DNA of 64,000 bases, from assembly GCF_036030735.1 (NCBI RefSeq), contig NZ_CP107928.1:3844001-3908000 (forward strand), in the 5' to 3' direction. The notes below the pieces were generated by a model. The model did not search any database. It was given only the letters and a program-made list of their open reading frames with translations, and had not been told where the DNA came from. Positions 1-64,000 of this stretch are shown here, piece by piece. The position numbers were made by a program, and so were the translations under genes. Source of the DNA: Streptomyces sp. NBC_00425 (GTDB lineage Bacteria; Actinomycetota; Actinomycetes; Streptomycetales; Streptomycetaceae). Each line of letters begins with the position of its first letter. The first letter of the stretch is position 1.

Positions 1-106
1 CGACCACACCCCCCTGATGGTCGTCAACATCGGCAAGCCGGGCGAGGGCGCCTGGTACCCGCGCTCCCCGCGTCTGGCCTACGACGAGGTCGTCACCACC
101 GTCTGA
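1..106 (+). CDS. Malonic semialdehyde reductase / nitroreductase family protein, C-terminal end (partial)
   Basis: Only the last 34 codons are in the window, read in the frame starting at base 2 and ending in TGA at 104-106. The peptide contains PLMVVNIGKPGEGAWYPRSP, which resembles the C-terminus of RutE/HadB-type nitroreductases annotated as malonic semialdehyde reductases. These are FMN-dependent cytoplasmic NAD(P)H reductases. The upstream part, with the FMN-binding residues, lies outside the window, so the name rests on the tail alone. Transcription runs into the palindromic terminator at 115-158. Confidence 0.6.
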   Translation, partial: DHTPLMVVNIGKPGEGAWYPRSPRLAYDEVVTTV

Positions 107-114
107 GACCGCTG

Positions 115-158
115 ACGTGCGAGGAGGCCCCCGGCATGCCGGGGGCCTCCTCGCACGT
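115..158. terminator. Perfect 44-bp palindromic terminator, bidirectional
   Basis: A 22-base arm (acgtgcgaggaggccccc plus ggca) is followed at once by its exact reverse complement, with effectively only a CATG turn. It sits between two convergent genes (the reductase ending at 106 and the DUF4245 gene ending at 168), so it can serve both strands. It has no U tract, as is usual for Streptomyces terminators. Confidence 0.85.
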
Positions 159-167
159 GCGGGGCGC

Positions 168-692
168 TCACGCCAGCTTCAGCGCGCCGGCCATCGTCGA
201 GAGCCGGCCGAAGCCCGCCGTGCCCGCGACCACCGTGGTGGAGCCGCCGGCGTCCTTCAGCACGAGCGCGTCGTAGCGGCCGCCGGTGTAGCGCACCCAG
301 GTGCGACCGCCGATCTGCTCGGTCACCTTGGTCTCGGACGCCCCCTGGCTGGCCTCCTCGATGAACTGCGAGCGCCGCTGGGTGGACTGCTCGATGGTCA
401 CGTACTCCCCGTCGGGGGTGTGGAAACCAAGGTGCCAGGCGTCGAACTCGTCGCCCCGGAAACGCACCGAGGTGGCCTTCCAGGTGCTCGGCAGGCCCTC
501 GGGTGCGGCCACCGGGTAGGACGCCGCGCGGCGCGCCGTGAGGAGTTCGACGCGGTAGTCGACCCGCTTGACGTCGGGTGCGCGGTCGTCGTGGGGAATG
601 AAGAGATAGATCACCCACGCCGCGATCATGATGAGCCCCAGGGAGAGGATCATGTCCCGGGCCGTCTTCTGTCTGCCGTTCGAACCTGCCAC
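168..692 (-). CDS. DUF4245 domain-containing membrane protein
   Basis: This is a 174-aa protein starting at GTG (692). A short basic N-terminus is followed by one transmembrane segment (about residues 14-32, LSLGLIMIAAWVIYLFI), then an extracytoplasmic domain of about 140 residues containing YPVAAPEGLPSTWKATSVRF. This layout matches the actinobacterial DUF4245 family, whose function is unknown. It is divergent from glpX, as I remember in other Streptomyces. Nothing in the sequence indicates a substrate or partner. Confidence 0.85.
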   Translation of the reverse strand: MAGSNGRQKTARDMILSLGLIMIAAWVIYLFIPHDDRAPDVKRVDYRVELLTARRAASYPVAAPEGLPSTWKATSVRFRGDEFDAWHLGFHTPDGEYVTIEQSTQRRSQFIEEASQGASETKVTEQIGGRTWVRYTGGRYDALVLKDAGGSTTVVAGTAGFGRLSTMAGALKLA

Positions 693-822
693 GCCCCCTA
701 TCGTCGCAGGTGCCCGGTGCGCTCATCCGTGGGGTCCCCTGCTCATTTTGTCGGACTGACGATAGAGTCGGGATCGAACCCTCATCCGGCCGTCGTCGTA
801 TCAGTCAGAAAGGTGCGCTCCG

Positions 823-1857
823 ATGACCGAGCATCATCACTTGCCGTCCGAACTCGATGTCCCCTCCGAGGCCCCGGACCGCAACCTCGCCCTGGAGCTC
901 GTCCGGGTGACCGAAGCGGCCGCGATGGCCGCCGGCCGCTGGGTGGGACGCGGCGACAAGAACGGCGCCGACGGCGCCGCGGTGCGCGCCATGCGGACCC
1001 TCGTCTCCACCGTGTCGATGAACGGCGTGGTCGTCATCGGCGAGGGCGAGAAGGACGAAGCCCCGATGCTCTTCAACGGCGAGCGCGTCGGCGACCAGAC
1101 CGGTCCCGAGGTCGACATCGCGGTCGACCCCATCGACGGCACCACCCTGACCGCCAAGGGCATGCCGAACGCGATCGCCGTCCTCGCGGCCACCGAGCGC
1201 GGCGCGATGTTCGACCCGTCCGCCGTCTTCTACATGGACAAGCTGGTCACCGGCCCCGAGGCCGCCGAGTTCGTCGACATCGACGCGCCCGTCGAGGTCA
1301 ACATCCGCCGGGTCGCCAAGGCCAAGCGGGCCACGCCGGAGGACGTCACCGTCGTCATCCTGGACCGGCCGCGCCACGCGGGCATCATCGAGGAGATCCG
1401 GGCCACCGGGGCGCGCATCAAGCTGATCTCCGACGGCGACGTGGCCGGCTCGATCCTCGCGCTGCGCGAGGGCACCGGCGTCGACCTGCTGCTCGGCATC
1501 GGCGGCACTCCCGAGGGCATCATCTCGGCCTGCGCCGTGAAGTGCCTGGGCGGCGTCATCCAGGGCAAGCTGTGGCCCAAGGACGACGAGGAGCGGCAGC
1601 GCGCGATCGACGCCGGGCACGACCTCGACCGGGTGCTGACCACCGAGGACCTGGTGACCGGCGAGAACGTGTTCTTCGTCGCCACCGGCATCACCGACGG
1701 CGAACTGCTGCGGGGTGTCCGGTACCGGTCGGAGACCGCGACCACCGACTCGATCGTGATGCGGTCGAAGTCCGGGACGGTCCGGCGGATCGACTCCGAG
1801 CACCGGCTGAGCAAGCTGCGGGCCTACAGCGCGGTCGACTTCGACCGGGCCAAGTAG
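823..1857 (+). CDS. glpX: Class II fructose-1,6-bisphosphatase GlpX
   Basis: This 344-aa cytoplasmic enzyme hydrolyses fructose-1,6-bisphosphate to fructose-6-phosphate in gluconeogenesis. The metal/phosphate-binding motif DPIDGTT lies near residue 105, preceded by [11 protein letters not shown] and followed by [20 protein letters not shown]; all are family signatures of GlpX and of typical length. The ATG at 823 is preceded by an AAAGGTG ribosome-binding site. It stands alone between divergent DUF4245 and the convergent WhiB-like gene, with two hairpins after its stop. It supports growth on C3/C4 carbon, in line with the fumarase genes nearby. Confidence 0.96.
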
Positions 1858-1860
1858 GCC

Positions 1861-1922
1861 TCCGGCCCGTCAGGGCCGGAAAGCGGCAGAGGAGGGCGCC
1901 CCCGGTGCGGAGGGGGCGCCCT
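1861..1922. terminator. Paired hairpin terminators between glpX and the WhiB-like gene
   Basis: Two hairpins lie in tandem. The first, 1861-1880, has arms TCCGGCCC and GGGCCGGA around GTCA. The second, 1893-1922, has 11-bp arms AGGGCGCCCCC and GGGGGCGCCCT. They sit between convergent genes ending at 1857 and 1931 and can terminate both. Confidence 0.8.
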
Positions 1923-1930
1923 TCGTTCGT

Positions 1931-2308
1931 TCAGCCCGCCTGGGCTATGCGGTCCGCCGAGCGCACCGTCTTCTGCAGTTCCACGTCACGGCGGCGGCGC
2001 CGCGCGAGGACCACCCGGCGCTCGGCGGCGGTCAGACCGCCCCAGACGCCGTAGGGCTCGGGCTGCAGCAGCGCGTGCTCGCGGCACTCGACCATGACGG
2101 GACAGCGCGCACAGACCCGCTTGGCCGCTTCCTCCCGGGACAGCCGGGCGGCCGTGGGCTCCTTGGAAGGGGCGAAGAACAGGCCCGCCTCGTCGCGTCG
2201 GCACACCGCGTCGGTGTGCCAGGGGTCGTCCTGATCCCTGTCGCGCCCTGGCACCCGCGGGGCCGGGACGGCGGCGACCTGCAGGGGCGAATGCGGCGGT
2301 TGCAGCAC
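1931..2308 (-). CDS. wblI: WhiB-like [4Fe-4S] transcriptional regulator (WblI-type)
   Basis: This 125-aa protein starts at GTG (2308), with AGGAGA seven to eight bases upstream. It carries the four WhiB cysteines, C36, C66, C69 and C75 (C-x29-C-x2-C-x5-C), which in the family bind a redox- or NO-sensitive 4Fe-4S cluster. The GVWGGL turn (about residues 87-92) and an Arg-rich tail for DNA contact follow. Proteins of this family usually act by binding the principal sigma factor. The symbol wblI rests on its position next to glpX, which I recall from S. coelicolor; the family assignment is secure, the paralogue name less so. Confidence 0.9.
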   Translation of the reverse strand: MLQPPHSPLQVAAVPAPRVPGRDRDQDDPWHTDAVCRRDEAGLFFAPSKEPTAARLSREEAAKRVCARCPVMVECREHALLQPEPYGVWGGLTAAERRVVLARRRRRDVELQKTVRSADRIAQAG

Positions 2309-2433
2309 GGGTCTTCTCCTGACGACGGCTTCGCGAGCGAGAGACGATGCAGCAGGCCTACCCGCTGTGCGCGCGCCTATGCACTGAGTTCCGGACCGCC
2401 GCCGCCGGGACCGCTCGTGCCGCCCGACGACCG

Positions 2434-3132
2434 TCAGCGGTCCAGGTGTCTGCGCAGACTCCGGTCGACCTTGTCCTGAACCCGGTCGAGGATGTCCGCC
2501 ACGAGTTTGCCCCGCTTCGGCCTGCCCTCGATGTTTCCCAGCACCGCCCAGCCGTCGACGTAGACCACCGGGGCGTCGGACTGCGGGGAGTCGAGCGCGT
2601 CCACCTCGAAGTTGCCGAGGACCGCGCCGCCGGTGCCGCGCAGCGAGACGTTCTCCGGGACGCGGACCTCCACGTTGCCGAAGACCGAGAACGCCTTGAT
2701 CACCACCTGCTGGTACTCGAAGAGCGCCTCGGTGAGGTCGATCTCGACGGTGCCGAAGACCGCGTACGCGTGGATGCGACGGCCGGCGCGCCAGCGGCCC
2801 CGGCGGACGGCGCTGCTGAAGACCGCGACCACGTTGTCGTCGGGGTCGGCGGGGATCGCACCCGGCGCCGGCCGGCCGGGGGCGGCGGCGGGGGCGGCGC
2901 GCCGCTCGTGCGCGGCGGGCAGGTCCCGGACGAACGCCTGCAGCTCGCCGACCGTCTTGGCGGCCAGCACGCCCTCGACGCGCTCGGCGTGCTCGTCGGC
3001 GGTCAGCCGGCCTTCCGCGAGGGCCTCGCGGAGCATGTCGGCGATACGGTCCCGGTCCGCGTCCGAGGCGCGCAGTTCGGCGGCCGGCGTGGGGGTCTGC
3101 GCGGGTGCGGCGGTCTGCTTCTGAAGGTCCAC
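2434..3132 (-). CDS. DUF1707 and LiaF-like C-terminal domain protein
   Basis: An N-terminal DUF1707 module (about residues 20-75, LRASDADRDRIADMLREALAEGRLTADEHAERV) is followed by a Pro/Ala linker and a beta-rich LiaF/DUF2154-like C-terminus with repeats of FGTVEIDL, FGNVEVRVP and LGNFEVDA. DUF1707 proteins are actinobacterial, probably membrane- or envelope-stress-associated, with no defined biochemical role. I place the start at GTG 3132 (VDLQKQ): a TACGCT -10 hexamer at 3139-3144 lies six bases upstream and there is no Shine-Dalgarno, which fits a leaderless mRNA. The frame stays open to 3153. Confidence 0.85.
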   Translation of the reverse strand: MDLQKQTAAPAQTPTPAAELRASDADRDRIADMLREALAEGRLTADEHAERVEGVLAAKTVGELQAFVRDLPAAHERRAAPAAAPGRPAPGAIPADPDDNVVAVFSSAVRRGRWRAGRRIHAYAVFGTVEIDLTEALFEYQQVVIKAFSVFGNVEVRVPENVSLRGTGGAVLGNFEVDALDSPQSDAPVVYVDGWAVLGNIEGRPKRGKLVADILDRVQDKVDRSLRRHLDR

Positions 3133-3138
3133 GACAGC

Positions 3139-3144
3139 AGCGTA
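3139..3144 (-). promoter_or_regulatory. -10 element of a probable leaderless promoter for the DUF1707 gene
   Basis: Read on the minus strand, the hexamer TACGCT fits the actinobacterial TANNNT consensus. It ends six bases before the GTG at 3132, so transcription would begin at or next to the start codon. No -35 was convincing. Confidence 0.4.
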
Positions 3145-3296
3145 CCGACACACGATAGATCGCGATACCCCCGGCCCTCGCCGGTCCCGCGAGCACTGAG
3201 CCTTACCTCACAGGCTCGCCCTCGCGGGCAGGTTCTACGCTGGTGGACGCCCGCCGATGGAGGCGGTCGCCGTCTGCCGAGTGAGGAATGGGCGAG

Positions 3297-4964
<1,668 letters not shown>

Positions 4965-5092
4965 CGCTCCCCGGTACGCAGCAGCACCCGCACACCGGCG
5001 TACACACGCACACCGGCGCGCCCCGCCCGGCGCAGTGGCCCGAACGGCCCTGCGCCAGGAACAAGCGGGGCGCCCCGCACGCTGTACCGGTC

Positions 5093-6478
5093 ATGAGCGA
5101 CTACCGCATCGAGCACGACTCCATGGGCGAGGTCCGGGTGCCCGCCGAGGCCAAGTGGCGGGCGCAGACCCAGCGTGCCGTCGAGAACTTCCCCGTCTCC
5201 GGGCAGCGCCTCGAGCGGGCGCACATCGAGGCGCTCGCCCGGATCAAGGGTGCCGCGGCGAAGGTCAACGCCGGGCTCGGAGTGCTCGACAAGGACATCG
5301 CCGAGGCGATCCAGGAGGCGGCCCGCGAGGTGGCCGACGGGAAGTGGGACGAGCACTTCCCCGTGGACGTGTTCCAGACCGGCTCCGGCACCTCGTCCAA
5401 CATGAACGCCAACGAGGTGCTCGCCACCCTGGCCGGCGAGCGGCTGGGCCAGGAGGTGCACCCCAACGACCACGTCAACGCCTCGCAGTCCTCCAACGAC
5501 GTCTTCCCCTCCTCGATCCACATCGCCGCCACCGCCGCCGTCACACGTGACCTGATCCCCGCCCTGGAGCACCTGGCCGACGCCCTCGGCCGCAAGGCGC
5601 AGGAGTTCGCCGACGTCGTGAAGTCGGGGCGGACCCATCTCATGGACGCCACGCCCGTCACCCTCGGCCAGGAGTTCGGCGGGTACGCCGCCCAGGTGCG
5701 GTACGGCGTCGAGCGGCTCACCGCCTCCCTCCCCCGGCTCGCCGAGCTCCCGCTGGGCGGCACGGCCGTCGGCACCGGCATCAACACGCCGCCCGGTTTC
5801 TCCGCCGCCGTCATCGAGGAGGTCGCCCGGAGCACCGGGCTGCCGCTGACCGAGGCGCGCGACCACTTCGAGGCGCAGGGCGCGCGGGACGGGATCGTCG
5901 AGACCAGCGGGCAGCTTCGGACCGTCGCGGTCGGCCTCACGAAGATCGCCAACGATCTGCGGTGGATGGCCTCCGGGCCGCGCACCGGACTGGCCGAGAT
6001 CAGCCTCCCCGACCTCCAGCCCGGGTCCTCGATCATGCCCGGCAAGGTCAACCCGGTGATCCCGGAGGCCGTCCTCATGGTGGCCGCACAGGTCGTCGGC
6101 AACGACGCGACGGTGGCGACGGCGGGCGCTGCGGGCAACTTCGAGCTGAACGTCATGCTGCCGGTCATCGCGAAGAACGTGCTGGAGTCGATCCGGCTGC
6201 TCGCCAACGTGTCGCGGCTGCTCGCCGACCGGACCGTCGACGGGATCGTCGCCCACCGCGAACGCGCCCGTGAGTACGCCGAGTCCTCGCCCTCCGTCGT
6301 CACACCGCTGAACAAGTACATCGGGTACGAGGAGGCCGCGAAGGTGGCCAAGAAGGCGCTGGCGGAGCGCAGGACGATCCGTGAGACGGTCCTCGCGGGC
6401 GGATACGTGGAGCGCGGCGACCTGACGGTCCAGCAGCTCGACGAGGCCCTGGATGTCCTGCGGATGACGCGCCCGTGA
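5093..6478 (+). CDS. fumC: Class II fumarate hydratase FumC
   Basis: This 461-aa protein belongs to the aspartase/fumarase superfamily: cytoplasmic, homotetrameric, iron-free hydration of fumarate. The family signature [11 protein letters not shown] is intact near residue 320, as are [14 protein letters not shown] and [21 protein letters not shown]. The ATG at 5093 has no visible ribosome-binding site, so it may be leaderless or coupled to upstream transcription. Together with the class I enzyme just upstream it gives the cell both an oxygen-sensitive and an oxygen-insensitive route for the same step. Confidence 0.96.
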
Positions 6479-6539
6479 CCTTTCGCTCCCCGGGGTGAGA
6501 ACCGTGTCACGCGCCGCAGCGTCATATGGCCATGGCACC

Positions 6540-6545
6540 TAATAT
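6540..6545 (+). promoter_or_regulatory. -10 element of a leaderless promoter for the DUF402 gene
   Basis: TAATAT matches the sigma-HrdB-type -10 well and ends exactly six bases before ATG 6552. No Shine-Dalgarno is present. The geometry is that expected of a leaderless transcript starting at the A of the ATG. Confidence 0.6.
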
Positions 6546-6551
6546 CTCTCC

Positions 6552-7244
6552 ATGGCAGACGGTGAAGCGGTGAGACGCGTGGGATCGGGCGATGCGGCGG
6601 CCTTCTGGGAGCCCGGGGACCGGATCCTGTGGCGCTACCGGGAGAACGGCGGCGCGGGCTTCCACATCGCCCGCCCGGTCACCGTGGTGCGCGACGACGC
6701 GGAGGTGCTGGCGGTCTGGCTCGCGCCGGGTACCGAGTGCGTCAAGCCGGTGCTCGCGGACGGCACGCCGCCGCACCGGGAGCCGCTGCGCACCCGTTAC
6801 ACCAAGCCGCGCACGGTGCAGCGCGACCGCTGGTTCGGCACCGGCGTGCTGAAGCTGGCCCGGCCGGGCGAGCCGTGGTCGGTGTGGCTCTTCTGGGAGC
6901 CGGGCTGGCAGTTCAAGAACTGGTACGTCAACCTGGAGGAGCCGCTTGTCCGTTGGGGCGGCGGAGTGGACTCCGAGGACCACTTTCTGGACATCTGCGT
7001 CTACCCCGATCACAGTTGGGGCTGGCGCGACGAGGACGAGTTCGCGCAGGCCCAGCAGGACGGACTGATGGACCGGACGGTCGCCGAGCAGGTGCTGCTG
7101 GCGGGCCGCAGGGCGCTGGAAACGATCCGTGCCTGGGGGCCGCCGTTCGACGAGGGCTGGCAGCACTGGCGCCCGGATCCGTCCTGGGCCGTACCGTTGC
7201 TGCCGGAGGACTGGGACCGTACGCCCGCGCACATGTCCACATGA
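6552..7244 (+). CDS. DUF402 domain-containing protein
   Basis: This 230-aa soluble protein contains the DUF402 core (about residues 85-190), with GEPWSVWLFWEPGWQFKNWYVN and acidic residues in WGGGVDSEDHFLDICVYPDHSWGWRDEDEF. DUF402 includes nucleoside di/triphosphatases such as S. aureus Sav1752, in which conserved acidic residues bind the divalent metal; a phosphatase role here is inference only. It is transcribed from its own leaderless promoter after fumC. Confidence 0.85.
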   Translation: MADGEAVRRVGSGDAAAFWEPGDRILWRYRENGGAGFHIARPVTVVRDDAEVLAVWLAPGTECVKPVLADGTPPHREPLRTRYTKPRTVQRDRWFGTGVLKLARPGEPWSVWLFWEPGWQFKNWYVNLEEPLVRWGGGVDSEDHFLDICVYPDHSWGWRDEDEFAQAQQDGLMDRTVAEQVLLAGRRALETIRAWGPPFDEGWQHWRPDPSWAVPLLPEDWDRTPAHMST

Positions 7245-7360
7245 GACCCTTGATGCGCCCCCGGGCAACAAACGTAGGATCGTCCTCCGCAAGGCACGCT
7301 GGCAGTAACTCCCGGAGCAGTCGCCGGGTCTGACCGAACGTCACCGAGGGGCGGCAGGAC

Positions 7361-7564
7361 GTGAGCGAGGGGTACGAGGGCAACACCGGCGGCACGCTCG
7401 ACGCCGGCCACCTGGGCCGCGAGCGGTCCACCGGCGACACACAGACAACCTCTGACCACGCGGGAATTCCGTTCCGGGCACACGTATTCCGGGTATCGGG
7501 TTTCCTGCGGGACCAACTGCGCGCGCGGCGCGCAGCCCCGGACGGACGGATTCGACACGCGTGA
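7361..7564 (+). CDS. Small hypothetical protein overlapping the start of the PP2C phosphatase gene
   Basis: This possible 67-aa ORF starts with GTG 7361 (MSEGYEGNTGGTLDAG) and its TGA stop overlaps the GTG start of the phosphatase gene as GTGA, the classic arrangement for translational coupling. GC3 is high in the first half but weakens later (about codons 35-45), so it may be a leader peptide or spurious. A purine-rich GAGGGGCGGCAGGA stretch precedes it. No homologue is recognised. Confidence 0.4.
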   Translation: MSEGYEGNTGGTLDAGHLGRERSTGDTQTTSDHAGIPFRAHVFRVSGFLRDQLRARRAAPDGRIRHA

Positions 7565-9672
7565 CGGAGCAGCCCACCTCCTACGAACGCCCCCAGGGCG
7601 TCGACCCCACGGACCCCCGTGGGGCACTCCTGCATACTCCGGCCCCCGCGCCGGGCCCGTCCGCCTTACCGCCCGACGCCTCGGGTACGACGACGTGCGG
7701 CAAGGGCGGAAAGGGCGACATGGGCGGCCAGGGAGCCACGGGTAAGGACGCGGCCGGCGCGGAGGCGGGTGCGGGCGCCGAGCACTCCCAGCCTTCGGCG
7801 ACCGCGGAGTCCGACACGCACCGGCCGCGTCCGGCGCCCGAGTCCATCCCGGCCCAGCCGGGCGGTGACGGACACCAGGAACGCGGTCCCGGCGGGCAGG
7901 AGCGGCGCGCCGGCGCCGGGGTGACGCCCGGCCGGCCCACGCCCATGCGGCGGGAGGGCGACCGGCTGCGCTTCGTGGGCGCCGCCACCCGGCGGATCGC
8001 CCGCGGTCTGGACCTCGACGAGATCGTGATGGGGCTGTGCCGGGCCACCGTGCCGACCTTCTCCGACGCGATCCTCGTCTATCTGCGCGACCCGCTGCCG
8101 GTCGGCGACGAGCGGCCCGCGGCGGACCGCATCATGCTGCGGCTGCGCCGCACCGACCGGATCCCGGAGGAGCGGGACACCGAGACCGGCTTCGCGGCGC
8201 TGGCCCTGCCGCTCCCGGAGCCGGCGGAACTGACCGCGGAACTGTCGGCCTCGGTCGGCGACATGTGCGAGGTGCGGCCCGGCGGGGCGCTCGCGGAGGT
8301 GCTGCGCGGGGTGCGTCCGGTGTTCGCCGACCACCCGGCCGCTCGCGCCGCGCTGCCCGAACTCCTGGGCACGGACAGCACCCTGGCGGTCCCGGGCGGT
8401 CAGCGGGCGATCCTGGCCCCGTTGCGGGGCCGTCGCCGGGTGATCGGCGCCGCCGTGTTCCTGCGGCGTCCGGAGCGCATCCCGTTCGAGAACGACGACC
8501 TGCTGGTCGCCGCCCAGCTCGCCACCCACAGCGCCCTCGGCATCGACAAGGCGGTGCTGTACGACCGTGAGGCGTACATCGCCGACGAGCTGCAGCGCAC
8601 GATGCTGCCGGAGACCCTGCCGCGTCCCACGGGTGTGCGGCTGGCCTCCCGGTACCTGCCCGCGGCGGAGACCGCGCGGGTCGGCGGCGACTGGTACGAC
8701 GCCATCCCGCTGCCCGGCAGCCGGGTGGCGCTGGTGGTGGGCGACGTCATGGGGCACTCCATGACGTCGGCGGCCATCATGGGTCAGCTGCGCACCACGG
8801 CGCAGACGCTCGCCGGTCTCGACCTGCCGCCGCAGGAGGTCCTGCACCATCTCGACGAGCAGGCCCAGCGGCTGGGCACCGACCGTATGGCGACGTGCCT
8901 GTACGCCGTGTACGACCCGGTCGCGCACCGCATCACCATCGCCAACGCCGGCCATCCGCCGCCCATCCTGTTGCATCTGGGCGGCCGGGCGGAGGTGCTG
9001 CGGGTGCCGCCGGGCGCGCCGATCGGCGTGGGCGGGGTCGACTTCGAGGCGGTGGAGCTGGACGCGCCGGCCGGGGCGACGCTGCTGCTGTACACCGACG
9101 GCCTGGTGGAGTCCCGGCTGCGGGACGTGGCGACCGGCATAGAACAGCTGCGGGAGAAGCTCGCGGCCACCGCGCAGCTCACCGGGCCGGATCACCCGCC
9201 GCCGCTGGAGGCGCTGTGCGACGAGGTGCTCGACATGCTCGGCCCGGGCGACCGGGACGACGACATCGCGCTGCTCGCCGCCCGCTTCGACGGGATCGCG
9301 CCGAGTGACGTGGCGTACTGGCTCCTGGAACCGGAGGACGCGGCGCCGGGCCGGGCCCGTCGGCTGGCCCGGCGGGCGCTGTCCCGATGGGGCCTGGAGG
9401 ACATGTCCGACTCGGTGGAGCTGCTGGTCAGCGAGGTCGTCACCAATGCGGTGCGGTACGCCTCGCGGCCGGTGACGCTGCGGCTGCTGCGCACCGACGT
9501 GCTGCGCTGCGAGGTCGGGGACGACGTGCCGCAGCTGCCCCGGCTGCGGCAGGCCCGGGCGACCGACGAGGGCGGTCGCGGCCTGTACCTGGTCAACCGG
9601 CTGGCCCGGCGCTGGGGTGCCACGCGGCTCAGCACCGGCAAGGTGGTCTGGTTCGAGCTGAACCGGGTGTAG
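7561..9672 (+). CDS. SpoIIE-type PP2C serine phosphatase with GAF and anti-sigma-like ATPase domains
   Basis: This is a 703-aa protein. Residues 1-135 are a disordered Pro/Gly-rich region. A GAF-type sensor domain follows (about 140-335), then a SpoIIE PP2C domain (about 345-545) with metal-binding VGGDWYDAIPLP and VVGDVMGHS motifs. The C-terminus is a HATPase_c domain of the RsbW type (about 575-700), with N-box ELLVSEVVTNAVRYA and GRGLYLVNRLA. Such fusions dephosphorylate anti-anti-sigma factors and may also bind or phosphorylate them, linking a small-molecule or redox signal to sigma-factor release. No transmembrane helix is seen. A hairpin terminator follows. Confidence 0.93.
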   Translation: MTEQPTSYERPQGVDPTDPRGALLHTPAPAPGPSALPPDASGTTTCGKGGKGDMGGQGATGKDAAGAEAGAGAEHSQPSATAESDTHRPRPAPESIPAQPGGDGHQERGPGGQERRAGAGVTPGRPTPMRREGDRLRFVGAATRRIARGLDLDEIVMGLCRATVPTFSDAILVYLRDPLPVGDERPAADRIMLRLRRTDRIPEERDTETGFAALALPLPEPAELTAELSASVGDMCEVRPGGALAEVLRGVRPVFADHPAARAALPELLGTDSTLAVPGGQRAILAPLRGRRRVIGAAVFLRRPERIPFENDDLLVAAQLATHSALGIDKAVLYDREAYIADELQRTMLPETLPRPTGVRLASRYLPAAETARVGGDWYDAIPLPGSRVALVVGDVMGHSMTSAAIMGQLRTTAQTLAGLDLPPQEVLHHLDEQAQRLGTDRMATCLYAVYDPVAHRITIANAGHPPPILLHLGGRAEVLRVPPGAPIGVGGVDFEAVELDAPAGATLLLYTDGLVESRLRDVATGIEQLREKLAATAQLTGPDHPPPLEALCDEVLDMLGPGDRDDDIALLAARFDGIAPSDVAYWLLEPEDAAPGRARRLARRALSRWGLEDMSDSVELLVSEVVTNAVRYASRPVTLRLLRTDVLRCEVGDDVPQLPRLRQARATDEGGRGLYLVNRLARRWGATRLSTGKVVWFELNRV

Positions 9673-9683
9673 GGCGCGAAGGG

Positions 9684-9703
9684 CCTCTCGCCGGTTCGAG
9701 AGG
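9684..9703 (+). terminator. Hairpin after the PP2C phosphatase gene
   Basis: Arms CCTCTCG and CGAGAGG surround CCGGTT, 12 bases after the stop codon at 9672. Confidence 0.6.
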
Positions 9704-9724
9704 CTCCGCCCAGGTGTGACGACG

Positions 9725-9758
9725 AGAGGGGCGCCCGGAGATCTCCGGGCGCCCCTCT
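9725..9758. terminator. 34-bp palindromic terminator between convergent genes
   Basis: The 17-bp arm AGAGGGGCGCCCGGAGA is followed directly by its reverse complement. It lies between the phosphatase gene (ends 9672) and the penicillin-binding protein gene (ends 9781 on the minus strand). Confidence 0.85.
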
Positions 9759-9780
9759 GTGGTGTTCTCGCGCCGTTGCG

Positions 9781-12201
9781 CTACTGGCCGAGGAGCGGGT
9801 TCGCGGGATCGTCGCCTTGGCCGGGCGGATCGTCCGGCTTCGGCGACGGGGACGGCGACGAGGACGGCGACGAGGACGGCTTCGGCGACGACGACGGGGA
9901 CGAGGACGGCGACGAGGACGGCTTCGGCGACGACGACGGCGACGTGCTCGGCTTGGGCGAGGACGACGGCGAGGCACTGGGCGACGGCGAGGTGGACGGG
10001 GACGGCGACGACGTGCGGACGGCCGCGCCCTGGTCGGTCTCCAGATCGAACTTGCTGACCTTGGTCGAGACGCCGAAGGTGTAGGTCGCCCAGATCTGCG
10101 CCGGGAAGCCACCGCCGTTGATGCGGCCCTTGGTCGAGGTCAGGCCCGTCGTCGCGCCGGTCAGCGGCACCTGCGCGTGGGTCTTGGCGTCCTCGCCGAA
10201 CAGGCCGACCGAGGTCACCAGGTCGGGGGTGTAGCCGGTGAACCAGGCGGACTTGTTGTTGTCGGAGGTGCCCGTCTTGCCGGCCACCTTCTGGCCCTTG
10301 CGCAGCGGGTTGTCGCGCACGGACTTCTTGGCCGTGCCGTCGTCGACCACGCCGGTGAGGACCGAGGTGACGGAGTCGGCGGCCTCCCTGTCGATCACCT
10401 GGCCGCCGACGGCCTTGGCGAGCTGGAACGACGGGTGGGCGCTGTTCTGCGCCGACTTGATGATCGCCGGGGTGACCTTCTTGCCGTGGTTGTCGAGGGT
10501 GGCGTAGACACCGGCCATCTGCAGGGGACTCGCGCTCATGGTGCCCAGGGTCTGGGCGGGCACGGCCTTCAGGCCCTTGGTGTCCATGCCGAGGTTGCCG
10601 GCGACCTTCAGCACCTCGGGCATGCCGACGTCGACGCCCATCTGTGCGAAGACGGAGTTGATCGACTGGTTCAGCGCCGTCTGGACGGTGACGTCGCCGT
10701 AGTCCTGGTCGTCCTCGTTCTCCGGGGCGAAGCCGATGTCGCTGCCGACGACGGGGCGCTTGCTGGTGCCGTCGTAGAGGGTGTCGGCGGTGATCTGCTC
10801 GCCCTTCTGCGTCTTGGCGTTCTCGTCGAAGGCCGCGGCGAGGATCACGGGCTTGAAGGTGGAGGCCGGCTGGTAGTCGGTGCGGGTGGCGTTGTTGACG
10901 AAGTGTTCGGTGTAGCCGACGCCGCCGTACATCGCCTCGACCGCGCCCGTCTTCGGGTTCACGGACACCGCGCCGGCCTGGACGTCGCCGTCGACCTTGC
11001 GCTTCTTCTTGTCGAGCTTGCTGGTCAGCTGTTCCTTGACCGTCTCTTCGAGCTTCTTCTGCTTGGCCTTGTCGATGTTCAGCTCGATGTTCCAGCCGCC
11101 CTTCCTGACCAGGGCGTTGGCGGACTCGAGATCGTCGGCGGCGCCCTGGGCCACGAGCTGGCGGGCGAGCTCGGCGTTGGCCGCGTCCACCAGGTAGCCG
11201 ACCTGGCCCTCCTTGCCGGGGGCGGCCTTGGGCTCCTTGGGCTTCGGGAACGTCATGGCGTCGCGTTCCGACTTCTTCAGCCAGTCCTGCTCGACCATGT
11301 TGTCCAGGACGTAGTTCCAGCGTGCCGTGACCAGGCGTTGGCCCGTGGCGGAGGCGGAGGACCAGTCGTACTGGCTGGGGGCCTGCAGGAGGGCTGCGAG
11401 GTAGGCGCCCTGTGCGACGCTCAGCTTGCCGGCGTCGACGCCGTAGTAGGCCTGGGCGGCGGCCTGGATGCCGTAGGCGCCGCGGCCGTAGTAGCTGGTG
11501 TTGATGTAGCCGGCCAGGATGTAGTCCTTGGACTCCTCCCGGTCCAGCTTGAGGGAGATGACCAGTTCCTTCAGCTTGCGCGTGACGGTCTGTTCCTGGC
11601 TCAGGTAGTAGTTCTTGACGTACTGCTGGGTGATCGTCGAACCGCCCTGCGCGCCCTTGCCCATGAGCGTGTTGAGGACACCGCGGGTGGTGCCCTTCAG
11701 GTCGACGCCGGCGTCGGTGTAGAAGGACTTGTTCTCGGCGGCGACGAAGGTGTGCTGGACGGGCTTGGGCACCTGGGCGAGGTCGACGTTCTCGCGGTTG
11801 AGTTCGCCGTCGCGGGCGAGGATGGCGCCGTTGCCGTACTTGTAGACGTTGCTCTGCAGGTCGGCGTCGGGGTTGCCCTTGGGGATCGGCGTGCTCACGT
11901 ACAGCCAGACGAAGGCGCCGATCACGGCGACGGTCAGACCGAGGAACGTGCCCAGTATCTTCTTCCAGGTGAAGATCCGGCGTATGAGGCTCTTGTCCTT
12001 CTTGCCGGCCTTCCCCCTGCCGCCCTTGGCGCTCTTCTTCGCGCCTCGGCGGGCGGCCGCGCGACCGCCGGTCGCGGCCGCGGCCGCGCCGGTGGCCCCG
12101 GGGGCGGGGGGCGCCACCGACTCCGTCTCCGTCGAGCGGTTCCTGGGCGCCGCGCGGCGGCCACCGCGCTGTCGCGCTCGTCTCTCTTCCGCTCGTCCCA
12201 T
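9781..12201 (-). CDS. Class A penicillin-binding protein (glycosyltransferase/transpeptidase)
   Basis: This 806-aa bifunctional peptidoglycan synthase has a basic Ala/Arg-rich cytoplasmic tail, then one transmembrane anchor (about residues 88-108). The GT51 glycosyltransferase domain holds catalytic Glu156 in AAENKSFY (the usual EDxxFY is varied) and the GGSTITQQ motif. The transpeptidase domain has S447-TFK450, SINSVF and K642-TGT. The last ~70 residues are a Ser/Pro/Lys repeat tail (SSPKPSSSPSSSP units), probably a wall-spanning spacer. It polymerises and cross-links peptidoglycan at the outer membrane face. It starts at ATG 12201 and is divergent from the SPFH gene. Confidence 0.95.
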   Translation of the reverse strand: MGRAEERRARQRGGRRAAPRNRSTETESVAPPAPGATGAAAAATGGRAAARRGAKKSAKGGRGKAGKKDKSLIRRIFTWKKILGTFLGLTVAVIGAFVWLYVSTPIPKGNPDADLQSNVYKYGNGAILARDGELNRENVDLAQVPKPVQHTFVAAENKSFYTDAGVDLKGTTRGVLNTLMGKGAQGGSTITQQYVKNYYLSQEQTVTRKLKELVISLKLDREESKDYILAGYINTSYYGRGAYGIQAAAQAYYGVDAGKLSVAQGAYLAALLQAPSQYDWSSASATGQRLVTARWNYVLDNMVEQDWLKKSERDAMTFPKPKEPKAAPGKEGQVGYLVDAANAELARQLVAQGAADDLESANALVRKGGWNIELNIDKAKQKKLEETVKEQLTSKLDKKKRKVDGDVQAGAVSVNPKTGAVEAMYGGVGYTEHFVNNATRTDYQPASTFKPVILAAAFDENAKTQKGEQITADTLYDGTSKRPVVGSDIGFAPENEDDQDYGDVTVQTALNQSINSVFAQMGVDVGMPEVLKVAGNLGMDTKGLKAVPAQTLGTMSASPLQMAGVYATLDNHGKKVTPAIIKSAQNSAHPSFQLAKAVGGQVIDREAADSVTSVLTGVVDDGTAKKSVRDNPLRKGQKVAGKTGTSDNNKSAWFTGYTPDLVTSVGLFGEDAKTHAQVPLTGATTGLTSTKGRINGGGFPAQIWATYTFGVSTKVSKFDLETDQGAAVRTSSPSPSTSPSPSASPSSSPKPSTSPSSSPKPSSSPSSSPSSSPKPSSSPSSSPSPSPKPDDPPGQGDDPANPLLGQ

Positions 12202-12413
12202 GAGTCCGCTCGCTCCGCTTCCTACTCGGCAGTCACACCCGTGCCCGGGGCAGGGCCAGGTCAGCTCAGAAAGCTAACACCGCTCGCCATGACGGCGTGC
12301 TCCCGATCCGGTCTTCGCGGGGCGTGAGAATGCGCACCCCGCACGACGGAAACCGTAGAGCGTCCCCACCGATTCGACGTGCGAGACGGGCACAGGGTTG
12401 CCATCCCGGGGTA

Positions 12414-12427
12414 AAGTGATATCACTT
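12414..12427. promoter_or_regulatory. 14-bp palindromic operator candidate upstream of the SPFH gene
   Basis: AAGTGATATCACTT is a perfect palindrome 53 bp before ATG 12480, in the region shared with the divergent penicillin-binding protein gene. A TTGCCA (12398-12403) lies upstream at -35-like distance, so a repressor bound here would cover a promoter. The regulator is not identified. Confidence 0.5.
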
Positions 12428-12479
12428 AGCTAGACAGCCGATCGCTGAATCAGCTGCTGACGAGAGACGGGGGACCACC

Positions 12480-13442
12480 ATGTCCGCACACGATCCTTCG
12501 GCCACCGCCGAGCACATCCACGCCGTCGACACCGCCGACGCGCCCGACATGCCCGCCCCGCGCGTGCACGAGTTCCCCGCGCACAGCGTGGGGGGCGGGG
12601 TCGCGCTGCTGCTCGGACTGCTCGGACTGCTGGCCGGCGGCGGGCTGATCGCCGCCGGCGCCGTGGTGACCGCGGCCGGTCTCAAGGCGGCGCTCATCGT
12701 CGCCGGCGTGCTGGTCGCCGTGGCCGCGTTCCTCGCCATGTGCGGACTGAACACGGTGGCGCCGGGCGAGGCGCGCGTGGTGCAGCTCTTCGGCCGCTAC
12801 CGCGGCACCATCCGCGAGGACGGACTGCGCTGGGTGAACCCGTTCACCTCGCGCGAGAAGATCTCCACCCGGGTCCGCAACCACGAGACGGCCGTGCTCA
12901 AGGTCAACGACGCCTACGGCAACCCGATCGAGCTCGCCGCGGTCGTGGTGTGGAACGTGAAGGACACCGCGCAGGCCTCCTTCGAGGTCGACGACTTCCT
13001 GGAGTTCGTCTCCACCCAGACCGAGGCGGCCGTGCGGCACATCGCCATCGAGTACCCCTACGACTCGCACGACGAGAACGGGCTCTCGCTGCGCGGCAAC
13101 GCCGAGGAGATCACCGAGAAGCTGGCCGTGGAGCTCCACGCGCGCGTGGAGGCGGCCGGCGTGCGGATCATCGAGTCCCGCTTCACCCACCTCGCCTACG
13201 CTCCCGAGATCGCCTCGGCGATGCTCCAGCGCCAGCAGGCGGGCGCGGTGGTCGCGGCCCGGCGGGAGATCGTGGACGGGGCGGTGGGGATGGTCGAGGC
13301 CGCGCTCGGCCGGATCGCCGAGCAGGGCATCGTGGAACTGGACGAGGAGCGGAAGGCGGCGATGGTGTCCAATCTGATGGTGGTGCTGTGCGGGGACCGG
13401 GCGCCCCAGCCGGTGCTGAACACCGGAACCCTCTACCAGTGA
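12480..13442 (+). CDS. SPFH/band-7 domain membrane protein
   Basis: This is a 320-aa protein. A His/Asp-rich N-terminus of about 35 residues is followed by two closely spaced hydrophobic helices (about 38-80) and then the SPFH/band-7 domain (about 85-270), beginning [32 protein letters not shown]. These proteins oligomerise on the inner membrane face and scaffold microdomains; the exact client is unknown. Its stop overlaps the start of the next gene (GTGA), so the two are translationally coupled. RBS GAGACGGGGG precedes ATG 12480. Confidence 0.92.
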
Positions 13443-13753
13443 CGGTCCCCTCCGGGGGGACGGCCCCTCAGGGCCGGCCGCAGCGCAAGCAGGTGCTGCT
13501 GCGGCTGGACCCCGCGGTGTACGAGGCGCTGGCCCGGTGGGCCGGGGAGGACCTGCGGTCCGCCAACGCCCAGATCGAGTTCCTGCTGCGGCGGGCGCTG
13601 CGGGAGGCGGGGCGCCTCCCCGGCGACGCCGGCCCCATGCCCCGCCGTGGCCGGCCCCCCGGAGGAAGCCCGCCCGGAGGAAGCCCGCCCGGAGGAAGCT
13701 CGTCCGGGGGAAGCCCTGCGGGCGGGGCCCCGCCCGGGCCGCCGTCGGCCTGA
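13439..13753 (+). CDS. Small ribbon-helix-helix-like protein coupled to the SPFH gene
   Basis: This 104-aa protein begins at GTG 13439, overlapping the SPFH stop by four bases. Residues 15-60 (KQVLLRLDPAVYEALARWAGEDLRSANAQIEFLLRRALREAG) look like an Arc/HicB-type ribbon-helix-helix fold: a beta strand with alternating residues, then two helices. The C-terminus is a run of PGGS units encoded by 15-bp direct repeats (about 13655-13725). It may regulate its own operon, perhaps through the palindrome at 12414, but that is inference. Proteins of this kind are often annotated as HicB-like antitoxins; no toxin partner is present. Confidence 0.75.
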   Translation: MTVPSGGTAPQGRPQRKQVLLRLDPAVYEALARWAGEDLRSANAQIEFLLRRALREAGRLPGDAGPMPRRGRPPGGSPPGGSPPGGSSSGGSPAGGAPPGPPSA

Positions 13754-13885
13754 TCGCCCCGCCCGGTCGCCCGGAGAGTGGGCGCGGCTGTTGCAGAACG
13801 GTGACAACCGCCTCCCACCTGCGTACCCCCACCCCCCGCTGCCACCTGCGCACTCCGCGTATACACACGGGGTATACACCGCATG

Positions 13886-13891
13886 TACAGT
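13886..13891 (+). promoter_or_regulatory. -10 of the padR promoter with upstream GTATACAC repeats
   Basis: TACAGT lies seven bases before ATG 13899 and no Shine-Dalgarno is present, so the transcript is probably leaderless. Upstream, 13858-13880 holds two close copies of GTATACAC, the sort of AT-rich dyad that PadR repressors bind, suggesting autoregulation of the operon. Confidence 0.5.
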
Positions 13892-13898
13892 CCTTGCC

Positions 13899-14423
13899 AT
13901 GTCCATCGGTCACACCCTTCTGGGACTCCTGGAGTCCGGACCCCGCCACGGCTACGACCTCAAGCGGGCCTTCGACGAGAAGTTCGGTCATGACCGGCCG
14001 CTGCACTACGGCCAGGTCTATTCGACGATGTCGCGCCTGCTGAAGAACGGGCTCGTCGAGGTCGACGGCATCGAGGCCGGCGGCGGACCCGAGCGCAAGC
14101 GGTACGCGATCACCGACGCCGGGATCACCGACGTCGCGCGGTGGCTCGCCACGCCCGAGAAGCCCGAGCCGTATCTGCAGTCCACGCTCTACACGAAGAT
14201 CGTCCTCGCGCTGCTCACCGGCCGCGACGCCGCCGACATCCTCGACGAGCAGCGTGCGGAGCACCTGCGCAGCATGCGCATCCTCACCGACCGCAAGCGC
14301 AGCGGCGACCTGGCCGACCAGCTGATCTGCGACCACGCCCTGTTCCATCTCGAGGCCGACCTGCGCTGGCTGGAACTGACCGCCGCGCGCCTCGACAGAC
14401 TGAAGGCCACGGTGACCGCATGA
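13899..14423 (+). CDS. PadR-family transcriptional regulator
   Basis: This 174-aa regulator has an N-terminal winged-helix PadR domain (residues 3-80, LLGLLESGPRHGYDLKRAFDEKFG ... VYSTMSRLLKNGLVEVDG) and a C-terminal helical dimerisation domain (Vir_act_alpha_C-like). PadR proteins repress adjacent efflux genes and release on ligand binding. The stop overlaps the ATG of the ABC ATPase gene (ATGA), so the regulator and transporter form one coupled operon, with the repeats at 13858-13880 as the likely operator. Confidence 0.92.
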   Translation: MSIGHTLLGLLESGPRHGYDLKRAFDEKFGHDRPLHYGQVYSTMSRLLKNGLVEVDGIEAGGGPERKRYAITDAGITDVARWLATPEKPEPYLQSTLYTKIVLALLTGRDAADILDEQRAEHLRSMRILTDRKRSGDLADQLICDHALFHLEADLRWLELTAARLDRLKATVTA

Positions 14424-15109
14424 ACGCCCCCGGGGGATCCCTGCTCGTCGCCGAGAGCCTGCGCAAGGCCTACGGCCCGACGATGGCGCTGGACGGCGCC
14501 GACTTCTCCATCCACCCCGGCGAGGTCGTCGCGGTGATGGGCCCGTCCGGCTCCGGGAAGTCGACCCTGCTGCACTGCCTCGCCGGCATCGTGACGCCCG
14601 ACTCCGGATCGATCATGTACGACGGCCACGACCTCGCCACGATGAACGACGCGCAGCGCAGCCGGCTGCGGCGCACGGAGTTCGGGTTCGTGTTCCAGTT
14701 CGGCCAGCTCGTGCCCGAGCTGACCTGCGTGGAGAACGTGGCGCTGCCGCTGCGGCTGAACGGCACCCCGCGCAGGCAGGCCGAGCGCACCGCCCTGAGC
14801 TGGATGGAACGGCTGGAGGTCGACGACCTCGGCAGGAAGCGGCCCGGAGAGGTATCCGGCGGGCAGGGGCAGCGGGTCGCCGTGGCGCGCTCGCTCGTCA
14901 CCAGCCCCCGCGTGCTGTTCGCCGACGAACCGACCGGCGCGCTGGACTCGCTCAACGGCGAGCGGGTGATGGAGCTGTTCACCGAGGCCGCCCGGACGGC
15001 CAACGCGGCCGTCGTCCTCGTCACGCACGAGGCCAGGGTCGCCGCCTACTCGGACCGCGAGATCGTCGTCCGGGACGGCAGGTCGCGTGACATGGAGCGC
15101 GTGATATGA
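14420..15109 (+). CDS. ABC transporter ATP-binding protein (MacB/LolD type)
   Basis: This 229-aa ATPase has Walker A GPSGSGKST (about residues 42-50), Q-loop FQFGQ, signature VSGGQGQRVAVARSL, Walker B VLFADEPTGALDS and H-loop VTHEA. It belongs to the class that energises FtsX-type permeases in drug or peptide export and envelope homeostasis. It overlaps padR upstream and the permease downstream by ATGA junctions, so all three proteins are likely made together. Confidence 0.95.
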   Translation: MNAPGGSLLVAESLRKAYGPTMALDGADFSIHPGEVVAVMGPSGSGKSTLLHCLAGIVTPDSGSIMYDGHDLATMNDAQRSRLRRTEFGFVFQFGQLVPELTCVENVALPLRLNGTPRRQAERTALSWMERLEVDDLGRKRPGEVSGGQGQRVAVARSLVTSPRVLFADEPTGALDSLNGERVMELFTEAARTANAAVVLVTHEARVAAYSDREIVVRDGRSRDMERVI

Positions 15110-17451
15110 GTCCGGGTCAGTGGTCCAGGGATCTGGGCCTGGGAATCCGGTTCGCCTTCTCCGGCGGACGGGAGGGGTGGATCCGGGCCGTCCTGACGGC
15201 CGTCGGCGTCGGGCTCGGCGTCGCCGTGCTGCTGCTGACGACGGCGGTGCCGAACGTGATCTCGGTGCGGCACGAGCGCGAAGAGGCCCGGCTGGACTGG
15301 TCGTTCGTCGACCCGCCGCCGGCCAAGGCCGACGACACCCTGCTCATCGCACAGGTCGACACCACGTTCCACGAGAAGGACGTCCGCGGCCGGCTGGTGG
15401 AGCCGGAGGGGCCGCGCTCGCCGCTGCCGCCCGGCGTGAGCCGGTTCCCGGCCAAGGGCGACATGCTGGTCTCGCCCGCCCTGAAGAAGCTGCTCGCCGC
15501 GGACGGCTCGGCGCTGCTGCGGGAACGGCTGGCGTACCGCGTCGTCGGGACCATCGGCGAGAGCGGGCTGGTCGGTTCGCAGGAACTCGCCTACTACGCG
15601 GGGGCCTCCGGGCTCGCCTCGCACGTCGAGGGCTACGGGGCGACCCGGCTGAAGACGTTCGGCAACCCGCAGCGCACCAGCGAGAAGACCGACCCGGTGC
15701 TGCTCCTGCTGATCCTCGTGGTCATCGTGGTGCTGCTGATGCCCGTCGCCGTGTTCATCGCCGCCGCCGTGCGGTTCGGCGGCGAACGGCGCGACCGCAG
15801 GCTCGCCGCGCTCCGGCTGATCGGCTCCGACGGCGGGATGACCCGGCGCATCGCGGCCGGCGAGGCACTGGCGGGCGCGCTGCTCGGCCTGGTCCTCGGC
15901 ACGGTGTTCTTCCTGTTCGGCCGCCAGGTGGCCGGCACCGTCGAAGTGATGAACGTCAGCGTGTGGCCCAGCTACCTCAACCCGTCGCCCGTGCTGGCCG
16001 CACTGGTCGCGCTGGCGGTGCCCTCGGCCGCGGTGCTGGTCACCCTGTTCGCGTTGCGCGGCGTGGTCATCGAACCCCTCGGCGTGGTCCGCTCGACGAA
16101 GCCGTCGCGCCGCCGGCTGTGGTGGCGGCTGCTGCTGCCGGTGGCCGGCCTCGCGCTGCTCTATCCCATGATCGGACAGGGCCGCGGCAACGGCGAGTTC
16201 AACGAGTACCAGGTGATCGGCGGCGTCCTGCTGCTCCTCGTCGGGATCACCGCCCTGCTCCCGTGGCTCGTCGAGAAGGTCGTCGCCCGGCTCGGCTCGG
16301 GCGGCGTCGCCTGGCAACTGGCCGTACGAAGGCTCCAGTTGAGCAGCGGTACGGCGGCCCGCATGGTCAACGGCATCGCGGTCGCGGTGGCCGGGGCCAT
16401 CGCCCTGCAGATGCTGTTCGCCGGGGTCGAGAGCGACTACACGGCGGCCACGGGCAAGGACGTGCATCTCGCCCAGATGCAGGTGACCGTGCCGCGCGGC
16501 CCGTCGCTGACGCACACCAGACAGGCGTTCGCCGACACCGCCGGCGTCAGCAAGGTCACCGCCCTGTGGGAGCAGTACCTGGGCGACAAGTCCTGGAAGT
16601 CGCAGAACGGCCCGGACCTCTCCACCGAGCTGATCGTCGGCGACTGCACGGCCCTGCGGGAGCTGGCGAAGCTGCCGTCGTGCAGGGACGGCGACCGTTT
16701 CGCCCTCGAGGGCAGCGAGTACCCCAGCTATGCACCGAAGCTGAACGTGCCCGGCAAGAAGCTGTACATGGAGACGGACGGCTCCTTCCCCGGGAGGACC
16801 ACGGAGATTGTCTGGACCGTGCCCGCGGGCGTGCGGAAGGCGCAGGCGATCGAGGACATGACCGGTCAGCGGCGCGGCGGCTTCCTGCTGACGCCCGGCG
16901 CGCTGCCCAAGGAGGCCGCGACGGCGCTCCGCGGTCAGCTGTACCTCTCGTTCGACGAGTCGGTGCCGGACGCCTACGACCGCGCACGCAACACGGCGGC
17001 GCGGCTGGATCCGCTGTCCCAGCCGATGAACTGGTCGGCCACCCGGCAGGACCTGAAGTTCTCCTCCATCCGCACCGGACTGCTCGTCGGGTCGGCGTGT
17101 GTGCTGCTGCTGATCGGGGCGAGTCTGCTGGTCTCGCAGCTGGAGCAGCTGCGCGAGCGCAAGAAGCTGCTGTCGGCCCTGGTCGCCTTCGGCACCCGGC
17201 GGCGCACGCTGGGTCTGTCGGTGCTGTGGCAGACGGCCGTCCCGATCGCGCTGGGACTGCTGCTGGCCATGGCCGTGGGTCTCACGCTGGGCACCGTCCT
17301 GCTGAAGATGACGCGCACGACGGTCCGCGTCGACTGGGGCAGCGTGCTGGCGATGACCGGCTTCGGCGCGGCGGTCGTCCTGATGGTGACGCTTGTGAGC
17401 CTCCCGCCGCTGCTGCGGCTGATGCGGCCGGACGGCCTGCGCACGGAATGA
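15106..17451 (+). CDS. FtsX-family ABC transporter permease
   Basis: This 781-aa membrane protein has an N-terminal helix (about residues 24-46) followed by a large extracytoplasmic domain, then a first FtsX core of three helices (about 200-325). Further helices follow around 335-450 before a second extracytoplasmic domain (about 450-640) and a second FtsX core (about 645-775). The pattern matches a duplicated FtsX permease pairing with the upstream MacB-type ATPase. Substrate is unknown; adjacent PadR control suggests a toxic compound or antibiotic. A strong hairpin terminator follows. Confidence 0.92.
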   Translation: MSPGQWSRDLGLGIRFAFSGGREGWIRAVLTAVGVGLGVAVLLLTTAVPNVISVRHEREEARLDWSFVDPPPAKADDTLLIAQVDTTFHEKDVRGRLVEPEGPRSPLPPGVSRFPAKGDMLVSPALKKLLAADGSALLRERLAYRVVGTIGESGLVGSQELAYYAGASGLASHVEGYGATRLKTFGNPQRTSEKTDPVLLLLILVVIVVLLMPVAVFIAAAVRFGGERRDRRLAALRLIGSDGGMTRRIAAGEALAGALLGLVLGTVFFLFGRQVAGTVEVMNVSVWPSYLNPSPVLAALVALAVPSAAVLVTLFALRGVVIEPLGVVRSTKPSRRRLWWRLLLPVAGLALLYPMIGQGRGNGEFNEYQVIGGVLLLLVGITALLPWLVEKVVARLGSGGVAWQLAVRRLQLSSGTAARMVNGIAVAVAGAIALQMLFAGVESDYTAATGKDVHLAQMQVTVPRGPSLTHTRQAFADTAGVSKVTALWEQYLGDKSWKSQNGPDLSTELIVGDCTALRELAKLPSCRDGDRFALEGSEYPSYAPKLNVPGKKLYMETDGSFPGRTTEIVWTVPAGVRKAQAIEDMTGQRRGGFLLTPGALPKEAATALRGQLYLSFDESVPDAYDRARNTAARLDPLSQPMNWSATRQDLKFSSIRTGLLVGSACVLLLIGASLLVSQLEQLRERKKLLSALVAFGTRRRTLGLSVLWQTAVPIALGLLLAMAVGLTLGTVLLKMTRTTVRVDWGSVLAMTGFGAAVVLMVTLVSLPPLLRLMRPDGLRTE

Positions 17452-17497
17452 CGTACCGCGTGACGTACCGCGTGCGCACGGTATGAGCCGTGGAGAC

Positions 17498-17529
17498 GAC
17501 GGTCCCTCCCCGCCCGGGGAGGGACCGTC
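17498..17529. terminator. Hairpin terminator between the permease gene and the roadblock operon
   Basis: 14-bp arms GACGGTCCCTCCCC and GGGGAGGGACCGTC surround a GCCC loop, between convergent genes ending at 17451 and 17535. Confidence 0.85.
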
Positions 17530-17534
17530 CGCGT

Positions 17535-17963
17535 TCACAGCTGGTACTCCCGTACCACCCTTCGCACCTGCGCGAACAGCATGCCGACGTTCACGGACTT
17601 GCGGCAGACGACCACCGCGACCACGTCCTGCTGCTCGGTCATCCGCACGAACAGGTGAGTGAGGTTCTCACTGTTGACGAGGATCTCCTGGAAGAAGTGG
17701 TTGTCGCTCTGCACCCCGCGACGCTCCTTGAAGACGTCCTCGATCATCACGACCGTGCGTCCCTGGAACAGGTCGAGCGTCGCCCCGGCCAAGAGGTCCA
17801 GTACCTCCGGCGGGTGGTTGTCGACGGTCTCGTAGGACAGGAGCATGCCGGTGGACATGTCGACGACGCCGGAGGCGACGCAGTCGGGGGCATCCGTGCG
17901 CAGTGACTTGACCAGGCCCATCACCTGGTCGGAGAAACCCGGGGTCATACGTTTCGTCGCCAT
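17535..17963 (-). CDS. Roadblock/LC7-like protein, third gene of the mini-operon
   Basis: This 142-aa soluble protein contains VDMSTGMLLSYETVDNHPPEVLDLLAGATLDLFQGRTVVMIEDVF, an alpha/beta arrangement like roadblock/longin proteins that act as non-enzymatic regulators or scaffolds of small GTPases. It starts at ATG 17963, four bases after the stop of the upstream roadblock gene. No GTPase or histidine kinase gene of a Streptomyces conservon (cvn) is present nearby, so the partner must be elsewhere or absent. Confidence 0.7.
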   Translation of the reverse strand: MATKRMTPGFSDQVMGLVKSLRTDAPDCVASGVVDMSTGMLLSYETVDNHPPEVLDLLAGATLDLFQGRTVVMIEDVFKERRGVQSDNHFFQEILVNSENLTHLFVRMTEQQDVVAVVVCRKSVNVGMLFAQVRRVVREYQL

Positions 17964-17967
17964 CCCT

Positions 17968-18393
17968 TCAGACTCCTTCGGCGGTCTTCACGGTCGTCCC
18001 GTCCGCCGCGGTCCGCGCGGTCGTCCGGTCGGTGAGGATCAGGTCGATGCGGCGCAGGGCCGGCTGGGTCGCCCGGTGCAGGCGTTCCACGTCCATGCCC
18101 TCGTCGCCGAGCACGACCATCAGCGCGGTGTCTCCCACCGCGTAGAACGCGGCGCAGCCGTGGCTGCCGTAGGCCACCGTGCGGTGCAGGGCGCCGCGGG
18201 CGGTCGCCTCGGCGGTGCGGCGGGCCAGGCCGAGGCCGGCCGCGGCGAGGGCGGCGAGGCCCTCGGGGTCGATCGAGTCGGCCGTGTCGGCGGCGATGAG
18301 CAGTCCGTCGGCCGCCGCGACCGCCGTGTCGGTGATCCCGGTCACCTGCTCGCGCAGGCCGCGCATCTCCCGCGCGAGGGCTTGGTGGTCCAT
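17968..18393 (-). CDS. Roadblock/LC7 domain protein
   Basis: This 141-aa protein starts at ATG 18393 (MDHQALAREMRGL), preceded by a GGGGAG ribosome-binding site. The roadblock fold shows in VTGITDTAVAAADGLLIAADTADSIDPEGLAALAAAGLGLARRTAE, with a conserved AADGLL strand and a long helix. Members such as CvnB and MglB regulate small GTPases. It lies between an unrecognised larger gene and a second roadblock-like gene on the same strand. Confidence 0.85.
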   Translation of the reverse strand: MDHQALAREMRGLREQVTGITDTAVAAADGLLIAADTADSIDPEGLAALAAAGLGLARRTAEATARGALHRTVAYGSHGCAAFYAVGDTALMVVLGDEGMDVERLHRATQPALRRIDLILTDRTTARTAADGTTVKTAEGV

Positions 18394-18497
18394 GAGTGCA
18401 ACTCCCCTGATTCTGATGGCATGTGACCGTCTGTTCTCTGTGGGGGGTTTCCGCGTGCCGTGGTGTCCCGCGTGGCCGTGGGGGTTCTGGCGGGCCG

Positions 18498-19382
18498 TCA
18501 TTTCGCCGTCGGGTTGCGCAGGCGGAAGAACTCCTTCCAGCCGGGGCCGTTGCGTTCCGGCGTGAGGGCCTCGTGGATGCCGCTGGCGCCGGGCCTGCGG
18601 CGGGGCAGGGCGGCCGCCTCCGGGGCCGGCGGCGGCTGGGGCGGCGCCGGCTCGCGGGGGCGCACCCCGTGTCCGTCGGGCGGCAGCCGGACGGGGATCG
18701 GGTGGGGGGAATCCACGCACTCCAGGAGCCCCTCGCCCAGCATCCGGGCCACCTCGACGGTGACGGTGTACACCCCGCGGCCGGTGCGGAAGGCGAGGTC
18801 GCGGGCCGTGCGCCGGCCGTCCGCGTGGGCGAGCAGCTCGCGCTGCAGGACGCCGAGGCGGGCCGCCGCCAGGGAGAGCGGCGCGGGCACGGGACGCTCC
18901 CGGTCCGGGCGCACGGGGCACGGCATCGCGAGCAGCGCGGCCAGTTTGCGCGAGGCGACCTGGAGCAGCCGGGTGGGTGGTTCGCCGACGGCGACCGAGG
19001 CCGGTGTGAGACCCGTCGCCGGACCGCGTTCGCAGCCGTCGACGCTGCCCGCGACGACCGCGAACGCCGCGTCCTGGAGGGCCATCGCGCATACGACCCG
19101 GAGCTGGGCCGCGCCCGTGTAGCCGTGGGCGACCAGCCCGGCGGCCGGCCAGCGCGCGCCGCCCGACTCGCGCACCAGCGCGGTCCACTCCTCGCCGCCG
19201 ATCCGGCCGGAGCGCAGCAGCAGCGCCTCGGGGGCGGGCGCGCCCGGCGACTCGACGGCGACGACCAGGCCGCCGTCCAGATGGAAGACGCCGCCGGGCG
19301 AGCCGGTCACGCACAGTTCTCCGGTGAAGCCGTCCCGGCCGCACGCGGCGAGGTCGCGTGCCAGCAGCTCGTAACCCGACAT
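18498..19382 (-). CDS. DUF4388/PATAN-like protein, first gene of the roadblock mini-operon
   Basis: This 294-aa protein is taken from ATG 19382 (MSGYELLARDL); an upstream ATG at 19418 is also in frame and neither has a clear ribosome-binding site. The opening GFTGELCVTGSPGGVFHLDGGLVVAVESPGAPAPEALLLRSGRIGGEEW resembles the DUF4388 fold found next to response-regulator and roadblock genes. A winged-helix-like segment follows (about residues 195-240: LLAHADGRRTARDLAFRTGRGVYTVTVEVARMLGEGLLE), then a Pro-rich linker. Function is unknown; the order suggests it signals through the two roadblock proteins. Confidence 0.65.
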   Translation of the reverse strand: MSGYELLARDLAACGRDGFTGELCVTGSPGGVFHLDGGLVVAVESPGAPAPEALLLRSGRIGGEEWTALVRESGGARWPAAGLVAHGYTGAAQLRVVCAMALQDAAFAVVAGSVDGCERGPATGLTPASVAVGEPPTRLLQVASRKLAALLAMPCPVRPDRERPVPAPLSLAAARLGVLQRELLAHADGRRTARDLAFRTGRGVYTVTVEVARMLGEGLLECVDSPHPIPVRLPPDGHGVRPREPAPPQPPPAPEAAALPRRRPGASGIHEALTPERNGPGWKEFFRLRNPTAK

Positions 19383-19570
19383 CAGCCCGACATCACTCCC
19401 CGGCGGCCTCTCGCACATACGCCTGACGCGTAGCGCTGAGGAGGGAAGGTGTATCAGTCAGGGCGCATATTCCAGCGCGGGATTCCCGACCTGCCCCCAG
19501 CTGACGGAAGTTGTTCTCTGGATGGACCCAAATCTCTTTGTTCGGGGCTCATTTGACCGCTTGACCGACC

Positions 19571-20635
19571 TCAGTCGTCGCCGCCGAGCACCCGGACCGG
19601 CAGGGGTCGCAGCGCCCTGCGCAGCGCGCCCGCCAGCTCTTCGTACTCCGCCCCGCGCGCCGCGCCGGTGCGCATCGCGAGGGCGATCCGGCGGGCGGGC
19701 GCGGGGGCGGCGAAGGAGCCGGTGAGCAGGCGCGTGCTGCGGCTGGTCTCGACGGTGACGGCGGTGCGCGGCAGCAACGTGCAGCCCAGTCCGCCGGCGA
19801 CCAGCTGGACGAGGGTCGACAGGCCGGCGGCCGTGGTGGTCACCGGCGCGTCGCCGCGGCCCGCCTCCCGGCAGATGTCGAGGGCCTGGTCGCGCAGGCA
19901 GTGCCCCTCGTCCAGGAGCAGCAGGTTGAGCTCCCTGAGCGCCTCGCGCGGGATGCCCTGCTGTCCGCCGAGCTCATGGCCGAGCGGCGTCACGAGTACG
20001 AAGTCCTCGTCGAACAGGGGCAGTTCCCGCACCCCGGGGACGCCGAGGGGCACGGCCAGCAGCAGGAGTTCCAGACGGCCGGTGTGCAGGCCGTCGAGGA
20101 GGCCGGCGGTCTGCTCCTCGTGGACCTGGAGGTCGAGGTGCGGATAGCGCTCGTGGACCAGGTGCAGCACGGTCGGCAACAGGTAGGGCGCGACGGTCGG
20201 GATGACGCCGAGGCGCAGCGTCCCGGTGAAGGGGGCCCGCACCGCCTCGGCCTCGTCCATCAGCGCCTCGATCTCGCCCAGCACCGCCCTGGCCCGGACG
20301 ACGAGCCGTTCGCCGGCCGGCGAGAGCAGGACCTTGCGCGTCGTACGCTCGAGGAGGGTGACCCCGAGCGACTCCTCCAGGGCCGAGACGGCGCCGGACA
20401 GGGCGGGCTGGCTCATGCCGATCGCGGCGGCCGCGTCCCGGAAGTGCAGGTGCTCCGCGACGGCCACGAAGGCCCGCAGCTGGGCCGGGCTGGGCGGCCG
20501 ACGCGTGGCGTGCACGGCCCTGCCGGCCGCCGCTCGACCGGCCGCCGCTCGACCGGCGGCCGCCCCGGCGCCCACCGCTCGGCCGCCCCTCGCCCTGCCG
20601 CCCACACCCCTGGCATCCACATTACCCTCAGTCAC
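19571..20635 (-). CDS. oxyR: LysR-type peroxide regulator OxyR
   Basis: This is a LysR-family regulator. The helix-turn-helix is at about residues 52-110 (AQLRAFVAVAEHLHFRDAAAAIGMSQPALSGAVSALEESLG) and the effector domain follows. The redox pair expected of OxyR is present, C246 and C255 (EGHCLRDQALDIC), nine residues apart as in E. coli C199/C208. The N-terminus carries an odd Arg/Gly/Ala repeat (GRAAAGRAAAGRA). The start is GTG 20635 or GTG 20620, the latter with GAGGG close upstream. It is divergent from ahpC-ahpD, its known target pair in S. coelicolor. Confidence 0.93.
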   Translation of the reverse strand: MTEGNVDARGVGGRARGGRAVGAGAAAGRAAAGRAAAGRAVHATRRPPSPAQLRAFVAVAEHLHFRDAAAAIGMSQPALSGAVSALEESLGVTLLERTTRKVLLSPAGERLVVRARAVLGEIEALMDEAEAVRAPFTGTLRLGVIPTVAPYLLPTVLHLVHERYPHLDLQVHEEQTAGLLDGLHTGRLELLLLAVPLGVPGVRELPLFDEDFVLVTPLGHELGGQQGIPREALRELNLLLLDEGHCLRDQALDICREAGRGDAPVTTTAAGLSTLVQLVAGGLGCTLLPRTAVTVETSRSTRLLTGSFAAPAPARRIALAMRTGAARGAEYEELAGALRRALRPLPVRVLGGDD

Positions 20636-20636
20636 T

Positions 20637-20664
20637 GATAGATATCTTCGATCAACCCTATCGA
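20637..20664. promoter_or_regulatory. Candidate OxyR operator in the oxyR-ahpC intergenic region
   Basis: The segment has GATAG at the left and CTATC at the right (ATAG 20638-20641, CTAT 20658-20661) in a dyad with an internal GATATC. OxyR contacts ATAG/CTAT-type dyads in E. coli. It overlaps the oxyR start region and lies about 105 bp before ahpC. Confidence 0.45.
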
Positions 20665-20727
20665 GTGTAGCCATTTCCTGAATCAATGCACCCTGTGCCA
20701 CGATCGAGGCCGTCCAACCCACGGGGA

Positions 20728-20746
20728 GTGTCCGCGATCCGGACAC
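20728..20746 (+). other. Small hairpin in the ahpC 5' leader
   Basis: Arms GTGTCCG and CGGACAC around CGATC precede the ahpC ribosome-binding site (AAGGAGAG) by about 12 bases. It may stabilise the leader; no known riboswitch is matched. Confidence 0.35.
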
Positions 20747-20768
20747 CCCTTCGCTGCAAGGAGAGCGT

Positions 20769-21323
20769 GTGCTCACTGTCGGTGACAAGTTCCCCGAGTT
20801 CGAACTGACCGCCTGCGTCTCGCTGGAGAAGGGCGCGGAGTTCGAGCAGATCCACCACAAGTCCTACGAGGGCAAGTGGCTCGTGGTCTTCGCGTGGCCC
20901 AAGGACTTCACCTTCGTCTGCCCGACCGAGATCGCCGCGTTCGGCAAGCTGAACGACGAGTTCGCCGACCGTGACGCGCAGATCCTGGGCTTCTCCGGCG
21001 ACTCCGAGTTCGTCCACCACGCCTGGCGCAAGGACCACCCGGACCTGACCGACCTGCCGTTCCCGATGATGGCCGACTCGCGGCACGAGCTGATGCGCGA
21101 CCTCGGCATCGAGGGCGAGGACGGCTTCGCCCAGCGCGCCGTGTTCGTCGTCGACCCGAACCGCGAGATCCAGTTCACGATGGTCACCGCGGGCTCCGTG
21201 GGCCGCAACCCCAAGGAGGTCCTGCGGGTCCTGGACGCCCTGCAGACCGACGAGCTGTGCCCCTGCAACTGGACCAAGGGCGAGAACACCCTCGACCCGG
21301 TCAAGCTGCTGGCCGGGGAGTGA
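20769..21323 (+). CDS. ahpC: Alkyl hydroperoxide reductase AhpC (2-Cys peroxiredoxin)
   Basis: This 184-aa peroxiredoxin reduces peroxides in the cytoplasm. The peroxidatic Cys51 is in DFTFVCPTEI, and the C-terminal resolving cysteines C164/C166 are in ELCPCNW. The GTG start at 20769 follows a clear AAGGAG site. The ahpD gene begins six bases after the stop, so AhpD, rather than AhpF, is the likely electron donor, as known in mycobacteria and S. coelicolor. Expression should be induced by oxidised OxyR from the divergent promoter region. Confidence 0.97.
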   Translation: MLTVGDKFPEFELTACVSLEKGAEFEQIHHKSYEGKWLVVFAWPKDFTFVCPTEIAAFGKLNDEFADRDAQILGFSGDSEFVHHAWRKDHPDLTDLPFPMMADSRHELMRDLGIEGEDGFAQRAVFVVDPNREIQFTMVTAGSVGRNPKEVLRVLDALQTDELCPCNWTKGENTLDPVKLLAGE

Positions 21324-21329
21324 GCTGAG

Positions 21330-21866
21330 ATGTCCCTCGACGCCCTGAAGTCCGCGATACCGGACTACGCCAAGGACCTGAAGCTCAACCTGGGCTCGGT
21401 CATCGGCAACTCCGACCTCCCCGCACAGCAGTTGTGGGGCACGGTCCTGGCGACCGCGATCGCCTCCCGCTCCCCGATCGTGCTGCGCGAGCTCGCCCCG
21501 GAGGCGAAGGCGAACCTGTCGCCGCAGGCCTACACCGCGGCACGCTCGGCCGCGGCCGTCATGGCGATGAACAACGTGTTCTACCGCACCCGCCACCTGC
21601 TGTCGGACCACGAGTACGGCAACCTGCGGGCCGGCCTGCGGATGAACGTCATCGGCAACCCCGGCGTCGACAAGGTCGACTTCGAGCTGTGGTCGTTCGC
21701 CGTCTCCGCGATCAACGGCTGCGGGATGTGCCTCGACTCCCACGAACAGGTGCTGCGCAAGGCGGGCGTCGAGCGGGAGGTCGTCCAGGAGGCCTTCAAG
21801 ATCGCCTCGGTGATCCAGGCGGTCGGCGTGACGCTGGACGCGGAAGCGGTCCTCGCGGACGTCTGA
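21330..21866 (+). CDS. ahpD: Alkyl hydroperoxidase AhpD
   Basis: This 178-aa helical protein of the carboxymuconolactone decarboxylase-like family has its redox centre at C131-G-M-C134, followed by His138. Glu119 matches the proton-relay glutamate of M. tuberculosis AhpD. It recycles AhpC with electrons from lipoamide-bearing proteins. It is co-transcribed with ahpC (gap of six bases) and ends at a long hairpin. Confidence 0.97.
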
Positions 21867-21905
21867 TCCGCACGCCCCCGCTCCCCCGCTCCGCCTCACC
21901 GCGAC

Positions 21906-21942
21906 GCGGCAGGGCCCGTCGGTCTCCGACGGGCCCTGCCGC
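21906..21942. terminator. Hairpin terminator after ahpD
   Basis: 17-bp arms GCGGCAGGGCCCGTCGG and its complement surround TCT, between convergent ahpD (ends 21866) and the AI-2E-type permease gene (ends 21969). Confidence 0.85.
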
Positions 21943-21968
21943 GTTCGGCAGTCCACCTGGTGCGGCGC

Positions 21969-23327
21969 CTACCCGGGCGGTGTGTCCTGGCCCTCGTCGG
22001 CCGGAGGTTCCGGTTCCCGGCTCTGCCGCGCGGCCGTCACGGGCGCCACCCCCGAGGCCGTCGCCCCTCTCGGCCGCGGAGCGTGCCGCAGGGCCTGCTC
22101 CCTGGAGTAGGCGTGCAGATAGCCCACCACCGTGTTGGTGACCGCCACCAGGGGCACGGCCACGATCGCGCCGCCGATGCCCGCGACCATGCCGCCGGCC
22201 GCGACCGACAGGACCACCGCCAGCGGGTGGACGCGCACCGCCCGCCCGAGGATGAACGGCTGGAGGATGTGTCCCTCGATCTGCTGGACCGCGAGCACGA
22301 CGGCCAGGGTCATCACCGCCGTGAACACGCCCTGGGTGACCAGCGCGACCACGACCGCCAGCGCGCCGGACGCGACCGCGCCGACGAGCGGGATGAACGA
22401 GAACAGGAAGATGAAGACGGCGAGCGGGACGGCCATCGGCACGTCGAGGAAGTAGATGCCGAGGCCGATGAAGATGGCGTCGATCAACGCGACGATCACC
22501 GTGCCGCGCACATACGCCGTGAGCGTCGCCCAGGCCCGCGGTCCGGCGCCCGCGACGCCCGGCCGGGCCGCCGCCGGAACCAGTTTGAGGGTCCACTCCC
22601 AGATGCGCTTGCCGTCGTAGAGCAGGAAGAGCGTCGAGAAGAACGCCAGCAGGATGCCGGTCAGCGCCTCGACCACGACGGTGACGCCCTCCAGGCCCGC
22701 CGAGGTGATCGAGTCCGTGTTGTCGCCGATCGCGTCCCGCAGGTTCTTCGCGATGCCGTTGATCTGCTTGTCGGTGACGTGGAAGGGGCTGTTGAGCAGC
22801 CAGCGGCGCAGATCGTCGATGCCGTCCTGGACCTGGTCGGAGAGGTTGTCGATGTTCGCCATGACCTGCCAGGTCACGAACCAGCCCATCAGGCCGATGA
22901 CGACGAACCCGAGGATCGCCGTCAGTGCGGTGGCGGCGCCCCCGGGGACCCCTGCCCGCTTCAACCGGGCCACGGTGGGCTGCAGCAGCGCCGTGAGGAG
23001 CAGGGAGACCACGAAGGCCATCACGACCAGCTGGATCGCGGTGATGACCTTCATCAGCACCCAGACGGTCCCCGCGAGCACCAGCAGCCGCCAGCCGGCC
23101 TCGGCGGCCACCCGGACCCCCCACGGGACGGCCTGCGCGGGATCAGGACGCGGGGCGGGCTCGAGCGGCTCCGGGTACTCCTCGGGGGACGACGTCGCGT
23201 CGGGCGGTGTCGTCTCCGGCTCGGCCGCGCCCTCCCGCTCGACCTCGGCGCGCCGCTCGTCGAGCCGCTCGCTCATCTCGCTGAGACCGGCGCCGAGCCG
23301 GCCGAGCCACCGTGGCACTCTCGACAT
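21969..23327 (-). CDS. AI-2E family (UPF0118) membrane transporter
   Basis: This 452-aa protein starts at ATG 23327 with GAGGA six bases upstream. An acidic Pro-rich cytoplasmic N-terminus of about 75 residues precedes seven to eight transmembrane helices, in the pattern of the AI-2E/TqsA/UPF0118 permease family: a helix pair near 85-115, a helix near 145-165, an amphipathic stretch of about 80 residues, then a cluster of helices from about 215 to 420 with FSFIPLVGAVASG. Some members exchange Na+/Li+ for H+ or export small molecules; the substrate here is unknown. A Pro-rich tail ends the protein. Confidence 0.9.
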   Translation of the reverse strand: MSRVPRWLGRLGAGLSEMSERLDERRAEVEREGAAEPETTPPDATSSPEEYPEPLEPAPRPDPAQAVPWGVRVAAEAGWRLLVLAGTVWVLMKVITAIQLVVMAFVVSLLLTALLQPTVARLKRAGVPGGAATALTAILGFVVIGLMGWFVTWQVMANIDNLSDQVQDGIDDLRRWLLNSPFHVTDKQINGIAKNLRDAIGDNTDSITSAGLEGVTVVVEALTGILLAFFSTLFLLYDGKRIWEWTLKLVPAAARPGVAGAGPRAWATLTAYVRGTVIVALIDAIFIGLGIYFLDVPMAVPLAVFIFLFSFIPLVGAVASGALAVVVALVTQGVFTAVMTLAVVLAVQQIEGHILQPFILGRAVRVHPLAVVLSVAAGGMVAGIGGAIVAVPLVAVTNTVVGYLHAYSREQALRHAPRPRGATASGVAPVTAARQSREPEPPADEGQDTPPG

Positions 23328-23528
23328 GATCCGTCCTCTTCCCCCGTCTCTCCCCACCACTCCCCCTGGAGTCGTCGGTCCCGGTCGTACGACCGTACAG
23401 GGCGACAGCCCCTCCCCCGGTGCACGGGGAGGGGCTGTGGGGGACGGGAGCGGCCGGAGCGTCACGCCGGACCGGGCGGGCCGTCAGCACGGAGGGGACG
23501 GGCCGTCGGCGCGGAGCGGAACAGTCCG

Positions 23529-24257
23529 TCAGTACGAGCCGTTGGCCTGCCAGAAGGCCCAGGCGTCGCAGGGGCTGCCGTACCGCTCGTTCATGTAGTT
23601 CAGGCCCCACTTGATCTGAGTGGCCGGATTGGTCCGCCAGTCGGAGCCGGCGGACGACATCTTCGACCCGGGGTAGGCCTGGACGAGGCCGTACGCGCCC
23701 GAAGAGGGGTTGACGGCCCGGTAGTTCCACGTGGACTCGTGGTTCACGATGTTGCTGAAGCACTGGAACTGGCCGCTCGGCACCATCTGCTGGGCGATGG
23801 CCTTGACCTCGCCGACCGTGTACGAGGCCTGCTGCGGGAAGTCGCCGGCGTCACCGGTGGGACCGGCCGACGCGCTCTGGGTCCGTGCGGCCGCACGGTC
23901 CTTGGCCTCCTGCGCGGCCTTCGCCCGGGCCTCGGCCTTCTCTTCGGCTTTCTCGGCGGCCTTCTGCTTGGCCACCGCGTCCTTGGCGGCCTGCTTGCGG
24001 GCCGTCTCCTCCGCCGCCTTGCGTGCGGTGGTGTCCGCCGCAATGGCCTGGACGGTCGCCTGGTGCGTCATCGAGTCGGTCTGCACCTGGGCGAGCTGTC
24101 CGGCCGGTAAATCGGCGAGCAGCGTGGAGTCGCCCACCGCCTGGGCGTCGTCGGCGGGCTGCGCGGCGCTGCCCTGGGCGACCCCCACGACGGCTCCGAC
24201 GGTGGTGACGGCGGTCGCCGATGCCACGGCGAAGCCCCTGACCGATATCCGGTTCAC
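23529..24257 (-). CDS. Secreted SLT-type lytic transglycosylase, paralogue 1
   Basis: This 242-aa exported protein starts at GTG 24257 behind GAAGGA. The signal peptide is residues 1-33 or so (ending GSAAQPA). A Lys/Ala/Glu coiled-coil stretch (about 75-125) leads to a C-terminal SLT-type transglycosylase domain (about 150-242), with catalytic Glu in IVNHESTWNYRAVNPSSGAYGLVQA and a final NPATQIKWGLNYMNERYGSPCDAWAFWQ. It cleaves peptidoglycan in the wall. Two Cys (FQCFSN and SPCDAW) could form a disulfide. It is a close paralogue of the gene just upstream. Confidence 0.9.
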   Translation of the reverse strand: MNRISVRGFAVASATAVTTVGAVVGVAQGSAAQPADDAQAVGDSTLLADLPAGQLAQVQTDSMTHQATVQAIAADTTARKAAEETARKQAAKDAVAKQKAAEKAEEKAEARAKAAQEAKDRAAARTQSASAGPTGDAGDFPQQASYTVGEVKAIAQQMVPSGQFQCFSNIVNHESTWNYRAVNPSSGAYGLVQAYPGSKMSSAGSDWRTNPATQIKWGLNYMNERYGSPCDAWAFWQANGSY

Positions 24258-24396
24258 ACGAATTCCTTCTGCAGTGTCATCGGGTGAAGGGACGACGAAC
24301 GGCCGAGGGCCGCGCGGGCCCTCGGCTCAGTCGTTCGGTACCGGTCGCCGGCCCAGGTCGTCACCGCGCAGCGGCGTCGGCTGCCCATCGGGCTGC

Positions 24397-25071
24397 CTAG
24401 TACCAGTGGTTGGCCTGCCAGAACGACCACGCCTCACAGGGACTGCCGTACCGGCTGTCCATGTAGTTCAGGCCCCACTTGATCTGGGTGGCCGGGTTGC
24501 TCTGCCAGTCGGCGCCGGCGGACGCGTATTTGCCGGCGGGCAGCGCCTGGAAGAGGCCGTAGGCGCCGGAGGAGGCGTTGACCGCGTGGTAGTTCCAGCT
24601 GGACTCGTGGTCCACGATGTTGCTGAAGCACTGGAACTGGCCGCTCGGCACCATCTGCGCCGCCATCGCCTGGATCTGCCCGATGCTGTACGAGCCCTGG
24701 ATCGGGAAGTCGCCGGCGCTGCGGCTGGCCTTGGCCTTGGCCTCCGCGCGGTCCTTGGCGGCCTTCTCGGCGGCCTTCTTCTTCGCGACAGCCGTCTCGG
24801 CCGCGGCCTTGCGCGCGGCTTCCTCGGCATCCTTCTTCGCGCCCTCGTCAGCGGCGATGGCCTGGTAGCTGGCCTGCTGCGTGAGGGACGCCGTCTGCAC
24901 CTGGGCCTGCTGGCCTACAGGGATGTCGGCGAGGAGCGTCGCGTCGCTTGCCGTCGCATCTGCGTCGTTGGCCTGCGCGACGCTGCCCGAGGCAACGCCG
25001 ACGACGCTTCCGACAGCGGTGACCGCCGTGGCCGAGGCCACTGCGAGTCCCCGGACCGAGATCCGGCTCAC
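24397..25071 (-). CDS. Secreted SLT-type lytic transglycosylase, paralogue 2
   Basis: This 224-aa exported protein starts at GTG 25071, with GGAAGGA seven bases upstream. Signal peptide, coiled-coil region (about 75-115) and SLT domain mirror the neighbour; the opening RISVRG and the stretch MVPSGQFQCFSNIV are identical, and catalytic Glu is in IVDHESSWNYHAV. The pair arose by tandem duplication, with divergence concentrated in the helical linker. The gap of 139 bp before the next gene allows either a joint transcript or a separate promoter. Confidence 0.9.
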   Translation of the reverse strand: MSRISVRGLAVASATAVTAVGSVVGVASGSVAQANDADATASDATLLADIPVGQQAQVQTASLTQQASYQAIAADEGAKKDAEEAARKAAAETAVAKKKAAEKAAKDRAEAKAKASRSAGDFPIQGSYSIGQIQAMAAQMVPSGQFQCFSNIVDHESSWNYHAVNASSGAYGLFQALPAGKYASAGADWQSNPATQIKWGLNYMDSRYGSPCEAWSFWQANHWY

Positions 25072-25492
25072 ACGGTTTTCCTTCCAGCGTCGCCCGCTTC
25101 GGTGACCCTGGCGGACGCAATCGTGCCCTTGTCGCTGGTCTCCGAACTGCGGGGTCACAGGAGACACGGGCCCGGTGGGCAACTCCCGGTGCGGGAGCGC
25201 CGCGTGGTGCACGGGCGGCATACGACGGTCGATATGGAGTTGACGGTGATGCTCAAGCGGTGCCGTACTGCTGGGGGCACAGGTGTGTCGCATGCGGGGC
25301 CTGACAGGACTGAGACTTTGCCGTAACCGGACTGCGTGAGGCAATTCCGAGTTACGTGTGAAAGCTCACACCCTCCGGGACCCTGGGGATTTCTCGAAAC
25401 CCCCACATACGCCGGCGCCGCCCGGCTAGGCTCACTGCCTTTGCCGGACGGCGCCAACCGTCGCATTACCCCGATTACTTGGGGCAGCTACT
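25072..25492. other. 421-bp leader/intergenic region upstream of the transglycosylase pair
   Basis: No convincing ORF is present. On the minus strand it would form a long 5' leader for the transglycosylase gene. I looked for the ydaO/c-di-AMP riboswitch that controls other Streptomyces wall hydrolases and did not find its conserved GGGGGACCCA-type core. Confidence 0.5.
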
Positions 25493-26818
25493 TCAGATCT
25501 GCCCATCCTCCAGCATTTCGGTCACTAGTGCCGCGATCTGGGACCTCTCGGACCGGTTCAGCGTCACGTGGGCGAAGAGCGGATGCCCCTTCAGTTTCTC
25601 GACGACGGCGACCACGCCGTCATAACGGCCGACCCGCAGATTGTCCCTTTGCGCCACATCGTGGGTCAGAACCACCCGGGAATTCGCGCCGATCCGGGAC
25701 AGAACGGTGAGCAGCACATTCCGTTCGAGCGACTGCGCCTCGTCGACGATCACGAAGGCGTCGTGGAGGGAGCGTCCCCGGATGTGGGTCAGGGGCAGGA
25801 CCTCCAGCATCCCGCGTGCGGTGACCTCCTCGATGACCTCGCGGCTGGTGACCGCGGACAGCGTGTCGAAGACCGCCTGCGCCCAGGGACCCATCTTGTC
25901 GGCCTCGGACCCGGGCAGATAGCCCAGCTCCTGCCCGCCCACCGCGTACAGCGGCCGGAAGACCATCACCTTCTGGTGCTGACGGCGCTCCAGGACCGCC
26001 TCGAGACCCGCGCAGAGCGCGAGCGCGGACTTGCCGGTGCCGGCCCGGCCGCCCATGGACAGGATCCCGACGTCCGGGTCGAGCAGCAGATCGAGGGCGA
26101 TGCGCTGCTCGGCGCTGCGGCCCTTGATGCCGAAGGCCTCGCGGTCGCCGCGCACGAGGCGGACGTCTCCGTCGGCGGTGACCCGGCCCAGGGCCTTGCC
26201 GCGCTCCGACTGGATGGTCAGACCGGTGTGCACGGGCAGGCCCGCGGCCTCGGGCACGTGGATGTGCCCGACGTCGAAGAGGATGTCCACCTGCTCGCCG
26301 GACAGGGTCAGTTCGGACATTCCGGTCCAGCCGGAGGAACCCGTGATGGCGAGTTCGGCGCGGTACTCCTCGGCGAGGAGACCGACCGAGGACGCCTTGA
26401 TCCTGAGCGGCAGGTCCTTCGACACGACGGTGACGTCGAATCCCTCGGCCTGCAGATTGCGGGCGACCGCGAGGATGCGGGAGTCGTTGTCCCCCAGGCG
26501 GTAGCCGGTCGGCAGCACACTGGGGTCCGAGTGGTTGAGCTCGACACGGACGGTGCCGCCGAGTTCCCCGATCGGGATGGGGGCGTCGAGGCGACCGAAC
26601 TTCACCCGGTAGTCGTCCAGCAGGCGGAGCGCCTGCCGGGCGAAGTAGCCGAGCTCCGGATGGTGCCGCTTGGCCTCCAGCTCCGTGACCACGACGATGG
26701 GAAGCACGACCTCGTGCTCGTCGAATCGGGTCAGGGCGTTCGGGTCGGCCAGCAGGACGCTGGTGTCGAGAACATAGGTGCGCCGGTCTGGCATACGGCG
26801 CTTTGTGCTGGTCACCAC
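25493..26818 (-). CDS. PIN-PhoH family ATPase/ribonuclease
   Basis: This 441-aa cytoplasmic protein joins an N-terminal PIN nuclease domain (about residues 14-150; acidic residues in [22 protein letters not shown] and GDNDSRILA) to a PhoH-like ATPase domain (about 225-440), with Walker [13 protein letters not shown] and Walker [12 protein letters not shown]. The family combines RNA cleavage with ATP-dependent unwinding. GTG 26818 is the likely start, with AGGGGG upstream; an in-frame ATG at 26794 is an alternative. It is a single gene. Confidence 0.94.
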
Positions 26819-27181
26819 GGAAGGACGTACCCCCTCGGATGAGGTCGGGGAGCGACGGAGTGGAAGCAGGGCCGGGAGGGCGGGAAGAACCAGGCCGGTC
26901 GTCGGCCGCCGCTGTGCACGGGCCGAGTACCGGCCCCCCGCTGCTTCTTCCGTGCCGTGACCGCACGGTCGGGCTGGTGCAAAGGGCCTCCCGGGCGGAC
27001 GGCCCCGTGCCGTCCGCTGAGATCCGACACCCGTGGTTCGGGCGTCGACCTGCTTGGCTTATGCCCTCGAAAACGCGCCGTCATGCCACGGCATATGACG
27101 GCGCGCCGGTGAACTCCGCGTTACTTCCGCCCCGGAAAGGGGTAGACGGGGCGCCCCGGAAGGGCGCACGTGTGCGGCGGT
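26819..27181. other. 363-bp intergenic region with the uppS terminator
   Basis: No gene is supported. It holds the promoter region of the PhoH-type gene and, at 27074-27105, the hairpin that ends uppS. A small GC hairpin (GCGCCC-cggaa-GGGCGC) lies just after the uppS stop. Confidence 0.6.
27074..27105 (-). terminator. Hairpin terminator after uppS
   Basis: Perfect 11-bp arms CGCGCCGTCAT and ATGACGGCGCG surround a 10-base loop, 77 bases past the uppS stop on the minus strand. Confidence 0.7.
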
Positions 27182-27955
27182 TCAGCCGCCGTAGCGGCGG
27201 TGGCGGGCCGCGTAGTCGCGCAGGGCGCGCAGGAAGTCCACCTTGCGGAAGGCCGGCCAGAAGACCTCGCAGAAGTAGTACTCCGCATGGGCCGTCTGCC
27301 ACAGCATGAACCCGGACAGCCGCTGCTCGCCGCTGGTGCGGATCACGAGGTCGGGGTCGGGCTGGGCGCCGGTGTAGAGGTGGCGGCTGATCAGGTCGAC
27401 GCTGACGGAGTCCGCGAGGTCCTCCATCGAAGTGCCCCGGTCCGCCGCGTCCACGATCATCGAGCGCACGGCGTCGGCGATCTCCTGGCGGCCGCCGTAG
27501 CCGATCGCGACGTTGACCAGTATCCCGTCGACGTGGGCGGTGGACTCCTCGGCCTCCTTCAGCGCGGTCTGCACATGGGAGGGGAGGATGTCGGCCGTGC
27601 CGACGTGATGGACGCGCCAGCGGCCGTCGGCGGCGAGCGTGCGCACGACGTCCTCGATGATGCCGAGGAGCGGGACGAGTTCTTCCTGGGGGCGGTCGAG
27701 GTTGTCCGTCGAGAGCAGCCAGAGGGTGACGACCTCGACGTCCGTCTCGGTGCACCAGCCGAGGAACTCCTCGATCTTGTCCGCACCGGCCCGGTGGCCG
27801 TGCTCGGTCGTGGAACCCGAGGCCTTCGCCCAGCGTCGGTTGCCGTCCATGATGACGCCGATGTGCTTGGGCACCTGAGCGTGGTCCAGGTGGCCTTCCA
27901 CCCGGCGTGCGTACAGCCTGACCAGAAGGCCGCGCAGCTTGTCGCGCAGGTTCAC
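27182..27955 (-). CDS. uppS: Isoprenyl transferase (undecaprenyl diphosphate synthase family)
   Basis: This 257-aa cis-prenyltransferase elongates FPP with IPP to polyprenyl diphosphate, the lipid carrier for wall synthesis. The catalytic aspartate is in GVIMDGNRRWAK, and the second signature RTSGEQRLSGFMLWQTAHAEYYF is present near the C-terminus, as are the WLLSTDN and RR/YGG elements. I choose GTG 27955 (VNLRDKLRG), with GGAGGGG 11 bases upstream; the open frame to 28111 has no coding character. Streptomyces carry more than one such gene, so the chain length made here is uncertain. Confidence 0.93.
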   Translation of the reverse strand: MNLRDKLRGLLVRLYARRVEGHLDHAQVPKHIGVIMDGNRRWAKASGSTTEHGHRAGADKIEEFLGWCTETDVEVVTLWLLSTDNLDRPQEELVPLLGIIEDVVRTLAADGRWRVHHVGTADILPSHVQTALKEAEESTAHVDGILVNVAIGYGGRQEIADAVRSMIVDAADRGTSMEDLADSVSVDLISRHLYTGAQPDPDLVIRTSGEQRLSGFMLWQTAHAEYYFCEVFWPAFRKVDFLRALRDYAARHRRYGG

Positions 27956-28023
27956 GTGATTGTCAGCCCCTCCGAACGGTGCGGTCCCCGCGGGGCGCAG
28001 CCTACCCCTGTGCGGACTTGGGC

Positions 28024-28065
28024 AAAAAAACGGGCCGGTCCGTGGGGGGGAGACGGACCGGCCCG
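28024..28065 (-). terminator. Canonical U-tailed terminator upstream of uppS
   Basis: On the minus strand, 13-bp arms CGGGCCGGTCCGT and its complement are followed by seven T (complement of 28024-28030). It is the only hairpin I saw here with a classical U tract and lies 69 bases before the uppS start, on the uppS strand. Confidence 0.8.
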
Positions 28066-28334
28066 AGGGGGGGTTTCCACCATAACCCTTCGTGAGTGCT
28101 GATGCGCGCATCGGCGCGCCACAACTACTCTCCGCAGTCGATCGACGACGCGGCGGTGACCGTTTCGATCGTCGATCATGGGTGGTTCATGGCCGGAACG
28201 CATCTGATTCCCAGGGAAAGTCAGCCGTTCGCCGACGGAAGTCCCGGGTCCGGGGCGCATCCACCACCGTCCGCCCCTCCGCCCGAGCATCCCCCCGACG
28301 GGCTAACCCGAGGAGAACCCCACCTTGACGAGGG

Positions 28335-28369
28335 CGTCACCGCGCAGCCCCCTCCGCTGCGCGGTGACG
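28335..28369 (-). terminator. Hairpin downstream of the methyltransferase gene
   Basis: 14-bp arms CGTCACCGCGCAGC and GCTGCGCGGTGACG lie 125 bases past the stop of the methyltransferase gene at 28494, with no U tract. Confidence 0.6.
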
Positions 28370-28493
28370 TCCACGCAGCTTTGCTCACGCGAATTGCCTC
28401 CGCTAGAACCTACGTGAGGGCGACGGGTGACAGGAACCGATCGCGATAACGATGTGGAAACTCCGTGAAGGCCGCGGTCGGGTGGTGACGGGG

Positions 28494-29288
28494 CTACGGC
28501 CGGCGGGCTTCCACGAGGTGGCGGGTGCTGTGCGCGACGAACGGGCCGTCGGCCTCGATCTGCTCGTGCAGGGCGCGGAGCCGGGGCCGGTAGGCCGCCA
28601 CCGTGAAGCCGGGAACCATCCACACGACCTTGCGCAGGAAGTGCACGACGGCGGCGATGTCGTGGAACTCGACGCGCAGCCGTTCCGCCCGCAGGTCGAC
28701 GATCTGAAGTCCCGCCGCCTCCGCGTCGGCGCGCTCACGTTCGGGGTGCCGGTTGCCGCTCACCTCCTGCGGCTGCGGCCCGAGGAAGTACTCGACGAGC
28801 TCGAAGACGCTGCGGGGGCCGACGTGTTGGGCGAAGTAGGTCCCGCCGGGCTGCAGCACACGGGTGATCTCGCGCCAGGGGGGCCGCACCGGATGCCTGC
28901 TGCTGACGAGGTCGAAGGCGGCGTCCGCGAAGGGCAGCGGGGCGTCCTCCGGGGACGCGACGACCGCGATGCCGCGCGGTCGCAGCAGCGTGGTCGCCTT
29001 GGCGACGTTCGCCGGCCACCCCTCTGTCGCGACGGTGAGGACGGGGGCCTTGGGCGCGGCCCGTTCGAGAGCGAAGTCCAGCACCTCCCCGCCCCCGGTC
29101 TGCACGTCGAGCGCGGCATGCGCGCCCGCCAACCGCCCGGCCAGCGACAGCGCGTACCCCCAGGAGGGCCGCGCCTCGGTCGCCCGCCCCTCGAACCAGG
29201 AGAAGTCCCAGCCGTCGGTGGGGACGGCTGCGCCCTCGGCCACCAGGTCCTCGAAGGCGGCACGCTCGCCGCGGTCGTCCTGCTTCAT
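28494..29288 (-). CDS. SAM-dependent methyltransferase (class I)
   Basis: This 264-aa protein has a Rossmann methyltransferase core: motif I appears as ALDVQTGGGEVLDFA (about residues 60-74), a degenerate but recognisable SAM-binding loop. The acidic loop (VATEGWP), the PLPFADAAFDLVSSRHP motif typical of Methyltransf_11/25 proteins, and ITRVLQPGGTYFAQ follow. The substrate is unknown. ATG 29288 is used as start; the ribosome-binding site is weak. It is the downstream neighbour of a DUF192 gene on the same strand. Confidence 0.88.
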   Translation of the reverse strand: MKQDDRGERAAFEDLVAEGAAVPTDGWDFSWFEGRATEARPSWGYALSLAGRLAGAHAALDVQTGGGEVLDFALERAAPKAPVLTVATEGWPANVAKATTLLRPRGIAVVASPEDAPLPFADAAFDLVSSRHPVRPPWREITRVLQPGGTYFAQHVGPRSVFELVEYFLGPQPQEVSGNRHPERERADAEAAGLQIVDLRAERLRVEFHDIAAVVHFLRKVVWMVPGFTVAAYRPRLRALHEQIEADGPFVAHSTRHLVEARRP

Positions 29289-29377
29289 AGGGGGATCGTC
29301 GCAGAGGGCCGGAACCGAGCGCGTGCGATTTTCCCCCACGGACCGGGTCCCCGGATTCCGACCCCGGAGAGCCCCCC

Positions 29378-29752
29378 TCAGCTCGTTCCGTCCACCTCGA
29401 CCGTGACCCGCGCGCCCGCCTCTACGCCCCACCCCGCCATGGTCCCCGCCTCCGCCTCCAGCACGTGCCGGGCGCGCAGCCGCGGCAGGCCGAGGCGGCC
29501 GGGGCGCATGGTGCGGACGGCGAGGACGGTGAGGTCTCCGCTCAGGTAGGCCACGTCGATGGGGATGCGCATACGGAACGTGTGGATGCCGGAGGCCGGG
29601 GAGAGCAGCAGCGCGCCGTCGACGGCGTCCCTCCCCAGCAGGCCTTTGGTGCGCGCCCGGTAGGAGGCGGCGACCTCCAGCGGGACGATCGCGACGGCCC
29701 CGCCGTCCCCGTGCACCGTCAGCCGGCCCCGCCCGTCACGCCAGCGCCTCAT
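29378..29752 (-). CDS. DUF192 domain protein
   Basis: This 124-aa protein matches the DUF192 family of small beta-barrels, with VAASYRARTKGLLGRDAVDGALLLSPASGIHTFRMRIPIDVAYLSGD. Many DUF192 members are exported, but no signal peptide is seen here. Its function is unknown. In actinobacteria this gene commonly sits near Tad/Flp pilus genes, and the Tad cluster begins about 1.7 kb away on the same strand, so a link with pilus biogenesis is possible. Confidence 0.85.
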   Translation of the reverse strand: MRRWRDGRGRLTVHGDGGAVAIVPLEVAASYRARTKGLLGRDAVDGALLLSPASGIHTFRMRIPIDVAYLSGDLTVLAVRTMRPGRLGLPRLRARHVLEAEAGTMAGWGVEAGARVTVEVDGTS

Positions 29753-29829
29753 GTCCCACCTTTCGCGTCCTCCAAGGCCTACCCTTCCGACCGTCCGCCG
29801 AGTCCGTCCATGGTCCAGCGAGGTGCGTG

Positions 29830-30438
29830 ATGCGCAAGATCGTCCTGATGATGTCGGTGTCCCTCGACGGGTACATCGAGGGCCCGGACCGTGACATCTC
29901 CTGGCATCGCGTCGACGAGGAACTCCACCGGCACATGAACGACGTCGTCCGAGGGCTGGGCGGCCTGCTCTCCGGACGGGTCACGCACGAGCTGATGGCC
30001 GGCTTCTGGCCCACGTTCGACTCCGGCCCCGACGTCGACCCCGACGGGGCCATGGCCGAGTTCGCCGGCATCTGGCGGGCGATCCCGAAGTACGTGTACT
30101 CCCGGTCCCTGCAGCACGCCGACTGGAACACGGTGATCGTCCGGGAAGTCGTGCCCGACGAGGTCCGCGCCCTCACCCGGCAGCCCGGCGGGGACCTGGG
30201 GCTCGGCGGGGCCGACCTCGCCGCGGCCTTCCTGCGCCACGGCCTCGTCGACGAGATCCGCCTGTACGTCCACCCCGTCCTCATCGGCCGCGGCAAACCC
30301 CTTTTCCCCCGGTCCGACACCCTGGCCCCACTCGCCCTTGTCGAGTCCCACACATTCGGAGGCGGAGTCGTCCTGCTGCACTACCAGCGGGCGCGGGAAG
30401 AGGGCATGCAGACCGACGGGGAATCCGCGAACGGATAA
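29830..30438 (+). CDS. Dihydrofolate reductase-like (RibD C-terminal) family protein
   Basis: This 202-aa protein begins MRKIVLMMSVSLDGYIEGPDRDISWHRV, the typical start of the RibD C-terminal/DHFR-like family. LGGLLSGRVTHELM and GGDLGLGGADLAAAFLRHGLVDEIRLYVHPVLIGRGKPLF follow, which in the family bind NADPH. The substrate is unknown; these small reductases are common and poorly characterised in Streptomyces. ATG 29830 is preferred over the adjacent GTG 29827. Confidence 0.9.
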   Translation: MRKIVLMMSVSLDGYIEGPDRDISWHRVDEELHRHMNDVVRGLGGLLSGRVTHELMAGFWPTFDSGPDVDPDGAMAEFAGIWRAIPKYVYSRSLQHADWNTVIVREVVPDEVRALTRQPGGDLGLGGADLAAAFLRHGLVDEIRLYVHPVLIGRGKPLFPRSDTLAPLALVESHTFGGGVVLLHYQRAREEGMQTDGESANG

Positions 30439-30619
30439 AGCCGAACACCACCGCCCGGCGGACGGGCGCCAATTCCGCGATGACCCGGGAATTCGTCACC
30501 AGGACGGCCGGCTTCGGTTCCGCCTTTCCGTACTCTCGCTTTCCCACTCGCGATCCGGAAACCGCCGCCGGCGAAACAGCGCGACCGGGTCCTGTCCGGC
30601 GGTGCGTGGCCGCCAGCAC

Positions 30620-30795
30620 CCAACAAGGCGTGGACCCAAGGGACTTGCGGCCGCCCTGCTCGCCGCCGCCGAGCGGGTGTGGGGATGCGTCCGCCAAGTG
30701 ACGTTTGTCCTCCCAACAAAGCGACCATATCGAACAAACGCTTGATCGACTGGGCGCTCATGGCTAACCTTGCGAGTTCGCCAACGCCTTGTTGG
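30620..30795. repeat. Exact 12-bp inverted repeat flanking a promoter
   Basis: CCAACAAGGCGT at 30620-30631 is the exact reverse complement of ACGCCTTGTTGG at 30784-30795. The arms are separated by 152 bp and bracket the promoter of the secreted protein; the right arm lies in its 5' leader. Confidence 0.6.
30742..30770 (+). promoter_or_regulatory. Sigma70-type promoter for the small secreted protein
   Basis: TTGATC (30742-30747) and TAACCT (30765-30770) are separated by 17 bp, a good housekeeping promoter, about 49 bases before GTG 30819 with its AAAGGA site. Confidence 0.6.
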
Positions 30796-30818
30796 ACACC
30801 ACCCACAAAAGGAATCGC

Positions 30819-31262
30819 GTGCTCAAGAACCGCCGGCTCAAGCGAATAGGCACCGTCGCAGGCACCCTCTCGGCCACCCTTCTTCTCACCGTCACCCAGG
30901 CGAGCGCCGCCGGCGAAGTCGAGCGTGCGACCGCCACCGACTACGCCAACGAGGTCGAGTGGGTGAAGTGCGCCACCAAGCAGGAGGACGGCGGCATCAT
31001 CTACCGCGCCTGCTTCTCGCCCCCCGGCGACTGGTTCTCGGTCTACGACGGGAAGGCGGACGGCTCCTCCGCCGTCGTGGACTGGGAAGTGGGAAACCGG
31101 TTCGGCTCCATCTTCAACGCTGACGGGGCCAGCACGGACCGCTACAAGAACAAGGACTTCACCGAGAGCGTCACCATCCGCTTCCGCGTCTGCCTCGGCC
31201 ACTGGAACACCAAGCTGATCACCGCGGGCACCTGCTCCGGCTGGGTCAGCAACCTCACCTGA
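30819..31262 (+). CDS. Small secreted four-cysteine protein, unknown function
   Basis: This 147-aa protein starts at GTG 30819 with AAAGGA five bases upstream. It has a clear Sec signal peptide (basic VLKNRRLKRIG, hydrophobic core, predicted cut after TQASA). The mature part of about 117 residues has four cysteines (VKCATK, YRACFS, FRVCLG, GTCSGW), enough for two disulfides, and a beta-rich, Trp/Tyr/Phe-rich pattern. I do not recognise a family. The strong promoter and exported, disulfide-bonded design suggest an abundant extracellular protein. Confidence 0.75.
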   Translation: MLKNRRLKRIGTVAGTLSATLLLTVTQASAAGEVERATATDYANEVEWVKCATKQEDGGIIYRACFSPPGDWFSVYDGKADGSSAVVDWEVGNRFGSIFNADGASTDRYKNKDFTESVTIRFRVCLGHWNTKLITAGTCSGWVSNLT

Positions 31263-31436
31263 CGAGAACCTTCGACGAGGCGCGCCTGACGCGGCTGCGG
31301 CGTCCCGTCGGCCCGGAGCGCCGCCGGCACCCACGGCACGGGTGCGAATCAGCAGCCCCGGGACCGTCGGCGCGGTCGCCGGGGTCCCTGCCGCGCACCG
31401 CCGGGAGAACGTGCGCGGCCGCGGCGCCTTCGCCGG

Positions 31437-32063
31437 TCAGCTCGCCGTGCGCGGGAACGTGACCTCCACTCGGCGGTTCTTCTTGCGGCCCGCCTCGGTC
31501 GAGTTGTCGGAGATGGGGTACTGCTCGCCGTAGCCGCGCACCTCGAAGGTGATCTTCGGGTCGTTCAACTCGCCCGCGAGTTCCGCCTGGACGGCGTCCG
31601 CCCGCTGCTTCGACAGAACGTCGCCGTGCGCGGAGGAACCCAGGTTGTCGGTGAACCCGAAGACGCGGACCAGGGTGGTGTTCTGCTTCTTGATCTCGGC
31701 GGCGATCGTCGTGATGCGCGCCTTCGCCTCCGCGCCGAGCTTCGCGCTGTCCTTGCCGAAGAGGACTTCCGCCTGGAGCGCGAAGGTCACGTCGGCGTTG
31801 GTGTCCTCCCGGCGTTCGTCGCCCGTCTCGTCCTCGACGACCTGCTTGATGTCGAGCACCTTGGGCTCGGCGAGCGTTCCGCCCTCGGGGAGTTTGAGAT
31901 CGGGGTCGTTGGGGTCGACGTCCACGGGCGCGGACGCGGTGGGTTCGGTGCCGGGCGGCACGCTGGGGGTGTCGGCCTCCGCGGGAGCAGGGACGACGAG
32001 CACGGCGGCGACGGCGAGGCCGGCGAGGGCGAGACGGAACGGGACGGGGCGGGTGCGGGGCAT
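31437..32063 (-). CDS. OmpA-family peptidoglycan-binding protein, last gene of the Tad cluster
   Basis: This 208-aa protein has a signal peptide (to about residue 30, PAEA), a Pro/Asp-rich linker and a C-terminal OmpA domain (about 85-205), with VFGFTDNLGSSAHGDVLSKQRADAVQAELA and an NRRVEVTF ending. The OmpA fold binds meso/LL-diaminopimelate in peptidoglycan. ATG 32063 has GAGG six bases upstream; an in-frame GTG at 32075 overlaps the previous stop as GTGA. As a Gram-positive exported protein, it may tie the Flp pilus to the wall. Confidence 0.88.
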   Translation of the reverse strand: MPRTRPVPFRLALAGLAVAAVLVVPAPAEADTPSVPPGTEPTASAPVDVDPNDPDLKLPEGGTLAEPKVLDIKQVVEDETGDERREDTNADVTFALQAEVLFGKDSAKLGAEAKARITTIAAEIKKQNTTLVRVFGFTDNLGSSAHGDVLSKQRADAVQAELAGELNDPKITFEVRGYGEQYPISDNSTEAGRKKNRRVEVTFPRTAS

Positions 32064-32071
32064 GGGGGGCC

Positions 32072-32653
32072 TCACCCGGAGATGGTGATCGAGGCCGAGG
32101 CGAACGTCGGCAGCTGGAACATGACGTCGGCGGTTCCCGCAGGGGGCGCCGGGAACTGCATGAAGACGGCGAGGCTTTCCCCCGCCCTGATCGTCGAGAA
32201 TCCGGACGTCGTCAGGGGCCGCCCGTCCGTGTCACGCAGGACGTAGTACCGCTTCTTGCCCTTGGGATCGACGAGAGTGGCTCCGCCGAGCGACCGGCCG
32301 TTGCGGATGATCTCGGTCTCGTTGCCGCTCAGCGAGGACGGGACCACGACGCTCTTCGCGCCGTCGTTCTTCAGCGAGCCGTTCAGCGTGACGAATCCTC
32401 CGGAGTCGCGCTCGGCGGAGGTGATGTCGAGGATCAGCCCGTTGGACCCCTTCACCTCGGCCAGAGGCGTGTCCGCCTGCCCTTCCTGGGCGCTCGGTTT
32501 GGAGTTGCCGGCGCGGGAGGGCGACGAGGAGCTCTCGGGCCGCTTGTCGTCGTCGCCACCACCGCCGCAACCGGCCGCCCCGAGTGCGAGACCGGCCGCC
32601 ACGGTCACCGCGACCATCCCCCTGCGGGCCTTCGTCGTGAACCGCATGCCCAT
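32072..32653 (-). CDS. Lipoprotein of the Tad cluster
   Basis: This 193-aa protein has a signal peptide with lipobox LGAAG-C (Cys at about residue 29), followed by a Gly/Asp/Ser-rich spacer and a beta-sandwich-like domain of about 125 residues (LILDITSAERDSGGFVTLNGSLKNDGAKSVVVPSSL ... DVMFQLPTFASASITISG). The layout recalls Ig-like DUF4352-type lipoproteins but I do not claim the family. It lies directly before the OmpA gene with translational overlap, so the two are probably envelope partners of the pilus. Confidence 0.8.
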   Translation of the reverse strand: MGMRFTTKARRGMVAVTVAAGLALGAAGCGGGGDDDKRPESSSSPSRAGNSKPSAQEGQADTPLAEVKGSNGLILDITSAERDSGGFVTLNGSLKNDGAKSVVVPSSLSGNETEIIRNGRSLGGATLVDPKGKKRYYVLRDTDGRPLTTSGFSTIRAGESLAVFMQFPAPPAGTADVMFQLPTFASASITISG

Positions 32654-32687
32654 GTCTGTGCTTCCTTCGTCGCTCGGCGTTCGCTTG

Positions 32688-33284
32688 TCAGTCGACCAGA
32701 TGGACACGGAAGAGGTCCTGAGCTTTCGGCAGGTCCGCGGGGTGATCCGGATCCGGCGTCCAGTTCCCGTCGTCGCAGCTGAGTTGTGGCAGCACGTCGT
32801 CCTCCGCGTCCTCGCCGGGCGGTTCGAAGGTGCAGAGGGGGTCGATCTCGGCGGAGGCGGTGGCCTTGGACCGCACGTTCTCCGTACCGGGCACGATGGA
32901 ATCCCCGACGGTCTTGTCGGTCCGCACACCGACGGTGAACCTCAGTCCGTCCTGCTGACAGCTGTCCACGCTCGCGTCGTTCTGCGCTGCCAGGTCGTAC
33001 GCCCGCCAGCACGAGGGGGTGAGCCCCGCGGCGATGCCGTGGAAGATGTCCCACCACTTCGCCGGATCCTTGACGTCCAGCTTCCACAGTTCGGCGAGTT
33101 GGTCCCTGGTGTCCTGGGCCGCCGCGAGCGCCGCCGCGTCGGCCGCCGTCTGCGCACCGTTGCGGTTCGCCGCGGCCTGGCCGACCGCGAGGTAGGCGAA
33201 CGCGAGAAAGAGCAGGCCCGCCACCACCGTGATGTAGATGGGGAAAGCCTGCCCTGCGTCACCGCGCCCACGCGGCGGCGTCAA
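32688..33284 (-). CDS. TadE/TadG-like pseudopilin-domain protein
   Basis: This 198-aa protein has an N-terminal short basic segment then DAGQAFPIYITVVAGLLFLAFAYLAVGQAAANRNGAQTAADAAALAAAQ, the Tad-like minor pilin/TadG motif (hydrophobic helix followed by an Ala/Asp-rich stretch). The extracytoplasmic part has three to four Cys. The only in-frame start that fits is TTG 33284, overlapping the flp stop as TTGA, which implies coupled translation. It is likely a minor pseudopilin. Confidence 0.8.
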   Translation of the reverse strand: MTPPRGRGDAGQAFPIYITVVAGLLFLAFAYLAVGQAAANRNGAQTAADAAALAAAQDTRDQLAELWKLDVKDPAKWWDIFHGIAAGLTPSCWRAYDLAAQNDASVDSCQQDGLRFTVGVRTDKTVGDSIVPGTENVRSKATASAEIDPLCTFEPPGEDAEDDVLPQLSCDDGNWTPDPDHPADLPKAQDLFRVHLVD

Positions 33285-33478
33285 CCGCCGGTGACCTCGG
33301 CGATCTTCGCCGTGATCGCGTCGTAGATGGACTGGCCGATGTCCGTGCCCGTGATCGCCAGGACGATCGCCACGACCACGGCGATGATGCCCAGGTACTC
33401 CACCGCGGTCTGGCCGCTGTCGTTGCGGAATGCTCGGGACTGGACACGGGCGACGACCGTGCTGATCCACTGGGTCAT
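33281..33478 (-). CDS. flp: Flp-type pilin
   Basis: This 65-aa prepilin has a basic leader with residues MTQWISTVVARVQSRAFRNDSG, then QTAVEYLGIIAVVVAIVLAITG. The Glu-Tyr (E26-Y27) after the cleavage region is the hallmark of Flp/type IVb pilins. It is preceded by a strong GGAGGGG ribosome-binding site six bases before ATG 33478. The 164-bp gap to the response-regulator gene is the largest in the cluster, so flp may have its own promoter, as expected for an abundant subunit. Confidence 0.92.
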   Translation of the reverse strand: MTQWISTVVARVQSRAFRNDSGQTAVEYLGIIAVVVAIVLAITGTDIGQSIYDAITAKIAEVTGG

Positions 33479-33641
33479 GCTGTTCCCCTCCGGGTGTCGC
33501 GTGACCGGCTCGCTGGGTGCCGGTGCCGCTGTCGGCACCCTGAGCGTAGGCCTCGACACCGGTTCCGGTAGAGGGCCTGCGGGCCCAATCCCGGGCCCAT
33601 TTCCGGACCGCGCGGCCGTTCCGTCGCCCGCTCGTCACCCG

Positions 33642-34496
33642 TCACCCCACCCCTCGGTGTGCGGCGCCGGGAGTCGTGCCGAGCCACGTGGCCGTGGCTT
33701 CGGAGCGGCTGGCGCTGTGGAGCTTCGCGAAGATGCGGTTGATGTGGTTCTTGACCGTCTTCTCGCTGATGAAACAAGTGGCGGCGATCTGCTGGTTGTT
33801 CATGCCCGACGCGATGAGGTCCATGATCTCCGCCTCCCTCGCGCTGAGCCGGCTTCTCGTGCCGGCGTCCCGTTCCCGTTCCCGCGTCGACTGTCCCACA
33901 GGCGGTTGCATCTGCGAAAGCAGATTCACAGAAGTCGCAGGAAATAGGGATGTTGGGTCCGTTTCTGCGTGTGCAGTCGCATCGGTGTAGAGGTGCGCCA
34001 TCACCACCGTCGCCGCCGTGGGAGTGAGATGGGCGCGGCCACGGGTGATGTCCCGTACCGCCGAAGCCAGTTCCTCGGCGGTGAACTCCCCGTGGACCAG
34101 GTATCCGCCGGCTCCGCCCCGCAGGGCCGCCCGGACGATCTCGGCCTCGTGGCTGTACGTCAGCATCACGACCTGTGCGATCCGCGCCAGGTGCGGGAGG
34201 GCGGCGAGACCGTCGACGCCGGGCATGCGGACGTCCAGGAGGACGACGTCGGGGCGGTGCCGTACGGCGGCCTCGTAGGCCTCGCGGCCGTCCGCAGCCT
34301 CCGCGACGACCGTGATGTCCTCCCGGCCGGAGAGGAGAGCGGTCAGACCCGCGCGGACCACCGGGTTGTCGTCGGCCACGACGACGCGCACGGGGGCGGG
34401 ACGGGGAGGCGGCGGGAAGAGCGGCTGCACCGCGGCGGGGGGTACGGGTGGGTCCGGCATGACGTGGTTGTCCTTCGGGTGCGGGAAGTCGTTCAT
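33642..34496 (-). CDS. NarL/LuxR-type response regulator in the Tad cluster
   Basis: This 284-aa regulator has a receiver domain (about residues 37-160) with phospho-acceptor Asp in PDVVLLDVRMPG and acidic VVADDNPVV, then a linker of about 55 residues, then a LuxR HTH (about 215-275: SRLSAREAEIMDLIASGMNNQQIAATCFISEKTVKNHINRIFAKL). ATG 34496 overlaps the kinase stop as ATGA, so the two form a coupled two-component pair. The linker is longer than usual. Position right before flp suggests it controls pilin expression. Confidence 0.92.
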   Translation of the reverse strand: MNDFPHPKDNHVMPDPPVPPAAVQPLFPPPPRPAPVRVVVADDNPVVRAGLTALLSGREDITVVAEAADGREAYEAAVRHRPDVVLLDVRMPGVDGLAALPHLARIAQVVMLTYSHEAEIVRAALRGGAGGYLVHGEFTAEELASAVRDITRGRAHLTPTAATVVMAHLYTDATAHAETDPTSLFPATSVNLLSQMQPPVGQSTRERERDAGTRSRLSAREAEIMDLIASGMNNQQIAATCFISEKTVKNHINRIFAKLHSASRSEATATWLGTTPGAAHRGVG

Positions 34497-35977
34497 GGGC
34501 GGGACGCCGTCAGGGGAAGTTCGAGGCGGACTTCGGTGCCCCCGGGGTGGGCGCCGCGGCCGATGTGGATGCGGGCGCCGATGGCGGCGGCCCGCTCCAC
34601 CATTCCGACCAGACCGAAGTGACCGGATCGGCGCAGTTCTTCGAGCGTGGTGCCGTCGGGCAGGCCGCGGCCGTCGTCGTAGACGCTGATGCACAGGCGG
34701 TCGTCGTGGACGCCCGCGTGCACGGCGACGCGGGTCGGGTCGGCGTGGCGCCGGACGTTGTCCATGGCCTCCGAGGTGATCGTGAGGAGATGGCGGGCCA
34801 CGGCGGGCGGCACGGGGAGCGTCGCCCGGTCGCCGGTGGCGTGGTAGCTGGCCGCCAGGCCGGTGCGGGCGGCGAAGTCCCGTGTGCGGGCCGCCAGTTC
34901 GGGCAGTACGTCGATGCCGCCCCGAGCGGTGTCCTGCGGCTCCTCACGACGCAGGTCGGTAAGGAGTTCGCGGGACTCCGCGGCGGCCTGACGTGCGGCG
35001 CCCGCGATCAGTTCGGCGTGCCGGCGCACCCGGGCCGGGTCCATGTCGGGCGAGCCCGCCGAGCGGGCCAGGGCGTCCGCGGCGAGGGCCACGCCGTGCA
35101 GCGTCTTGGCCACCGAGTCGTGCATCTCCCGGGCCAGCCGGGCGCGTTCCGCGGCCACCGCCTCGGTGACGGCGAGGCGCGCCTTGACGTCGGTCAGGGC
35201 GTGCGTCGCCGCGCCGAAGCGGAGCATGAGCCCTCGCAGCGTGGAGCCCATCGCGCCCGTGATGACGCAGAGACCGGGCAGCAGCAGCCGTTCCGCCACG
35301 CTCACGTCCGGCCCGTGCCGCAGCGCCGCGTGGACGAGCAGCAGGATCAGCGACTGGAGGGAGGCGAAGCCGGCGGCGCCCCGCCAGCCGTAGACGATGC
35401 CTGCCAGCAAAGGGGTGCAGACGCTGACATAGGCGAGCGTCGTGCCCGGGCCCGCGGAGACCAGCAGCAGAGCGCCGAGGAGGGTGTCCGCGACGAGCAG
35501 CGAGGGGTGTCTCAGCAGGAGGGGGCCGAAGCGTTCCCAGTCGCGGAAGAGGACGTACGAGCCCATGAAGGTGACGACCACCGCGGCCCCCACCAGTCGC
35601 ACGCCCATTCCCGGGGCCGCGTTGAGGAGGGCCGTCGGGGACGCGACGGCGATCACGGCCAGCCGGAAGCCGAAGACCTGGCGGGACATCGCCTGCAGCG
35701 CGTTGACCTGGATCGGGATGGGGGGCGGATCCGCCGTCGGCTTCACCCGCCCCCTCGGCAGCCTGCCGCGCGCCTTGGTGAACGCCCTCGTGAACGCCCT
35801 CGTGAACGCCTTCGTGAACGCCCTCGCCGCTGCCGGGGACTTCGCCGCCGCCGTGTTCGCCGCCGTTGCCGACGCCGTGATCGCCGCCGGTGCCGTGGCT
35901 GTCGCCGGGGTCGTCGCTGCGCGGGCCGTCGCCGGGGTCGTCGCTGCCGTGGTCGTCGTCGCCGTCATCGCGGTCAC
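34493..35977 (-). CDS. NarL-type sensor histidine kinase in the Tad cluster (start uncertain)
   Basis: The body from about residue 90 has six predicted helices and no large extracellular loop. A HisKA_3 dimerisation box with His in AREMHDSVAKTLHG and a HATPase with N-box ITSEAMDNVRRHA and G-box DDGRGLPDG follow. The first ~85 residues in this frame are a low-complexity Thr/Ala stretch ending in AFTKAFTRAFTRAFTKA from 12-bp repeats; another frame here reads an Asp/Gly/His-rich peptide instead. The true start may therefore be GTG 35746 (VKPTADPPPIPI), or there may be a frameshift. It is coupled to the response regulator by ATGA. Confidence 0.85.
   Translation of the reverse strand: MTAMTATTTTAATTPATARAATTPATATAPAAITASATAANTAAAKSPAAARAFTKAFTRAFTRAFTKARGRLPRGRVKPTADPPPIPIQVNALQAMSRQVFGFRLAVIAVASPTALLNAAPGMGVRLVGAAVVVTFMGSYVLFRDWERFGPLLLRHPSLLVADTLLGALLLVSAGPGTTLAYVSVCTPLLAGIVYGWRGAAGFASLQSLILLLVHAALRHGPDVSVAERLLLPGLCVITGAMGSTLRGLMLRFGAATHALTDVKARLAVTEAVAAERARLAREMHDSVAKTLHGVALAADALARSAGSPDMDPARVRRHAELIAGAARQAAAESRELLTDLRREEPQDTARGGIDVLPELAARTRDFAARTGLAASYHATGDRATLPVPPAVARHLLTITSEAMDNVRRHADPTRVAVHAGVHDDRLCISVYDDGRGLPDGTTLEELRRSGHFGLVGMVERAAAIGARIHIGRGAHPGGTEVRLELPLTASRP
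35778..35825. repeat. Four tandem 12-bp repeats in the 5' part of the kinase gene
   Basis: GTGAACGCCCTC occurs four times in a row (third copy CCTTC in place of CCCTC), read on the plus strand. In the kinase frame it encodes repeats of AFTR/AFTK; in another minus frame, GVHE repeats. Slippage here could change the length or frame of the N-terminus. Confidence 0.85.
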
Positions 35978-35985
35978 CCACCCGC

Positions 35986-36873
35986 CTAGTCGCCCGTGAG
36001 CGGGCTGAAGTCCGTGCCGGAGCCGAGGAGCAGGCCGGCGCCGAGGAGGAGCATCGTCGCCGGGACCATGAACGTGGTGATCATCAACGTGGCCCTCGGG
36101 ACCGCCCGGGCGGCCTTGCGGCGGGCGTTCTGGGCGTCCGTGCGGCGCATGTCCTTGGCGATCGACACGAGCGTGTCCACGATCGGCGCACCCAGTTCCT
36201 CGCCCTGCTGGAGCGCGGTGACGAACATGGCCACCTGCTCGGAGTCGTTGCGAAGGCGCAGTTCGGCGAAGGCCTGCCGCCGGCTCACCCCGAGGTCCAT
36301 CTGCCGCAGGGTGATGCGGATCTCGTCCGCCCAGGGCCCTTCGTACTTCGACGCGACGCGGTCGAGGGCCTGGCGGAAGCCCAGCCCGGCGCTCACCACG
36401 ACGGCGAGGACGTCCAGGAAGTCGGGCAGCGTCCGCTCGATCACGTCCTTGCGGATCCGGATCGCCGCCCAGATGCCGACCTCGGTCCAGAACACGGCGA
36501 ACGCGAAGAGCAGCAGGGCCACGACGATCCTGCCCTGCAGCAGGAACACGAGCCCGCCGAAGCCGCCGAGAGCGCCGTACACCGCGCGGCGCGCCGCATA
36601 GCGGTCGATGGTCAGACCGCCCGGGTTGCCCGCCAGATCGATCTTGCGGCGGTACCGGGCGACCTGCTTGGGGCCCATCAGACGCAGCACGGCCGGGGCG
36701 TACCGCATGCCGAGCCGGTCCACGACCGAGTCGACCGCGCCGGTGCGGGTCGCGCCGACCTCGAGGGCCAGGGCCAGGTCCGGCGGAAGCTTGGCGTCCG
36801 CCCGGTACATGCGGATGCCGGCGAAGGCGCCCCAGACGGCGAGGCCCATGACGAGTGCGAGCAGTAGTTCCAT
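35986..36873 (-). CDS. tadC: TadC-like type II secretion system F-domain membrane protein
   Basis: This 295-aa polytopic protein has an N-terminal helix (residues 3-20), helices near 110-135, and the conserved T2SSF core (ERTLPDFLDVLAVVVSAGLGFRQALDRVASKYEGPW ... FVTALQQGEELGAPIVDTL) followed by a C-terminal helix (about 265-285). TadC pairs with TadB as the platform in the membrane that couples the TadA ATPase to pilus assembly. It is 23 bp downstream of tadB. Confidence 0.92.
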   Translation of the reverse strand: MELLLALVMGLAVWGAFAGIRMYRADAKLPPDLALALEVGATRTGAVDSVVDRLGMRYAPAVLRLMGPKQVARYRRKIDLAGNPGGLTIDRYAARRAVYGALGGFGGLVFLLQGRIVVALLLFAFAVFWTEVGIWAAIRIRKDVIERTLPDFLDVLAVVVSAGLGFRQALDRVASKYEGPWADEIRITLRQMDLGVSRRQAFAELRLRNDSEQVAMFVTALQQGEELGAPIVDTLVSIAKDMRRTDAQNARRKAARAVPRATLMITTFMVPATMLLLGAGLLLGSGTDFSPLTGD

Positions 36874-36896
36874 GACGCGCGTTCCTTCCCGGCCGC

Positions 36897-37838
36897 TCAG
36901 ACGTCGATGCGGGACATGCGGCGGATGAGGACGAAACCGACCGCGTACAGGGCGAAGGCGATGACGACGGCGCCCTGGCCGACCGGGGAGCCGGTCATGC
37001 GCTCCAGGGCGCCGTCCTTGACGCCGTTCATGAGGAAGAGGGAGCCCACCCCCAGCACCGGCACCGCGTACGCCGTCATGTTCACCTGCGACAGTTGGGT
37101 GCGCACCTCGCGCCGGGTCTCCTTGCGTTCCTCCAGCGTCTCCGTCAGGTTGCGCAGCGCGCCGACGACCTGGCCGCCGGCCCGGTTGGAGAGGACCAGG
37201 GTGGTGACGAGGACGACCAGTTCACGGGAGGGCAGGCGCTCGGCGAGTTCGCCGAGGGCGTCGTCCATGGAGTGGCCGACGGCCAACTGGTTGGCGACCC
37301 TGGCCAGTTCCTCACCGGCCGGCGCCTCCAGCTCCTCCGCCGCCATGCCGATCGCGGTGCGCAGCGCCAGTCCGGCATGGGTCGCGTTGGCCAGGATGCG
37401 GGCCAGTTCGGGAAGTTGGTTGATGAACTTCTCGATGCGCTTCTGACGCTGCCAGCTCAGGAACTGCCAGGCCGCCCACACGCCCAGCAGGCCGGCGATC
37501 GGCCCGAAGAAGGGGGCGAGGGTGGCCTGGCCGACGAGCCACAGGCCGGCCACCGCGGCCAGCAGGTAGACGGAGAACTCGCCCGGTGTCACGTCCAGGC
37601 CCGTCGCCGCGAGCTTCAGTTCCAGCCTGCGGCCGGTCCCGGTGCGACGCAGCCGCCGGTCCAGGGTGTGAAAGCGCCGTCGGCTGCTTCCGTGCACCTG
37701 CCCGGCGGAGGTCAGGCGTTCCACCAGTTCGGCGCGCTGGGCCCGGCCCCGGGCGTAGGCGTGCAGGCCGGCGACGGCCAGGGCGCAGGTCAGCAGGGCC
37801 ACACCGGTGGTGAGGGTGATGCGGGTGTCGAGGTCCAT
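36897..37838 (-). CDS. tadB: TadB-like type II secretion system F-domain membrane protein
   Basis: This 313-aa protein has an N-terminal transmembrane helix (about residues 5-27), a helix pair (about 90-125), the conserved F domain (FINQLPELARILANATHAGLALRTAIGMAAEELEAPAGEELARVANQLAVGHSMDDALGEL) and two C-terminal helices. It is the inner-membrane platform partner of TadC. It begins five bases after the TadA ATPase gene. Confidence 0.92.
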   Translation of the reverse strand: MDLDTRITLTTGVALLTCALAVAGLHAYARGRAQRAELVERLTSAGQVHGSSRRRFHTLDRRLRRTGTGRRLELKLAATGLDVTPGEFSVYLLAAVAGLWLVGQATLAPFFGPIAGLLGVWAAWQFLSWQRQKRIEKFINQLPELARILANATHAGLALRTAIGMAAEELEAPAGEELARVANQLAVGHSMDDALGELAERLPSRELVVLVTTLVLSNRAGGQVVGALRNLTETLEERKETRREVRTQLSQVNMTAYAVPVLGVGSLFLMNGVKDGALERMTGSPVGQGAVVIAFALYAVGFVLIRRMSRIDV

Positions 37839-37843
37839 CAGCG

Positions 37844-39181
37844 TTACCGGGCTTCCCTTGTGGTCAGTTCGAGTGCGTCACGCGCGACCCCGAACGCCTG
37901 CGGGATCGGCTGGCTCGCCATGTAGAGCCGGTCCGCGGTGCGGCGCGGAAGGGGGAAGTACTCGAAGGCGCCGTCGATTCGGCCGTCGGCGCTCATCGGC
38001 CGGGCGTTGAAACGGGCGATCGTCGCCAGCCGGTACGGCTCTCCGCCGTGGCTGTCCAGCAGGGCGATCTCTGTGACGCGGCGGGCGCCGTCGGCGAAGC
38101 GGGTGAGCTGGACGACGACGTCCACCGCGCTGTTGATCTGGTCGTGCAGCGCGACGAAGGGGATCTCGACGTCCGACATCGAGGCGAGGGTCTGCAGCCG
38201 CATCAGCGCGTCCTCCGCGCTGTTGGCGTGGACCGTGGCGAGGGAGCCGTCATGGCCCGTCGACATCGCCTGGAGCATGTCGAGGGACTCGCCGCCGCGG
38301 ACCTCGCCGACGACGATCCGGTCGGGGCGCATCCGCAGGGAGTTGCGGACCAGGTCGCGGATGGTGATGCGCCCGTTGCCCTCCACGTTCGGCGGGCGGG
38401 ACTCCAGCCGGATCACATGGGACTGCTGGAGCTGCAGTTCCGCCGAGTCCTCGATGGTGATGATGCGTTCGCCGTCCGGGATCAGGCCGGAGAGCGCGTT
38501 CAGCAGCGTCGTCTTGCCGGTGCCGGTCGCGCCCGAGACGATCACGTTGAACTTCGCCTGCACCAGCCCGGCGAGCAGGTACAGCATCTGCTCGTCCAGC
38601 GAACCGAAGCCGACCAGTTCGTGCAGGGTGAAGGAGCGCGGGAAGCGGCGGATGGTCAGGATGGGGCCGGTGAGCGACAGCGGGGGGATGATCACGTTGA
38701 CGCGTTCGCCGGACGGGAGGCGGGCGTCGACCATCGGGTTCGTCTCGTCCACCCGCCGGTTGACGGTGGAGACGATGCGTTCGATCGTCTGCATCAGCTG
38801 GTCGTTCGACGCGAAGCGCAGGGGAAGCTGCTCCACCCGTCCGCTGCGTTCGACGAAGATCGCGTCCGGTCCGTTGACCATGATCTCGGTGATCGACGCG
38901 TCCTCGAGCAGTGGTTCCAGGATGCCGAGGCCGAGCGCCTCGTCGACGACCCGGCGGATCAGCTGCGCGCGTTCCCCGGTGGACAGCACCGGCCCCTCGC
39001 GGCTGATGATGTGCCCGAGGACCCGCTCCAGCCGCGCCCGGCGTTCGGCCGCCGCCAGCGCGCTCATCTCGGCGAGGTCGATCTCCTCCAGCAGCTTGGC
39101 CCGGTAGGACGTGACCATGTGGCCGTCCTCGCCGCGCCCGCCGTGCTCGTCGGGGGAGGTGATGCGCGCCCGCAGGCTCAT
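37844..39181 (-). CDS. tadA: TadA/CpaF secretion ATPase
   Basis: This 445-aa hexameric ATPase drives Flp pilus assembly. Walker A GATGTGKTTLLN lies near residue 220; the Asp box and Walker B (PDRIVVGEVRGGESLDMLQAMSTGHDGSLATVHAN, with its His box) follow. An N-terminal regulatory region of about 100 residues precedes the catalytic core. ATG 39181 is the start. The long N-terminus is usual for CpaF proteins. Confidence 0.96.
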   Translation of the reverse strand: MSLRARITSPDEHGGRGEDGHMVTSYRAKLLEEIDLAEMSALAAAERRARLERVLGHIISREGPVLSTGERAQLIRRVVDEALGLGILEPLLEDASITEIMVNGPDAIFVERSGRVEQLPLRFASNDQLMQTIERIVSTVNRRVDETNPMVDARLPSGERVNVIIPPLSLTGPILTIRRFPRSFTLHELVGFGSLDEQMLYLLAGLVQAKFNVIVSGATGTGKTTLLNALSGLIPDGERIITIEDSAELQLQQSHVIRLESRPPNVEGNGRITIRDLVRNSLRMRPDRIVVGEVRGGESLDMLQAMSTGHDGSLATVHANSAEDALMRLQTLASMSDVEIPFVALHDQINSAVDVVVQLTRFADGARRVTEIALLDSHGGEPYRLATIARFNARPMSADGRIDGAFEYFPLPRRTADRLYMASQPIPQAFGVARDALELTTREAR

Positions 39182-39272
39182 CTCCGGTTCCTCCTCGTGG
39201 ACTTCGTTTCGGTCTCGTGGGCTGCGTGGACGGCGGGGTCCGGGTGGCCGGCGGCGTCCGCACCGGCGTCGG

Positions 39273-39752
39273 TCAGTGGTCGAGCGGCATCGTGGCCGTC
39301 CTGTGGGCCTCGCCGAATCCGATGCCGGGGATGACGGACGGGATGTAGACGGTGGAGGTGACCTGGACCTCCTTGTCGGAGTACGCGGGCACGCAACTGG
39401 CGTTCAGCCAGCTACTGACCGCCCGAGCGCAGTCCCCGGCGTAGTCCTCGCGCAGGGACGCGCTGCGCGCCCCCGTGCGCGCCGCGGTCCCGGCCTGCTG
39501 CGCCGCGTACGCGACCAGCCCGAGCTGGACGGCGGCCAGGGCGACGGCGAGGAGGACGGGCAGGAAGCCGAGGTACTCGACGGCCGCCTGTCCCCGGTCC
39601 CGCCCGCTTCCGCGCCACCGGTCCCGGATCCACTCCCCCGCTCTCCCCCGGTCCCGGCCCCGCTCCCTCGCTCTCGCGAGGTCCCGTTCTCGTCGCCCGT
39701 CCCGCGAGGGGTCCCGCCGCCGTCCGCGCCTTCGGTACGCCAGGTACGCCAT
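39273..39752 (-). CDS. TadE-like pseudopilin with an Arg-rich N-terminus
   Basis: This 159-aa protein has a very basic stretch of about 50 residues (RRRGRRRDPSRDGRRERDLARARERGRDRGRAG) before the pilin-like segment DRGQAAVEYLGFLPVLLAVALAAVQLGLVAYAAQQAGTAARTGARSAS. The Glu (AAVEYLG) fits the TadE motif. The unusual Arg-rich leader is long for a prepilin. It begins one base after the stop of the first TadE gene. Confidence 0.87.
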   Translation of the reverse strand: MAYLAYRRRGRRRDPSRDGRRERDLARARERGRDRGRAGEWIRDRWRGSGRDRGQAAVEYLGFLPVLLAVALAAVQLGLVAYAAQQAGTAARTGARSASLREDYAGDCARAVSSWLNASCVPAYSDKEVQVTSTVYIPSVIPGIGFGEAHRTATMPLDH

Positions 39753-39753
39753 C

Positions 39754-40152
39754 TCAGTCGCCGTCCTCTTCCTCGACCGCGCCCGCGTGGGCGCGCACCG
39801 GGAACGGGAAGTCGATCAGGCCCGGGACCAGGACGGGGACGTGCAGCGTGACCTCGGCCGTCACGAAGCCGCTGCCCCCGCAGCTCACCTCGGCGCCGCT
39901 CTGCCACGCGTCCCCCAGCTTGTCCCTGCCCGCCTGCTCGCAGGCCGCCGACCGCGCCCCCGGATGCGCCGCCGTGCCCGCCCGCACCGCCTCGTCGGCA
40001 GCATTCCCCGCGAGCGTGTACGTGTATCCCAGGAGGACGAACTGCCACACCACCACCAGGGTCACGATGATCGTCGGGAGCATGCCGAGGAACTCGACGG
40101 TGACCTGGCCCCGGTCGCCCGTGAGGAGCACCCTCGTCCGCCGTGCGCTCAT
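39754..40152 (-). CDS. TadE-like pseudopilin
   Basis: This 132-aa protein has TGDRGQVTVEFLGMLPTIIVTLVVVWQFVLLGYTYTLAGNAADEAVRAGTAAH, a typical TadE motif with conserved Glu and a single hydrophobic helix (about residues 25-45). Two Cys (AACEQAG, VSCGGSG) may form a disulfide outside the membrane. It follows the CpaE gene with a one-base gap. Confidence 0.9.
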   Translation of the reverse strand: MSARRTRVLLTGDRGQVTVEFLGMLPTIIVTLVVVWQFVLLGYTYTLAGNAADEAVRAGTAAHPGARSAACEQAGRDKLGDAWQSGAEVSCGGSGFVTAEVTLHVPVLVPGLIDFPFPVRAHAGAVEEEDGD

Positions 40153-40153
40153 C

Positions 40154-41410
40154 TCACTCCCTCCGCCGCCGGAACCCGGCCGGTCCCCGGTCCGCTCCGC
40201 GTGCGCGTCCGCCGCCGCGGCGCACCAGGGCCGTCTCCGTCGCCTTGACCAGTGCGAGCTCCCCCGCGAGCGCCCAGAGGGCCTGCCTGACGGCGCCCTT
40301 GGCGTCGAGGGTGTCCACCCGGCCGGCGTCGACCGCGGCCTGCAGCTCGCGGAAGTTGGCGGGCACGGTGGTCGCGGCGACGGCCGTGCCGGTGATCTTC
40401 TGGATGAGCGGCGGCTGGATCTCCGTCCCGCGGGTGTGCCGGTTGACGACGACGGTCGTCTCCTCTGCCTTGCGGATCTGCAGCCGGTCCCACATGCGCA
40501 CGGTGCGCTTGGCGCCGCGCACGGCGACCACGTCGGGGGTGGTGACGAGCAGGGCGCGGTCGGCGAGTTCGACGGCGGCCGCGCCGGCCCCGGCCAACTG
40601 GGCGCCGCAGTCGACGACGACGACCTCGTACCGGGAGCGCAGCGCGCCGAGGATCTGCCGGGCGGCGCGGTCGGTGACCTCCTCGCCGCGTTCGCCCTCG
40701 CCGGGGGCGAGCAGGAGCGCCACGCCGCTGTCGTGGCGGAAGACGGCCTCGGCGAGGATGCGCGGCGAGATGTCGGCGATGGCGGCGAGGTCGACGACCG
40801 AACGGCGGAACTGCACGTCCAGGTAGGAGGCGACGTCGCCGGCCTGGAGGTCGAGGTCGACCAGGGCGGTGGGACGGCCGGACGCCTGGGCGGCGAGGGC
40901 GAGCTGGACGGCCGTGAGGGTCGCGCCGACCCCTCCCTTCGCGCCGCTCACGGTGACGACGGTGCCGCCCACGCCGGTGAACACGTCGCCGCCGTGACCG
41001 AGATGGCGTCGTACCCCGACCGACCAGGTGGCGACGGCCTGCACGCGGTTCGCGAGGTCCTCGTAGTTCAGCGGCAGGGTGACCAGGCCGCGCGCGCCGG
41101 CGTCCATGGCGGCGGCGAAGAGGCCGGGACCCACGTCGGTGGTGACGAGGATGACGCCGACCGCCGGGAAGCGCAGGGCGACCTCGCGGACGAGTTCCAG
41201 CGCCGGCACCGGGCCGATGCGCTCGTGGACGACGACGACCTCGGGGAGCTCGTCGACCGACTCGGCGGCGAGCCGGGCGAGGGTGTCCACCAGCTGGGTG
41301 GAGTCGGCGACCGGGGCGACCGGCTCGGCGTCGGGGAGCTGGCTGAGCAGGGTCGTGAGGGAACGGACCGCGTCCGCGTCGCCGACGGCCGGGAGGATCC
41401 TCGTGGGCAT
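40154..41410 (-). CDS. cpaE: CpaE-like MinD/ParA ATPase
   Basis: This 418-aa protein has an N-terminal receiver-like domain (about residues 1-115), then a MinD-type P-loop (VTVSGAKGGVGATLTAVQLALA, deviant Walker A KGGVGAT) and the DLDLQAGDVASYLD motif. CpaE proteins localise pilus assembly and help set its polarity. It is preceded by the CpaB gene and followed by tadE, the usual order of Tad clusters. Confidence 0.93.
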   Translation of the reverse strand: MPTRILPAVGDADAVRSLTTLLSQLPDAEPVAPVADSTQLVDTLARLAAESVDELPEVVVVHERIGPVPALELVREVALRFPAVGVILVTTDVGPGLFAAAMDAGARGLVTLPLNYEDLANRVQAVATWSVGVRRHLGHGGDVFTGVGGTVVTVSGAKGGVGATLTAVQLALAAQASGRPTALVDLDLQAGDVASYLDVQFRRSVVDLAAIADISPRILAEAVFRHDSGVALLLAPGEGERGEEVTDRAARQILGALRSRYEVVVVDCGAQLAGAGAAAVELADRALLVTTPDVVAVRGAKRTVRMWDRLQIRKAEETTVVVNRHTRGTEIQPPLIQKITGTAVAATTVPANFRELQAAVDAGRVDTLDAKGAVRQALWALAGELALVKATETALVRRGGGRARGADRGPAGFRRRRE

Positions 41411-41423
41411 GGGCGGCGGCCTC

Positions 41424-42131
41424 TCACTTGTCCGTGGCGAGTTCGTACGTACGGTCCTTGTCGGGGATCGTGGCGCTGCCGCCTGGCGCGACGAGGGCGA
41501 GGCGGACGCGCTTGGCGAACGACTCGGCGTACGTGATGCGCTGGGCGTCAAGGGTCGACAGCGCGAAGGTGATGGGCACCGCGTCCTTGGGCGACTGGCT
41601 GCGGTTCTTCTCGTCCGGCTCGAGGGCGGTCAGCTCGCCGACGTCGAGGACCCGGGCGTTGGTGACGATGATCTTCGACTGGTCGGGGTCGCTGTCGCGG
41701 GCGCCCTCGAAGGTGGCGTAGACGTTGACGGACGAACCCGCGGTGATCTTGCCGGCCACGCCGGTCGCCGCGTCGATCATGATGGCGACCTCCTGCTGAC
41801 CCGGCTGCAGGGCGGGCTGGTCGACGATCATGTCGCTCTGCAGCAGGGAGCCCTTACGCAGCGTCGTCACGGCGATCTTCCCGCGGATGGTGGCGAGGTC
41901 GGTGACGGCGTTCTCGGACAGCCAGCGCTCCGGCATCGCTATCTTCTTGAACTGGCCCGCGCTCAGGGCCGTGTAGGGCGCGACGTCGGAGCGCAGCTCG
42001 TACGCGCTGACCTCGGGGCCGACCTTGGACTTCACGTCGTCGATGACGGAGAGCACGCCGGCGAAGGCGCCGAGGGCGCACACGATCGACAGGATGAGCA
42101 GGATCACGCCGCGGCGCTGACGGGAGTTCAT
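41424..42131 (-). CDS. cpaB: CpaB/RcpC-type SAF-domain protein
   Basis: This 235-aa protein has an N-terminal membrane anchor (residues 9-30, VILLILSIVCALGAFAGVL) and a SAF-like beta-clip domain (about 45-110: VAPYTALSAGQFKKIAMPERWL ... TLRKGSLLQSDMIV). The C-terminal RcpC/CpaB half follows (ATGVAGKITAGSSVNVYATF). Such proteins scaffold Tad pili at the membrane or wall. ATG 42131 is the start. Confidence 0.9.
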   Translation of the reverse strand: MNSRQRRGVILLILSIVCALGAFAGVLSVIDDVKSKVGPEVSAYELRSDVAPYTALSAGQFKKIAMPERWLSENAVTDLATIRGKIAVTTLRKGSLLQSDMIVDQPALQPGQQEVAIMIDAATGVAGKITAGSSVNVYATFEGARDSDPDQSKIIVTNARVLDVGELTALEPDEKNRSQSPKDAVPITFALSTLDAQRITYAESFAKRVRLALVAPGGSATIPDKDRTYELATDK

Positions 42132-42289
42132 GAGCCGTACAACCTCGTCGGGAGTCGGGTCGGGCGGACGGACGGACGGACGGGAACGATCGGGCGGAGC
42201 GGAGGAGCGAAGCGGAGGGAGCTGAGGGAACCGGAAGGAGCTGAGGGAAAGGGGCGGTGGAAAGCGGGCGGTGGGCGGGCCGTGCCGTC

Positions 42290-43225
42290 TCAGCCGCCCG
42301 CGGTGAGCTCGCGGGCGGAGCGGACGGCGAGTTCGGAGGCGGACGGCGGGGTGGCGGAGCAGAAGACGCAGCGGTCGCCGATGACGTCGATGCCGCACCA
42401 GTGGCACACGCCCTGGCGGACCGAGGCGACCAGCTGGTAGAGGACGGACAGGTCGGGCAGGTAGGCGCAGAACTCGATCGCCTTGCCGGTGCCCCACCAG
42501 TCGGCGGACTCGGCGGGCAGCTCCGTCTCCCGCAGCCCCTGCACCCGCCAGGCGGGGGCGAGCACGTCCGTGACCCAGTCGGACTGCAGGTGTCCGCGGG
42601 CGACGAGCAGCCAGGTGCCGAACTCGGGTCCCGGCAGCACCGTTTCGGGGGTGGCCTTCACGAGTTCCGGCTTGGGGTGGGCCAGCACGCCGAACTGGCT
42701 GCCGGGCACCCATGACCGGGCGTGCGACTTCAGGCCGACGCCGGGCACCCGGTCGAGCCGGGCGACCGAGCCGAGGAGGGCGCCCGCGTGGAGGTAGTGG
42801 GTGAGCAGCCGGCCCGCGGAGGCGAGCACGCCGGGCCCGAGATCGCAGGAGGCGAGCTGACGCAACTGGCGGACCAGGACGGCGACGGCGAGCGGCGGGA
42901 GGTCGGGGCGGAAGAGGGCGATGCGGTCGCTCTCGAGGAGGGAGCGGATGGTGTGCAGCCGCTGCTCCACGGCGATGGGCACGGCCCGCGAGTACACGAC
43001 GATCAGATGTCCGTGCTGGTCGACGAGCGACTGGACAGCGGCGAGGGCGTCCTCCAGCGGCTGTTGGTCGAGGCCGTCCAGCACGGCGGCGGGCAGGGTG
43101 CGTTCGTCCTGCGGCGACAGCGCCAGGTCGGCGCCGGTCACGGCAATGGCTGTTGGCACGCGCAGCTCCCCGATTCCCGCGGTCCGGTCCACCGGCGCTA
43201 CTCCGGTGCACCGGGGTGACTTCAT
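42290..43225 (-). CDS. Unknown protein with C-terminal zinc ribbon, first gene of the Tad cluster
   Basis: This 311-aa soluble protein has no recognised N-terminal family; the body is mixed alpha/beta (TAIAVTGADLALSPQDERTLPAAVLDGLDQQPLEDALAAVQSLVDQHGHLIVVYSRAVPIAV). The C-terminus carries CHWCGIDVIGDRCVFC (two CxxC knuckles), a probable zinc ribbon. It starts at ATG 43225 with a TACAGT -10 upstream on the minus strand and is the first gene of the pilus operon, which suggests it has a regulatory or assembly role. No function is claimed. Confidence 0.75.
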   Translation of the reverse strand: MKSPRCTGVAPVDRTAGIGELRVPTAIAVTGADLALSPQDERTLPAAVLDGLDQQPLEDALAAVQSLVDQHGHLIVVYSRAVPIAVEQRLHTIRSLLESDRIALFRPDLPPLAVAVLVRQLRQLASCDLGPGVLASAGRLLTHYLHAGALLGSVARLDRVPGVGLKSHARSWVPGSQFGVLAHPKPELVKATPETVLPGPEFGTWLLVARGHLQSDWVTDVLAPAWRVQGLRETELPAESADWWGTGKAIEFCAYLPDLSVLYQLVASVRQGVCHWCGIDVIGDRCVFCSATPPSASELAVRSARELTAGG

Positions 43226-43374
43226 TGCGTGACTACCTCAGCACTGTATCCACGCCCCTGTGGCCGGAGAACAGCTTTCCGTAGCTGCCGGGCAAGTCTT
43301 CCTCGCGCAAGTCCCGCCAAACCGGGGCAGGTTACGCACACCGGTCCTCCACAAGCGGACCCGGCGACGACCCC

Positions 43375-43403
43375 TTGACAACGGAATTGGTCTGGACCAA
43401 CTT
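43375..43403 (+). promoter_or_regulatory. Chitinase promoter with -35 TTGACA
   Basis: TTGACA (43375-43380) is 17 bp before CAACTT (43398-43403), a weak -10 that ends six bases before ATG 43410. No Shine-Dalgarno is present, so the mRNA may be leaderless. Confidence 0.5.
43388..43399. promoter_or_regulatory. DasR-type operator (dre) in the chitinase promoter
   Basis: TGGTCTGGACCA differs by one base from the dre core TGGTCTAGACCA, the binding site of the GlcNAc-responsive repressor DasR. It lies between the -35 and -10 elements, where bound DasR would block RNA polymerase. Chitin genes are established DasR targets in Streptomyces. Confidence 0.7.
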
Positions 43404-43409
43404 GTTGTC

Positions 43410-45101
43410 ATGTCCCCACATAAAAGATCGACACGACTCTGGTCGGGCGCGGTGACCGCCGCGCTGACCCTCACCCTGGCGGGCGCGGCTCAGGCGTCCG
43501 CCGCGGACGTCAACAACGCGAAGAACGCCGGCTTCGAGTCCGGCCTGACCGGCTGGAGCTGTTCCGCGGGCAGCGGCGCCACCGTCTCCTCGCCCGTGCA
43601 CGGCGGCGCGGCCGCGCTGAAGGCGACGCCGGCCGGCCAGGACAACGCCCGGTGCTCCCAGACCGTGGCCGTGAAGCCCAACTCGACGTACTCGCTCGGC
43701 GCCTGGGTGCAGGGCGGCTACACCTACCTCGGCGTGACCGGCACAGGCACCACGGACGTCTCGACCTGGACGCCCGACTCGTCGTCCTGGAAGCAGCTGA
43801 CGACGACCTTCACCACGGGCTCGGCGACGACGTCCGTGACGGTCTACACGCACGGCTGGTACGGCCAGGCGGCCTACTACGCCGACGACGTCTCGGTGCA
43901 GGGCCCGGACGGCGGCGGGGGCGGCGACCCCACGCCCACGGTCCCGTCCGCACCGGCGGGCCTGACCGTCACGGGGACGACGTCGTCGTCGGTCTCCCTG
44001 GCCTGGAACGCCGTCTCCGGCGCGACCGGGTACAACGTCTACCGCGCGGGCACGAAGGTGACGGCGGTGACGGGCACGTCCGCGACGGTGACCGGGCTCG
44101 CGGCGTCGACGTCGTACGGCTTCCAGGTCACGGCGGTCAACGCGGCGGGCGAGTCGGCGAGATCGGCGACGGCCACCGGCACGACCGCCCCGGGCGGCGA
44201 CACCGGGGGTGGCGCCCTGCCCAGGCACGCCGTGACCGGATACTGGCAGAATTTCAACAACGGCGCGGCGGTCCAGCGGATCTCGGACGTCCCGGCCCAG
44301 TACGACATCATCGCCGTGGCCTTCGCGGACGCGACGACGACGCCGGGCGCGGTGACCTTCACCCTGGACTCCGCCGGACTGAACGGTTACACCGTCGACC
44401 AGTTCAAGGCGGACGTCCGCGCGAAGCAGAACGCCGGCAAGAAGGTCATCGTCTCGGTGGGCGGTGAGCGCGGCTCCGTCTCGGTGAACGACTCCGCCTC
44501 CGCCGCGAACTTCGCGAACTCGGTGTACGCGCTGATGCAGACGTACGGCTTCGACGGCGTCGACATCGACCTGGAGAACGGCCTCAATGCGACGTACATG
44601 TCACAGGCGCTGCGCTCCCTGTCCGCGAAGGCGGGCCCGTCGATGATCCTCACGATGGCGCCGCAGACGATCGACATGCAGTCGACGTCGAACGCCTACT
44701 TCCAGACGGCGCTGAACGTGAAGGACATCCTCACGGTCGTCAACATGCAGTACTACAACAGCGGTTCCATGCTGGGCTGCGACGGCAAGGTGTACGCGCA
44801 GGGCTCGGTGGACTTCCTCACCGCCCTCGCCTGCATCCAGCTGGAGGGCGGCCTGTCCCCGTCCCAGGTGGGCCTGGGCGTACCGGCCTCCACCCGCGGC
44901 GCGGGCAGCGGCTACGTCTCCCCGGCCGTGGTCGACAACGCCCTCGACTGCCTGACGAAGGGCACCGGCTGCGGTTCCTTCAGACCGTCGAAGACCTACC
45001 CCGCCCTGCGCGGCGCGATGACCTGGTCGACCAACTGGGACGCGACCGCCGGCAACGCCTGGTCGTCGACGGTCGGCCCCCACGTCCACGCCCTGCCGTA
45101 A
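43410..45101 (+). CDS. Secreted GH18 chitinase with CBM and FnIII domains
   Basis: This 563-aa exported enzyme has a signal peptide (to about residue 30, AQASA), then a carbohydrate-binding domain (about 33-170, NAGFESGLTGWSCSAG), a Pro/Gly linker, an FnIII domain (about 182-262), a second linker and a GH18 catalytic domain (about 272-560). The catalytic DxxDxDxE is D382-G-V-D-I-D-L-E389, with Glu389 the acid/base. It hydrolyses chitin. Its last 165 bp are duplicated at 57008-57174. The DasR-type operator overlaps its promoter. Confidence 0.95.
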   Translation: MSPHKRSTRLWSGAVTAALTLTLAGAAQASAADVNNAKNAGFESGLTGWSCSAGSGATVSSPVHGGAAALKATPAGQDNARCSQTVAVKPNSTYSLGAWVQGGYTYLGVTGTGTTDVSTWTPDSSSWKQLTTTFTTGSATTSVTVYTHGWYGQAAYYADDVSVQGPDGGGGGDPTPTVPSAPAGLTVTGTTSSSVSLAWNAVSGATGYNVYRAGTKVTAVTGTSATVTGLAASTSYGFQVTAVNAAGESARSATATGTTAPGGDTGGGALPRHAVTGYWQNFNNGAAVQRISDVPAQYDIIAVAFADATTTPGAVTFTLDSAGLNGYTVDQFKADVRAKQNAGKKVIVSVGGERGSVSVNDSASAANFANSVYALMQTYGFDGVDIDLENGLNATYMSQALRSLSAKAGPSMILTMAPQTIDMQSTSNAYFQTALNVKDILTVVNMQYYNSGSMLGCDGKVYAQGSVDFLTALACIQLEGGLSPSQVGLGVPASTRGAGSGYVSPAVVDNALDCLTKGTGCGSFRPSKTYPALRGAMTWSTNWDATAGNAWSSTVGPHVHALP

Positions 45102-45498
45102 TCGGCCGACCTGGCGCAATGCCGCGTTGCCTTCCGTGACCACCCCATGTGATCTTGGGGAACATGAGTGCGGAGGGCGACGCGGCAGAGCCGATGGACG
45201 TCCTGTGCCCTTCGCCACGCAGACGACACCACGGCCGAATCACCCTTCGACACCTTGAAGAATGAATAGGTATCACGGGCGGCTTACGGCGGGGCCCCTC
45301 ACCAGATTCCGCACCTTACGCCCTATTCCGCTGCAGTCGACGACGCCTCCACTCGATGGCTGATTAAAGCCTGAAGTGCGGACAGAAGAAGCAACGGCAC
45401 TTGGGGTGTGAGCCACCCCAATTCCGGTTGACATGTACAGGTGGGCGATCGTTTACCGTGCGGGACCTTTTTGCAAATTTCATACATGGGGGGACTCC
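45102..45498. other. 397-bp intergenic region upstream of the island genes
   Basis: No gene is supported. The first ~30 bases after the chitinase stop still resemble the sequence after the duplicated copy at 57175. From about 45250 the base composition is less GC-rich. A candidate promoter for the LamG protein lies at 45428-45457 (TTGACA, 18 bp, TTTACC). Confidence 0.6.
45428..45457 (+). promoter_or_regulatory. Candidate promoter of the LamG/RHS operon
   Basis: TTGACA (45428-45433) with TTTACC (45452-45457) after 18 bp. The -10 is weak. The LamG gene starts at GTG 45499. Confidence 0.45.
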
Positions 45499-48400
45499 GT
45501 GAAGTCGGAGTGGGGGTTTGCGGTGCCCGTGTGCAGGCCACGGCGACCGAGACGCACGGCCGCTGGGGGAATCATGGCTGCGCTGATGGTGTCGGCACTG
45601 CCTGTTCTGCCGATGGCGGTCCCGGCGTCTGCCGCGGCAAATAAGACATCGGCCGATGCAGTCGGTGGGGCGACCGCATCGGCGCGGGCTCAGGCGTCGG
45701 GTGAGCCGGTGGAAGTAACAGCGGATCGAACCGAGTACTCGATTACGAAGGCGAATCCGGACGGCACCTTCACACTGACGCAATCGGCGTCACCGCAGCG
45801 TGTGCACGCCGATGACGGTTCATGGGATCCGGTTGACACCACCCTGGTGCGTCGCCCGGATGGCACTGTCGGGCCCAAGTCAACTGTGGTGAACCTGTCG
45901 TTCTCGGGCGGCGGGAACGATGCCATGGTGAAGTTGGGCAGCGAGCGAGGAACGCTACGCCTGAACTGGCCGGGCAGGCTGCCCGAGCCGCGCCTCGACG
46001 GCGCGAAGGCCGTCTATGCCGAGGTCATCGAAGGCGTGGATCTGGAGTTGACTGCGACGGCCGAGGGCTATCGTGAGGTTCTCGTCGTGAAGTCGGCCGA
46101 AGCCGCTGCCGATTCGGCACTGGAACGCATTCAGCTACCGGTGTCGTCCCCGGACCTGCAGGTGCTGCCAGGCGCGGGGGGTGGCGTGCGCGCAGTGGAC
46201 GGGAACGGCAACACCGTCTTCCACGGCCCGGCCGGCCAGATGTGGGACTCCTCTGGCGAAACCGCCGAGAAGGGCATGAGCAGCGCAAGCAACAAGTCCG
46301 GCGACGGCACCAGTACGCAGCTCACGGCGGTCACCCGGCTCGGCTCCGGTACCCGGACCGCGAAGGTCACCGACACCGCACTGTCCACCGCGGAAATGCC
46401 CGACCCGGTGGAGTACGGCACTCAGCCGCGGTCCGGTGACGTCAGCACGGTGATGCCGGTGACAGTCACGGACGATGCCGTCGCGGTCAAGCCCGACCTC
46501 GCCCTGCTGCGCGGCAAGGACACTGTCTACCCGGTACGCATCGACCCCTCGGTGGGTCTGAGCGTGTCCGAGCGGACCGTGCTCTCTTCGGACGGCGACA
46601 AGTTCTGGCAGTTCAACGGTGACTACGGCGTCGGCCGTTGTAGCGTCTCGGGCCCGTACTACTGCGGCAACAACTACACCAACCGCATGTACTTCCAGTT
46701 CGCCCCCTCCAAACTGTCCGGCAAGAACGTGCTGGATGCCACCTTCCGCGCGTATGAGACATGGTCGTTCTCCTGCTCTCCCCATTGGGTTGATCTGGTG
46801 CGCACCGACAACATCTCCGAGGGCACCAGGTGGCCTGGCCCGAAACTGCTGGATTTGATGGGCGACCAGAACATCTCCGCGGGTCGTGGCAACCAGTGCA
46901 ACCCCGACCAGCCCGACCGGTGGGTCGAGTTCAACGACAACTCCGCCGAGAGCGACGAGAACCTCACTTCTACGGTGCGCAGCTACGCCGACGGCAAGAT
47001 CTCCCGGCTGACGCTGGCGCTCAAGGCCAAGGACGAGTCCGACCCCGACGCGTGGAAGCGCTTCGACGACAACGCCGTCCTCCAGGTCATCTACACAGTC
47101 CAGCCCGGCGTGCCGACCTCCGTCGGTGTGATCCCCGGTGACGGGACCACCGCATACTGCAAGACGTCCTCCTCCGACCCCTTGATCGTCACCCGCCTCG
47201 ACCCGATGCTCCAGGCGCGCACACAGGCCAGGGTCACGCCGCGCACCACCGACGAAAAGGGTTCGCTCCAGGCGCAGTTCGCCGTCGAGCGCGGTGACGA
47301 CGCGGCTTGGCATCAGGTGTGGACCGGCAATCGCCCGGATGCGGGCTGGGACCCGGACGAGACCCTGGAGAAGCTGCGCCTGTCAAAGGGGGCCGATGGC
47401 GGCCTGTACCGACTGCGTTCGCGCACTCGGTCCCACTGGACGTGGGGCGGTAAGCCCGGAGACCTGTACTCCCCGTATTCCTCCTGGTGTTACTTCAAGA
47501 TCGACTCAACCGCGCCGAAGGCTCCCACCGTCAGCACCGGCACCCCGTACACCCAGTGCACGGCGAATCTGTGTGACGGTCAGGGTGGGCCGGGTGTGCC
47601 GGGCAGTTTCACCTTCACACCCAACACGGCCGACAAGGACATCACCGGGTACCGCTGGCGGCTGCTGACCACGTCTGCCAAGGACACCAAAGAGGTCACC
47701 GGGCCCACCGCCGCCGTCACGGACGTCACCCCGTCGTTGGCGGGCACGCAGGTCCTCTCCGTCGAAGCCAAAGACGTCCGAAACCGGTGGGGCACACCTG
47801 CGGAGTTCCTGTTCAAGGTCGCCCCGGCCATGGGTCCCACGGGCACCTGGCACTTCGACGATGTCCTGTCCAAGCCGGATGTAAGGACTGCCCGGGACAC
47901 CGCGACCGAAGGCATCCGGCATGACGCCACTCTCTACACCTCAGGGGTCGAATGGTCCAACCGCGGACGCCGCGGCCCGAACGATTACTCCCTGTGGCTC
48001 AACGACACTTCGGACACGACAGCACGCGCCGGCTATGCCGCCACCGATACCCCGGCTGTGAACAGTCAGGACTCCTTCACGCTCTCCGCCTGGGTGAATC
48101 TTGTCGACACCACGAAGGACCAGGTCGTGATGGCAGCGCCTGGCACCAACGCGTCGGCCTTCACCCTGTACTACTCGGCCACCGACAAGAAGTGGGTGTT
48201 CCAACGTACGGCAGCCGACGTCAAGGACACCCCGGTCTACGTGCGCTCGCTCTCTGATGCGCCAAACCCGCCGACGAAGGTGTGGACGCATCTGGCCGCT
48301 GTGTTCGACACCAAGAAGGACATGGACAAGACGAACGACACCATCCAGGTGTTCGTCAACGGCCGCCCGCAGGGCAAACCCGTCGTACTGAGCGCGGTCT

Positions 48401-49326
48401 CCGGCGCCTATCAGCCCTGGTTCGCCAATGGCGGCCTGATGTTCGGTCGTTCCCTGTCCGGCGGGCTCTACGGCGGAAACTTCCGCGGCGGCCTCGACGA
48501 GATCAACGTCTGGCAGCGTGTGCTGACCTCGGACGAGATCGCCGACGAGTCCCAGCTCCTGCAGGACGGCGTGCCGGCCACCGAACTCGTCGCCCACTGG
48601 AACACGGAATCCTCGGTGGGCACCCAGATCCAGGAAACCTCCGGCTACCGCCTCCCGAACCTGACGGTTTCCGGCAGCGGCGCGAGGGTGGACGCGGATG
48701 GGGCCACGGGCGGCAACGCTCTGGTGATGGACGGCGTTTCCGGCTACGCCACCCTGGCCGGTACGGTCGTCGACGAGAGCGGCTCATTCACCGTCTCGGC
48801 CAGGACCCGGTTGGATTCTGAAGCACTGGCCAAGAAGCCGGTCGGCTACCAGGCGCAGGTGGCCGCGCAGCAGGCAAGTGCGGGCGAGTCTTCGTGGGCG
48901 CTGTGGGTGGTCAAGCCCGCAGTCGGCGTCTACCAGTGGAAGTTCACCCGCACGGCCGTCGGCGCCGACGGCAAGGTCAGCCAGAGCGCCGAGGTGCTGG
49001 GCGACGACGCTCAGACCGACACGTGGGTGCAGGTCACCGGCGTCTTCGACGCTCAGGAGGCATGGCAGTGGACAGACCCGGCCGATGCCACGAAGACGGA
49101 GACCCGTCACGGCAGACTGCACCTGTTCGTCAACGAGTCCAACCCGCCCTCCGATGACGCAGCCGGTTTCGCCGCCGCCCAGTACGGCACCGGAGCCCTC
49201 ACCGTCGGCCGAGGCAGCCAAGGCGGCACGACTGGCCACTACCTGCCTGGTTCGCTGCAGGACCTGCGGATGTGGACCGGTGCGATGACCGCCGACCAGA
49301 TTTCCAGTCAGATCTTCGGCGGCTGA
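45499..49326 (+). CDS. Large secreted DNRLRE / LamG-like jellyroll protein
   Basis: This 1275-aa exported protein starts at GTG 45499 behind GGGGGG. The signal peptide ends near PASAAA (residue 46). A region of about 280 residues of beta-rich sequence leads to a DNRLRE-like segment (about 330-530: DPSVGLSVSERTVLSSDG ... LQVIYTV), then two LamG/jellyroll domains (about 830-1025 and 1080-1275). Several Cys suggest extracellular folding. In Streptomyces such proteins commonly precede RHS genes on one strand and may help display the RHS shell. GC3 is lower than in core genes. Confidence 0.85.
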   Translation: MKSEWGFAVPVCRPRRPRRTAAGGIMAALMVSALPVLPMAVPASAAANKTSADAVGGATASARAQASGEPVEVTADRTEYSITKANPDGTFTLTQSASPQRVHADDGSWDPVDTTLVRRPDGTVGPKSTVVNLSFSGGGNDAMVKLGSERGTLRLNWPGRLPEPRLDGAKAVYAEVIEGVDLELTATAEGYREVLVVKSAEAAADSALERIQLPVSSPDLQVLPGAGGGVRAVDGNGNTVFHGPAGQMWDSSGETAEKGMSSASNKSGDGTSTQLTAVTRLGSGTRTAKVTDTALSTAEMPDPVEYGTQPRSGDVSTVMPVTVTDDAVAVKPDLALLRGKDTVYPVRIDPSVGLSVSERTVLSSDGDKFWQFNGDYGVGRCSVSGPYYCGNNYTNRMYFQFAPSKLSGKNVLDATFRAYETWSFSCSPHWVDLVRTDNISEGTRWPGPKLLDLMGDQNISAGRGNQCNPDQPDRWVEFNDNSAESDENLTSTVRSYADGKISRLTLALKAKDESDPDAWKRFDDNAVLQVIYTVQPGVPTSVGVIPGDGTTAYCKTSSSDPLIVTRLDPMLQARTQARVTPRTTDEKGSLQAQFAVERGDDAAWHQVWTGNRPDAGWDPDETLEKLRLSKGADGGLYRLRSRTRSHWTWGGKPGDLYSPYSSWCYFKIDSTAPKAPTVSTGTPYTQCTANLCDGQGGPGVPGSFTFTPNTADKDITGYRWRLLTTSAKDTKEVTGPTAAVTDVTPSLAGTQVLSVEAKDVRNRWGTPAEFLFKVAPAMGPTGTWHFDDVLSKPDVRTARDTATEGIRHDATLYTSGVEWSNRGRRGPNDYSLWLNDTSDTTARAGYAATDTPAVNSQDSFTLSAWVNLVDTTKDQVVMAAPGTNASAFTLYYSATDKKWVFQRTAADVKDTPVYVRSLSDAPNPPTKVWTHLAAVFDTKKDMDKTNDTIQVFVNGRPQGKPVVLSAVSGAYQPWFANGGLMFGRSLSGGLYGGNFRGGLDEINVWQRVLTSDEIADESQLLQDGVPATELVAHWNTESSVGTQIQETSGYRLPNLTVSGSGARVDADGATGGNALVMDGVSGYATLAGTVVDESGSFTVSARTRLDSEALAKKPVGYQAQVAAQQASAGESSWALWVVKPAVGVYQWKFTRTAVGADGKVSQSAEVLGDDAQTDTWVQVTGVFDAQEAWQWTDPADATKTETRHGRLHLFVNESNPPSDDAAGFAAAQYGTGALTVGRGSQGGTTGHYLPGSLQDLRMWTGAMTADQISSQIFGG

Positions 49327-49500
49327 CCCTCAATCCACCCGCCAGGGCAGAACCGCCTTCCTGCCCTGGCCCCACACACTCGGGTGCCCCGAGGCACGTC
49401 GCAGGGGGTAGCCCCGCTCATGCTTGCCGGCCTCGTACGGCCCTTTCTCCCTCATGGCATGCGCCCGTCAGACCGCGGGCGTCTCGCAGGAAGAGACTTG

Positions 49501-52500
49501 ATGAATCCCTTTGGCATACCCAGACCTCCCACAGGTCACGGGCGCAGGACCGGGAAGCAGTGGTCCCGGCGTATCGCCGCCGCAACCGGCCTGGCCCTGC
49601 TGCCGGGACTGCTGACCCCTGTCGCCTTCGCCGCGGGCAACGACCCGCTGGGCCGGCCACACCTGGAAGCCCCGCACGCCACCAAGGTCACTGCGTTCAC
49701 CGCAAAGGTGAACCAAAAGGCTGCCGCCGAAGTACGCAACGCCGAAAAGGCCGACCGAGCGGCAGCCGCCAGGGCGCGGCACGATCAGCAGCGCAAGGTC
49801 ATCTGGCCGACAGCCGGAAAGGCGTCACTGACCGTCCCCGCCAAGGGTGCCGCCGAGGCAACCCCCGGCTCACTGCCAGTCAGCGCTGCGGCTGCCGGCA
49901 CGGGCAACAATGCCTCCTCCATCGGCGTAGAGGTTCTCGACCAGAAGGCCACCGCCGCACTCGGCGTAGACGGAGTCGCCCTCAAGCTCACCGGCCCCGA
50001 AACCGGCGGCAGCACACGCCTCGACATCGATTACTCGTCTTTCGCTTCCGCCTACGGCGGTGACTGGGCCGGCCGCCTCCAGGTCCAGCGCCTGCCCGAC
50101 TGCGCTCTCCAGAATCCGACGGCAGCTCGGTGCCACAAGCGAGCTGACCTGAACTCGGTGAACAATCGTGCCAAGAACAGGATCGCGGCACCGGTGAGCT
50201 TCGCCACCGGTGGCCAGACGATGCTGGTCGCCGTCGCAGCGGGCGCGAAGTCCGGAGCCGGCAGCTACAAGGCGACCTCACTGTCTGCCTCCTCCACCTG
50301 GGAGGCCGGCGGCTCATCCGGCACGTTTACGTGGTCCTATCCCCTCAGAGTGCCGCCCGCCGCAGCCGGCCCGGCCCCGGACCTGTCGATCTCCTACGAC
50401 TCCGGCGCTGTCGACGGCCAGACTGCGAACTCGAACAACCAGGGCAGCCAGGTAGGCACCGGCTTTGAACTGACCTCCTCCTATGTCGAGCGCAAGTACG
50501 GCTCCTGCGACGACGACGGCCAGGACGACAAGAACGACCTGTGCTGGAAGTACGACAACGCCTCGCTCGTCCTCAACGGCAAGTCCACCGAACTCGTCAA
50601 GGACGACATCACGGGCAGGTGGCGACTCAAGGACGACGACGCGTCCACCGTCATCCACTCCACCGGCGCCGACAACGGCGCTGACAAGGGCGAATACTGG
50701 ACGGTCGTCACGGGCAACGGCACGAAGTACGTCTTCGGCCTGAACAAGCTCTCCGGCGCCGGTGCCGGCGACCGCACCAACTCGGTGTGGACCGTACCGG
50801 TTTTCGGAGACGACACCGGCGAGCCGGGGTACTCGGAAGGCAGTTCCTTCTCCGACCGCGACAAGACCCAGGCCTGGCGCTGGAACCTCGACTACGTCGA
50901 GGACACCCACGGCAACGCCATGTCCTACTGGTATGCCGCCGAGCACAACAGCTACGACAAGCTCGGCGACGACAATGCCGGCACCGACTACGTCCGCGGC
51001 GGGTACCTCAGAGAGATCCGCTACGGCCAGCGCGCAGACACTCTGTTCTCGGGCTCACCCGCAGCCTCGGACAAGGTGGTCTTCAGCTACGGCGAACGCT
51101 GTCTTGCCTCGGGCAGTGGCTGTGACTCGCTGACCAAAGACACCCGCGACAACTGGCCGGACGTGCCGTTCGACGCGATCTGCAAGGACGGCGACAAGTG
51201 CACCGGTAACACCGGCCCGACGTTCTTCACCCGCAAGCGCATGACCGCGATCACCACCTACGCGTGGAACGCGGCAGCATCCACCCCCGCCTTCGAGGCC
51301 GTGGACGCATGGTCGCTCAAGCACCTCTACCTCGACCCGGGCGACACAGGTGACTCCACGGACGAGTCGCTGTGGCTCGACGAGATCAAGCACACCGGCA
51401 AACGCGGCACCGACCTGTCCCTGGACCCCGTCCGGTTCAGCCACGTCATGATGTCCAACCGCGTCGACGGCACCGACAACATCCTCCCGCTGAACAAGCC
51501 CCGCCTGAAAACCGTCACCTCGGAGACCGGCGCGCAGACGATCGTCACCTACCTGGACGCCGACTGCACCGCCTCCGGTGCCAAGCCCAAGCTGGACGAG
51601 AACTCCAAGCGCTGCTACCCGGTCTACTGGTCGCCCAACGGCGAGAAGTCCCCGATTCTCGACTGGTTCCAGAAGTACCCGGTCAGCGCCGTCTCCACCA
51701 CCGACCCCCAGGGCGGCTCCGAAGCCGTCCAGCACAGCTACCAGTACACCGGCGGCGGAGCCTGGCATTACGACGAAAACCCGTTCACGCCCGCCAAGGA
51801 ACGCACCTGGTCCATCTGGCGCGGATTCCAGCAGGTCACCCATCTCACCGGCGTCACCGGACAGACACAGAGCAAGCAGACCACGGTCTACCTGCGCGGC
51901 ATGAACGGCGACCGCGTACTCGACTCGGACGGCAAAACCCTCGACCCGGACAAGCGCAAAACCGTCACCGTCTCCGCCGTCAAGGCGGGCGGGATCATCG
52001 ACTCGGAGCAGTACGCGGGCTTCACCCGTGAGTCCGTCACCTACAACGGCACCACTGAAGTGGCCGGCACCGTCAACGATCCCTGGTCGAAGAGGACTGC
52101 GACCCAGCACAAGTCATACGCCGACACCGAGGCGTACTACATCCGCACAGCAGCCACCCACACCCGCACCAACATCACCAGCAAGCTCACCCCGTACGAC
52201 CGGGTGCATACGGTCAAGACGACCTACGACGACTACGGCATGGCCCAAACCGTCGAGGACCAAGGCGACGACGCCGTCAAGGATGACGAGAAATGCACCC
52301 GCACCTGGTATGCCCGTAACGACGACAAGGGCATCAACTCCCTCGTCTCCCGCGTCCGTACGGTAGCTGCTCTTTGCGCGACCACGGATGCGTCACTCGA
52401 CCTGCCGGCCGACTCCAAGCGGGCTGGTCAGCTCATCTCCGACAGCGCAACCGTCTACGACGACAGCACGGCCACCACCTGGGCGGCGTCACAGACGCCC

Positions 52501-55500
52501 GTCAAAGGCGAAGCCACCTGGACCGGCCGGGTGAGGGGCTACGGCAGCGACGACACTCCCATCTGGCAGAAGATCGCGACGACGACCTACGACACGCTCG
52601 GCCGCCTTCAGCTCGTCAAGAACACCAACGGTCAGAAGGTCTCCTTCACCACCTACACGCCCGCATCGGCCGGCCCACTCACGTCGACGGTGGTCACCGA
52701 CGTGAAGGATTACACGACGAGCACGGTCCTGGACTTCGCGACCGGTGCGACCCTCAACGTCACCGATTCCAACAACAAGGTCACAGAAAGCGAGTACGAC
52801 AGCCTCGGCCGCATCACCAGACTCTGGCTGCCCAACCGCTCCAAGGCGATCGGAAGGACTCCGAACTACGTCTACGGCTACCAGGTCACCAGTTCCGGCC
52901 TGTCCTGGACCTCCACCGCGGCCCTCAAGTACGACGGGTCCGGTTACAACACCGCCTACGAGCTTTACGACTCCCTTCTGCGCTCACGCCAGGTCCAGAC
53001 GCCGACCCCTCAGGGTGGCCGACTCATCTCCCAGACCCTCTACGACGCACGCGGTCTCGCGGTCAGCCAGCAGTCCGACATCTGGGACAACACCTCACTG
53101 CCCAGCGCCAAGCCCGCTCAGATAGACGGCGGTCAGGCCCCCATCGAGACCGATACGACGTACGACGGGGCGGGCCGGGCCACGAAGGCGGTGACGAAGG
53201 TCCACGGCGTCACCCGCTGGACGACGGACACCACCTACGCAGGCGACACCGTCTCCACCACCGCCCCGACCGGCGGACAGGCCACCGCCGTGGTCACCAA
53301 CGCACTCGGTCAGACCAGCCAGCGCCGCGAGTACGCAGGTCCGAACCCGACCGGCACGGACTACACCACGACCGATTACACCTACACCCCGGCAGGCCAG
53401 CAGGAGACGGTCACCGGCCCCGACCAGACCAAGTGGTCCTACACCTACGACCTTTTCGGCCGCCAGGTCACCACGACAGACCCCGACAAGGGCAAGTCCA
53501 GCGCCGAGTACAACGAACTCGACCAGATCGTCAGCACCACCCCCAACGACGATGCCTCGAAGAAGCTGCTTTTCGAGTACGACGTCCTTGGCCGCAAGAC
53601 CGGTATGTGGCAGGCCGACAAGAGTGATGCCAACAAGCTCGCCGCCTGGGGCTTCGACGAGGTGGCCAAGGGACAGCAGGACACCGCCACCCGCTACGAC
53701 GGAGGCGTGAGCGGCAAGGCTTACACCCAGAAGGTCACCGCCTACGACTCGATGTACCGGGTGACCAACAGCCAGCTGCTTCTGCCCGACACCGAACCCC
53801 TCGTCTCCGGCGGGTACATAAACAAGACGCTGTCGTTCACCACGGGCTACAACCTCGACGGCACCATCAGCCAGTACTCCGCACCCGCCGCCGGCGGCCT
53901 TGCCGCCGAAACCGTCTCCTACACCTCCAACGCGCTGGGGATGCAGCTCACCGCGAAGGGCACCACCGGCTACCTGCAGGGTGCCGCCTTCTCCCCGCAG
54001 GGCGACCTGCGCCAGCTCACGCTGGGCAAGGACCCCACGTCCTCGGCGAAGAAGGCCTACCTCAACTGGGACTACGAGGACGGAACTCGCCGCCTGACCC
54101 GTTCCTACGTCACCGACGACGTCCACGGCTATATGCCGCAGGAGCTGAAGTTCACCCAGGACGACGCGGGCAACGTCACTTCCATCTTCGACGCCACCAC
54201 CCAGGGCGGCACCGCCAAGGCCGACTACCAGTGCTTCGCCTACGACGGCAACCGCCGCATGACCGAAGCCTGGACACCCAAAGCCGCCGACTGCGCAACG
54301 TCCGGTCGAACCACTGCCAACCTCGACGGCGCCGCCCCGTACTGGACGTCGTACACGTTCAACACCGCGGGCCAGCGCCAGACGGAAACCCAGCACGCCC
54401 CGGCCGGTGACAAGACCACCACGTACGTCTACGACGACTCCACAGCCGACAACAGACCTCACACCCTCGACAAGACGACCGGCGACCGCTCCGGCGCCTA
54501 CCGCTACGACAACAGCGGCAACACCACATCGCGCCCCGGCTCCTCCAACCAGCAGACCCTTGACTGGAACATCGAGGGCAATCTGACCAAGCTCACCGAG
54601 AAAACCAAGGAGACCAGCTACCTCTACGACGCCGGCGGCGAACTCCTCATCCGCCGCGCCAAGGGTGACGGCGACACCATCCTCTACCTGGGCGGCGGCA
54701 CGGAACTCCGCCTGACCGCCAAGGGGACCACGAAGACCGCCTCCGGCACCCGCTACTACACGGCCAACGGCCAGACCATCGCCGTCCGCACCGCCACCTC
54801 CGGGGTCTCCGGCACAAAGCTCAGCTTCCTCGCCTCCGACCACCACGGCACCTCCAGCATCACCCTCGACGCCGCCACCTACGCGGCCACCAAGCGCTAC
54901 AGCACCCCGTTCGGCGCACCACGCGGCAGCAAGGCATCGTGGCCGGACGACAAAGCATTCCTCGGCAAGCCGGCCGACGACACAACCGGCCTCACTCACG
55001 TCGGCGCCCGCGAGTACGACACCACCATCGGCCAGTTCATCAGCGTCGACCCGATCCTTGCGCTGGAACAACACCAGTCACTCAACGGGTACAGCTATGC
55101 CGGCAACGCCCCGGTCACTCAGTCCGACCCAAGTGGCCTCTGCTTTGCAGACGTCTGTGGCGTCGGTACCCCCAAGGGTGACGGTTCCGGGAATATCATC
55201 ACGGACGGCCCTATCGACCCGGGACACCCGGGTGCCGGCAGCTGCCACCACGGTAGCTGTGGCCCAGTCCACTACAACGAGACCAGCAGCGGCACGTCGC
55301 ACACAAACAGCTCCGGCAACACGAACAGCGGTCCGCGCTACTCCTGCAGTGGAGTGGGCCCCGCCGAACGATGCCAGCTCGTCACGGGGTCGGACGACTC
55401 CAGCACGAACGCCGGCAACTACCTGTCGAGCCTCGTCCATAACGGGGACTTCTGGTCCGGGCTGATCGAGACGGTTGGCGGCGCCTTCGCCGAAGGCGGC

Positions 55501-56037
55501 GGGATGTTCCTCTTCGCCTCCGGTGTCGTCGAGTGCGGAACGGGTGTCCTGTGCGCGGCCGGTGCTCCGTCCATGGCCGGAGGAGCCTCCCTTGTCGTGG
55601 CCGGCAAGCCACTCATCGACTCGGGGTCGGACAAGCTGGGTCAGGCGTTCAGGGAGGCCGACGGCGCTGCGTCCGGCGGCGGTGGGAGCGGCGGAGCCAT
55701 CGCCGAGAAGAATGGCAAGGCCTACGAGCGGTTCCTCGAGGAGAAGCTGGGCGGTGGCGGAGAGTTCATGGAGAACGGCCGCCAGTTCGACGGCGCGTAC
55801 ATCGACTCGGTCACCGGCCGCGGCACCTGGTACGAGGCAAAGTCCGGAAGGTTCTTCGAGGATACGCTCAAGGACCCCAAGCGACTGAGCAAGTTCTACT
55901 CCACGGAAGGGCAGAAGGCGGGGATCGCCCGGGATCGCGGAATTCCCTACCAGATCATCACCGAAAATCCGATTCCGGATCAGATCGCCAACTGGCTACA
56001 GAAGAAGGGAATTCCGTGGACCGTGATGCCGCAATAG
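49501..56037 (+). CDS. RHS-repeat polymorphic toxin with PD-(D/E)xK nuclease-like C-terminus
   Basis: This 2178-aa exported protein starts at ATG 49501 behind AGGAAGAG. It has a signal peptide (about residues 1-44), an N-terminal beta-rich region resembling SpvB/TcB modules (DLSISYDSGAVDG, GTGFELTSSYVERKYG), then RHS/YD repeats up to the core motif ending QFISVDPILALEQHQSLNGYSYAGNAPVTQSDPSGL near residue 1880. The C-terminal 300 residues hold a Ser/Gly/His-rich spacer, a hydrophobic helix pair (about 1990-2045) and a terminal domain with D2097, E2112-x-K2114, a PD-(D/E)xK signature. It is probably a DNase delivered to competitor cells; target inferred. Confidence 0.9.
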   Translation: MNPFGIPRPPTGHGRRTGKQWSRRIAAATGLALLPGLLTPVAFAAGNDPLGRPHLEAPHATKVTAFTAKVNQKAAAEVRNAEKADRAAAARARHDQQRKVIWPTAGKASLTVPAKGAAEATPGSLPVSAAAAGTGNNASSIGVEVLDQKATAALGVDGVALKLTGPETGGSTRLDIDYSSFASAYGGDWAGRLQVQRLPDCALQNPTAARCHKRADLNSVNNRAKNRIAAPVSFATGGQTMLVAVAAGAKSGAGSYKATSLSASSTWEAGGSSGTFTWSYPLRVPPAAAGPAPDLSISYDSGAVDGQTANSNNQGSQVGTGFELTSSYVERKYGSCDDDGQDDKNDLCWKYDNASLVLNGKSTELVKDDITGRWRLKDDDASTVIHSTGADNGADKGEYWTVVTGNGTKYVFGLNKLSGAGAGDRTNSVWTVPVFGDDTGEPGYSEGSSFSDRDKTQAWRWNLDYVEDTHGNAMSYWYAAEHNSYDKLGDDNAGTDYVRGGYLREIRYGQRADTLFSGSPAASDKVVFSYGERCLASGSGCDSLTKDTRDNWPDVPFDAICKDGDKCTGNTGPTFFTRKRMTAITTYAWNAAASTPAFEAVDAWSLKHLYLDPGDTGDSTDESLWLDEIKHTGKRGTDLSLDPVRFSHVMMSNRVDGTDNILPLNKPRLKTVTSETGAQTIVTYLDADCTASGAKPKLDENSKRCYPVYWSPNGEKSPILDWFQKYPVSAVSTTDPQGGSEAVQHSYQYTGGGAWHYDENPFTPAKERTWSIWRGFQQVTHLTGVTGQTQSKQTTVYLRGMNGDRVLDSDGKTLDPDKRKTVTVSAVKAGGIIDSEQYAGFTRESVTYNGTTEVAGTVNDPWSKRTATQHKSYADTEAYYIRTAATHTRTNITSKLTPYDRVHTVKTTYDDYGMAQTVEDQGDDAVKDDEKCTRTWYARNDDKGINSLVSRVRTVAALCATTDASLDLPADSKRAGQLISDSATVYDDSTATTWAASQTPVKGEATWTGRVRGYGSDDTPIWQKIATTTYDTLGRLQLVKNTNGQKVSFTTYTPASAGPLTSTVVTDVKDYTTSTVLDFATGATLNVTDSNNKVTESEYDSLGRITRLWLPNRSKAIGRTPNYVYGYQVTSSGLSWTSTAALKYDGSGYNTAYELYDSLLRSRQVQTPTPQGGRLISQTLYDARGLAVSQQSDIWDNTSLPSAKPAQIDGGQAPIETDTTYDGAGRATKAVTKVHGVTRWTTDTTYAGDTVSTTAPTGGQATAVVTNALGQTSQRREYAGPNPTGTDYTTTDYTYTPAGQQETVTGPDQTKWSYTYDLFGRQVTTTDPDKGKSSAEYNELDQIVSTTPNDDASKKLLFEYDVLGRKTGMWQADKSDANKLAAWGFDEVAKGQQDTATRYDGGVSGKAYTQKVTAYDSMYRVTNSQLLLPDTEPLVSGGYINKTLSFTTGYNLDGTISQYSAPAAGGLAAETVSYTSNALGMQLTAKGTTGYLQGAAFSPQGDLRQLTLGKDPTSSAKKAYLNWDYEDGTRRLTRSYVTDDVHGYMPQELKFTQDDAGNVTSIFDATTQGGTAKADYQCFAYDGNRRMTEAWTPKAADCATSGRTTANLDGAAPYWTSYTFNTAGQRQTETQHAPAGDKTTTYVYDDSTADNRPHTLDKTTGDRSGAYRYDNSGNTTSRPGSSNQQTLDWNIEGNLTKLTEKTKETSYLYDAGGELLIRRAKGDGDTILYLGGGTELRLTAKGTTKTASGTRYYTANGQTIAVRTATSGVSGTKLSFLASDHHGTSSITLDAATYAATKRYSTPFGAPRGSKASWPDDKAFLGKPADDTTGLTHVGAREYDTTIGQFISVDPILALEQHQSLNGYSYAGNAPVTQSDPSGLCFADVCGVGTPKGDGSGNIITDGPIDPGHPGAGSCHHGSCGPVHYNETSSGTSHTNSSGNTNSGPRYSCSGVGPAERCQLVTGSDDSSTNAGNYLSSLVHNGDFWSGLIETVGGAFAEGGGMFLFASGVVECGTGVLCAAGAPSMAGGASLVVAGKPLIDSGSDKLGQAFREADGAASGGGGSGGAIAEKNGKAYERFLEEKLGGGGEFMENGRQFDGAYIDSVTGRGTWYEAKSGRFFEDTLKDPKRLSKFYSTEGQKAGIARDRGIPYQIITENPIPDQIANWLQKKGIPWTVMPQ

Positions 56038-56078
56038 CCGCTTTGAGTCGAGGCAGTGCAAATGGAAAGGACGGATTT

Positions 56079-56510
56079 GTGTCCAGAACTGTAGACATCG
56101 ACTTCACCTTCGGGGAGGCCATTTCGGTCTCGGAGGTACTGCATGCCCTGCTCGGTGCCGGACTGCGTATGCCGTCGGACACCGAGGTGCCGTATCTCGT
56201 CGACGAGGACGGCATGTTCGAGTGGCAGAAGGCGGCCGCTTCCGACGTGGACGACGTCATCTCCCGGCTGGCGGACAAGCGGTGGGAGGACAGGGCCGTC
56301 GGCATGACCCTGCTTCTTCCCGACGGGCCCCACGGCGGTGATCTCCTGTTCCATCCGGGGCGAACCTCGGTATCGTTCGTGGTCGCCGTCCACCCCAGGT
56401 ACCTGCCGGATTCCTCCCGTTTCTGCGACCTGGGTTGGTACCTGGCGCGGTTGGTTCCCGCACTCGAGCCGCTGGGACTGGCGGAGATTGAAGCCCGGGA
56501 CGCGCCGTAG
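56079..56510 (+). CDS. Candidate immunity protein for the RHS toxin
   Basis: This 143-aa protein is taken from GTG 56079, with AAAGGA seven bases upstream. An in-frame GTG at 56016 inside the RHS 3' end also has a good AAGGGA site and would add 21 residues, but those codons lack GC3 bias. The protein is acidic, cytoplasmic and without transmembrane helix (VDIDFTFGEAISVSEVLHALLGAGLRMPSDTEVPYLVDEDGMFEW). It is the gene directly after the toxin, the usual place for the cognate immunity gene. No family is recognised. Confidence 0.75.
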   Translation: MSRTVDIDFTFGEAISVSEVLHALLGAGLRMPSDTEVPYLVDEDGMFEWQKAAASDVDDVISRLADKRWEDRAVGMTLLLPDGPHGGDLLFHPGRTSVSFVVAVHPRYLPDSSRFCDLGWYLARLVPALEPLGLAEIEARDAP

Positions 56511-56548
56511 GGATGCGGCTGTGGCCTTTTCCTTCGAGTTCGTGAGAC

Positions 56549-56584
56549 CGTCCGCCGCCGGGGAGAGATCCCCGGCGGCGGACG
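56549..56584 (+). terminator. Terminator after the immunity gene
   Basis: 16-bp arms CGTCCGCCGCCGGGGA and TCCCCGGCGGCGGACG surround GAGA, 39 bases after the immunity stop. It ends the LamG-RHS-immunity unit. Confidence 0.8.
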
Positions 56585-56630
56585 CATGCGAGGAGGGCGG
56601 CGGTTACGGGTACGCCGCCACGTACGCCAC

Positions 56631-56994
56631 CCGCAGGCCGGTAGTGGCTGAGGACCCAGGCGAGTTGGGGGAGTCAGGCGTGGAGGCGGTCTTTCGGCTT
56701 GGCCGTGACTACGCATTCGTAGACCCGGCCGTCAACGTGGACGACGGCGACCATGAGGGCCTTGCCGTTGGGGCTCGGCTTGTAGTGGACGCTGCGGATC
56801 TCGGGCCAGGGGAAGTCGACGGTGATGTCGTACATCTCGAAGGCGACGCCCGCCGCGTCCACGACGACCGCGTTGTGCTTGTCCACGGCCGTGAAGTCCG
56901 GGCCGGCCGACTGCTGCGGGGCGTACTGCGGCGGGGGCGGCCCGAACCCCGGCGGTGTTTACGGAGGAGGAGGCGGCGGCTGCTGCTCTGTCAC
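56631..56994 (-). pseudogene. Broken copy of the small Pro-rich gene at 58536-58901
   Basis: The segment is nearly identical to 58541-58901. It begins at GTG 56994 (VTEQQPPPPPP) but meets an in-frame TAA after eleven codons, and a second TGA (after DRLHA) cuts the C-terminus that the intact copy ends as HTWLPQLAWVLAHYRPAG. The middle, VDKHNAVVVDAAGVAFEMYDITVDFPWPEIRSVHYK, is preserved. A restart at ATG 56886 could make at most 70 residues. The homology stops exactly at the start codon; beyond it the sequence is unrelated. Confidence 0.85.
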
Positions 56995-57007
56995 CAATTA
57001 ATTCCGA

Positions 57008-57174
57008 AACGCCCTCGACTGCCTATAAAGAAGGGCGCTGGCTGCGGTTCCTTCAAACCGTCGAAGACCTACCCCGCCCTGCGCGGCGCGATGACCTGGT
57101 CGACCCACTGGGACGCGACCGCCGGCAACGCCTGGTCGTCGACGGTCGGCCCCCACGTACACGCCCTGCCGTAA
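57008..57174 (+). pseudogene. Duplicated 3' end of the chitinase gene
   Basis: This is a near-exact copy of the last 165 bp of the chitinase (44937-45101), from AACGCCCTCGACTG to HVHALP and the TAA. A two-base insertion (ATAAAGAAGG for GACGAAGG) breaks the frame and a TAA follows NALDCL. There is no start, promoter or upstream chitinase sequence, so it is a scar. The 13 bases between it and the broken copy of the small gene (56995-57007) are unlike either parent. Confidence 0.92.
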
Positions 57175-57328
57175 CCCTTCCGCGACCACGCCACACCGAG
57201 CACCACTGCGCACTGCGACACTGGACGCCACGTGACGCCCCTCGGTGAGAGCGATCCGAGATCGTTCCCACCAGGGGCTTCACGCCCCACCCGGACCCAG
57301 GCACCTCACAGCCCGCGACGCACGCACC

Positions 57329-57380
57329 GCGATCACAGCGATCACAGCGATCACAGCGATCACAGCGATCACAGCGATCA
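57329..57380. repeat. Tandem 9-bp repeat
   Basis: GCGATCACA is repeated five times in perfect register and followed by a partial sixth copy (GCGATCA). The unit is a multiple of three bases, but no ORF across it has other coding signs. Confidence 0.95.
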
Positions 57381-57443
57381 ACGGGCGTTTACCGGGAAAG
57401 GACCGGTGACTGACTGAAATAGAAGGCATGGAGATCGCGCAAC

Positions 57444-57815
57444 GTGAACGATGTCGAACTGCCGGAAATGCGGAAGAGTGTACTCTCCGCCGTCCATGCT
57501 CTATCAGATGAGGGCTACCAGCGGCGGGTGTGGATTCGCAAGGAGTATCCCGATGAAGGTTACTATGATGACTTCGAAACGAACCTTCACATCCTTTTCG
57601 ATGACACCCCGGTGCTCGATGACCCTGAATCGTCGGTCGGGATGATTCTGAGAAGTTGAGATGAGGCGGGGGCCTTGAAGGGACTGGCTGTGGCCATCGA
57701 CAGTCTGCTCGCCCGGGAAGGGGGAGATCGAGAAGACGTCGACTACATCAATTCCCCCCTCTGGGGTGCCGTGGTGAGTGCGGCTTCGATCGCGCTTGCT
57801 GCAATGAATCGTTAA
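57444..57815 (+). pseudogene. SCO4402-family-like protein interrupted by an in-frame TGA
   Basis: The ORF from GTG 57444 reads ELPEMRKSVLSAVHALSDEGYQRRVWIRKEYPDEGYYDDFETNLHILFDDTPVLDDPESSVGMILRS and stops at TGA 57657-57659. In the same frame it continues DEAGALKGLAVAIDSLLAREGGDREDVDYINSPLWGAVVSAASIALAAMNR to TAA 57813. Both halves together resemble the SCO4402 family, small soluble proteins often linked with toxin loci. A single nonsense mutation or readthrough are both possible. GC3 is low compared with core genes. Confidence 0.7.
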
Positions 57816-57839
57816 TCCAGAGCCTTCGGAGGGTCAGTC

Positions 57840-58337
57840 ATGGAGATTCACTTCGTCCCAGCTTCGATGAAACGGCCCACGGAGCAGCAGCTTGCATGCC
57901 TCGACCGAGCAAGTGCAATGGATCTCCGGTACGACTACTTCTTCGTCAATATCAGCTTGAGCATGCGCGAGTTCGGGAGAGAGAATTTTCCCGGAACTCC
58001 CGCTTTGGACTTCGTCTACCGCGTCCTGGCCGCCGCCGAGAACGCGCACCGAGGCATTCCCGGGCAGATCTCTTTCACGGAAAACGATCTCCTGATCAGT
58101 CTGGTTCCCGATGGCACCGAGGTGACGGTGACGCGATCCTGGGACCCAGCGGCCGCAACCTGCTCGGTCGATGACCTCGTAGCCGCTTCGTGTGAGTTTT
58201 GCAAAGATCTCATCGATGACACGGTTCGAAAGTACCCGGCATTCCAGGGAAACCCCTTCTTTTCGAAGCTGCAGAAGATGCAAGCCGCCCTGAGTTGCGG
58301 CTGCCAAGCGTCGTCCCGTGACTGCTGGTCACAGTGA
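57840..58337 (+). CDS. Hypothetical protein, possible orphan immunity gene
   Basis: This 165-aa cytoplasmic protein starts at ATG 57840 with a strong GGAGGG site six bases upstream. It has no signal or membrane segment. It is mixed alpha/beta (MDLRYDYFFVNISLSMREFG ... ISFTENDLLISLVPDGTEVTVTRSWDP), with a Cys cluster at the C-terminus (AALSCGCQASSRDC). Low GC3 and position after the RHS island fit an orphan immunity protein carried over from an earlier toxin tip. I do not recognise a family. Confidence 0.7.
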   Translation: MEIHFVPASMKRPTEQQLACLDRASAMDLRYDYFFVNISLSMREFGRENFPGTPALDFVYRVLAAAENAHRGIPGQISFTENDLLISLVPDGTEVTVTRSWDPAAATCSVDDLVAASCEFCKDLIDDTVRKYPAFQGNPFFSKLQKMQAALSCGCQASSRDCWSQ

Positions 58338-58535
58338 GCCGGTGGCGCCGGCTCATCAGCCGAAGAGGAGGTCGACGTCCTTCTCTGTGCAGAGCTGCTG
58401 AAATGATCTCGCCGTGACGGGTGTGATCACGGCGTGGGAACCCTCCTGGATACGCCTGTTCACTGGGTGGAGCCTGCGTCAGTTCAGCAAGCCTGTCAGC
58501 GCGTTGCGGCGTAGGGCTTCGGGGCCAGCGGCTGG
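58338..58535. other. 198-bp region with a possible gene remnant
   Basis: On the minus strand a short open stretch (about 58366-58475) reads VNRRIQEGSHAVITPVTARSFQQLCTEKDVDLLFG and stop, which has a protein-like composition but no recognised family. It is probably the C-terminal remnant of a lost gene. Nothing else is supported. Confidence 0.4.
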
Positions 58536-58901
58536 TCAGCCCGCAGGCCGGTAGTGGGCAAGGACCCAGGCCAGTTGGGGGAGCCAGGTGTGGAGGCGGT
58601 CTTTCGGCTTCGCCGTGACCACGCATTCGTAGACCCGGCCGTCGACGTGGACCACGGCGACCATGAGCGCCTTGCCGTTGGGGCTCGCCTTGTAGTGGAC
58701 GCTGCGGATCTCGGGCCAGGGGAAGTCGACGGTGATGTCGTACATCTCGAAGGCGACGCCCGCCGCGTCCACGACGACCGCGTTGTGCTTGTCGACGGCC
58801 GTGAAGTCCGGGCCGGCCGGCTGCTGCGGGGCGTACTGCGGCGGGGGCGGCCCGAACCCCGGCGGTGTGGAGGGAGGAGGAGGCGGCGGCTGCTCTGTCA
58901 C
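58536..58901 (-). CDS. Small Pro-rich protein with PH-like C-terminal domain, intact copy
   Basis: This 121-aa cytoplasmic protein starts at GTG 58901. Residues 1-35 are Pro/Gln-rich (TEQPPPPPPSTPPGFGPPPPQYAPQQPAGP). The remainder (VDKHNAVVVDAAGVAFEMYDITVDFPWPEIRSVHYKASPNGKALMVAVVHVDGRVYECVVTAKPKDRLHTWLPQLAWVLAHY) is a beta-rich fold of about 85 residues, reminiscent of PH-like DUFs. Function is unknown. A damaged copy lies at 56631-56994 on the same strand. It is divergent from the ECF sigma gene. Confidence 0.8.
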   Translation of the reverse strand: MTEQPPPPPPSTPPGFGPPPPQYAPQQPAGPDFTAVDKHNAVVVDAAGVAFEMYDITVDFPWPEIRSVHYKASPNGKALMVAVVHVDGRVYECVVTAKPKDRLHTWLPQLAWVLAHYRPAG

Positions 58902-59020
58902 AGCGGCAACCTACCGGGCAGGGTCTCTGAGACCACTTTCGGTCCCCCTGAAACATTTACCGTGCCCCACCGCATCAATGAGGTGAGGGGCGGCACGGCA
59001 ACCGACACAGGGGGCAGTAC

Positions 59021-59530
59021 ATGGGGCAGGTCCGCGCGGACGAGTACGCCGAGTTCGCGGCGGCGCGGGCCCGGCATCTGTACCGGTCGGCGTGTCTGCT
59101 CACCGCCGGGGACACACACCTCGCCGAGGATCTGGTTCAGGAGACCCTCGGCAGGCTGTACGTCCGCTGGGGGCGGGTGTCCCGGGTCGACAACCCGGCC
59201 GGGTATGCGCAGACCGTCCTCACCCGCACCTTCCTCGCGCACCAGCGCAAGCGAAGCAACCGCGAGCAGGCCGTGGACGTGTTCCCCGACCTGCCCGACG
59301 GCAGGGGCGCCGACGCCTCGCTGCGGCTGACGCTGGTGCAGGCCCTCGGGCGGCTGCCCGCCAAGGACCGGGCCGTCGTGGTGCTGCGGTACTGGGAGGA
59401 CCGCTCGATCGAGGAGACCGCCGACGCCATGAACGCCAGCTCGGCGGCCGTGCGCACGCGCTGCTCGCGTGCCCTCGGACGGCTGCGGCAGCTGCTCGGC
59501 GAGGACATGAGCGAGTACGCCCGGCCCTGA
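59021..59530 (+). CDS. ECF RNA polymerase sigma factor (SigE family)
   Basis: This 169-aa sigma factor starts at ATG 59021 behind AGGGGG. Region 2 (about residues 10-75, YAEFAAARARHLYRSACLLTAGDTHLAEDLVQETLGRLYVRW) and region 4 (about 105-160, LVQALGRLPAKDRAVVVLRYWEDRSIEETADAMNASSAAVRTRCSRALGRLRQLL) are complete, and the length fits the group. The next gene is on the same strand 102 bp on and may encode its anti-sigma or sensor partner. The target regulon is unknown. Confidence 0.93.
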   Translation: MGQVRADEYAEFAAARARHLYRSACLLTAGDTHLAEDLVQETLGRLYVRWGRVSRVDNPAGYAQTVLTRTFLAHQRKRSNREQAVDVFPDLPDGRGADASLRLTLVQALGRLPAKDRAVVVLRYWEDRSIEETADAMNASSAAVRTRCSRALGRLRQLLGEDMSEYARP

Positions 59531-59632
59531 GCCGTCCGGCCCGCGACGCCTCGAATGTCCGGCTCCGGGCCGCCGGCCCGCCGCACTTCAGAACGACTTC
59601 ACTCCATCCCACGCGGAAGACGGTGGTTCCCC

Positions 59633-60895
59633 ATGCCCGTAGACCAGCACAGCGATCCCTTCGAGGAGCGGTTCTCCGCCGCCCTGCACGAGGCCGGCGG
59701 CGCCTTCGACCGGCCGGGCGGCGCGCTCGCCGCCGCAGGTGAGGCCCGCGGGCGCCGGCTGCGGCTGCGGCGCAGGGCCGCCGTCGCGGGCGGCGTGGCC
59801 GGCCTGGCCCTCGTGGGCGTCGGCGGGACGCTGCTCGTACCGCGCGGCGGCGCGCCCACTGCGAACCCCGCCTCCGTCGCCGCGAGCGGCAGCGCCAAGC
59901 CGGCCGCGTACTCCGGGGACGACGTGTTCCGCACGCTCAAGAAGTTGCTGCCGAAGGGGAAGCTGACCAAGACGGAGGCGCGCGGCACGAAGGGGGAGCT
60001 GCCGCCGCTCGCGCTGGGCGTGTTCGACGACGGCAAGGGCGAGGGGGCCATTTCCGTCGGCCTGGACCGCGTCCGGACCGACACCCCGGGGAAGTTCGAT
60101 CCCGTCACCGCCGTGATGCCCTGCTCGGACGGCGGGCAGTCGGGGTTCGACAGCTGCAGGACGGACGTCCTGCCCGACGGGTCGGCGGTCACCGTCTACC
60201 AGGGTTACGAGTATCCCGACCGCCGTGAGGACACCAAGGCGTGGGGGGCCGACCTGGTCACCCGGGCCGGGCAGCATGTCAGCGTCATCGAGTGGAACGC
60301 CGCGGCGGAGAAGGGCAAGCCGGTCACCCGCCCCGAACCCCCGCTGTCGACGTCCCGGTTGAGGACGCTCGCCGCGGCCCCGGAGTGGCGCCGGATCGTG
60401 GACGCGATCCCCCGGGAGCAGCAGAAGCCGTCCGCCGCCGCGAGCGCGCCCACCCGGCCCGCGGAGATGGCCGGCTGGGTCATCCTGCGCAAGCTCAGTC
60501 TCCTGCTGCCGGACGAACTGAAGCGCGTCTCGTACGGCAGCCAGGAGACCGGGTTCGGATACATGGTCGTCGACGACGGCAAGGGCAGGAGCCTGGTCCA
60601 GGTCAACGTGCAGCCGGGCATGTCCGACGCCGCCGACGAGCTGTTCGGCGAGGGCTCCGAGACCCTGAAGGACGGCACCCGGGTCGCCGTCCACCAGGGG
60701 CCGGGCGAGAAGGGCGGGGCCGGGGTCGTGATGTGGACCGTCGACACCCTGCGCAAGGACGGTCTGCGGGTCGTCGTCAGCGCCTTCAACGCCGCCGCGC
60801 AGAACAAGGCGGCGACGCGCGCCGAGCCGGCCCTCACCGTCAAGCAGCTGCGGACGATCGCGCTCAGCCCGCGCTGGCGGAGCACCGAGGACTGA
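59633..60895 (+). CDS. Membrane-anchored protein with internal duplication, possible sigma-factor partner
   Basis: This 420-aa protein has a short cytoplasmic N-terminus of about 50 residues, one transmembrane helix (about 50-68, AAVAGGVAGLALVGVGGTLLV) and an extracytoplasmic region built of two related halves. The halves are about 95-260 (FRTLKKLLPKGKL ... VFDDGKGEGAISV ... VSVIEWNAAAEKGKPVTRPEPPLSTSRLRTLAAAPEWRRI) and about 280-418 (LRKLSLLLPDELK ... VVDDGKGRSLVQV ... VVVSAFNAAAQNKAATRAEPALTVKQLRTIALSPRWR). The topology suits an anti-sigma or sensor protein for the ECF gene upstream, but no zinc-binding motif is seen. Confidence 0.8.
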   Translation: MPVDQHSDPFEERFSAALHEAGGAFDRPGGALAAAGEARGRRLRLRRRAAVAGGVAGLALVGVGGTLLVPRGGAPTANPASVAASGSAKPAAYSGDDVFRTLKKLLPKGKLTKTEARGTKGELPPLALGVFDDGKGEGAISVGLDRVRTDTPGKFDPVTAVMPCSDGGQSGFDSCRTDVLPDGSAVTVYQGYEYPDRREDTKAWGADLVTRAGQHVSVIEWNAAAEKGKPVTRPEPPLSTSRLRTLAAAPEWRRIVDAIPREQQKPSAAASAPTRPAEMAGWVILRKLSLLLPDELKRVSYGSQETGFGYMVVDDGKGRSLVQVNVQPGMSDAADELFGEGSETLKDGTRVAVHQGPGEKGGAGVVMWTVDTLRKDGLRVVVSAFNAAAQNKAATRAEPALTVKQLRTIALSPRWRSTED

Positions 60896-61013
60896 CGGGC
60901 CGCCACGGGCCGTCACGTGCCCCGGCCGATCACGTCCCGGCAGGGCGTGGCGGGCCGGGGGCCCGGCCGTGGCTCCGCGGGGTTCAACGGGGGCTCCGCG
61001 GGGCCCGGTCGGG

Positions 61014-62405
61014 TCAGAAGAACTCCGACCAGGGCTGGTCCCAGATCTGCTTGACGCACAGCACCAGGAACAGCAGTCCCGCCAACACCAGCATCGCGTT
61101 GCTCAGCAGCCCGTTGCGCCATTCGCTGGGCGTGCGCGAGGAGTTGAGCAGCCACAGCAGGGTGCCCGCGAGGAACGGCAGGAAGGCTGCGCCCAGCACG
61201 CCGTAGAGGATGACCAGGCGGAACGGCTGGCCCTGGAAGAGCAGCACGATCGGCGGGAACGTCAGCCAGAGCAGGTACGCCCGGAAGGGCCAGGAGCGTT
61301 CCCGCTCGCCGGAGGCGACCTCCGTGCCGGTCGTGTCGCTGCCGCCGCGCAGGCGGGCGTAGAAGTCGGCGAACATCAGGCTCACCCCGTGCCAGACGCC
61401 GATCAGGGAGGTGAAGGACGTCGCGAAGAAGCCGATGAGGAAGAACTCGGCGGTCGCCGCGCCGTACTTCGCCTCCAGGATGTCGCTGAGCTGGACGAGC
61501 CCCTTGTCGCCGCTCGCGATCGACACGTTCGCCGAGTGCAGCAGCTCCGCGCCGACGAAGAGCATGGCGACGACGAAGACACCGGTCGTGAGGTACGCGA
61601 CGCGGTTGTCCAGCCGCATGACCTTCATCCAGCCCGTGTTGGTCCAGCCCTTGGCGTTCACCCAGTAGCCGTACGCGGCCAGCGTGATGGTGCCGCCCAC
61701 GCCGCCGATCAGGCCGAGGGTGTTGAGGACGGAGTCCTTTTCGTCCGGCAGGACCGGCAGCAGGCCGGCGAAGGCGTCGCCGAGGTTCGGGGTGACGCGG
61801 ACCGCCAGGTACACCGTGACCACGAACATGACGCCCACCAGGACCGTCATGACCTTCTCGAAGACGGCGTACTTGTTGAACCAGACGAACACCAGGCCGA
61901 TCAGGCCACAGGCGACGGCCCACGACTTGAGGCCCATCACGTCCGGGAACAGCGCCTGCAGCGGCAACGCGCTCGACGACATCGCCGCCGCGCCGTAGAC
62001 GAAGCCCCAGACGACCAGGTAGACGCCGAAGAACCAGGTCGTCCAACGGCCGAGCCCGGCCCAGCCGTCGAAGAGGGTGCGGCCGGTGGACAGGTGCCAG
62101 CGGCCGGCCGCCTCGGCGAGGGAGATCTTGACCAGGCAGCCGACGACGGCCGCCCAGAGCAGGGTGTAGCCGAAGTTGCTGCCCGCGATGAGGGTGGCCA
62201 CGAGGTCGCCGGCGCCGACGCCGGTCGCCGCGACCACGATGCCGGGTCCGATGTACTTCCAACTGGACTTTCTGGGGGTCCGGTCGGTGCCGGTCGGTGC
62301 CTCGGTGTCCGTGGTGTGGCCCGTGGGGGGTCCCGTGGTGTCCGCCATGAAGGTCAAGAAAGCCCAAAGCGGCCGGCCCGGCAAGAGGGCCTGCCCGATC
62401 TCCAC
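61014..62405 (-). CDS. NRAMP-family divalent metal (Mn2+/Fe2+) transporter
   Basis: This is a polytopic protein of 463 aa from GTG 62405, which has GAGGA six bases upstream; ATG 62348 (MADTTG) is the alternative start and lacks a ribosome-binding site. It has eleven helices beginning KYIGPGIVVAATGVGAGDLVATLIAGS, where NRAMP proteins carry the metal-binding Asp-Pro-Gly; here it reads TGVGAGDL, so selectivity may differ. NRAMP carriers couple H+ to Mn2+/Fe2+ import. The gene is divergent from the M14 carboxypeptidase gene. Confidence 0.88.
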   Translation of the reverse strand: MEIGQALLPGRPLWAFLTFMADTTGPPTGHTTDTEAPTGTDRTPRKSSWKYIGPGIVVAATGVGAGDLVATLIAGSNFGYTLLWAAVVGCLVKISLAEAAGRWHLSTGRTLFDGWAGLGRWTTWFFGVYLVVWGFVYGAAAMSSSALPLQALFPDVMGLKSWAVACGLIGLVFVWFNKYAVFEKVMTVLVGVMFVVTVYLAVRVTPNLGDAFAGLLPVLPDEKDSVLNTLGLIGGVGGTITLAAYGYWVNAKGWTNTGWMKVMRLDNRVAYLTTGVFVVAMLFVGAELLHSANVSIASGDKGLVQLSDILEAKYGAATAEFFLIGFFATSFTSLIGVWHGVSLMFADFYARLRGGSDTTGTEVASGERERSWPFRAYLLWLTFPPIVLLFQGQPFRLVILYGVLGAAFLPFLAGTLLWLLNSSRTPSEWRNGLLSNAMLVLAGLLFLVLCVKQIWDQPWSEFF

Positions 62406-62628
62406 CCGATGTCCTCGGCCCGCCCTCGCGTGTGATCACTTTCGGCGGGTGCGTTCCCAATTACACTTCGCGGCCGGTCATGCGCCGTTTTTCGCATGGT
62501 TCCGGCCATCACCCCTTTGTCGCCCCTTGACCTATTGACCTGTCCATGCCATGCACCGACGATGTGCGGCAGTCGCACCACCGCACCACCGCACCCCCAC
62601 ACACTCCGACTCCCCACTAGGAGCGTTC

Positions 62629-63969
62629 ATGCGACTGCGCATCCGCAGGAGCGGTGCGAGAAGCACCGTCCTCGCCGCCCTGCTGGCCCTCGCCCTGGCC
62701 GCGCCGTTCTCGGCCGTCACCGACGCGTCGGCGGGCGGCGCCCGAAAACCGGCGCCGTCCGCCGACGACATCCGCCAGTACGAGATCCACGTCCACCACA
62801 GCACCCCGCAGCTGCGCACCGCGATCGCCGCCTCCGGGGTGAGCGTGGACGAGGCCGACGAGGAGACCGTCGTGGTCTCCGGCCGGGCCGAGCAGATCGG
62901 GAGGCTGCGGGCCCAGGGGTACACGGTCTCGCCTCTGGGCGCGGCGCCGGACCGGGTCGCCGAGGACGAGGTACGGCTCTTCGACTTCCCGTCCGCCGAC
63001 TCGAAGTACCACAACTACGCCGAGATGACGGCGGAGATCGACCAGCGCGTCGCCGCCCGCCCGGACATCATGAGCAAGCGCGTCATCGGCAGGTCGTACC
63101 AGGGCCGGGACATCGTGGCCGTCAAGATCAGCGACAACGTGGCCGTCGACGAGGCCGAGCCGGAGGTGCTGTTCACCCACCACCAGCACGCCCGCGAGCA
63201 CCTCACCGTGGAGATGGCCCTGTATCTGATGCGCGAGCTGAGCGCCGGGTACGGCACCGACTCCCGGATCACCGACATGGTCAACGGGCGCGAGATCTGG
63301 ATCGTCCCCGACCTCAACCCGGACGGCGGCGAGTACGACATCGCCACCGGCTCCTACCGGTCGTGGCGCAAGAACCGGCAGCCCAACTCCGGTTCCTCGT
63401 ACGTCGGGACGGACCTCAACCGGAACTGGGACTTCAAGTGGGGGTGCTGCGGCGGCTCTTCCGGCAGCAAGTCCTCCGAGACCTACCGGGGCGCGTCCGC
63501 CGAGTCCGCGCCCGAGGTGAAGGTCGTCGCGGACTTCGTGCGCAGCCGGGTCGTGGGCGGCCGGCAGCAGATCACCGCCGGCATCGACTTCCACACCTAC
63601 AGCGAGCTGGTGCTGTGGCCGTTCGGCTACACGTACTCCGACACGGCGACCGGGATGAGCGCGGACGACAACGCCGCGTTCAAGGCCGTCGGGCAGAAGA
63701 TGGCCGCGAGCAACGGGTACACCGCCGAGCAGTCCAGCGACCTCTACATCACCGACGGCTCGATCGACGACTATCTCTGGGGCACGCAGAAGATCTTCTC
63801 GTACACCTTCGAGATGTACCCGTCGTCCGGTTCGGGAGGCGGTTTCTACCCGCCCGACGAGGTCATCGAGCGGGAGACCTCCCGTAACCGGGACGCGGTG
63901 CTGCAACTGCTGGAGAACGCGGACTGTATGTACCGGTCGATCGGCAAGCAGGCGCAGTACTGCAGCTAG
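62629..63969 (+). CDS. Secreted M14 zinc carboxypeptidase
   Basis: This 446-aa exported enzyme starts at ATG 62629 with TAGGAG upstream. The signal peptide ends about residue 36 (VTDASAGG), followed by a propeptide of about 80 residues and an M14 catalytic domain (about 125-440). The HxxE zinc motif is in [14 protein letters not shown], the third zinc His in GIDFHTYSE, the substrate Arg/Asn in [11 protein letters not shown] and catalytic Glu in [10 protein letters not shown]. It trims C-terminal residues of peptides outside the cell. Confidence 0.94.
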
Positions 63970-64000
63970 CGCCGTGCCGGGAACCGGCTAGTCGGCGCCC

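What the first reader, a model, noticed from the sequence alone, without database searches (positions are those of the whole stretch)
44937..58901. RHS toxin island bounded by a tandem duplication of a chitinase end and a small gene
The last 165 bp of the chitinase (44937-45101) recur at 57008-57174 in the same orientation, and the small Pro-rich gene recurs in broken form (56631-56994) and intact form (58541-58901), also in the same orientation. The order chitinase end - cargo - small gene is thus found twice: once with LamG-RHS-immunity as cargo and once with two immunity-like ORFs. The copies of the chitinase end differ by a 2-bp indel and a few substitutions, so the event is not brand new. 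Recombination between the 165-bp repeats would delete about 12 kb (LamG, RHS, immunity and the broken small gene); between the small-gene repeats, about 1.9 kb. Seen directly: the repeats and their order. Inference: that they reflect integration by duplication and allow cargo exchange.
Basis: partly seen in the sequence, partly recalled or inferred. Interest (0 to 1): 0.8.

Follow-up and report, generated by a model that had tools for sequence, protein, structure and literature searches.

The report
Stacked toxin loci beside a chitinase
In this Streptomyces chromosome two different gene packages, one of them a bacterial toxin with its likely antidote, appear to have been stacked behind the same chitinase gene, leaving copies of the neighbouring gene ends as scars, at a spot where a number of related strains carry other toxins of the same type.

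Summary
The repeats are real. The chitinase end (44937-45101) recurs at 57008-57174, and the small minus-strand gene (58536-58901) at 56630-56994, both about 95% identical. Sister genome G013 has single copies and no cargo. G110 keeps the tail of orfB (right-hand cargo) beside its small gene. The left cargo is a LamG-RHS-imm1 package of a kind also found on Streptomyces plasmids.

Best explanation: two alleles of one variable locus were joined. Incoming chitinase-LamG-RHS-imm1-small DNA paired in the chitinase flank, and its right end was joined without homology (13-bp AT-rich filler) into the resident chitinase end. G142 shows the same topology independently (1 of 157 other loci scanned).

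Beyond this window, RHS genes or remnants lie downstream of this chitinase in 18 of 151 other distinct loci, against 0 of 35 upstream, in two carrier types, both orientations and with mostly different tips. Similar displacement of toxin modules is known from Vibrio (Kirchberger 2017); a chitinase-anchored Streptomyces dock did not turn up in eight paper searches. No recombinase was recognised. The donor allele, toxicity and immunity are inferred.

The parts
42290..43225 (-). SAF-domain-type gene, left neighbour of the chitinase (domain name recalled, not searched)
   Evidence: found before the chitinase in most loci whose upstream side was held and in 5 of 5 further RHS-bearing loci
43260..45101 (+). 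chitinase (GH18 with CBM_4_9 and Fn3), the proposed anchor gene, intact
   Evidence: Pfam PF00704 E 1.6e-21; 94% identical DNA in G013
45102..45205 (.). post-chitinase DNA shared with G013, with the truncated start of an SseB-like gene; left edge of the cargo at about 45205
   Evidence: homology to G013 runs through 45205 and then stops; similar gene in this place in L090 and L183 (named by resemblance)
45433..49326 (+). LamG-domain protein, partner of the RHS gene (cargo 1)
   Evidence: PF13385 E 8.4e-28; DNRLRE_dom below its cut-off; best DNA match in the other 391 genomes 77%
49384..56037 (+). RHS polymorphic toxin, 2217 aa, unclassified C-terminal tip (about residues 2085-2217)
   Evidence: TIGR03696 Rhs core E 2e-16, PF03534 and PF05593 above cut-off; tip shared with other RHS carriers; no Pfam or PDB sequence match for the tip alone
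56079..56510 (+). imm1, presumed immunity gene of the RHS tip, 143 aa
   Evidence: 29 proteins matched, its own included, where named from Streptomyces and one Embleya; confident model without a clear fold match
56630..56994 (-). small' : degenerate copy of the small gene (premature stop, end missing)
   Evidence: 95% to the intact copy; 8 derived changes against 2 in the intact copy
56995..57007 (.). junction filler, 13 bp, 31% G+C
57008..57174 (+). chi' : copy of the last 165 bp of the chitinase, with a 2-bp insertion
57184..57400 (-). remnant of a transposase 5' end
   Evidence: 57184-57341 is 72-74% to the region at the start of a transposase-like gene in L161 and L163, and matches L162, L164, L165
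57444..57815 (+). orfA, SCO4402/DUF7945 family gene with an in-frame stop (broken)
   Evidence: NF047838 E 8.2e-25, PF25656, translation
57840..58337 (+). orfB, 165 aa, no known family, possible immunity gene of a lost toxin (cargo 2)
   Evidence: 2 proteins matched in 5.8 billion, one of them identical; 85% identical tail next to the small gene in G110
58315..58516 (.). remnant of a minus-strand ORF joined to the 5' end of a DDE transposase gene (IS5-type by resemblance)
   Evidence: PF01609/PF13359 in the complete relative L160
58536..58901 (-). small gene, 121 aa, intact, the right flank
   Evidence: found before the sigma gene in many relatives
59021..59530 (+). sigma-factor-like gene, outer right flank (name by resemblance)
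   Evidence: neighbour in many relatives

Best explanation
The 3' side of a conserved chitinase gene is a docking site where Streptomyces exchange RHS toxin loci. Here two alleles were stacked. The resident allele was chitinase - IS-scarred orfA/orfB - small gene. A close strain's allele (chitinase - LamG - RHS - imm1 - small gene) came in, paired by homologous recombination in or upstream of the chitinase, and its right end, at the start codon of its small gene, was joined without homology into the resident chitinase 167 bp before its end (13-bp filler, as end joining leaves). That single event yields chi - LamG - RHS - imm1 - small' | chi' - orfA/orfB - small. The redundant chi' and small' then decay while the outer copies stay under selection. 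Resident orfB is kept, possibly as orphan immunity. Shown: repeats and their ends, an empty site, part of the resident cargo in a relative, a second case with the same topology, RHS clustering at the site. Inferred: the donor allele, the event itself, toxin and immunity activity.
For: Empty site in G013: about 300 bp from chitinase end to small gene, flanks 93-95% identical. Resident cargo: orfB tail beside the small gene in G110. The cargoes are unrelated in sequence, so plain tandem duplication does not suffice. Both repeat pairs are closer to each other (small 95.3%, chitinase end 95.8%) than either copy is to G013 or, for the small gene, G110 (90.3-93.3%), so both units come from one close lineage; the inner copies carry most derived changes. 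The junction has AT-rich filler, and the genome encodes Ku. G142 (L094) independently has the last 55 bp of its chitinase (96%) fused, with a 2-bp overlap, to a truncated DUF397-like gene at the right edge of a 7.4-kb cargo. The left flank is constant (SAF gene and chitinase in 5 of 5 further RHS loci tested) while the right flank varies, as one-sided anchoring predicts. LamG plus RHS packages occur on plasmids: the RHS core there is 66-68% identical to the window's.
Against: No genome with cargo 1 alone at this site was seen (LamG DNA best 77% in the other 391 genomes searched), so the donor allele is hypothetical. The 4-5% divergence of the copies fits an old in-place duplication as well. 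Such scars are rare (1 of 157 other loci for the chitinase end, 0 of 78 for the small gene), so most exchange must leave none. Immunity function of orfB, orfA and imm1 is unproven; orfA belongs to a family not known to me as immunity proteins.
Confidence: 0.6

Rival explanations
1. In-place tandem duplication of the chitinase-end to small-gene stretch in one genome, followed by replacement of the cargo in one or both units.
For: Same order and orientation of the repeats; the copies are sisters relative to other genomes; the junction would look the same.
Against: Needs at least one extra replacement, because the cargoes share no sequence; orfB stands beside the small gene in G110, where only one small-gene match was found at the locus.
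Confidence: 0.22
2. IS-mediated assembly: insertion sequences landed beside the chitinase, and rearrangements between IS copies brought the cargo and duplicated the ends.
For: Transposase remnants lie on both sides of cargo 2, one starting 10 bp after chi'.
Against: The left edge of cargo 1 (45102-45432) matches nothing else in the genome and no plasmid, and the right edge and junction (56511-57030) match no plasmid, unlike the IS remnants, which match many; the G142 case is a direct fusion.
Confidence: 0.08
3. Site-specific integration into the 3' end of the chitinase gene, the repeat being attL/attR.
For: Repeats end about at the stop codon in two genomes (window; G142), as with elements that restore a gene's 3' end.
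Against: No integrase recognised among the main ORFs of the window cargo or by eye in the ORF list of G142, which was not domain-searched; no tRNA in the window; repeat lengths differ (165 and 55 bp); the island would contain a copy of a flank gene.
Confidence: 0.06
4. Assembly artefact.
For: Repeats can cause misassembly.
Against: Single 9.8-Mb contig; the copies differ by 4-5% and are short; a tail of cargo 2 is shared with another genome.
Confidence: 0.02

Closest known systems
Effector displacement and orphan immunity arrays of Vibrio cholerae T6SS clusters (Kirchberger 2017, PMC5361080; passages read)
   Same: A new toxin-immunity module is added upstream of older genes kept downstream; the authors suggest a mechanism akin to homology-facilitated illegitimate recombination with an upstream anchor.
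   Different: Here the anchor is an unrelated chitinase, not a secretion or toxin gene; the toxins are RHS proteins of a Gram-positive; copies of flank-gene ends, not toxin ends, mark the event.
Rhs/CDI orphan modules and Rhs tip displacement (Poole 2011; seen only as a reference in the passages, otherwise recalled)
   Same: RHS cores kept while tips are swapped: cores of the T7SS kind from the chitinase site are 53-86% identical, while among 15 proteins only 1 pair has tips alignable over their whole length and the other tip matches are pieces of 17-49 residues.
   Different: In the window a whole LamG-RHS-imm1 package was added, not a tip alone.
LamG-RHS packages on Streptomyces plasmids (NZ_CP107946.1, NZ_CP129138.1)
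   Same: LamG gene followed by an RHS gene whose core is 66-68% identical to the window's; in NZ_CP129138.1 an annotated Imm1-family immunity gene follows.
   Different: Annotated tips differ (HINT type; DddA-like deaminase); plasmid-borne; LamG 52-60% identical; no chitinase listed in the stretches shown.

Membership tests
RHS polymorphic toxin system | RHS core domain and YD/RHS repeats | tested here: met
   TIGR03696 E 2e-16; PF05593 and PF03534 above cut-off
RHS polymorphic toxin system | C-terminal tip found on different carrier proteins | tested here: met
   tip relatives on HINT-, DUF6531- and T7SS-signal-type carriers (33 proteins)
RHS polymorphic toxin system | cognate immunity gene directly downstream | tested here: inconclusive
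   imm1 follows; close relatives of both tip and imm1 occur in Streptomyces sp. NPDC005811 on contigs of the same length (79,025); neutralisation not shown
RHS polymorphic toxin system | secretion signal | not tested
   a Sec-type signal is an impression from the letters only
Displacement / orphan-immunity array by homology-facilitated illegitimate recombination | homologous anchor on one side | tested here: met
   shared SAF-chitinase flank and duplicated chitinase end; that pairing happened there is inferred
Displacement / orphan-immunity array by homology-facilitated illegitimate recombination | non-homologous junction on the other side | tested here: met
   13-bp filler in the window; 2-bp overlap in G142
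Displacement / orphan-immunity array by homology-facilitated illegitimate recombination | old immunity gene kept, old effector lost | tested here: inconclusive
   orfB is open and has no toxin beside it, but matches no known family
Site-specific genomic island | integrase or recombinase gene inside the repeats | tested here: not met
   none among the Pfam/NCBIfam matches of the six main ORFs of the island and its right flank
Site-specific genomic island | excision or circular form | not testable with these tools
   needs reads or PCR
Composite transposon | two related IS copies bounding the cargo | tested here: not met
   only fragments of two different transposase genes, bounding cargo 2 alone; none at the edges of cargo 1

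The most novel reading that the evidence does not exclude
The stretch behind this chitinase is a genus-wide RHS toxin dock. A non-toxin core gene serves as the one-sided homologous anchor through which unrelated classes of RHS toxins (T7SS-signal RHS with WXG/SseB-like partners, and LamG-linked RHS) are repeatedly loaded, swapped and occasionally stacked without any recombinase, so that flank-gene scars record each stacking event.
Probability: 0.45. Interest if true: 0.65.

Novelty: new variant of a known kind. Interest (0 to 1): 0.52.

Why it matters
If right, it gives a fixed address in Streptomyces at which toxin exchange can be followed strain by strain, and a rare allele-stacking event caught with both ends readable. 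It would extend the Vibrio displacement model to Gram-positive RHS toxins, show that an ordinary core gene can act as the anchor, and point to an unexplained link between a chitinase locus and RHS toxins.

Tried and rejected
Site-specific integration: no recombinase among the searched ORFs, no tRNA. RNA element: no Rfam match at gathering score in 44.9-59.1 kb. Cargo 2 as a copy of cargo 1: no similarity. IS at the edges of cargo 1: none by search of the own genome (left edge) and plasmids (both edges). Tip identification: no Pfam match listed even at E 10 and no PDB sequence match at E 1, so a restriction-endonuclease-like impression from the letters stays a guess. imm1 fold: confident model (mean pLDDT 90) but no PDB match at E <= 0.001. 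Donor search: LamG DNA in 392 genomes, own included (best other 77%); on plasmids the LamG protein reaches about 60% at best among the 8 rows listed of 141 records, and imm1 stays below 60% in all 10 records; no plasmid record covers 80% of cargo 2. Literature: eight searches of open-licence papers only; the one asking for Rhs, chitinase, toxin, downstream, Streptomyces and integration site together returned none. I read passages of PMC5361080; other papers were seen as listings with the start of the abstract.

Limits: ORFs in relatives were called by a simple length and GC3-versus-GC2 score of my own. The RHS panel was built from RHS genes found at this site plus the window's RHS and LamG (LamG left out), so RHS of other kinds elsewhere could be missed. 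Locus choice was by similarity of the chitinase or small gene, not by RHS, but only the best-scoring rows of each search were fetched, and genomes are one per species and not independent: RHS presence needs at least 11 changes on a FastTree chitinase tree of 152 rows (8 forced by well-supported branches; shuffled mean 18.2, so the label is clustered). No whole-genome RHS density was computed; the controls are neighbouring DNA only. One search found RHS repeats in 10 of 10 genomes examined (14-73 repeat matches each), G013 and G110 included, so RHS genes as such are common.
Full report
Observation. In 42-61 kb only two direct-repeat families of 40 nt or more were listed outside the RHS gene: the chitinase end (44957-45101 and 57030-57174, 97% ungapped, 12,073 bp apart) and the small gene (56630-56929 and 58540-58839, 95%, 1,910 bp apart). 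With the 2-bp indel the chitinase copy is 57008-57174 (158 of 165 aligned letters). The small gene is on the minus strand; its first copy has a premature stop and lacks its normal end. Between the copies lie 13 bp of 31% G+C in a window of 69.8% G+C.

Gene content. Left cargo: LamG-domain protein (45433-49326), RHS protein of 2217 aa (49384-56037), imm1 (56079-56510). Right cargo: a broken SCO4402-family gene (orfA) and orfB, which matches no family, between remnants of two different transposase genes (57184-57400 and 58398-58516). The two cargoes have no DNA similarity. No tRNA, Rfam element or recombinase was recognised.

Relatives. The order SAF gene - chitinase - small gene - sigma gene is the common background, though many genomes lack the small gene, or both right-hand genes, in the DNA held. 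In G013, 93-95% identical in the flanks, chitinase and small gene are about 300 bp apart with no cargo, and homology with the window continues for 104 bp after the chitinase and stops at 45205, marking the left edge of the insert; those 104 bp hold the start of an SseB-like gene. In G110 the chitinase is mostly deleted, but a tail of orfB (58169-58303, 85%) stands directly beside the small gene, so the right cargo is best read as an older allele of the locus. The left cargo is foreign to the near relatives: LamG DNA is at best 77% identical in the other 391 genomes searched, and that match, in G016, lies on a different contig from that genome's chitinase.

Sister copies and decay. Over the small gene the two window copies share 345 of 362 letters (95.3%), against 90.3-92.5% to G013 and G110; over the chitinase end 158 of 165 (95.8%), against 92.7-93.3% to G013. 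Both units therefore come from one close lineage. Within the aligned small gene (counted by me from the listing, leaving out columns outside the gene), the degenerate copy carries 8 changes not shared with G013 and G110 and the intact copy 2; for the chitinase end 3 plus the indel against 1. The decaying copies are the inner ones, as expected if the outer genes stay in use.

Survey. I held 171 loci, chosen by chitinase or small-gene similarity; 6 were duplicates. In 89 distinct loci the chitinase is followed by small and/or sigma genes in the background orientation: interval under 0.5 kb in 52, 0.5-1.5 kb in 11, 1.5-4 kb in 12, over 4 kb in 14. RHS genes or remnants lie in 8 of these 89 intervals (L075, L080, L219, L229, L252, L253 with long open frames; L146 and L206 as remnants) and nowhere in the other 1.38 Mb held for those 89 loci. 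A further 10 loci, without small or sigma genes in the DNA held (some on short contigs), have RHS sequence starting 0.7-2.5 kb after the chitinase; the upstream side was fetched for 5 of these 10 and shows the SAF gene and chitinase in all 5. In all, 18 of 151 distinct chitinase loci have RHS downstream. Of loci with enough DNA held, 12 of 102 have RHS within 8 kb downstream, 0 of 35 within 8 kb upstream, and 1 of 83 has a hit starting at 8-16 kb downstream. Two more loci (L142, L150) have RHS next to the small gene but no chitinase 3' end was recognised in them.

Kinds of toxin. Pfam finds RHS repeats in all seven relatives' proteins tested. L080, L229, L252, L253 and L150 also carry DUF6531, the first four with WXG100-like or T7SS-signal domains; L219 has RHS repeats with a Scabin-like ADP-ribosyltransferase-type tip; L075 is of the window's kind, with an inverted LamG partner, an LHH nuclease tip and a SUKH-type protein beside it. 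Across 15 RHS proteins from the site, cores of the T7SS kind are 53-86% identical, the two LamG-linked cores 51%, yet only one pair (L190, L194) has tips alignable over their whole length. Presence of RHS needs at least 11 changes on a chitinase tree of 152 rows, fewer than in shuffles, so it is partly inherited and partly turned over. I read this as an old, often lost, tip-swapped T7SS-type RHS locus plus separate LamG-linked RHS insertions at one site. One presumed immunity gene beside the small gene is seen whole in S. torulosus, fused in S. ossamyceticus and eroded in MA5143a.

Second case of the scar. Scanning 157 loci (duplicates not removed) for a copy of the last 300 bp of their own chitinase found one: G142 (L094), last 55 bp, 96%, next to the sigma gene, 7.4 kb after the real end. 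It is fused with a 2-bp overlap to a truncated DUF397-like gene that stands intact before the sigma gene in L090 and L096. The small gene is duplicated in 0 of 78 other loci.

Mechanism. A single recombination between two alleles explains the window: homologous pairing in the shared chitinase flank, then an end-joined right side inside the resident chitinase end. The genome encodes Ku, compatible with end joining. G142 shows the same topology with other cargo. No IS sequence was found at the edges of cargo 1. Kirchberger et al. proposed a mechanism akin to homology-facilitated illegitimate recombination for Vibrio effector-immunity arrays and note that it is rare relative to ordinary recombination (PMC5361080, passages), which fits the rarity of scars here beside the many cargo differences. 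Plasmids are a plausible vehicle: LamG relatives occur on 141 plasmid records, 125 of them named Streptomyces, and in the two inspected the LamG gene is followed by an RHS gene whose core is 66-68% identical to the window's, in one followed by an annotated Imm1-family gene.

Verdict. Observation confirmed; interpretation partly supported and sharpened: stacked alleles at a chitinase-anchored RHS toxin site. Known in kind, new in place, anchor and taxon as far as my searches reach. Donor allele, toxicity, immunity and excision are untested.

Noticed in passing
window 57327-57380: Short tandem array of the 9-mer GATCACAGC between chi' and orfA; a similar array (96% over 50 bases) exists in genome G222 (L166).
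   Followed up: partly
L190, L194, L198, L225, L234, L235, L251 downstream of the chitinase: T7SS-type RHS genes with cores 75-86% identical but different tips in all pairs except L190/L194, in several preceded by SseB-like and WXG-like genes (named by resemblance): a natural series of tip swaps at one address.
   Followed up: partly
L150, L144, L147 beside the small gene: The same presumed immunity gene in whole, fused and eroded form next to the small gene, with and without an RHS toxin.
   Followed up: no
L066 (G110) 16488-18780: Chitinase reduced to fragments and replaced by an acetyltransferase-like gene (by resemblance) plus remnants, beside a 95% identical left flank.
   Followed up: partly
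G000:C1:548542-549074: A second Ku-like stretch in two frames, one with an in-frame TAG, besides the intact gene at 3573376-3573921.
   Followed up: no
window 56549-56584: Inverted repeat after imm1, likely a terminator closing the LamG-RHS-imm1 unit (self match on the other strand).
   Followed up: no
L085 (G122) and L176 (G396): The small gene lies on the other side of the sigma gene, so the small gene itself can change place.
   Followed up: no
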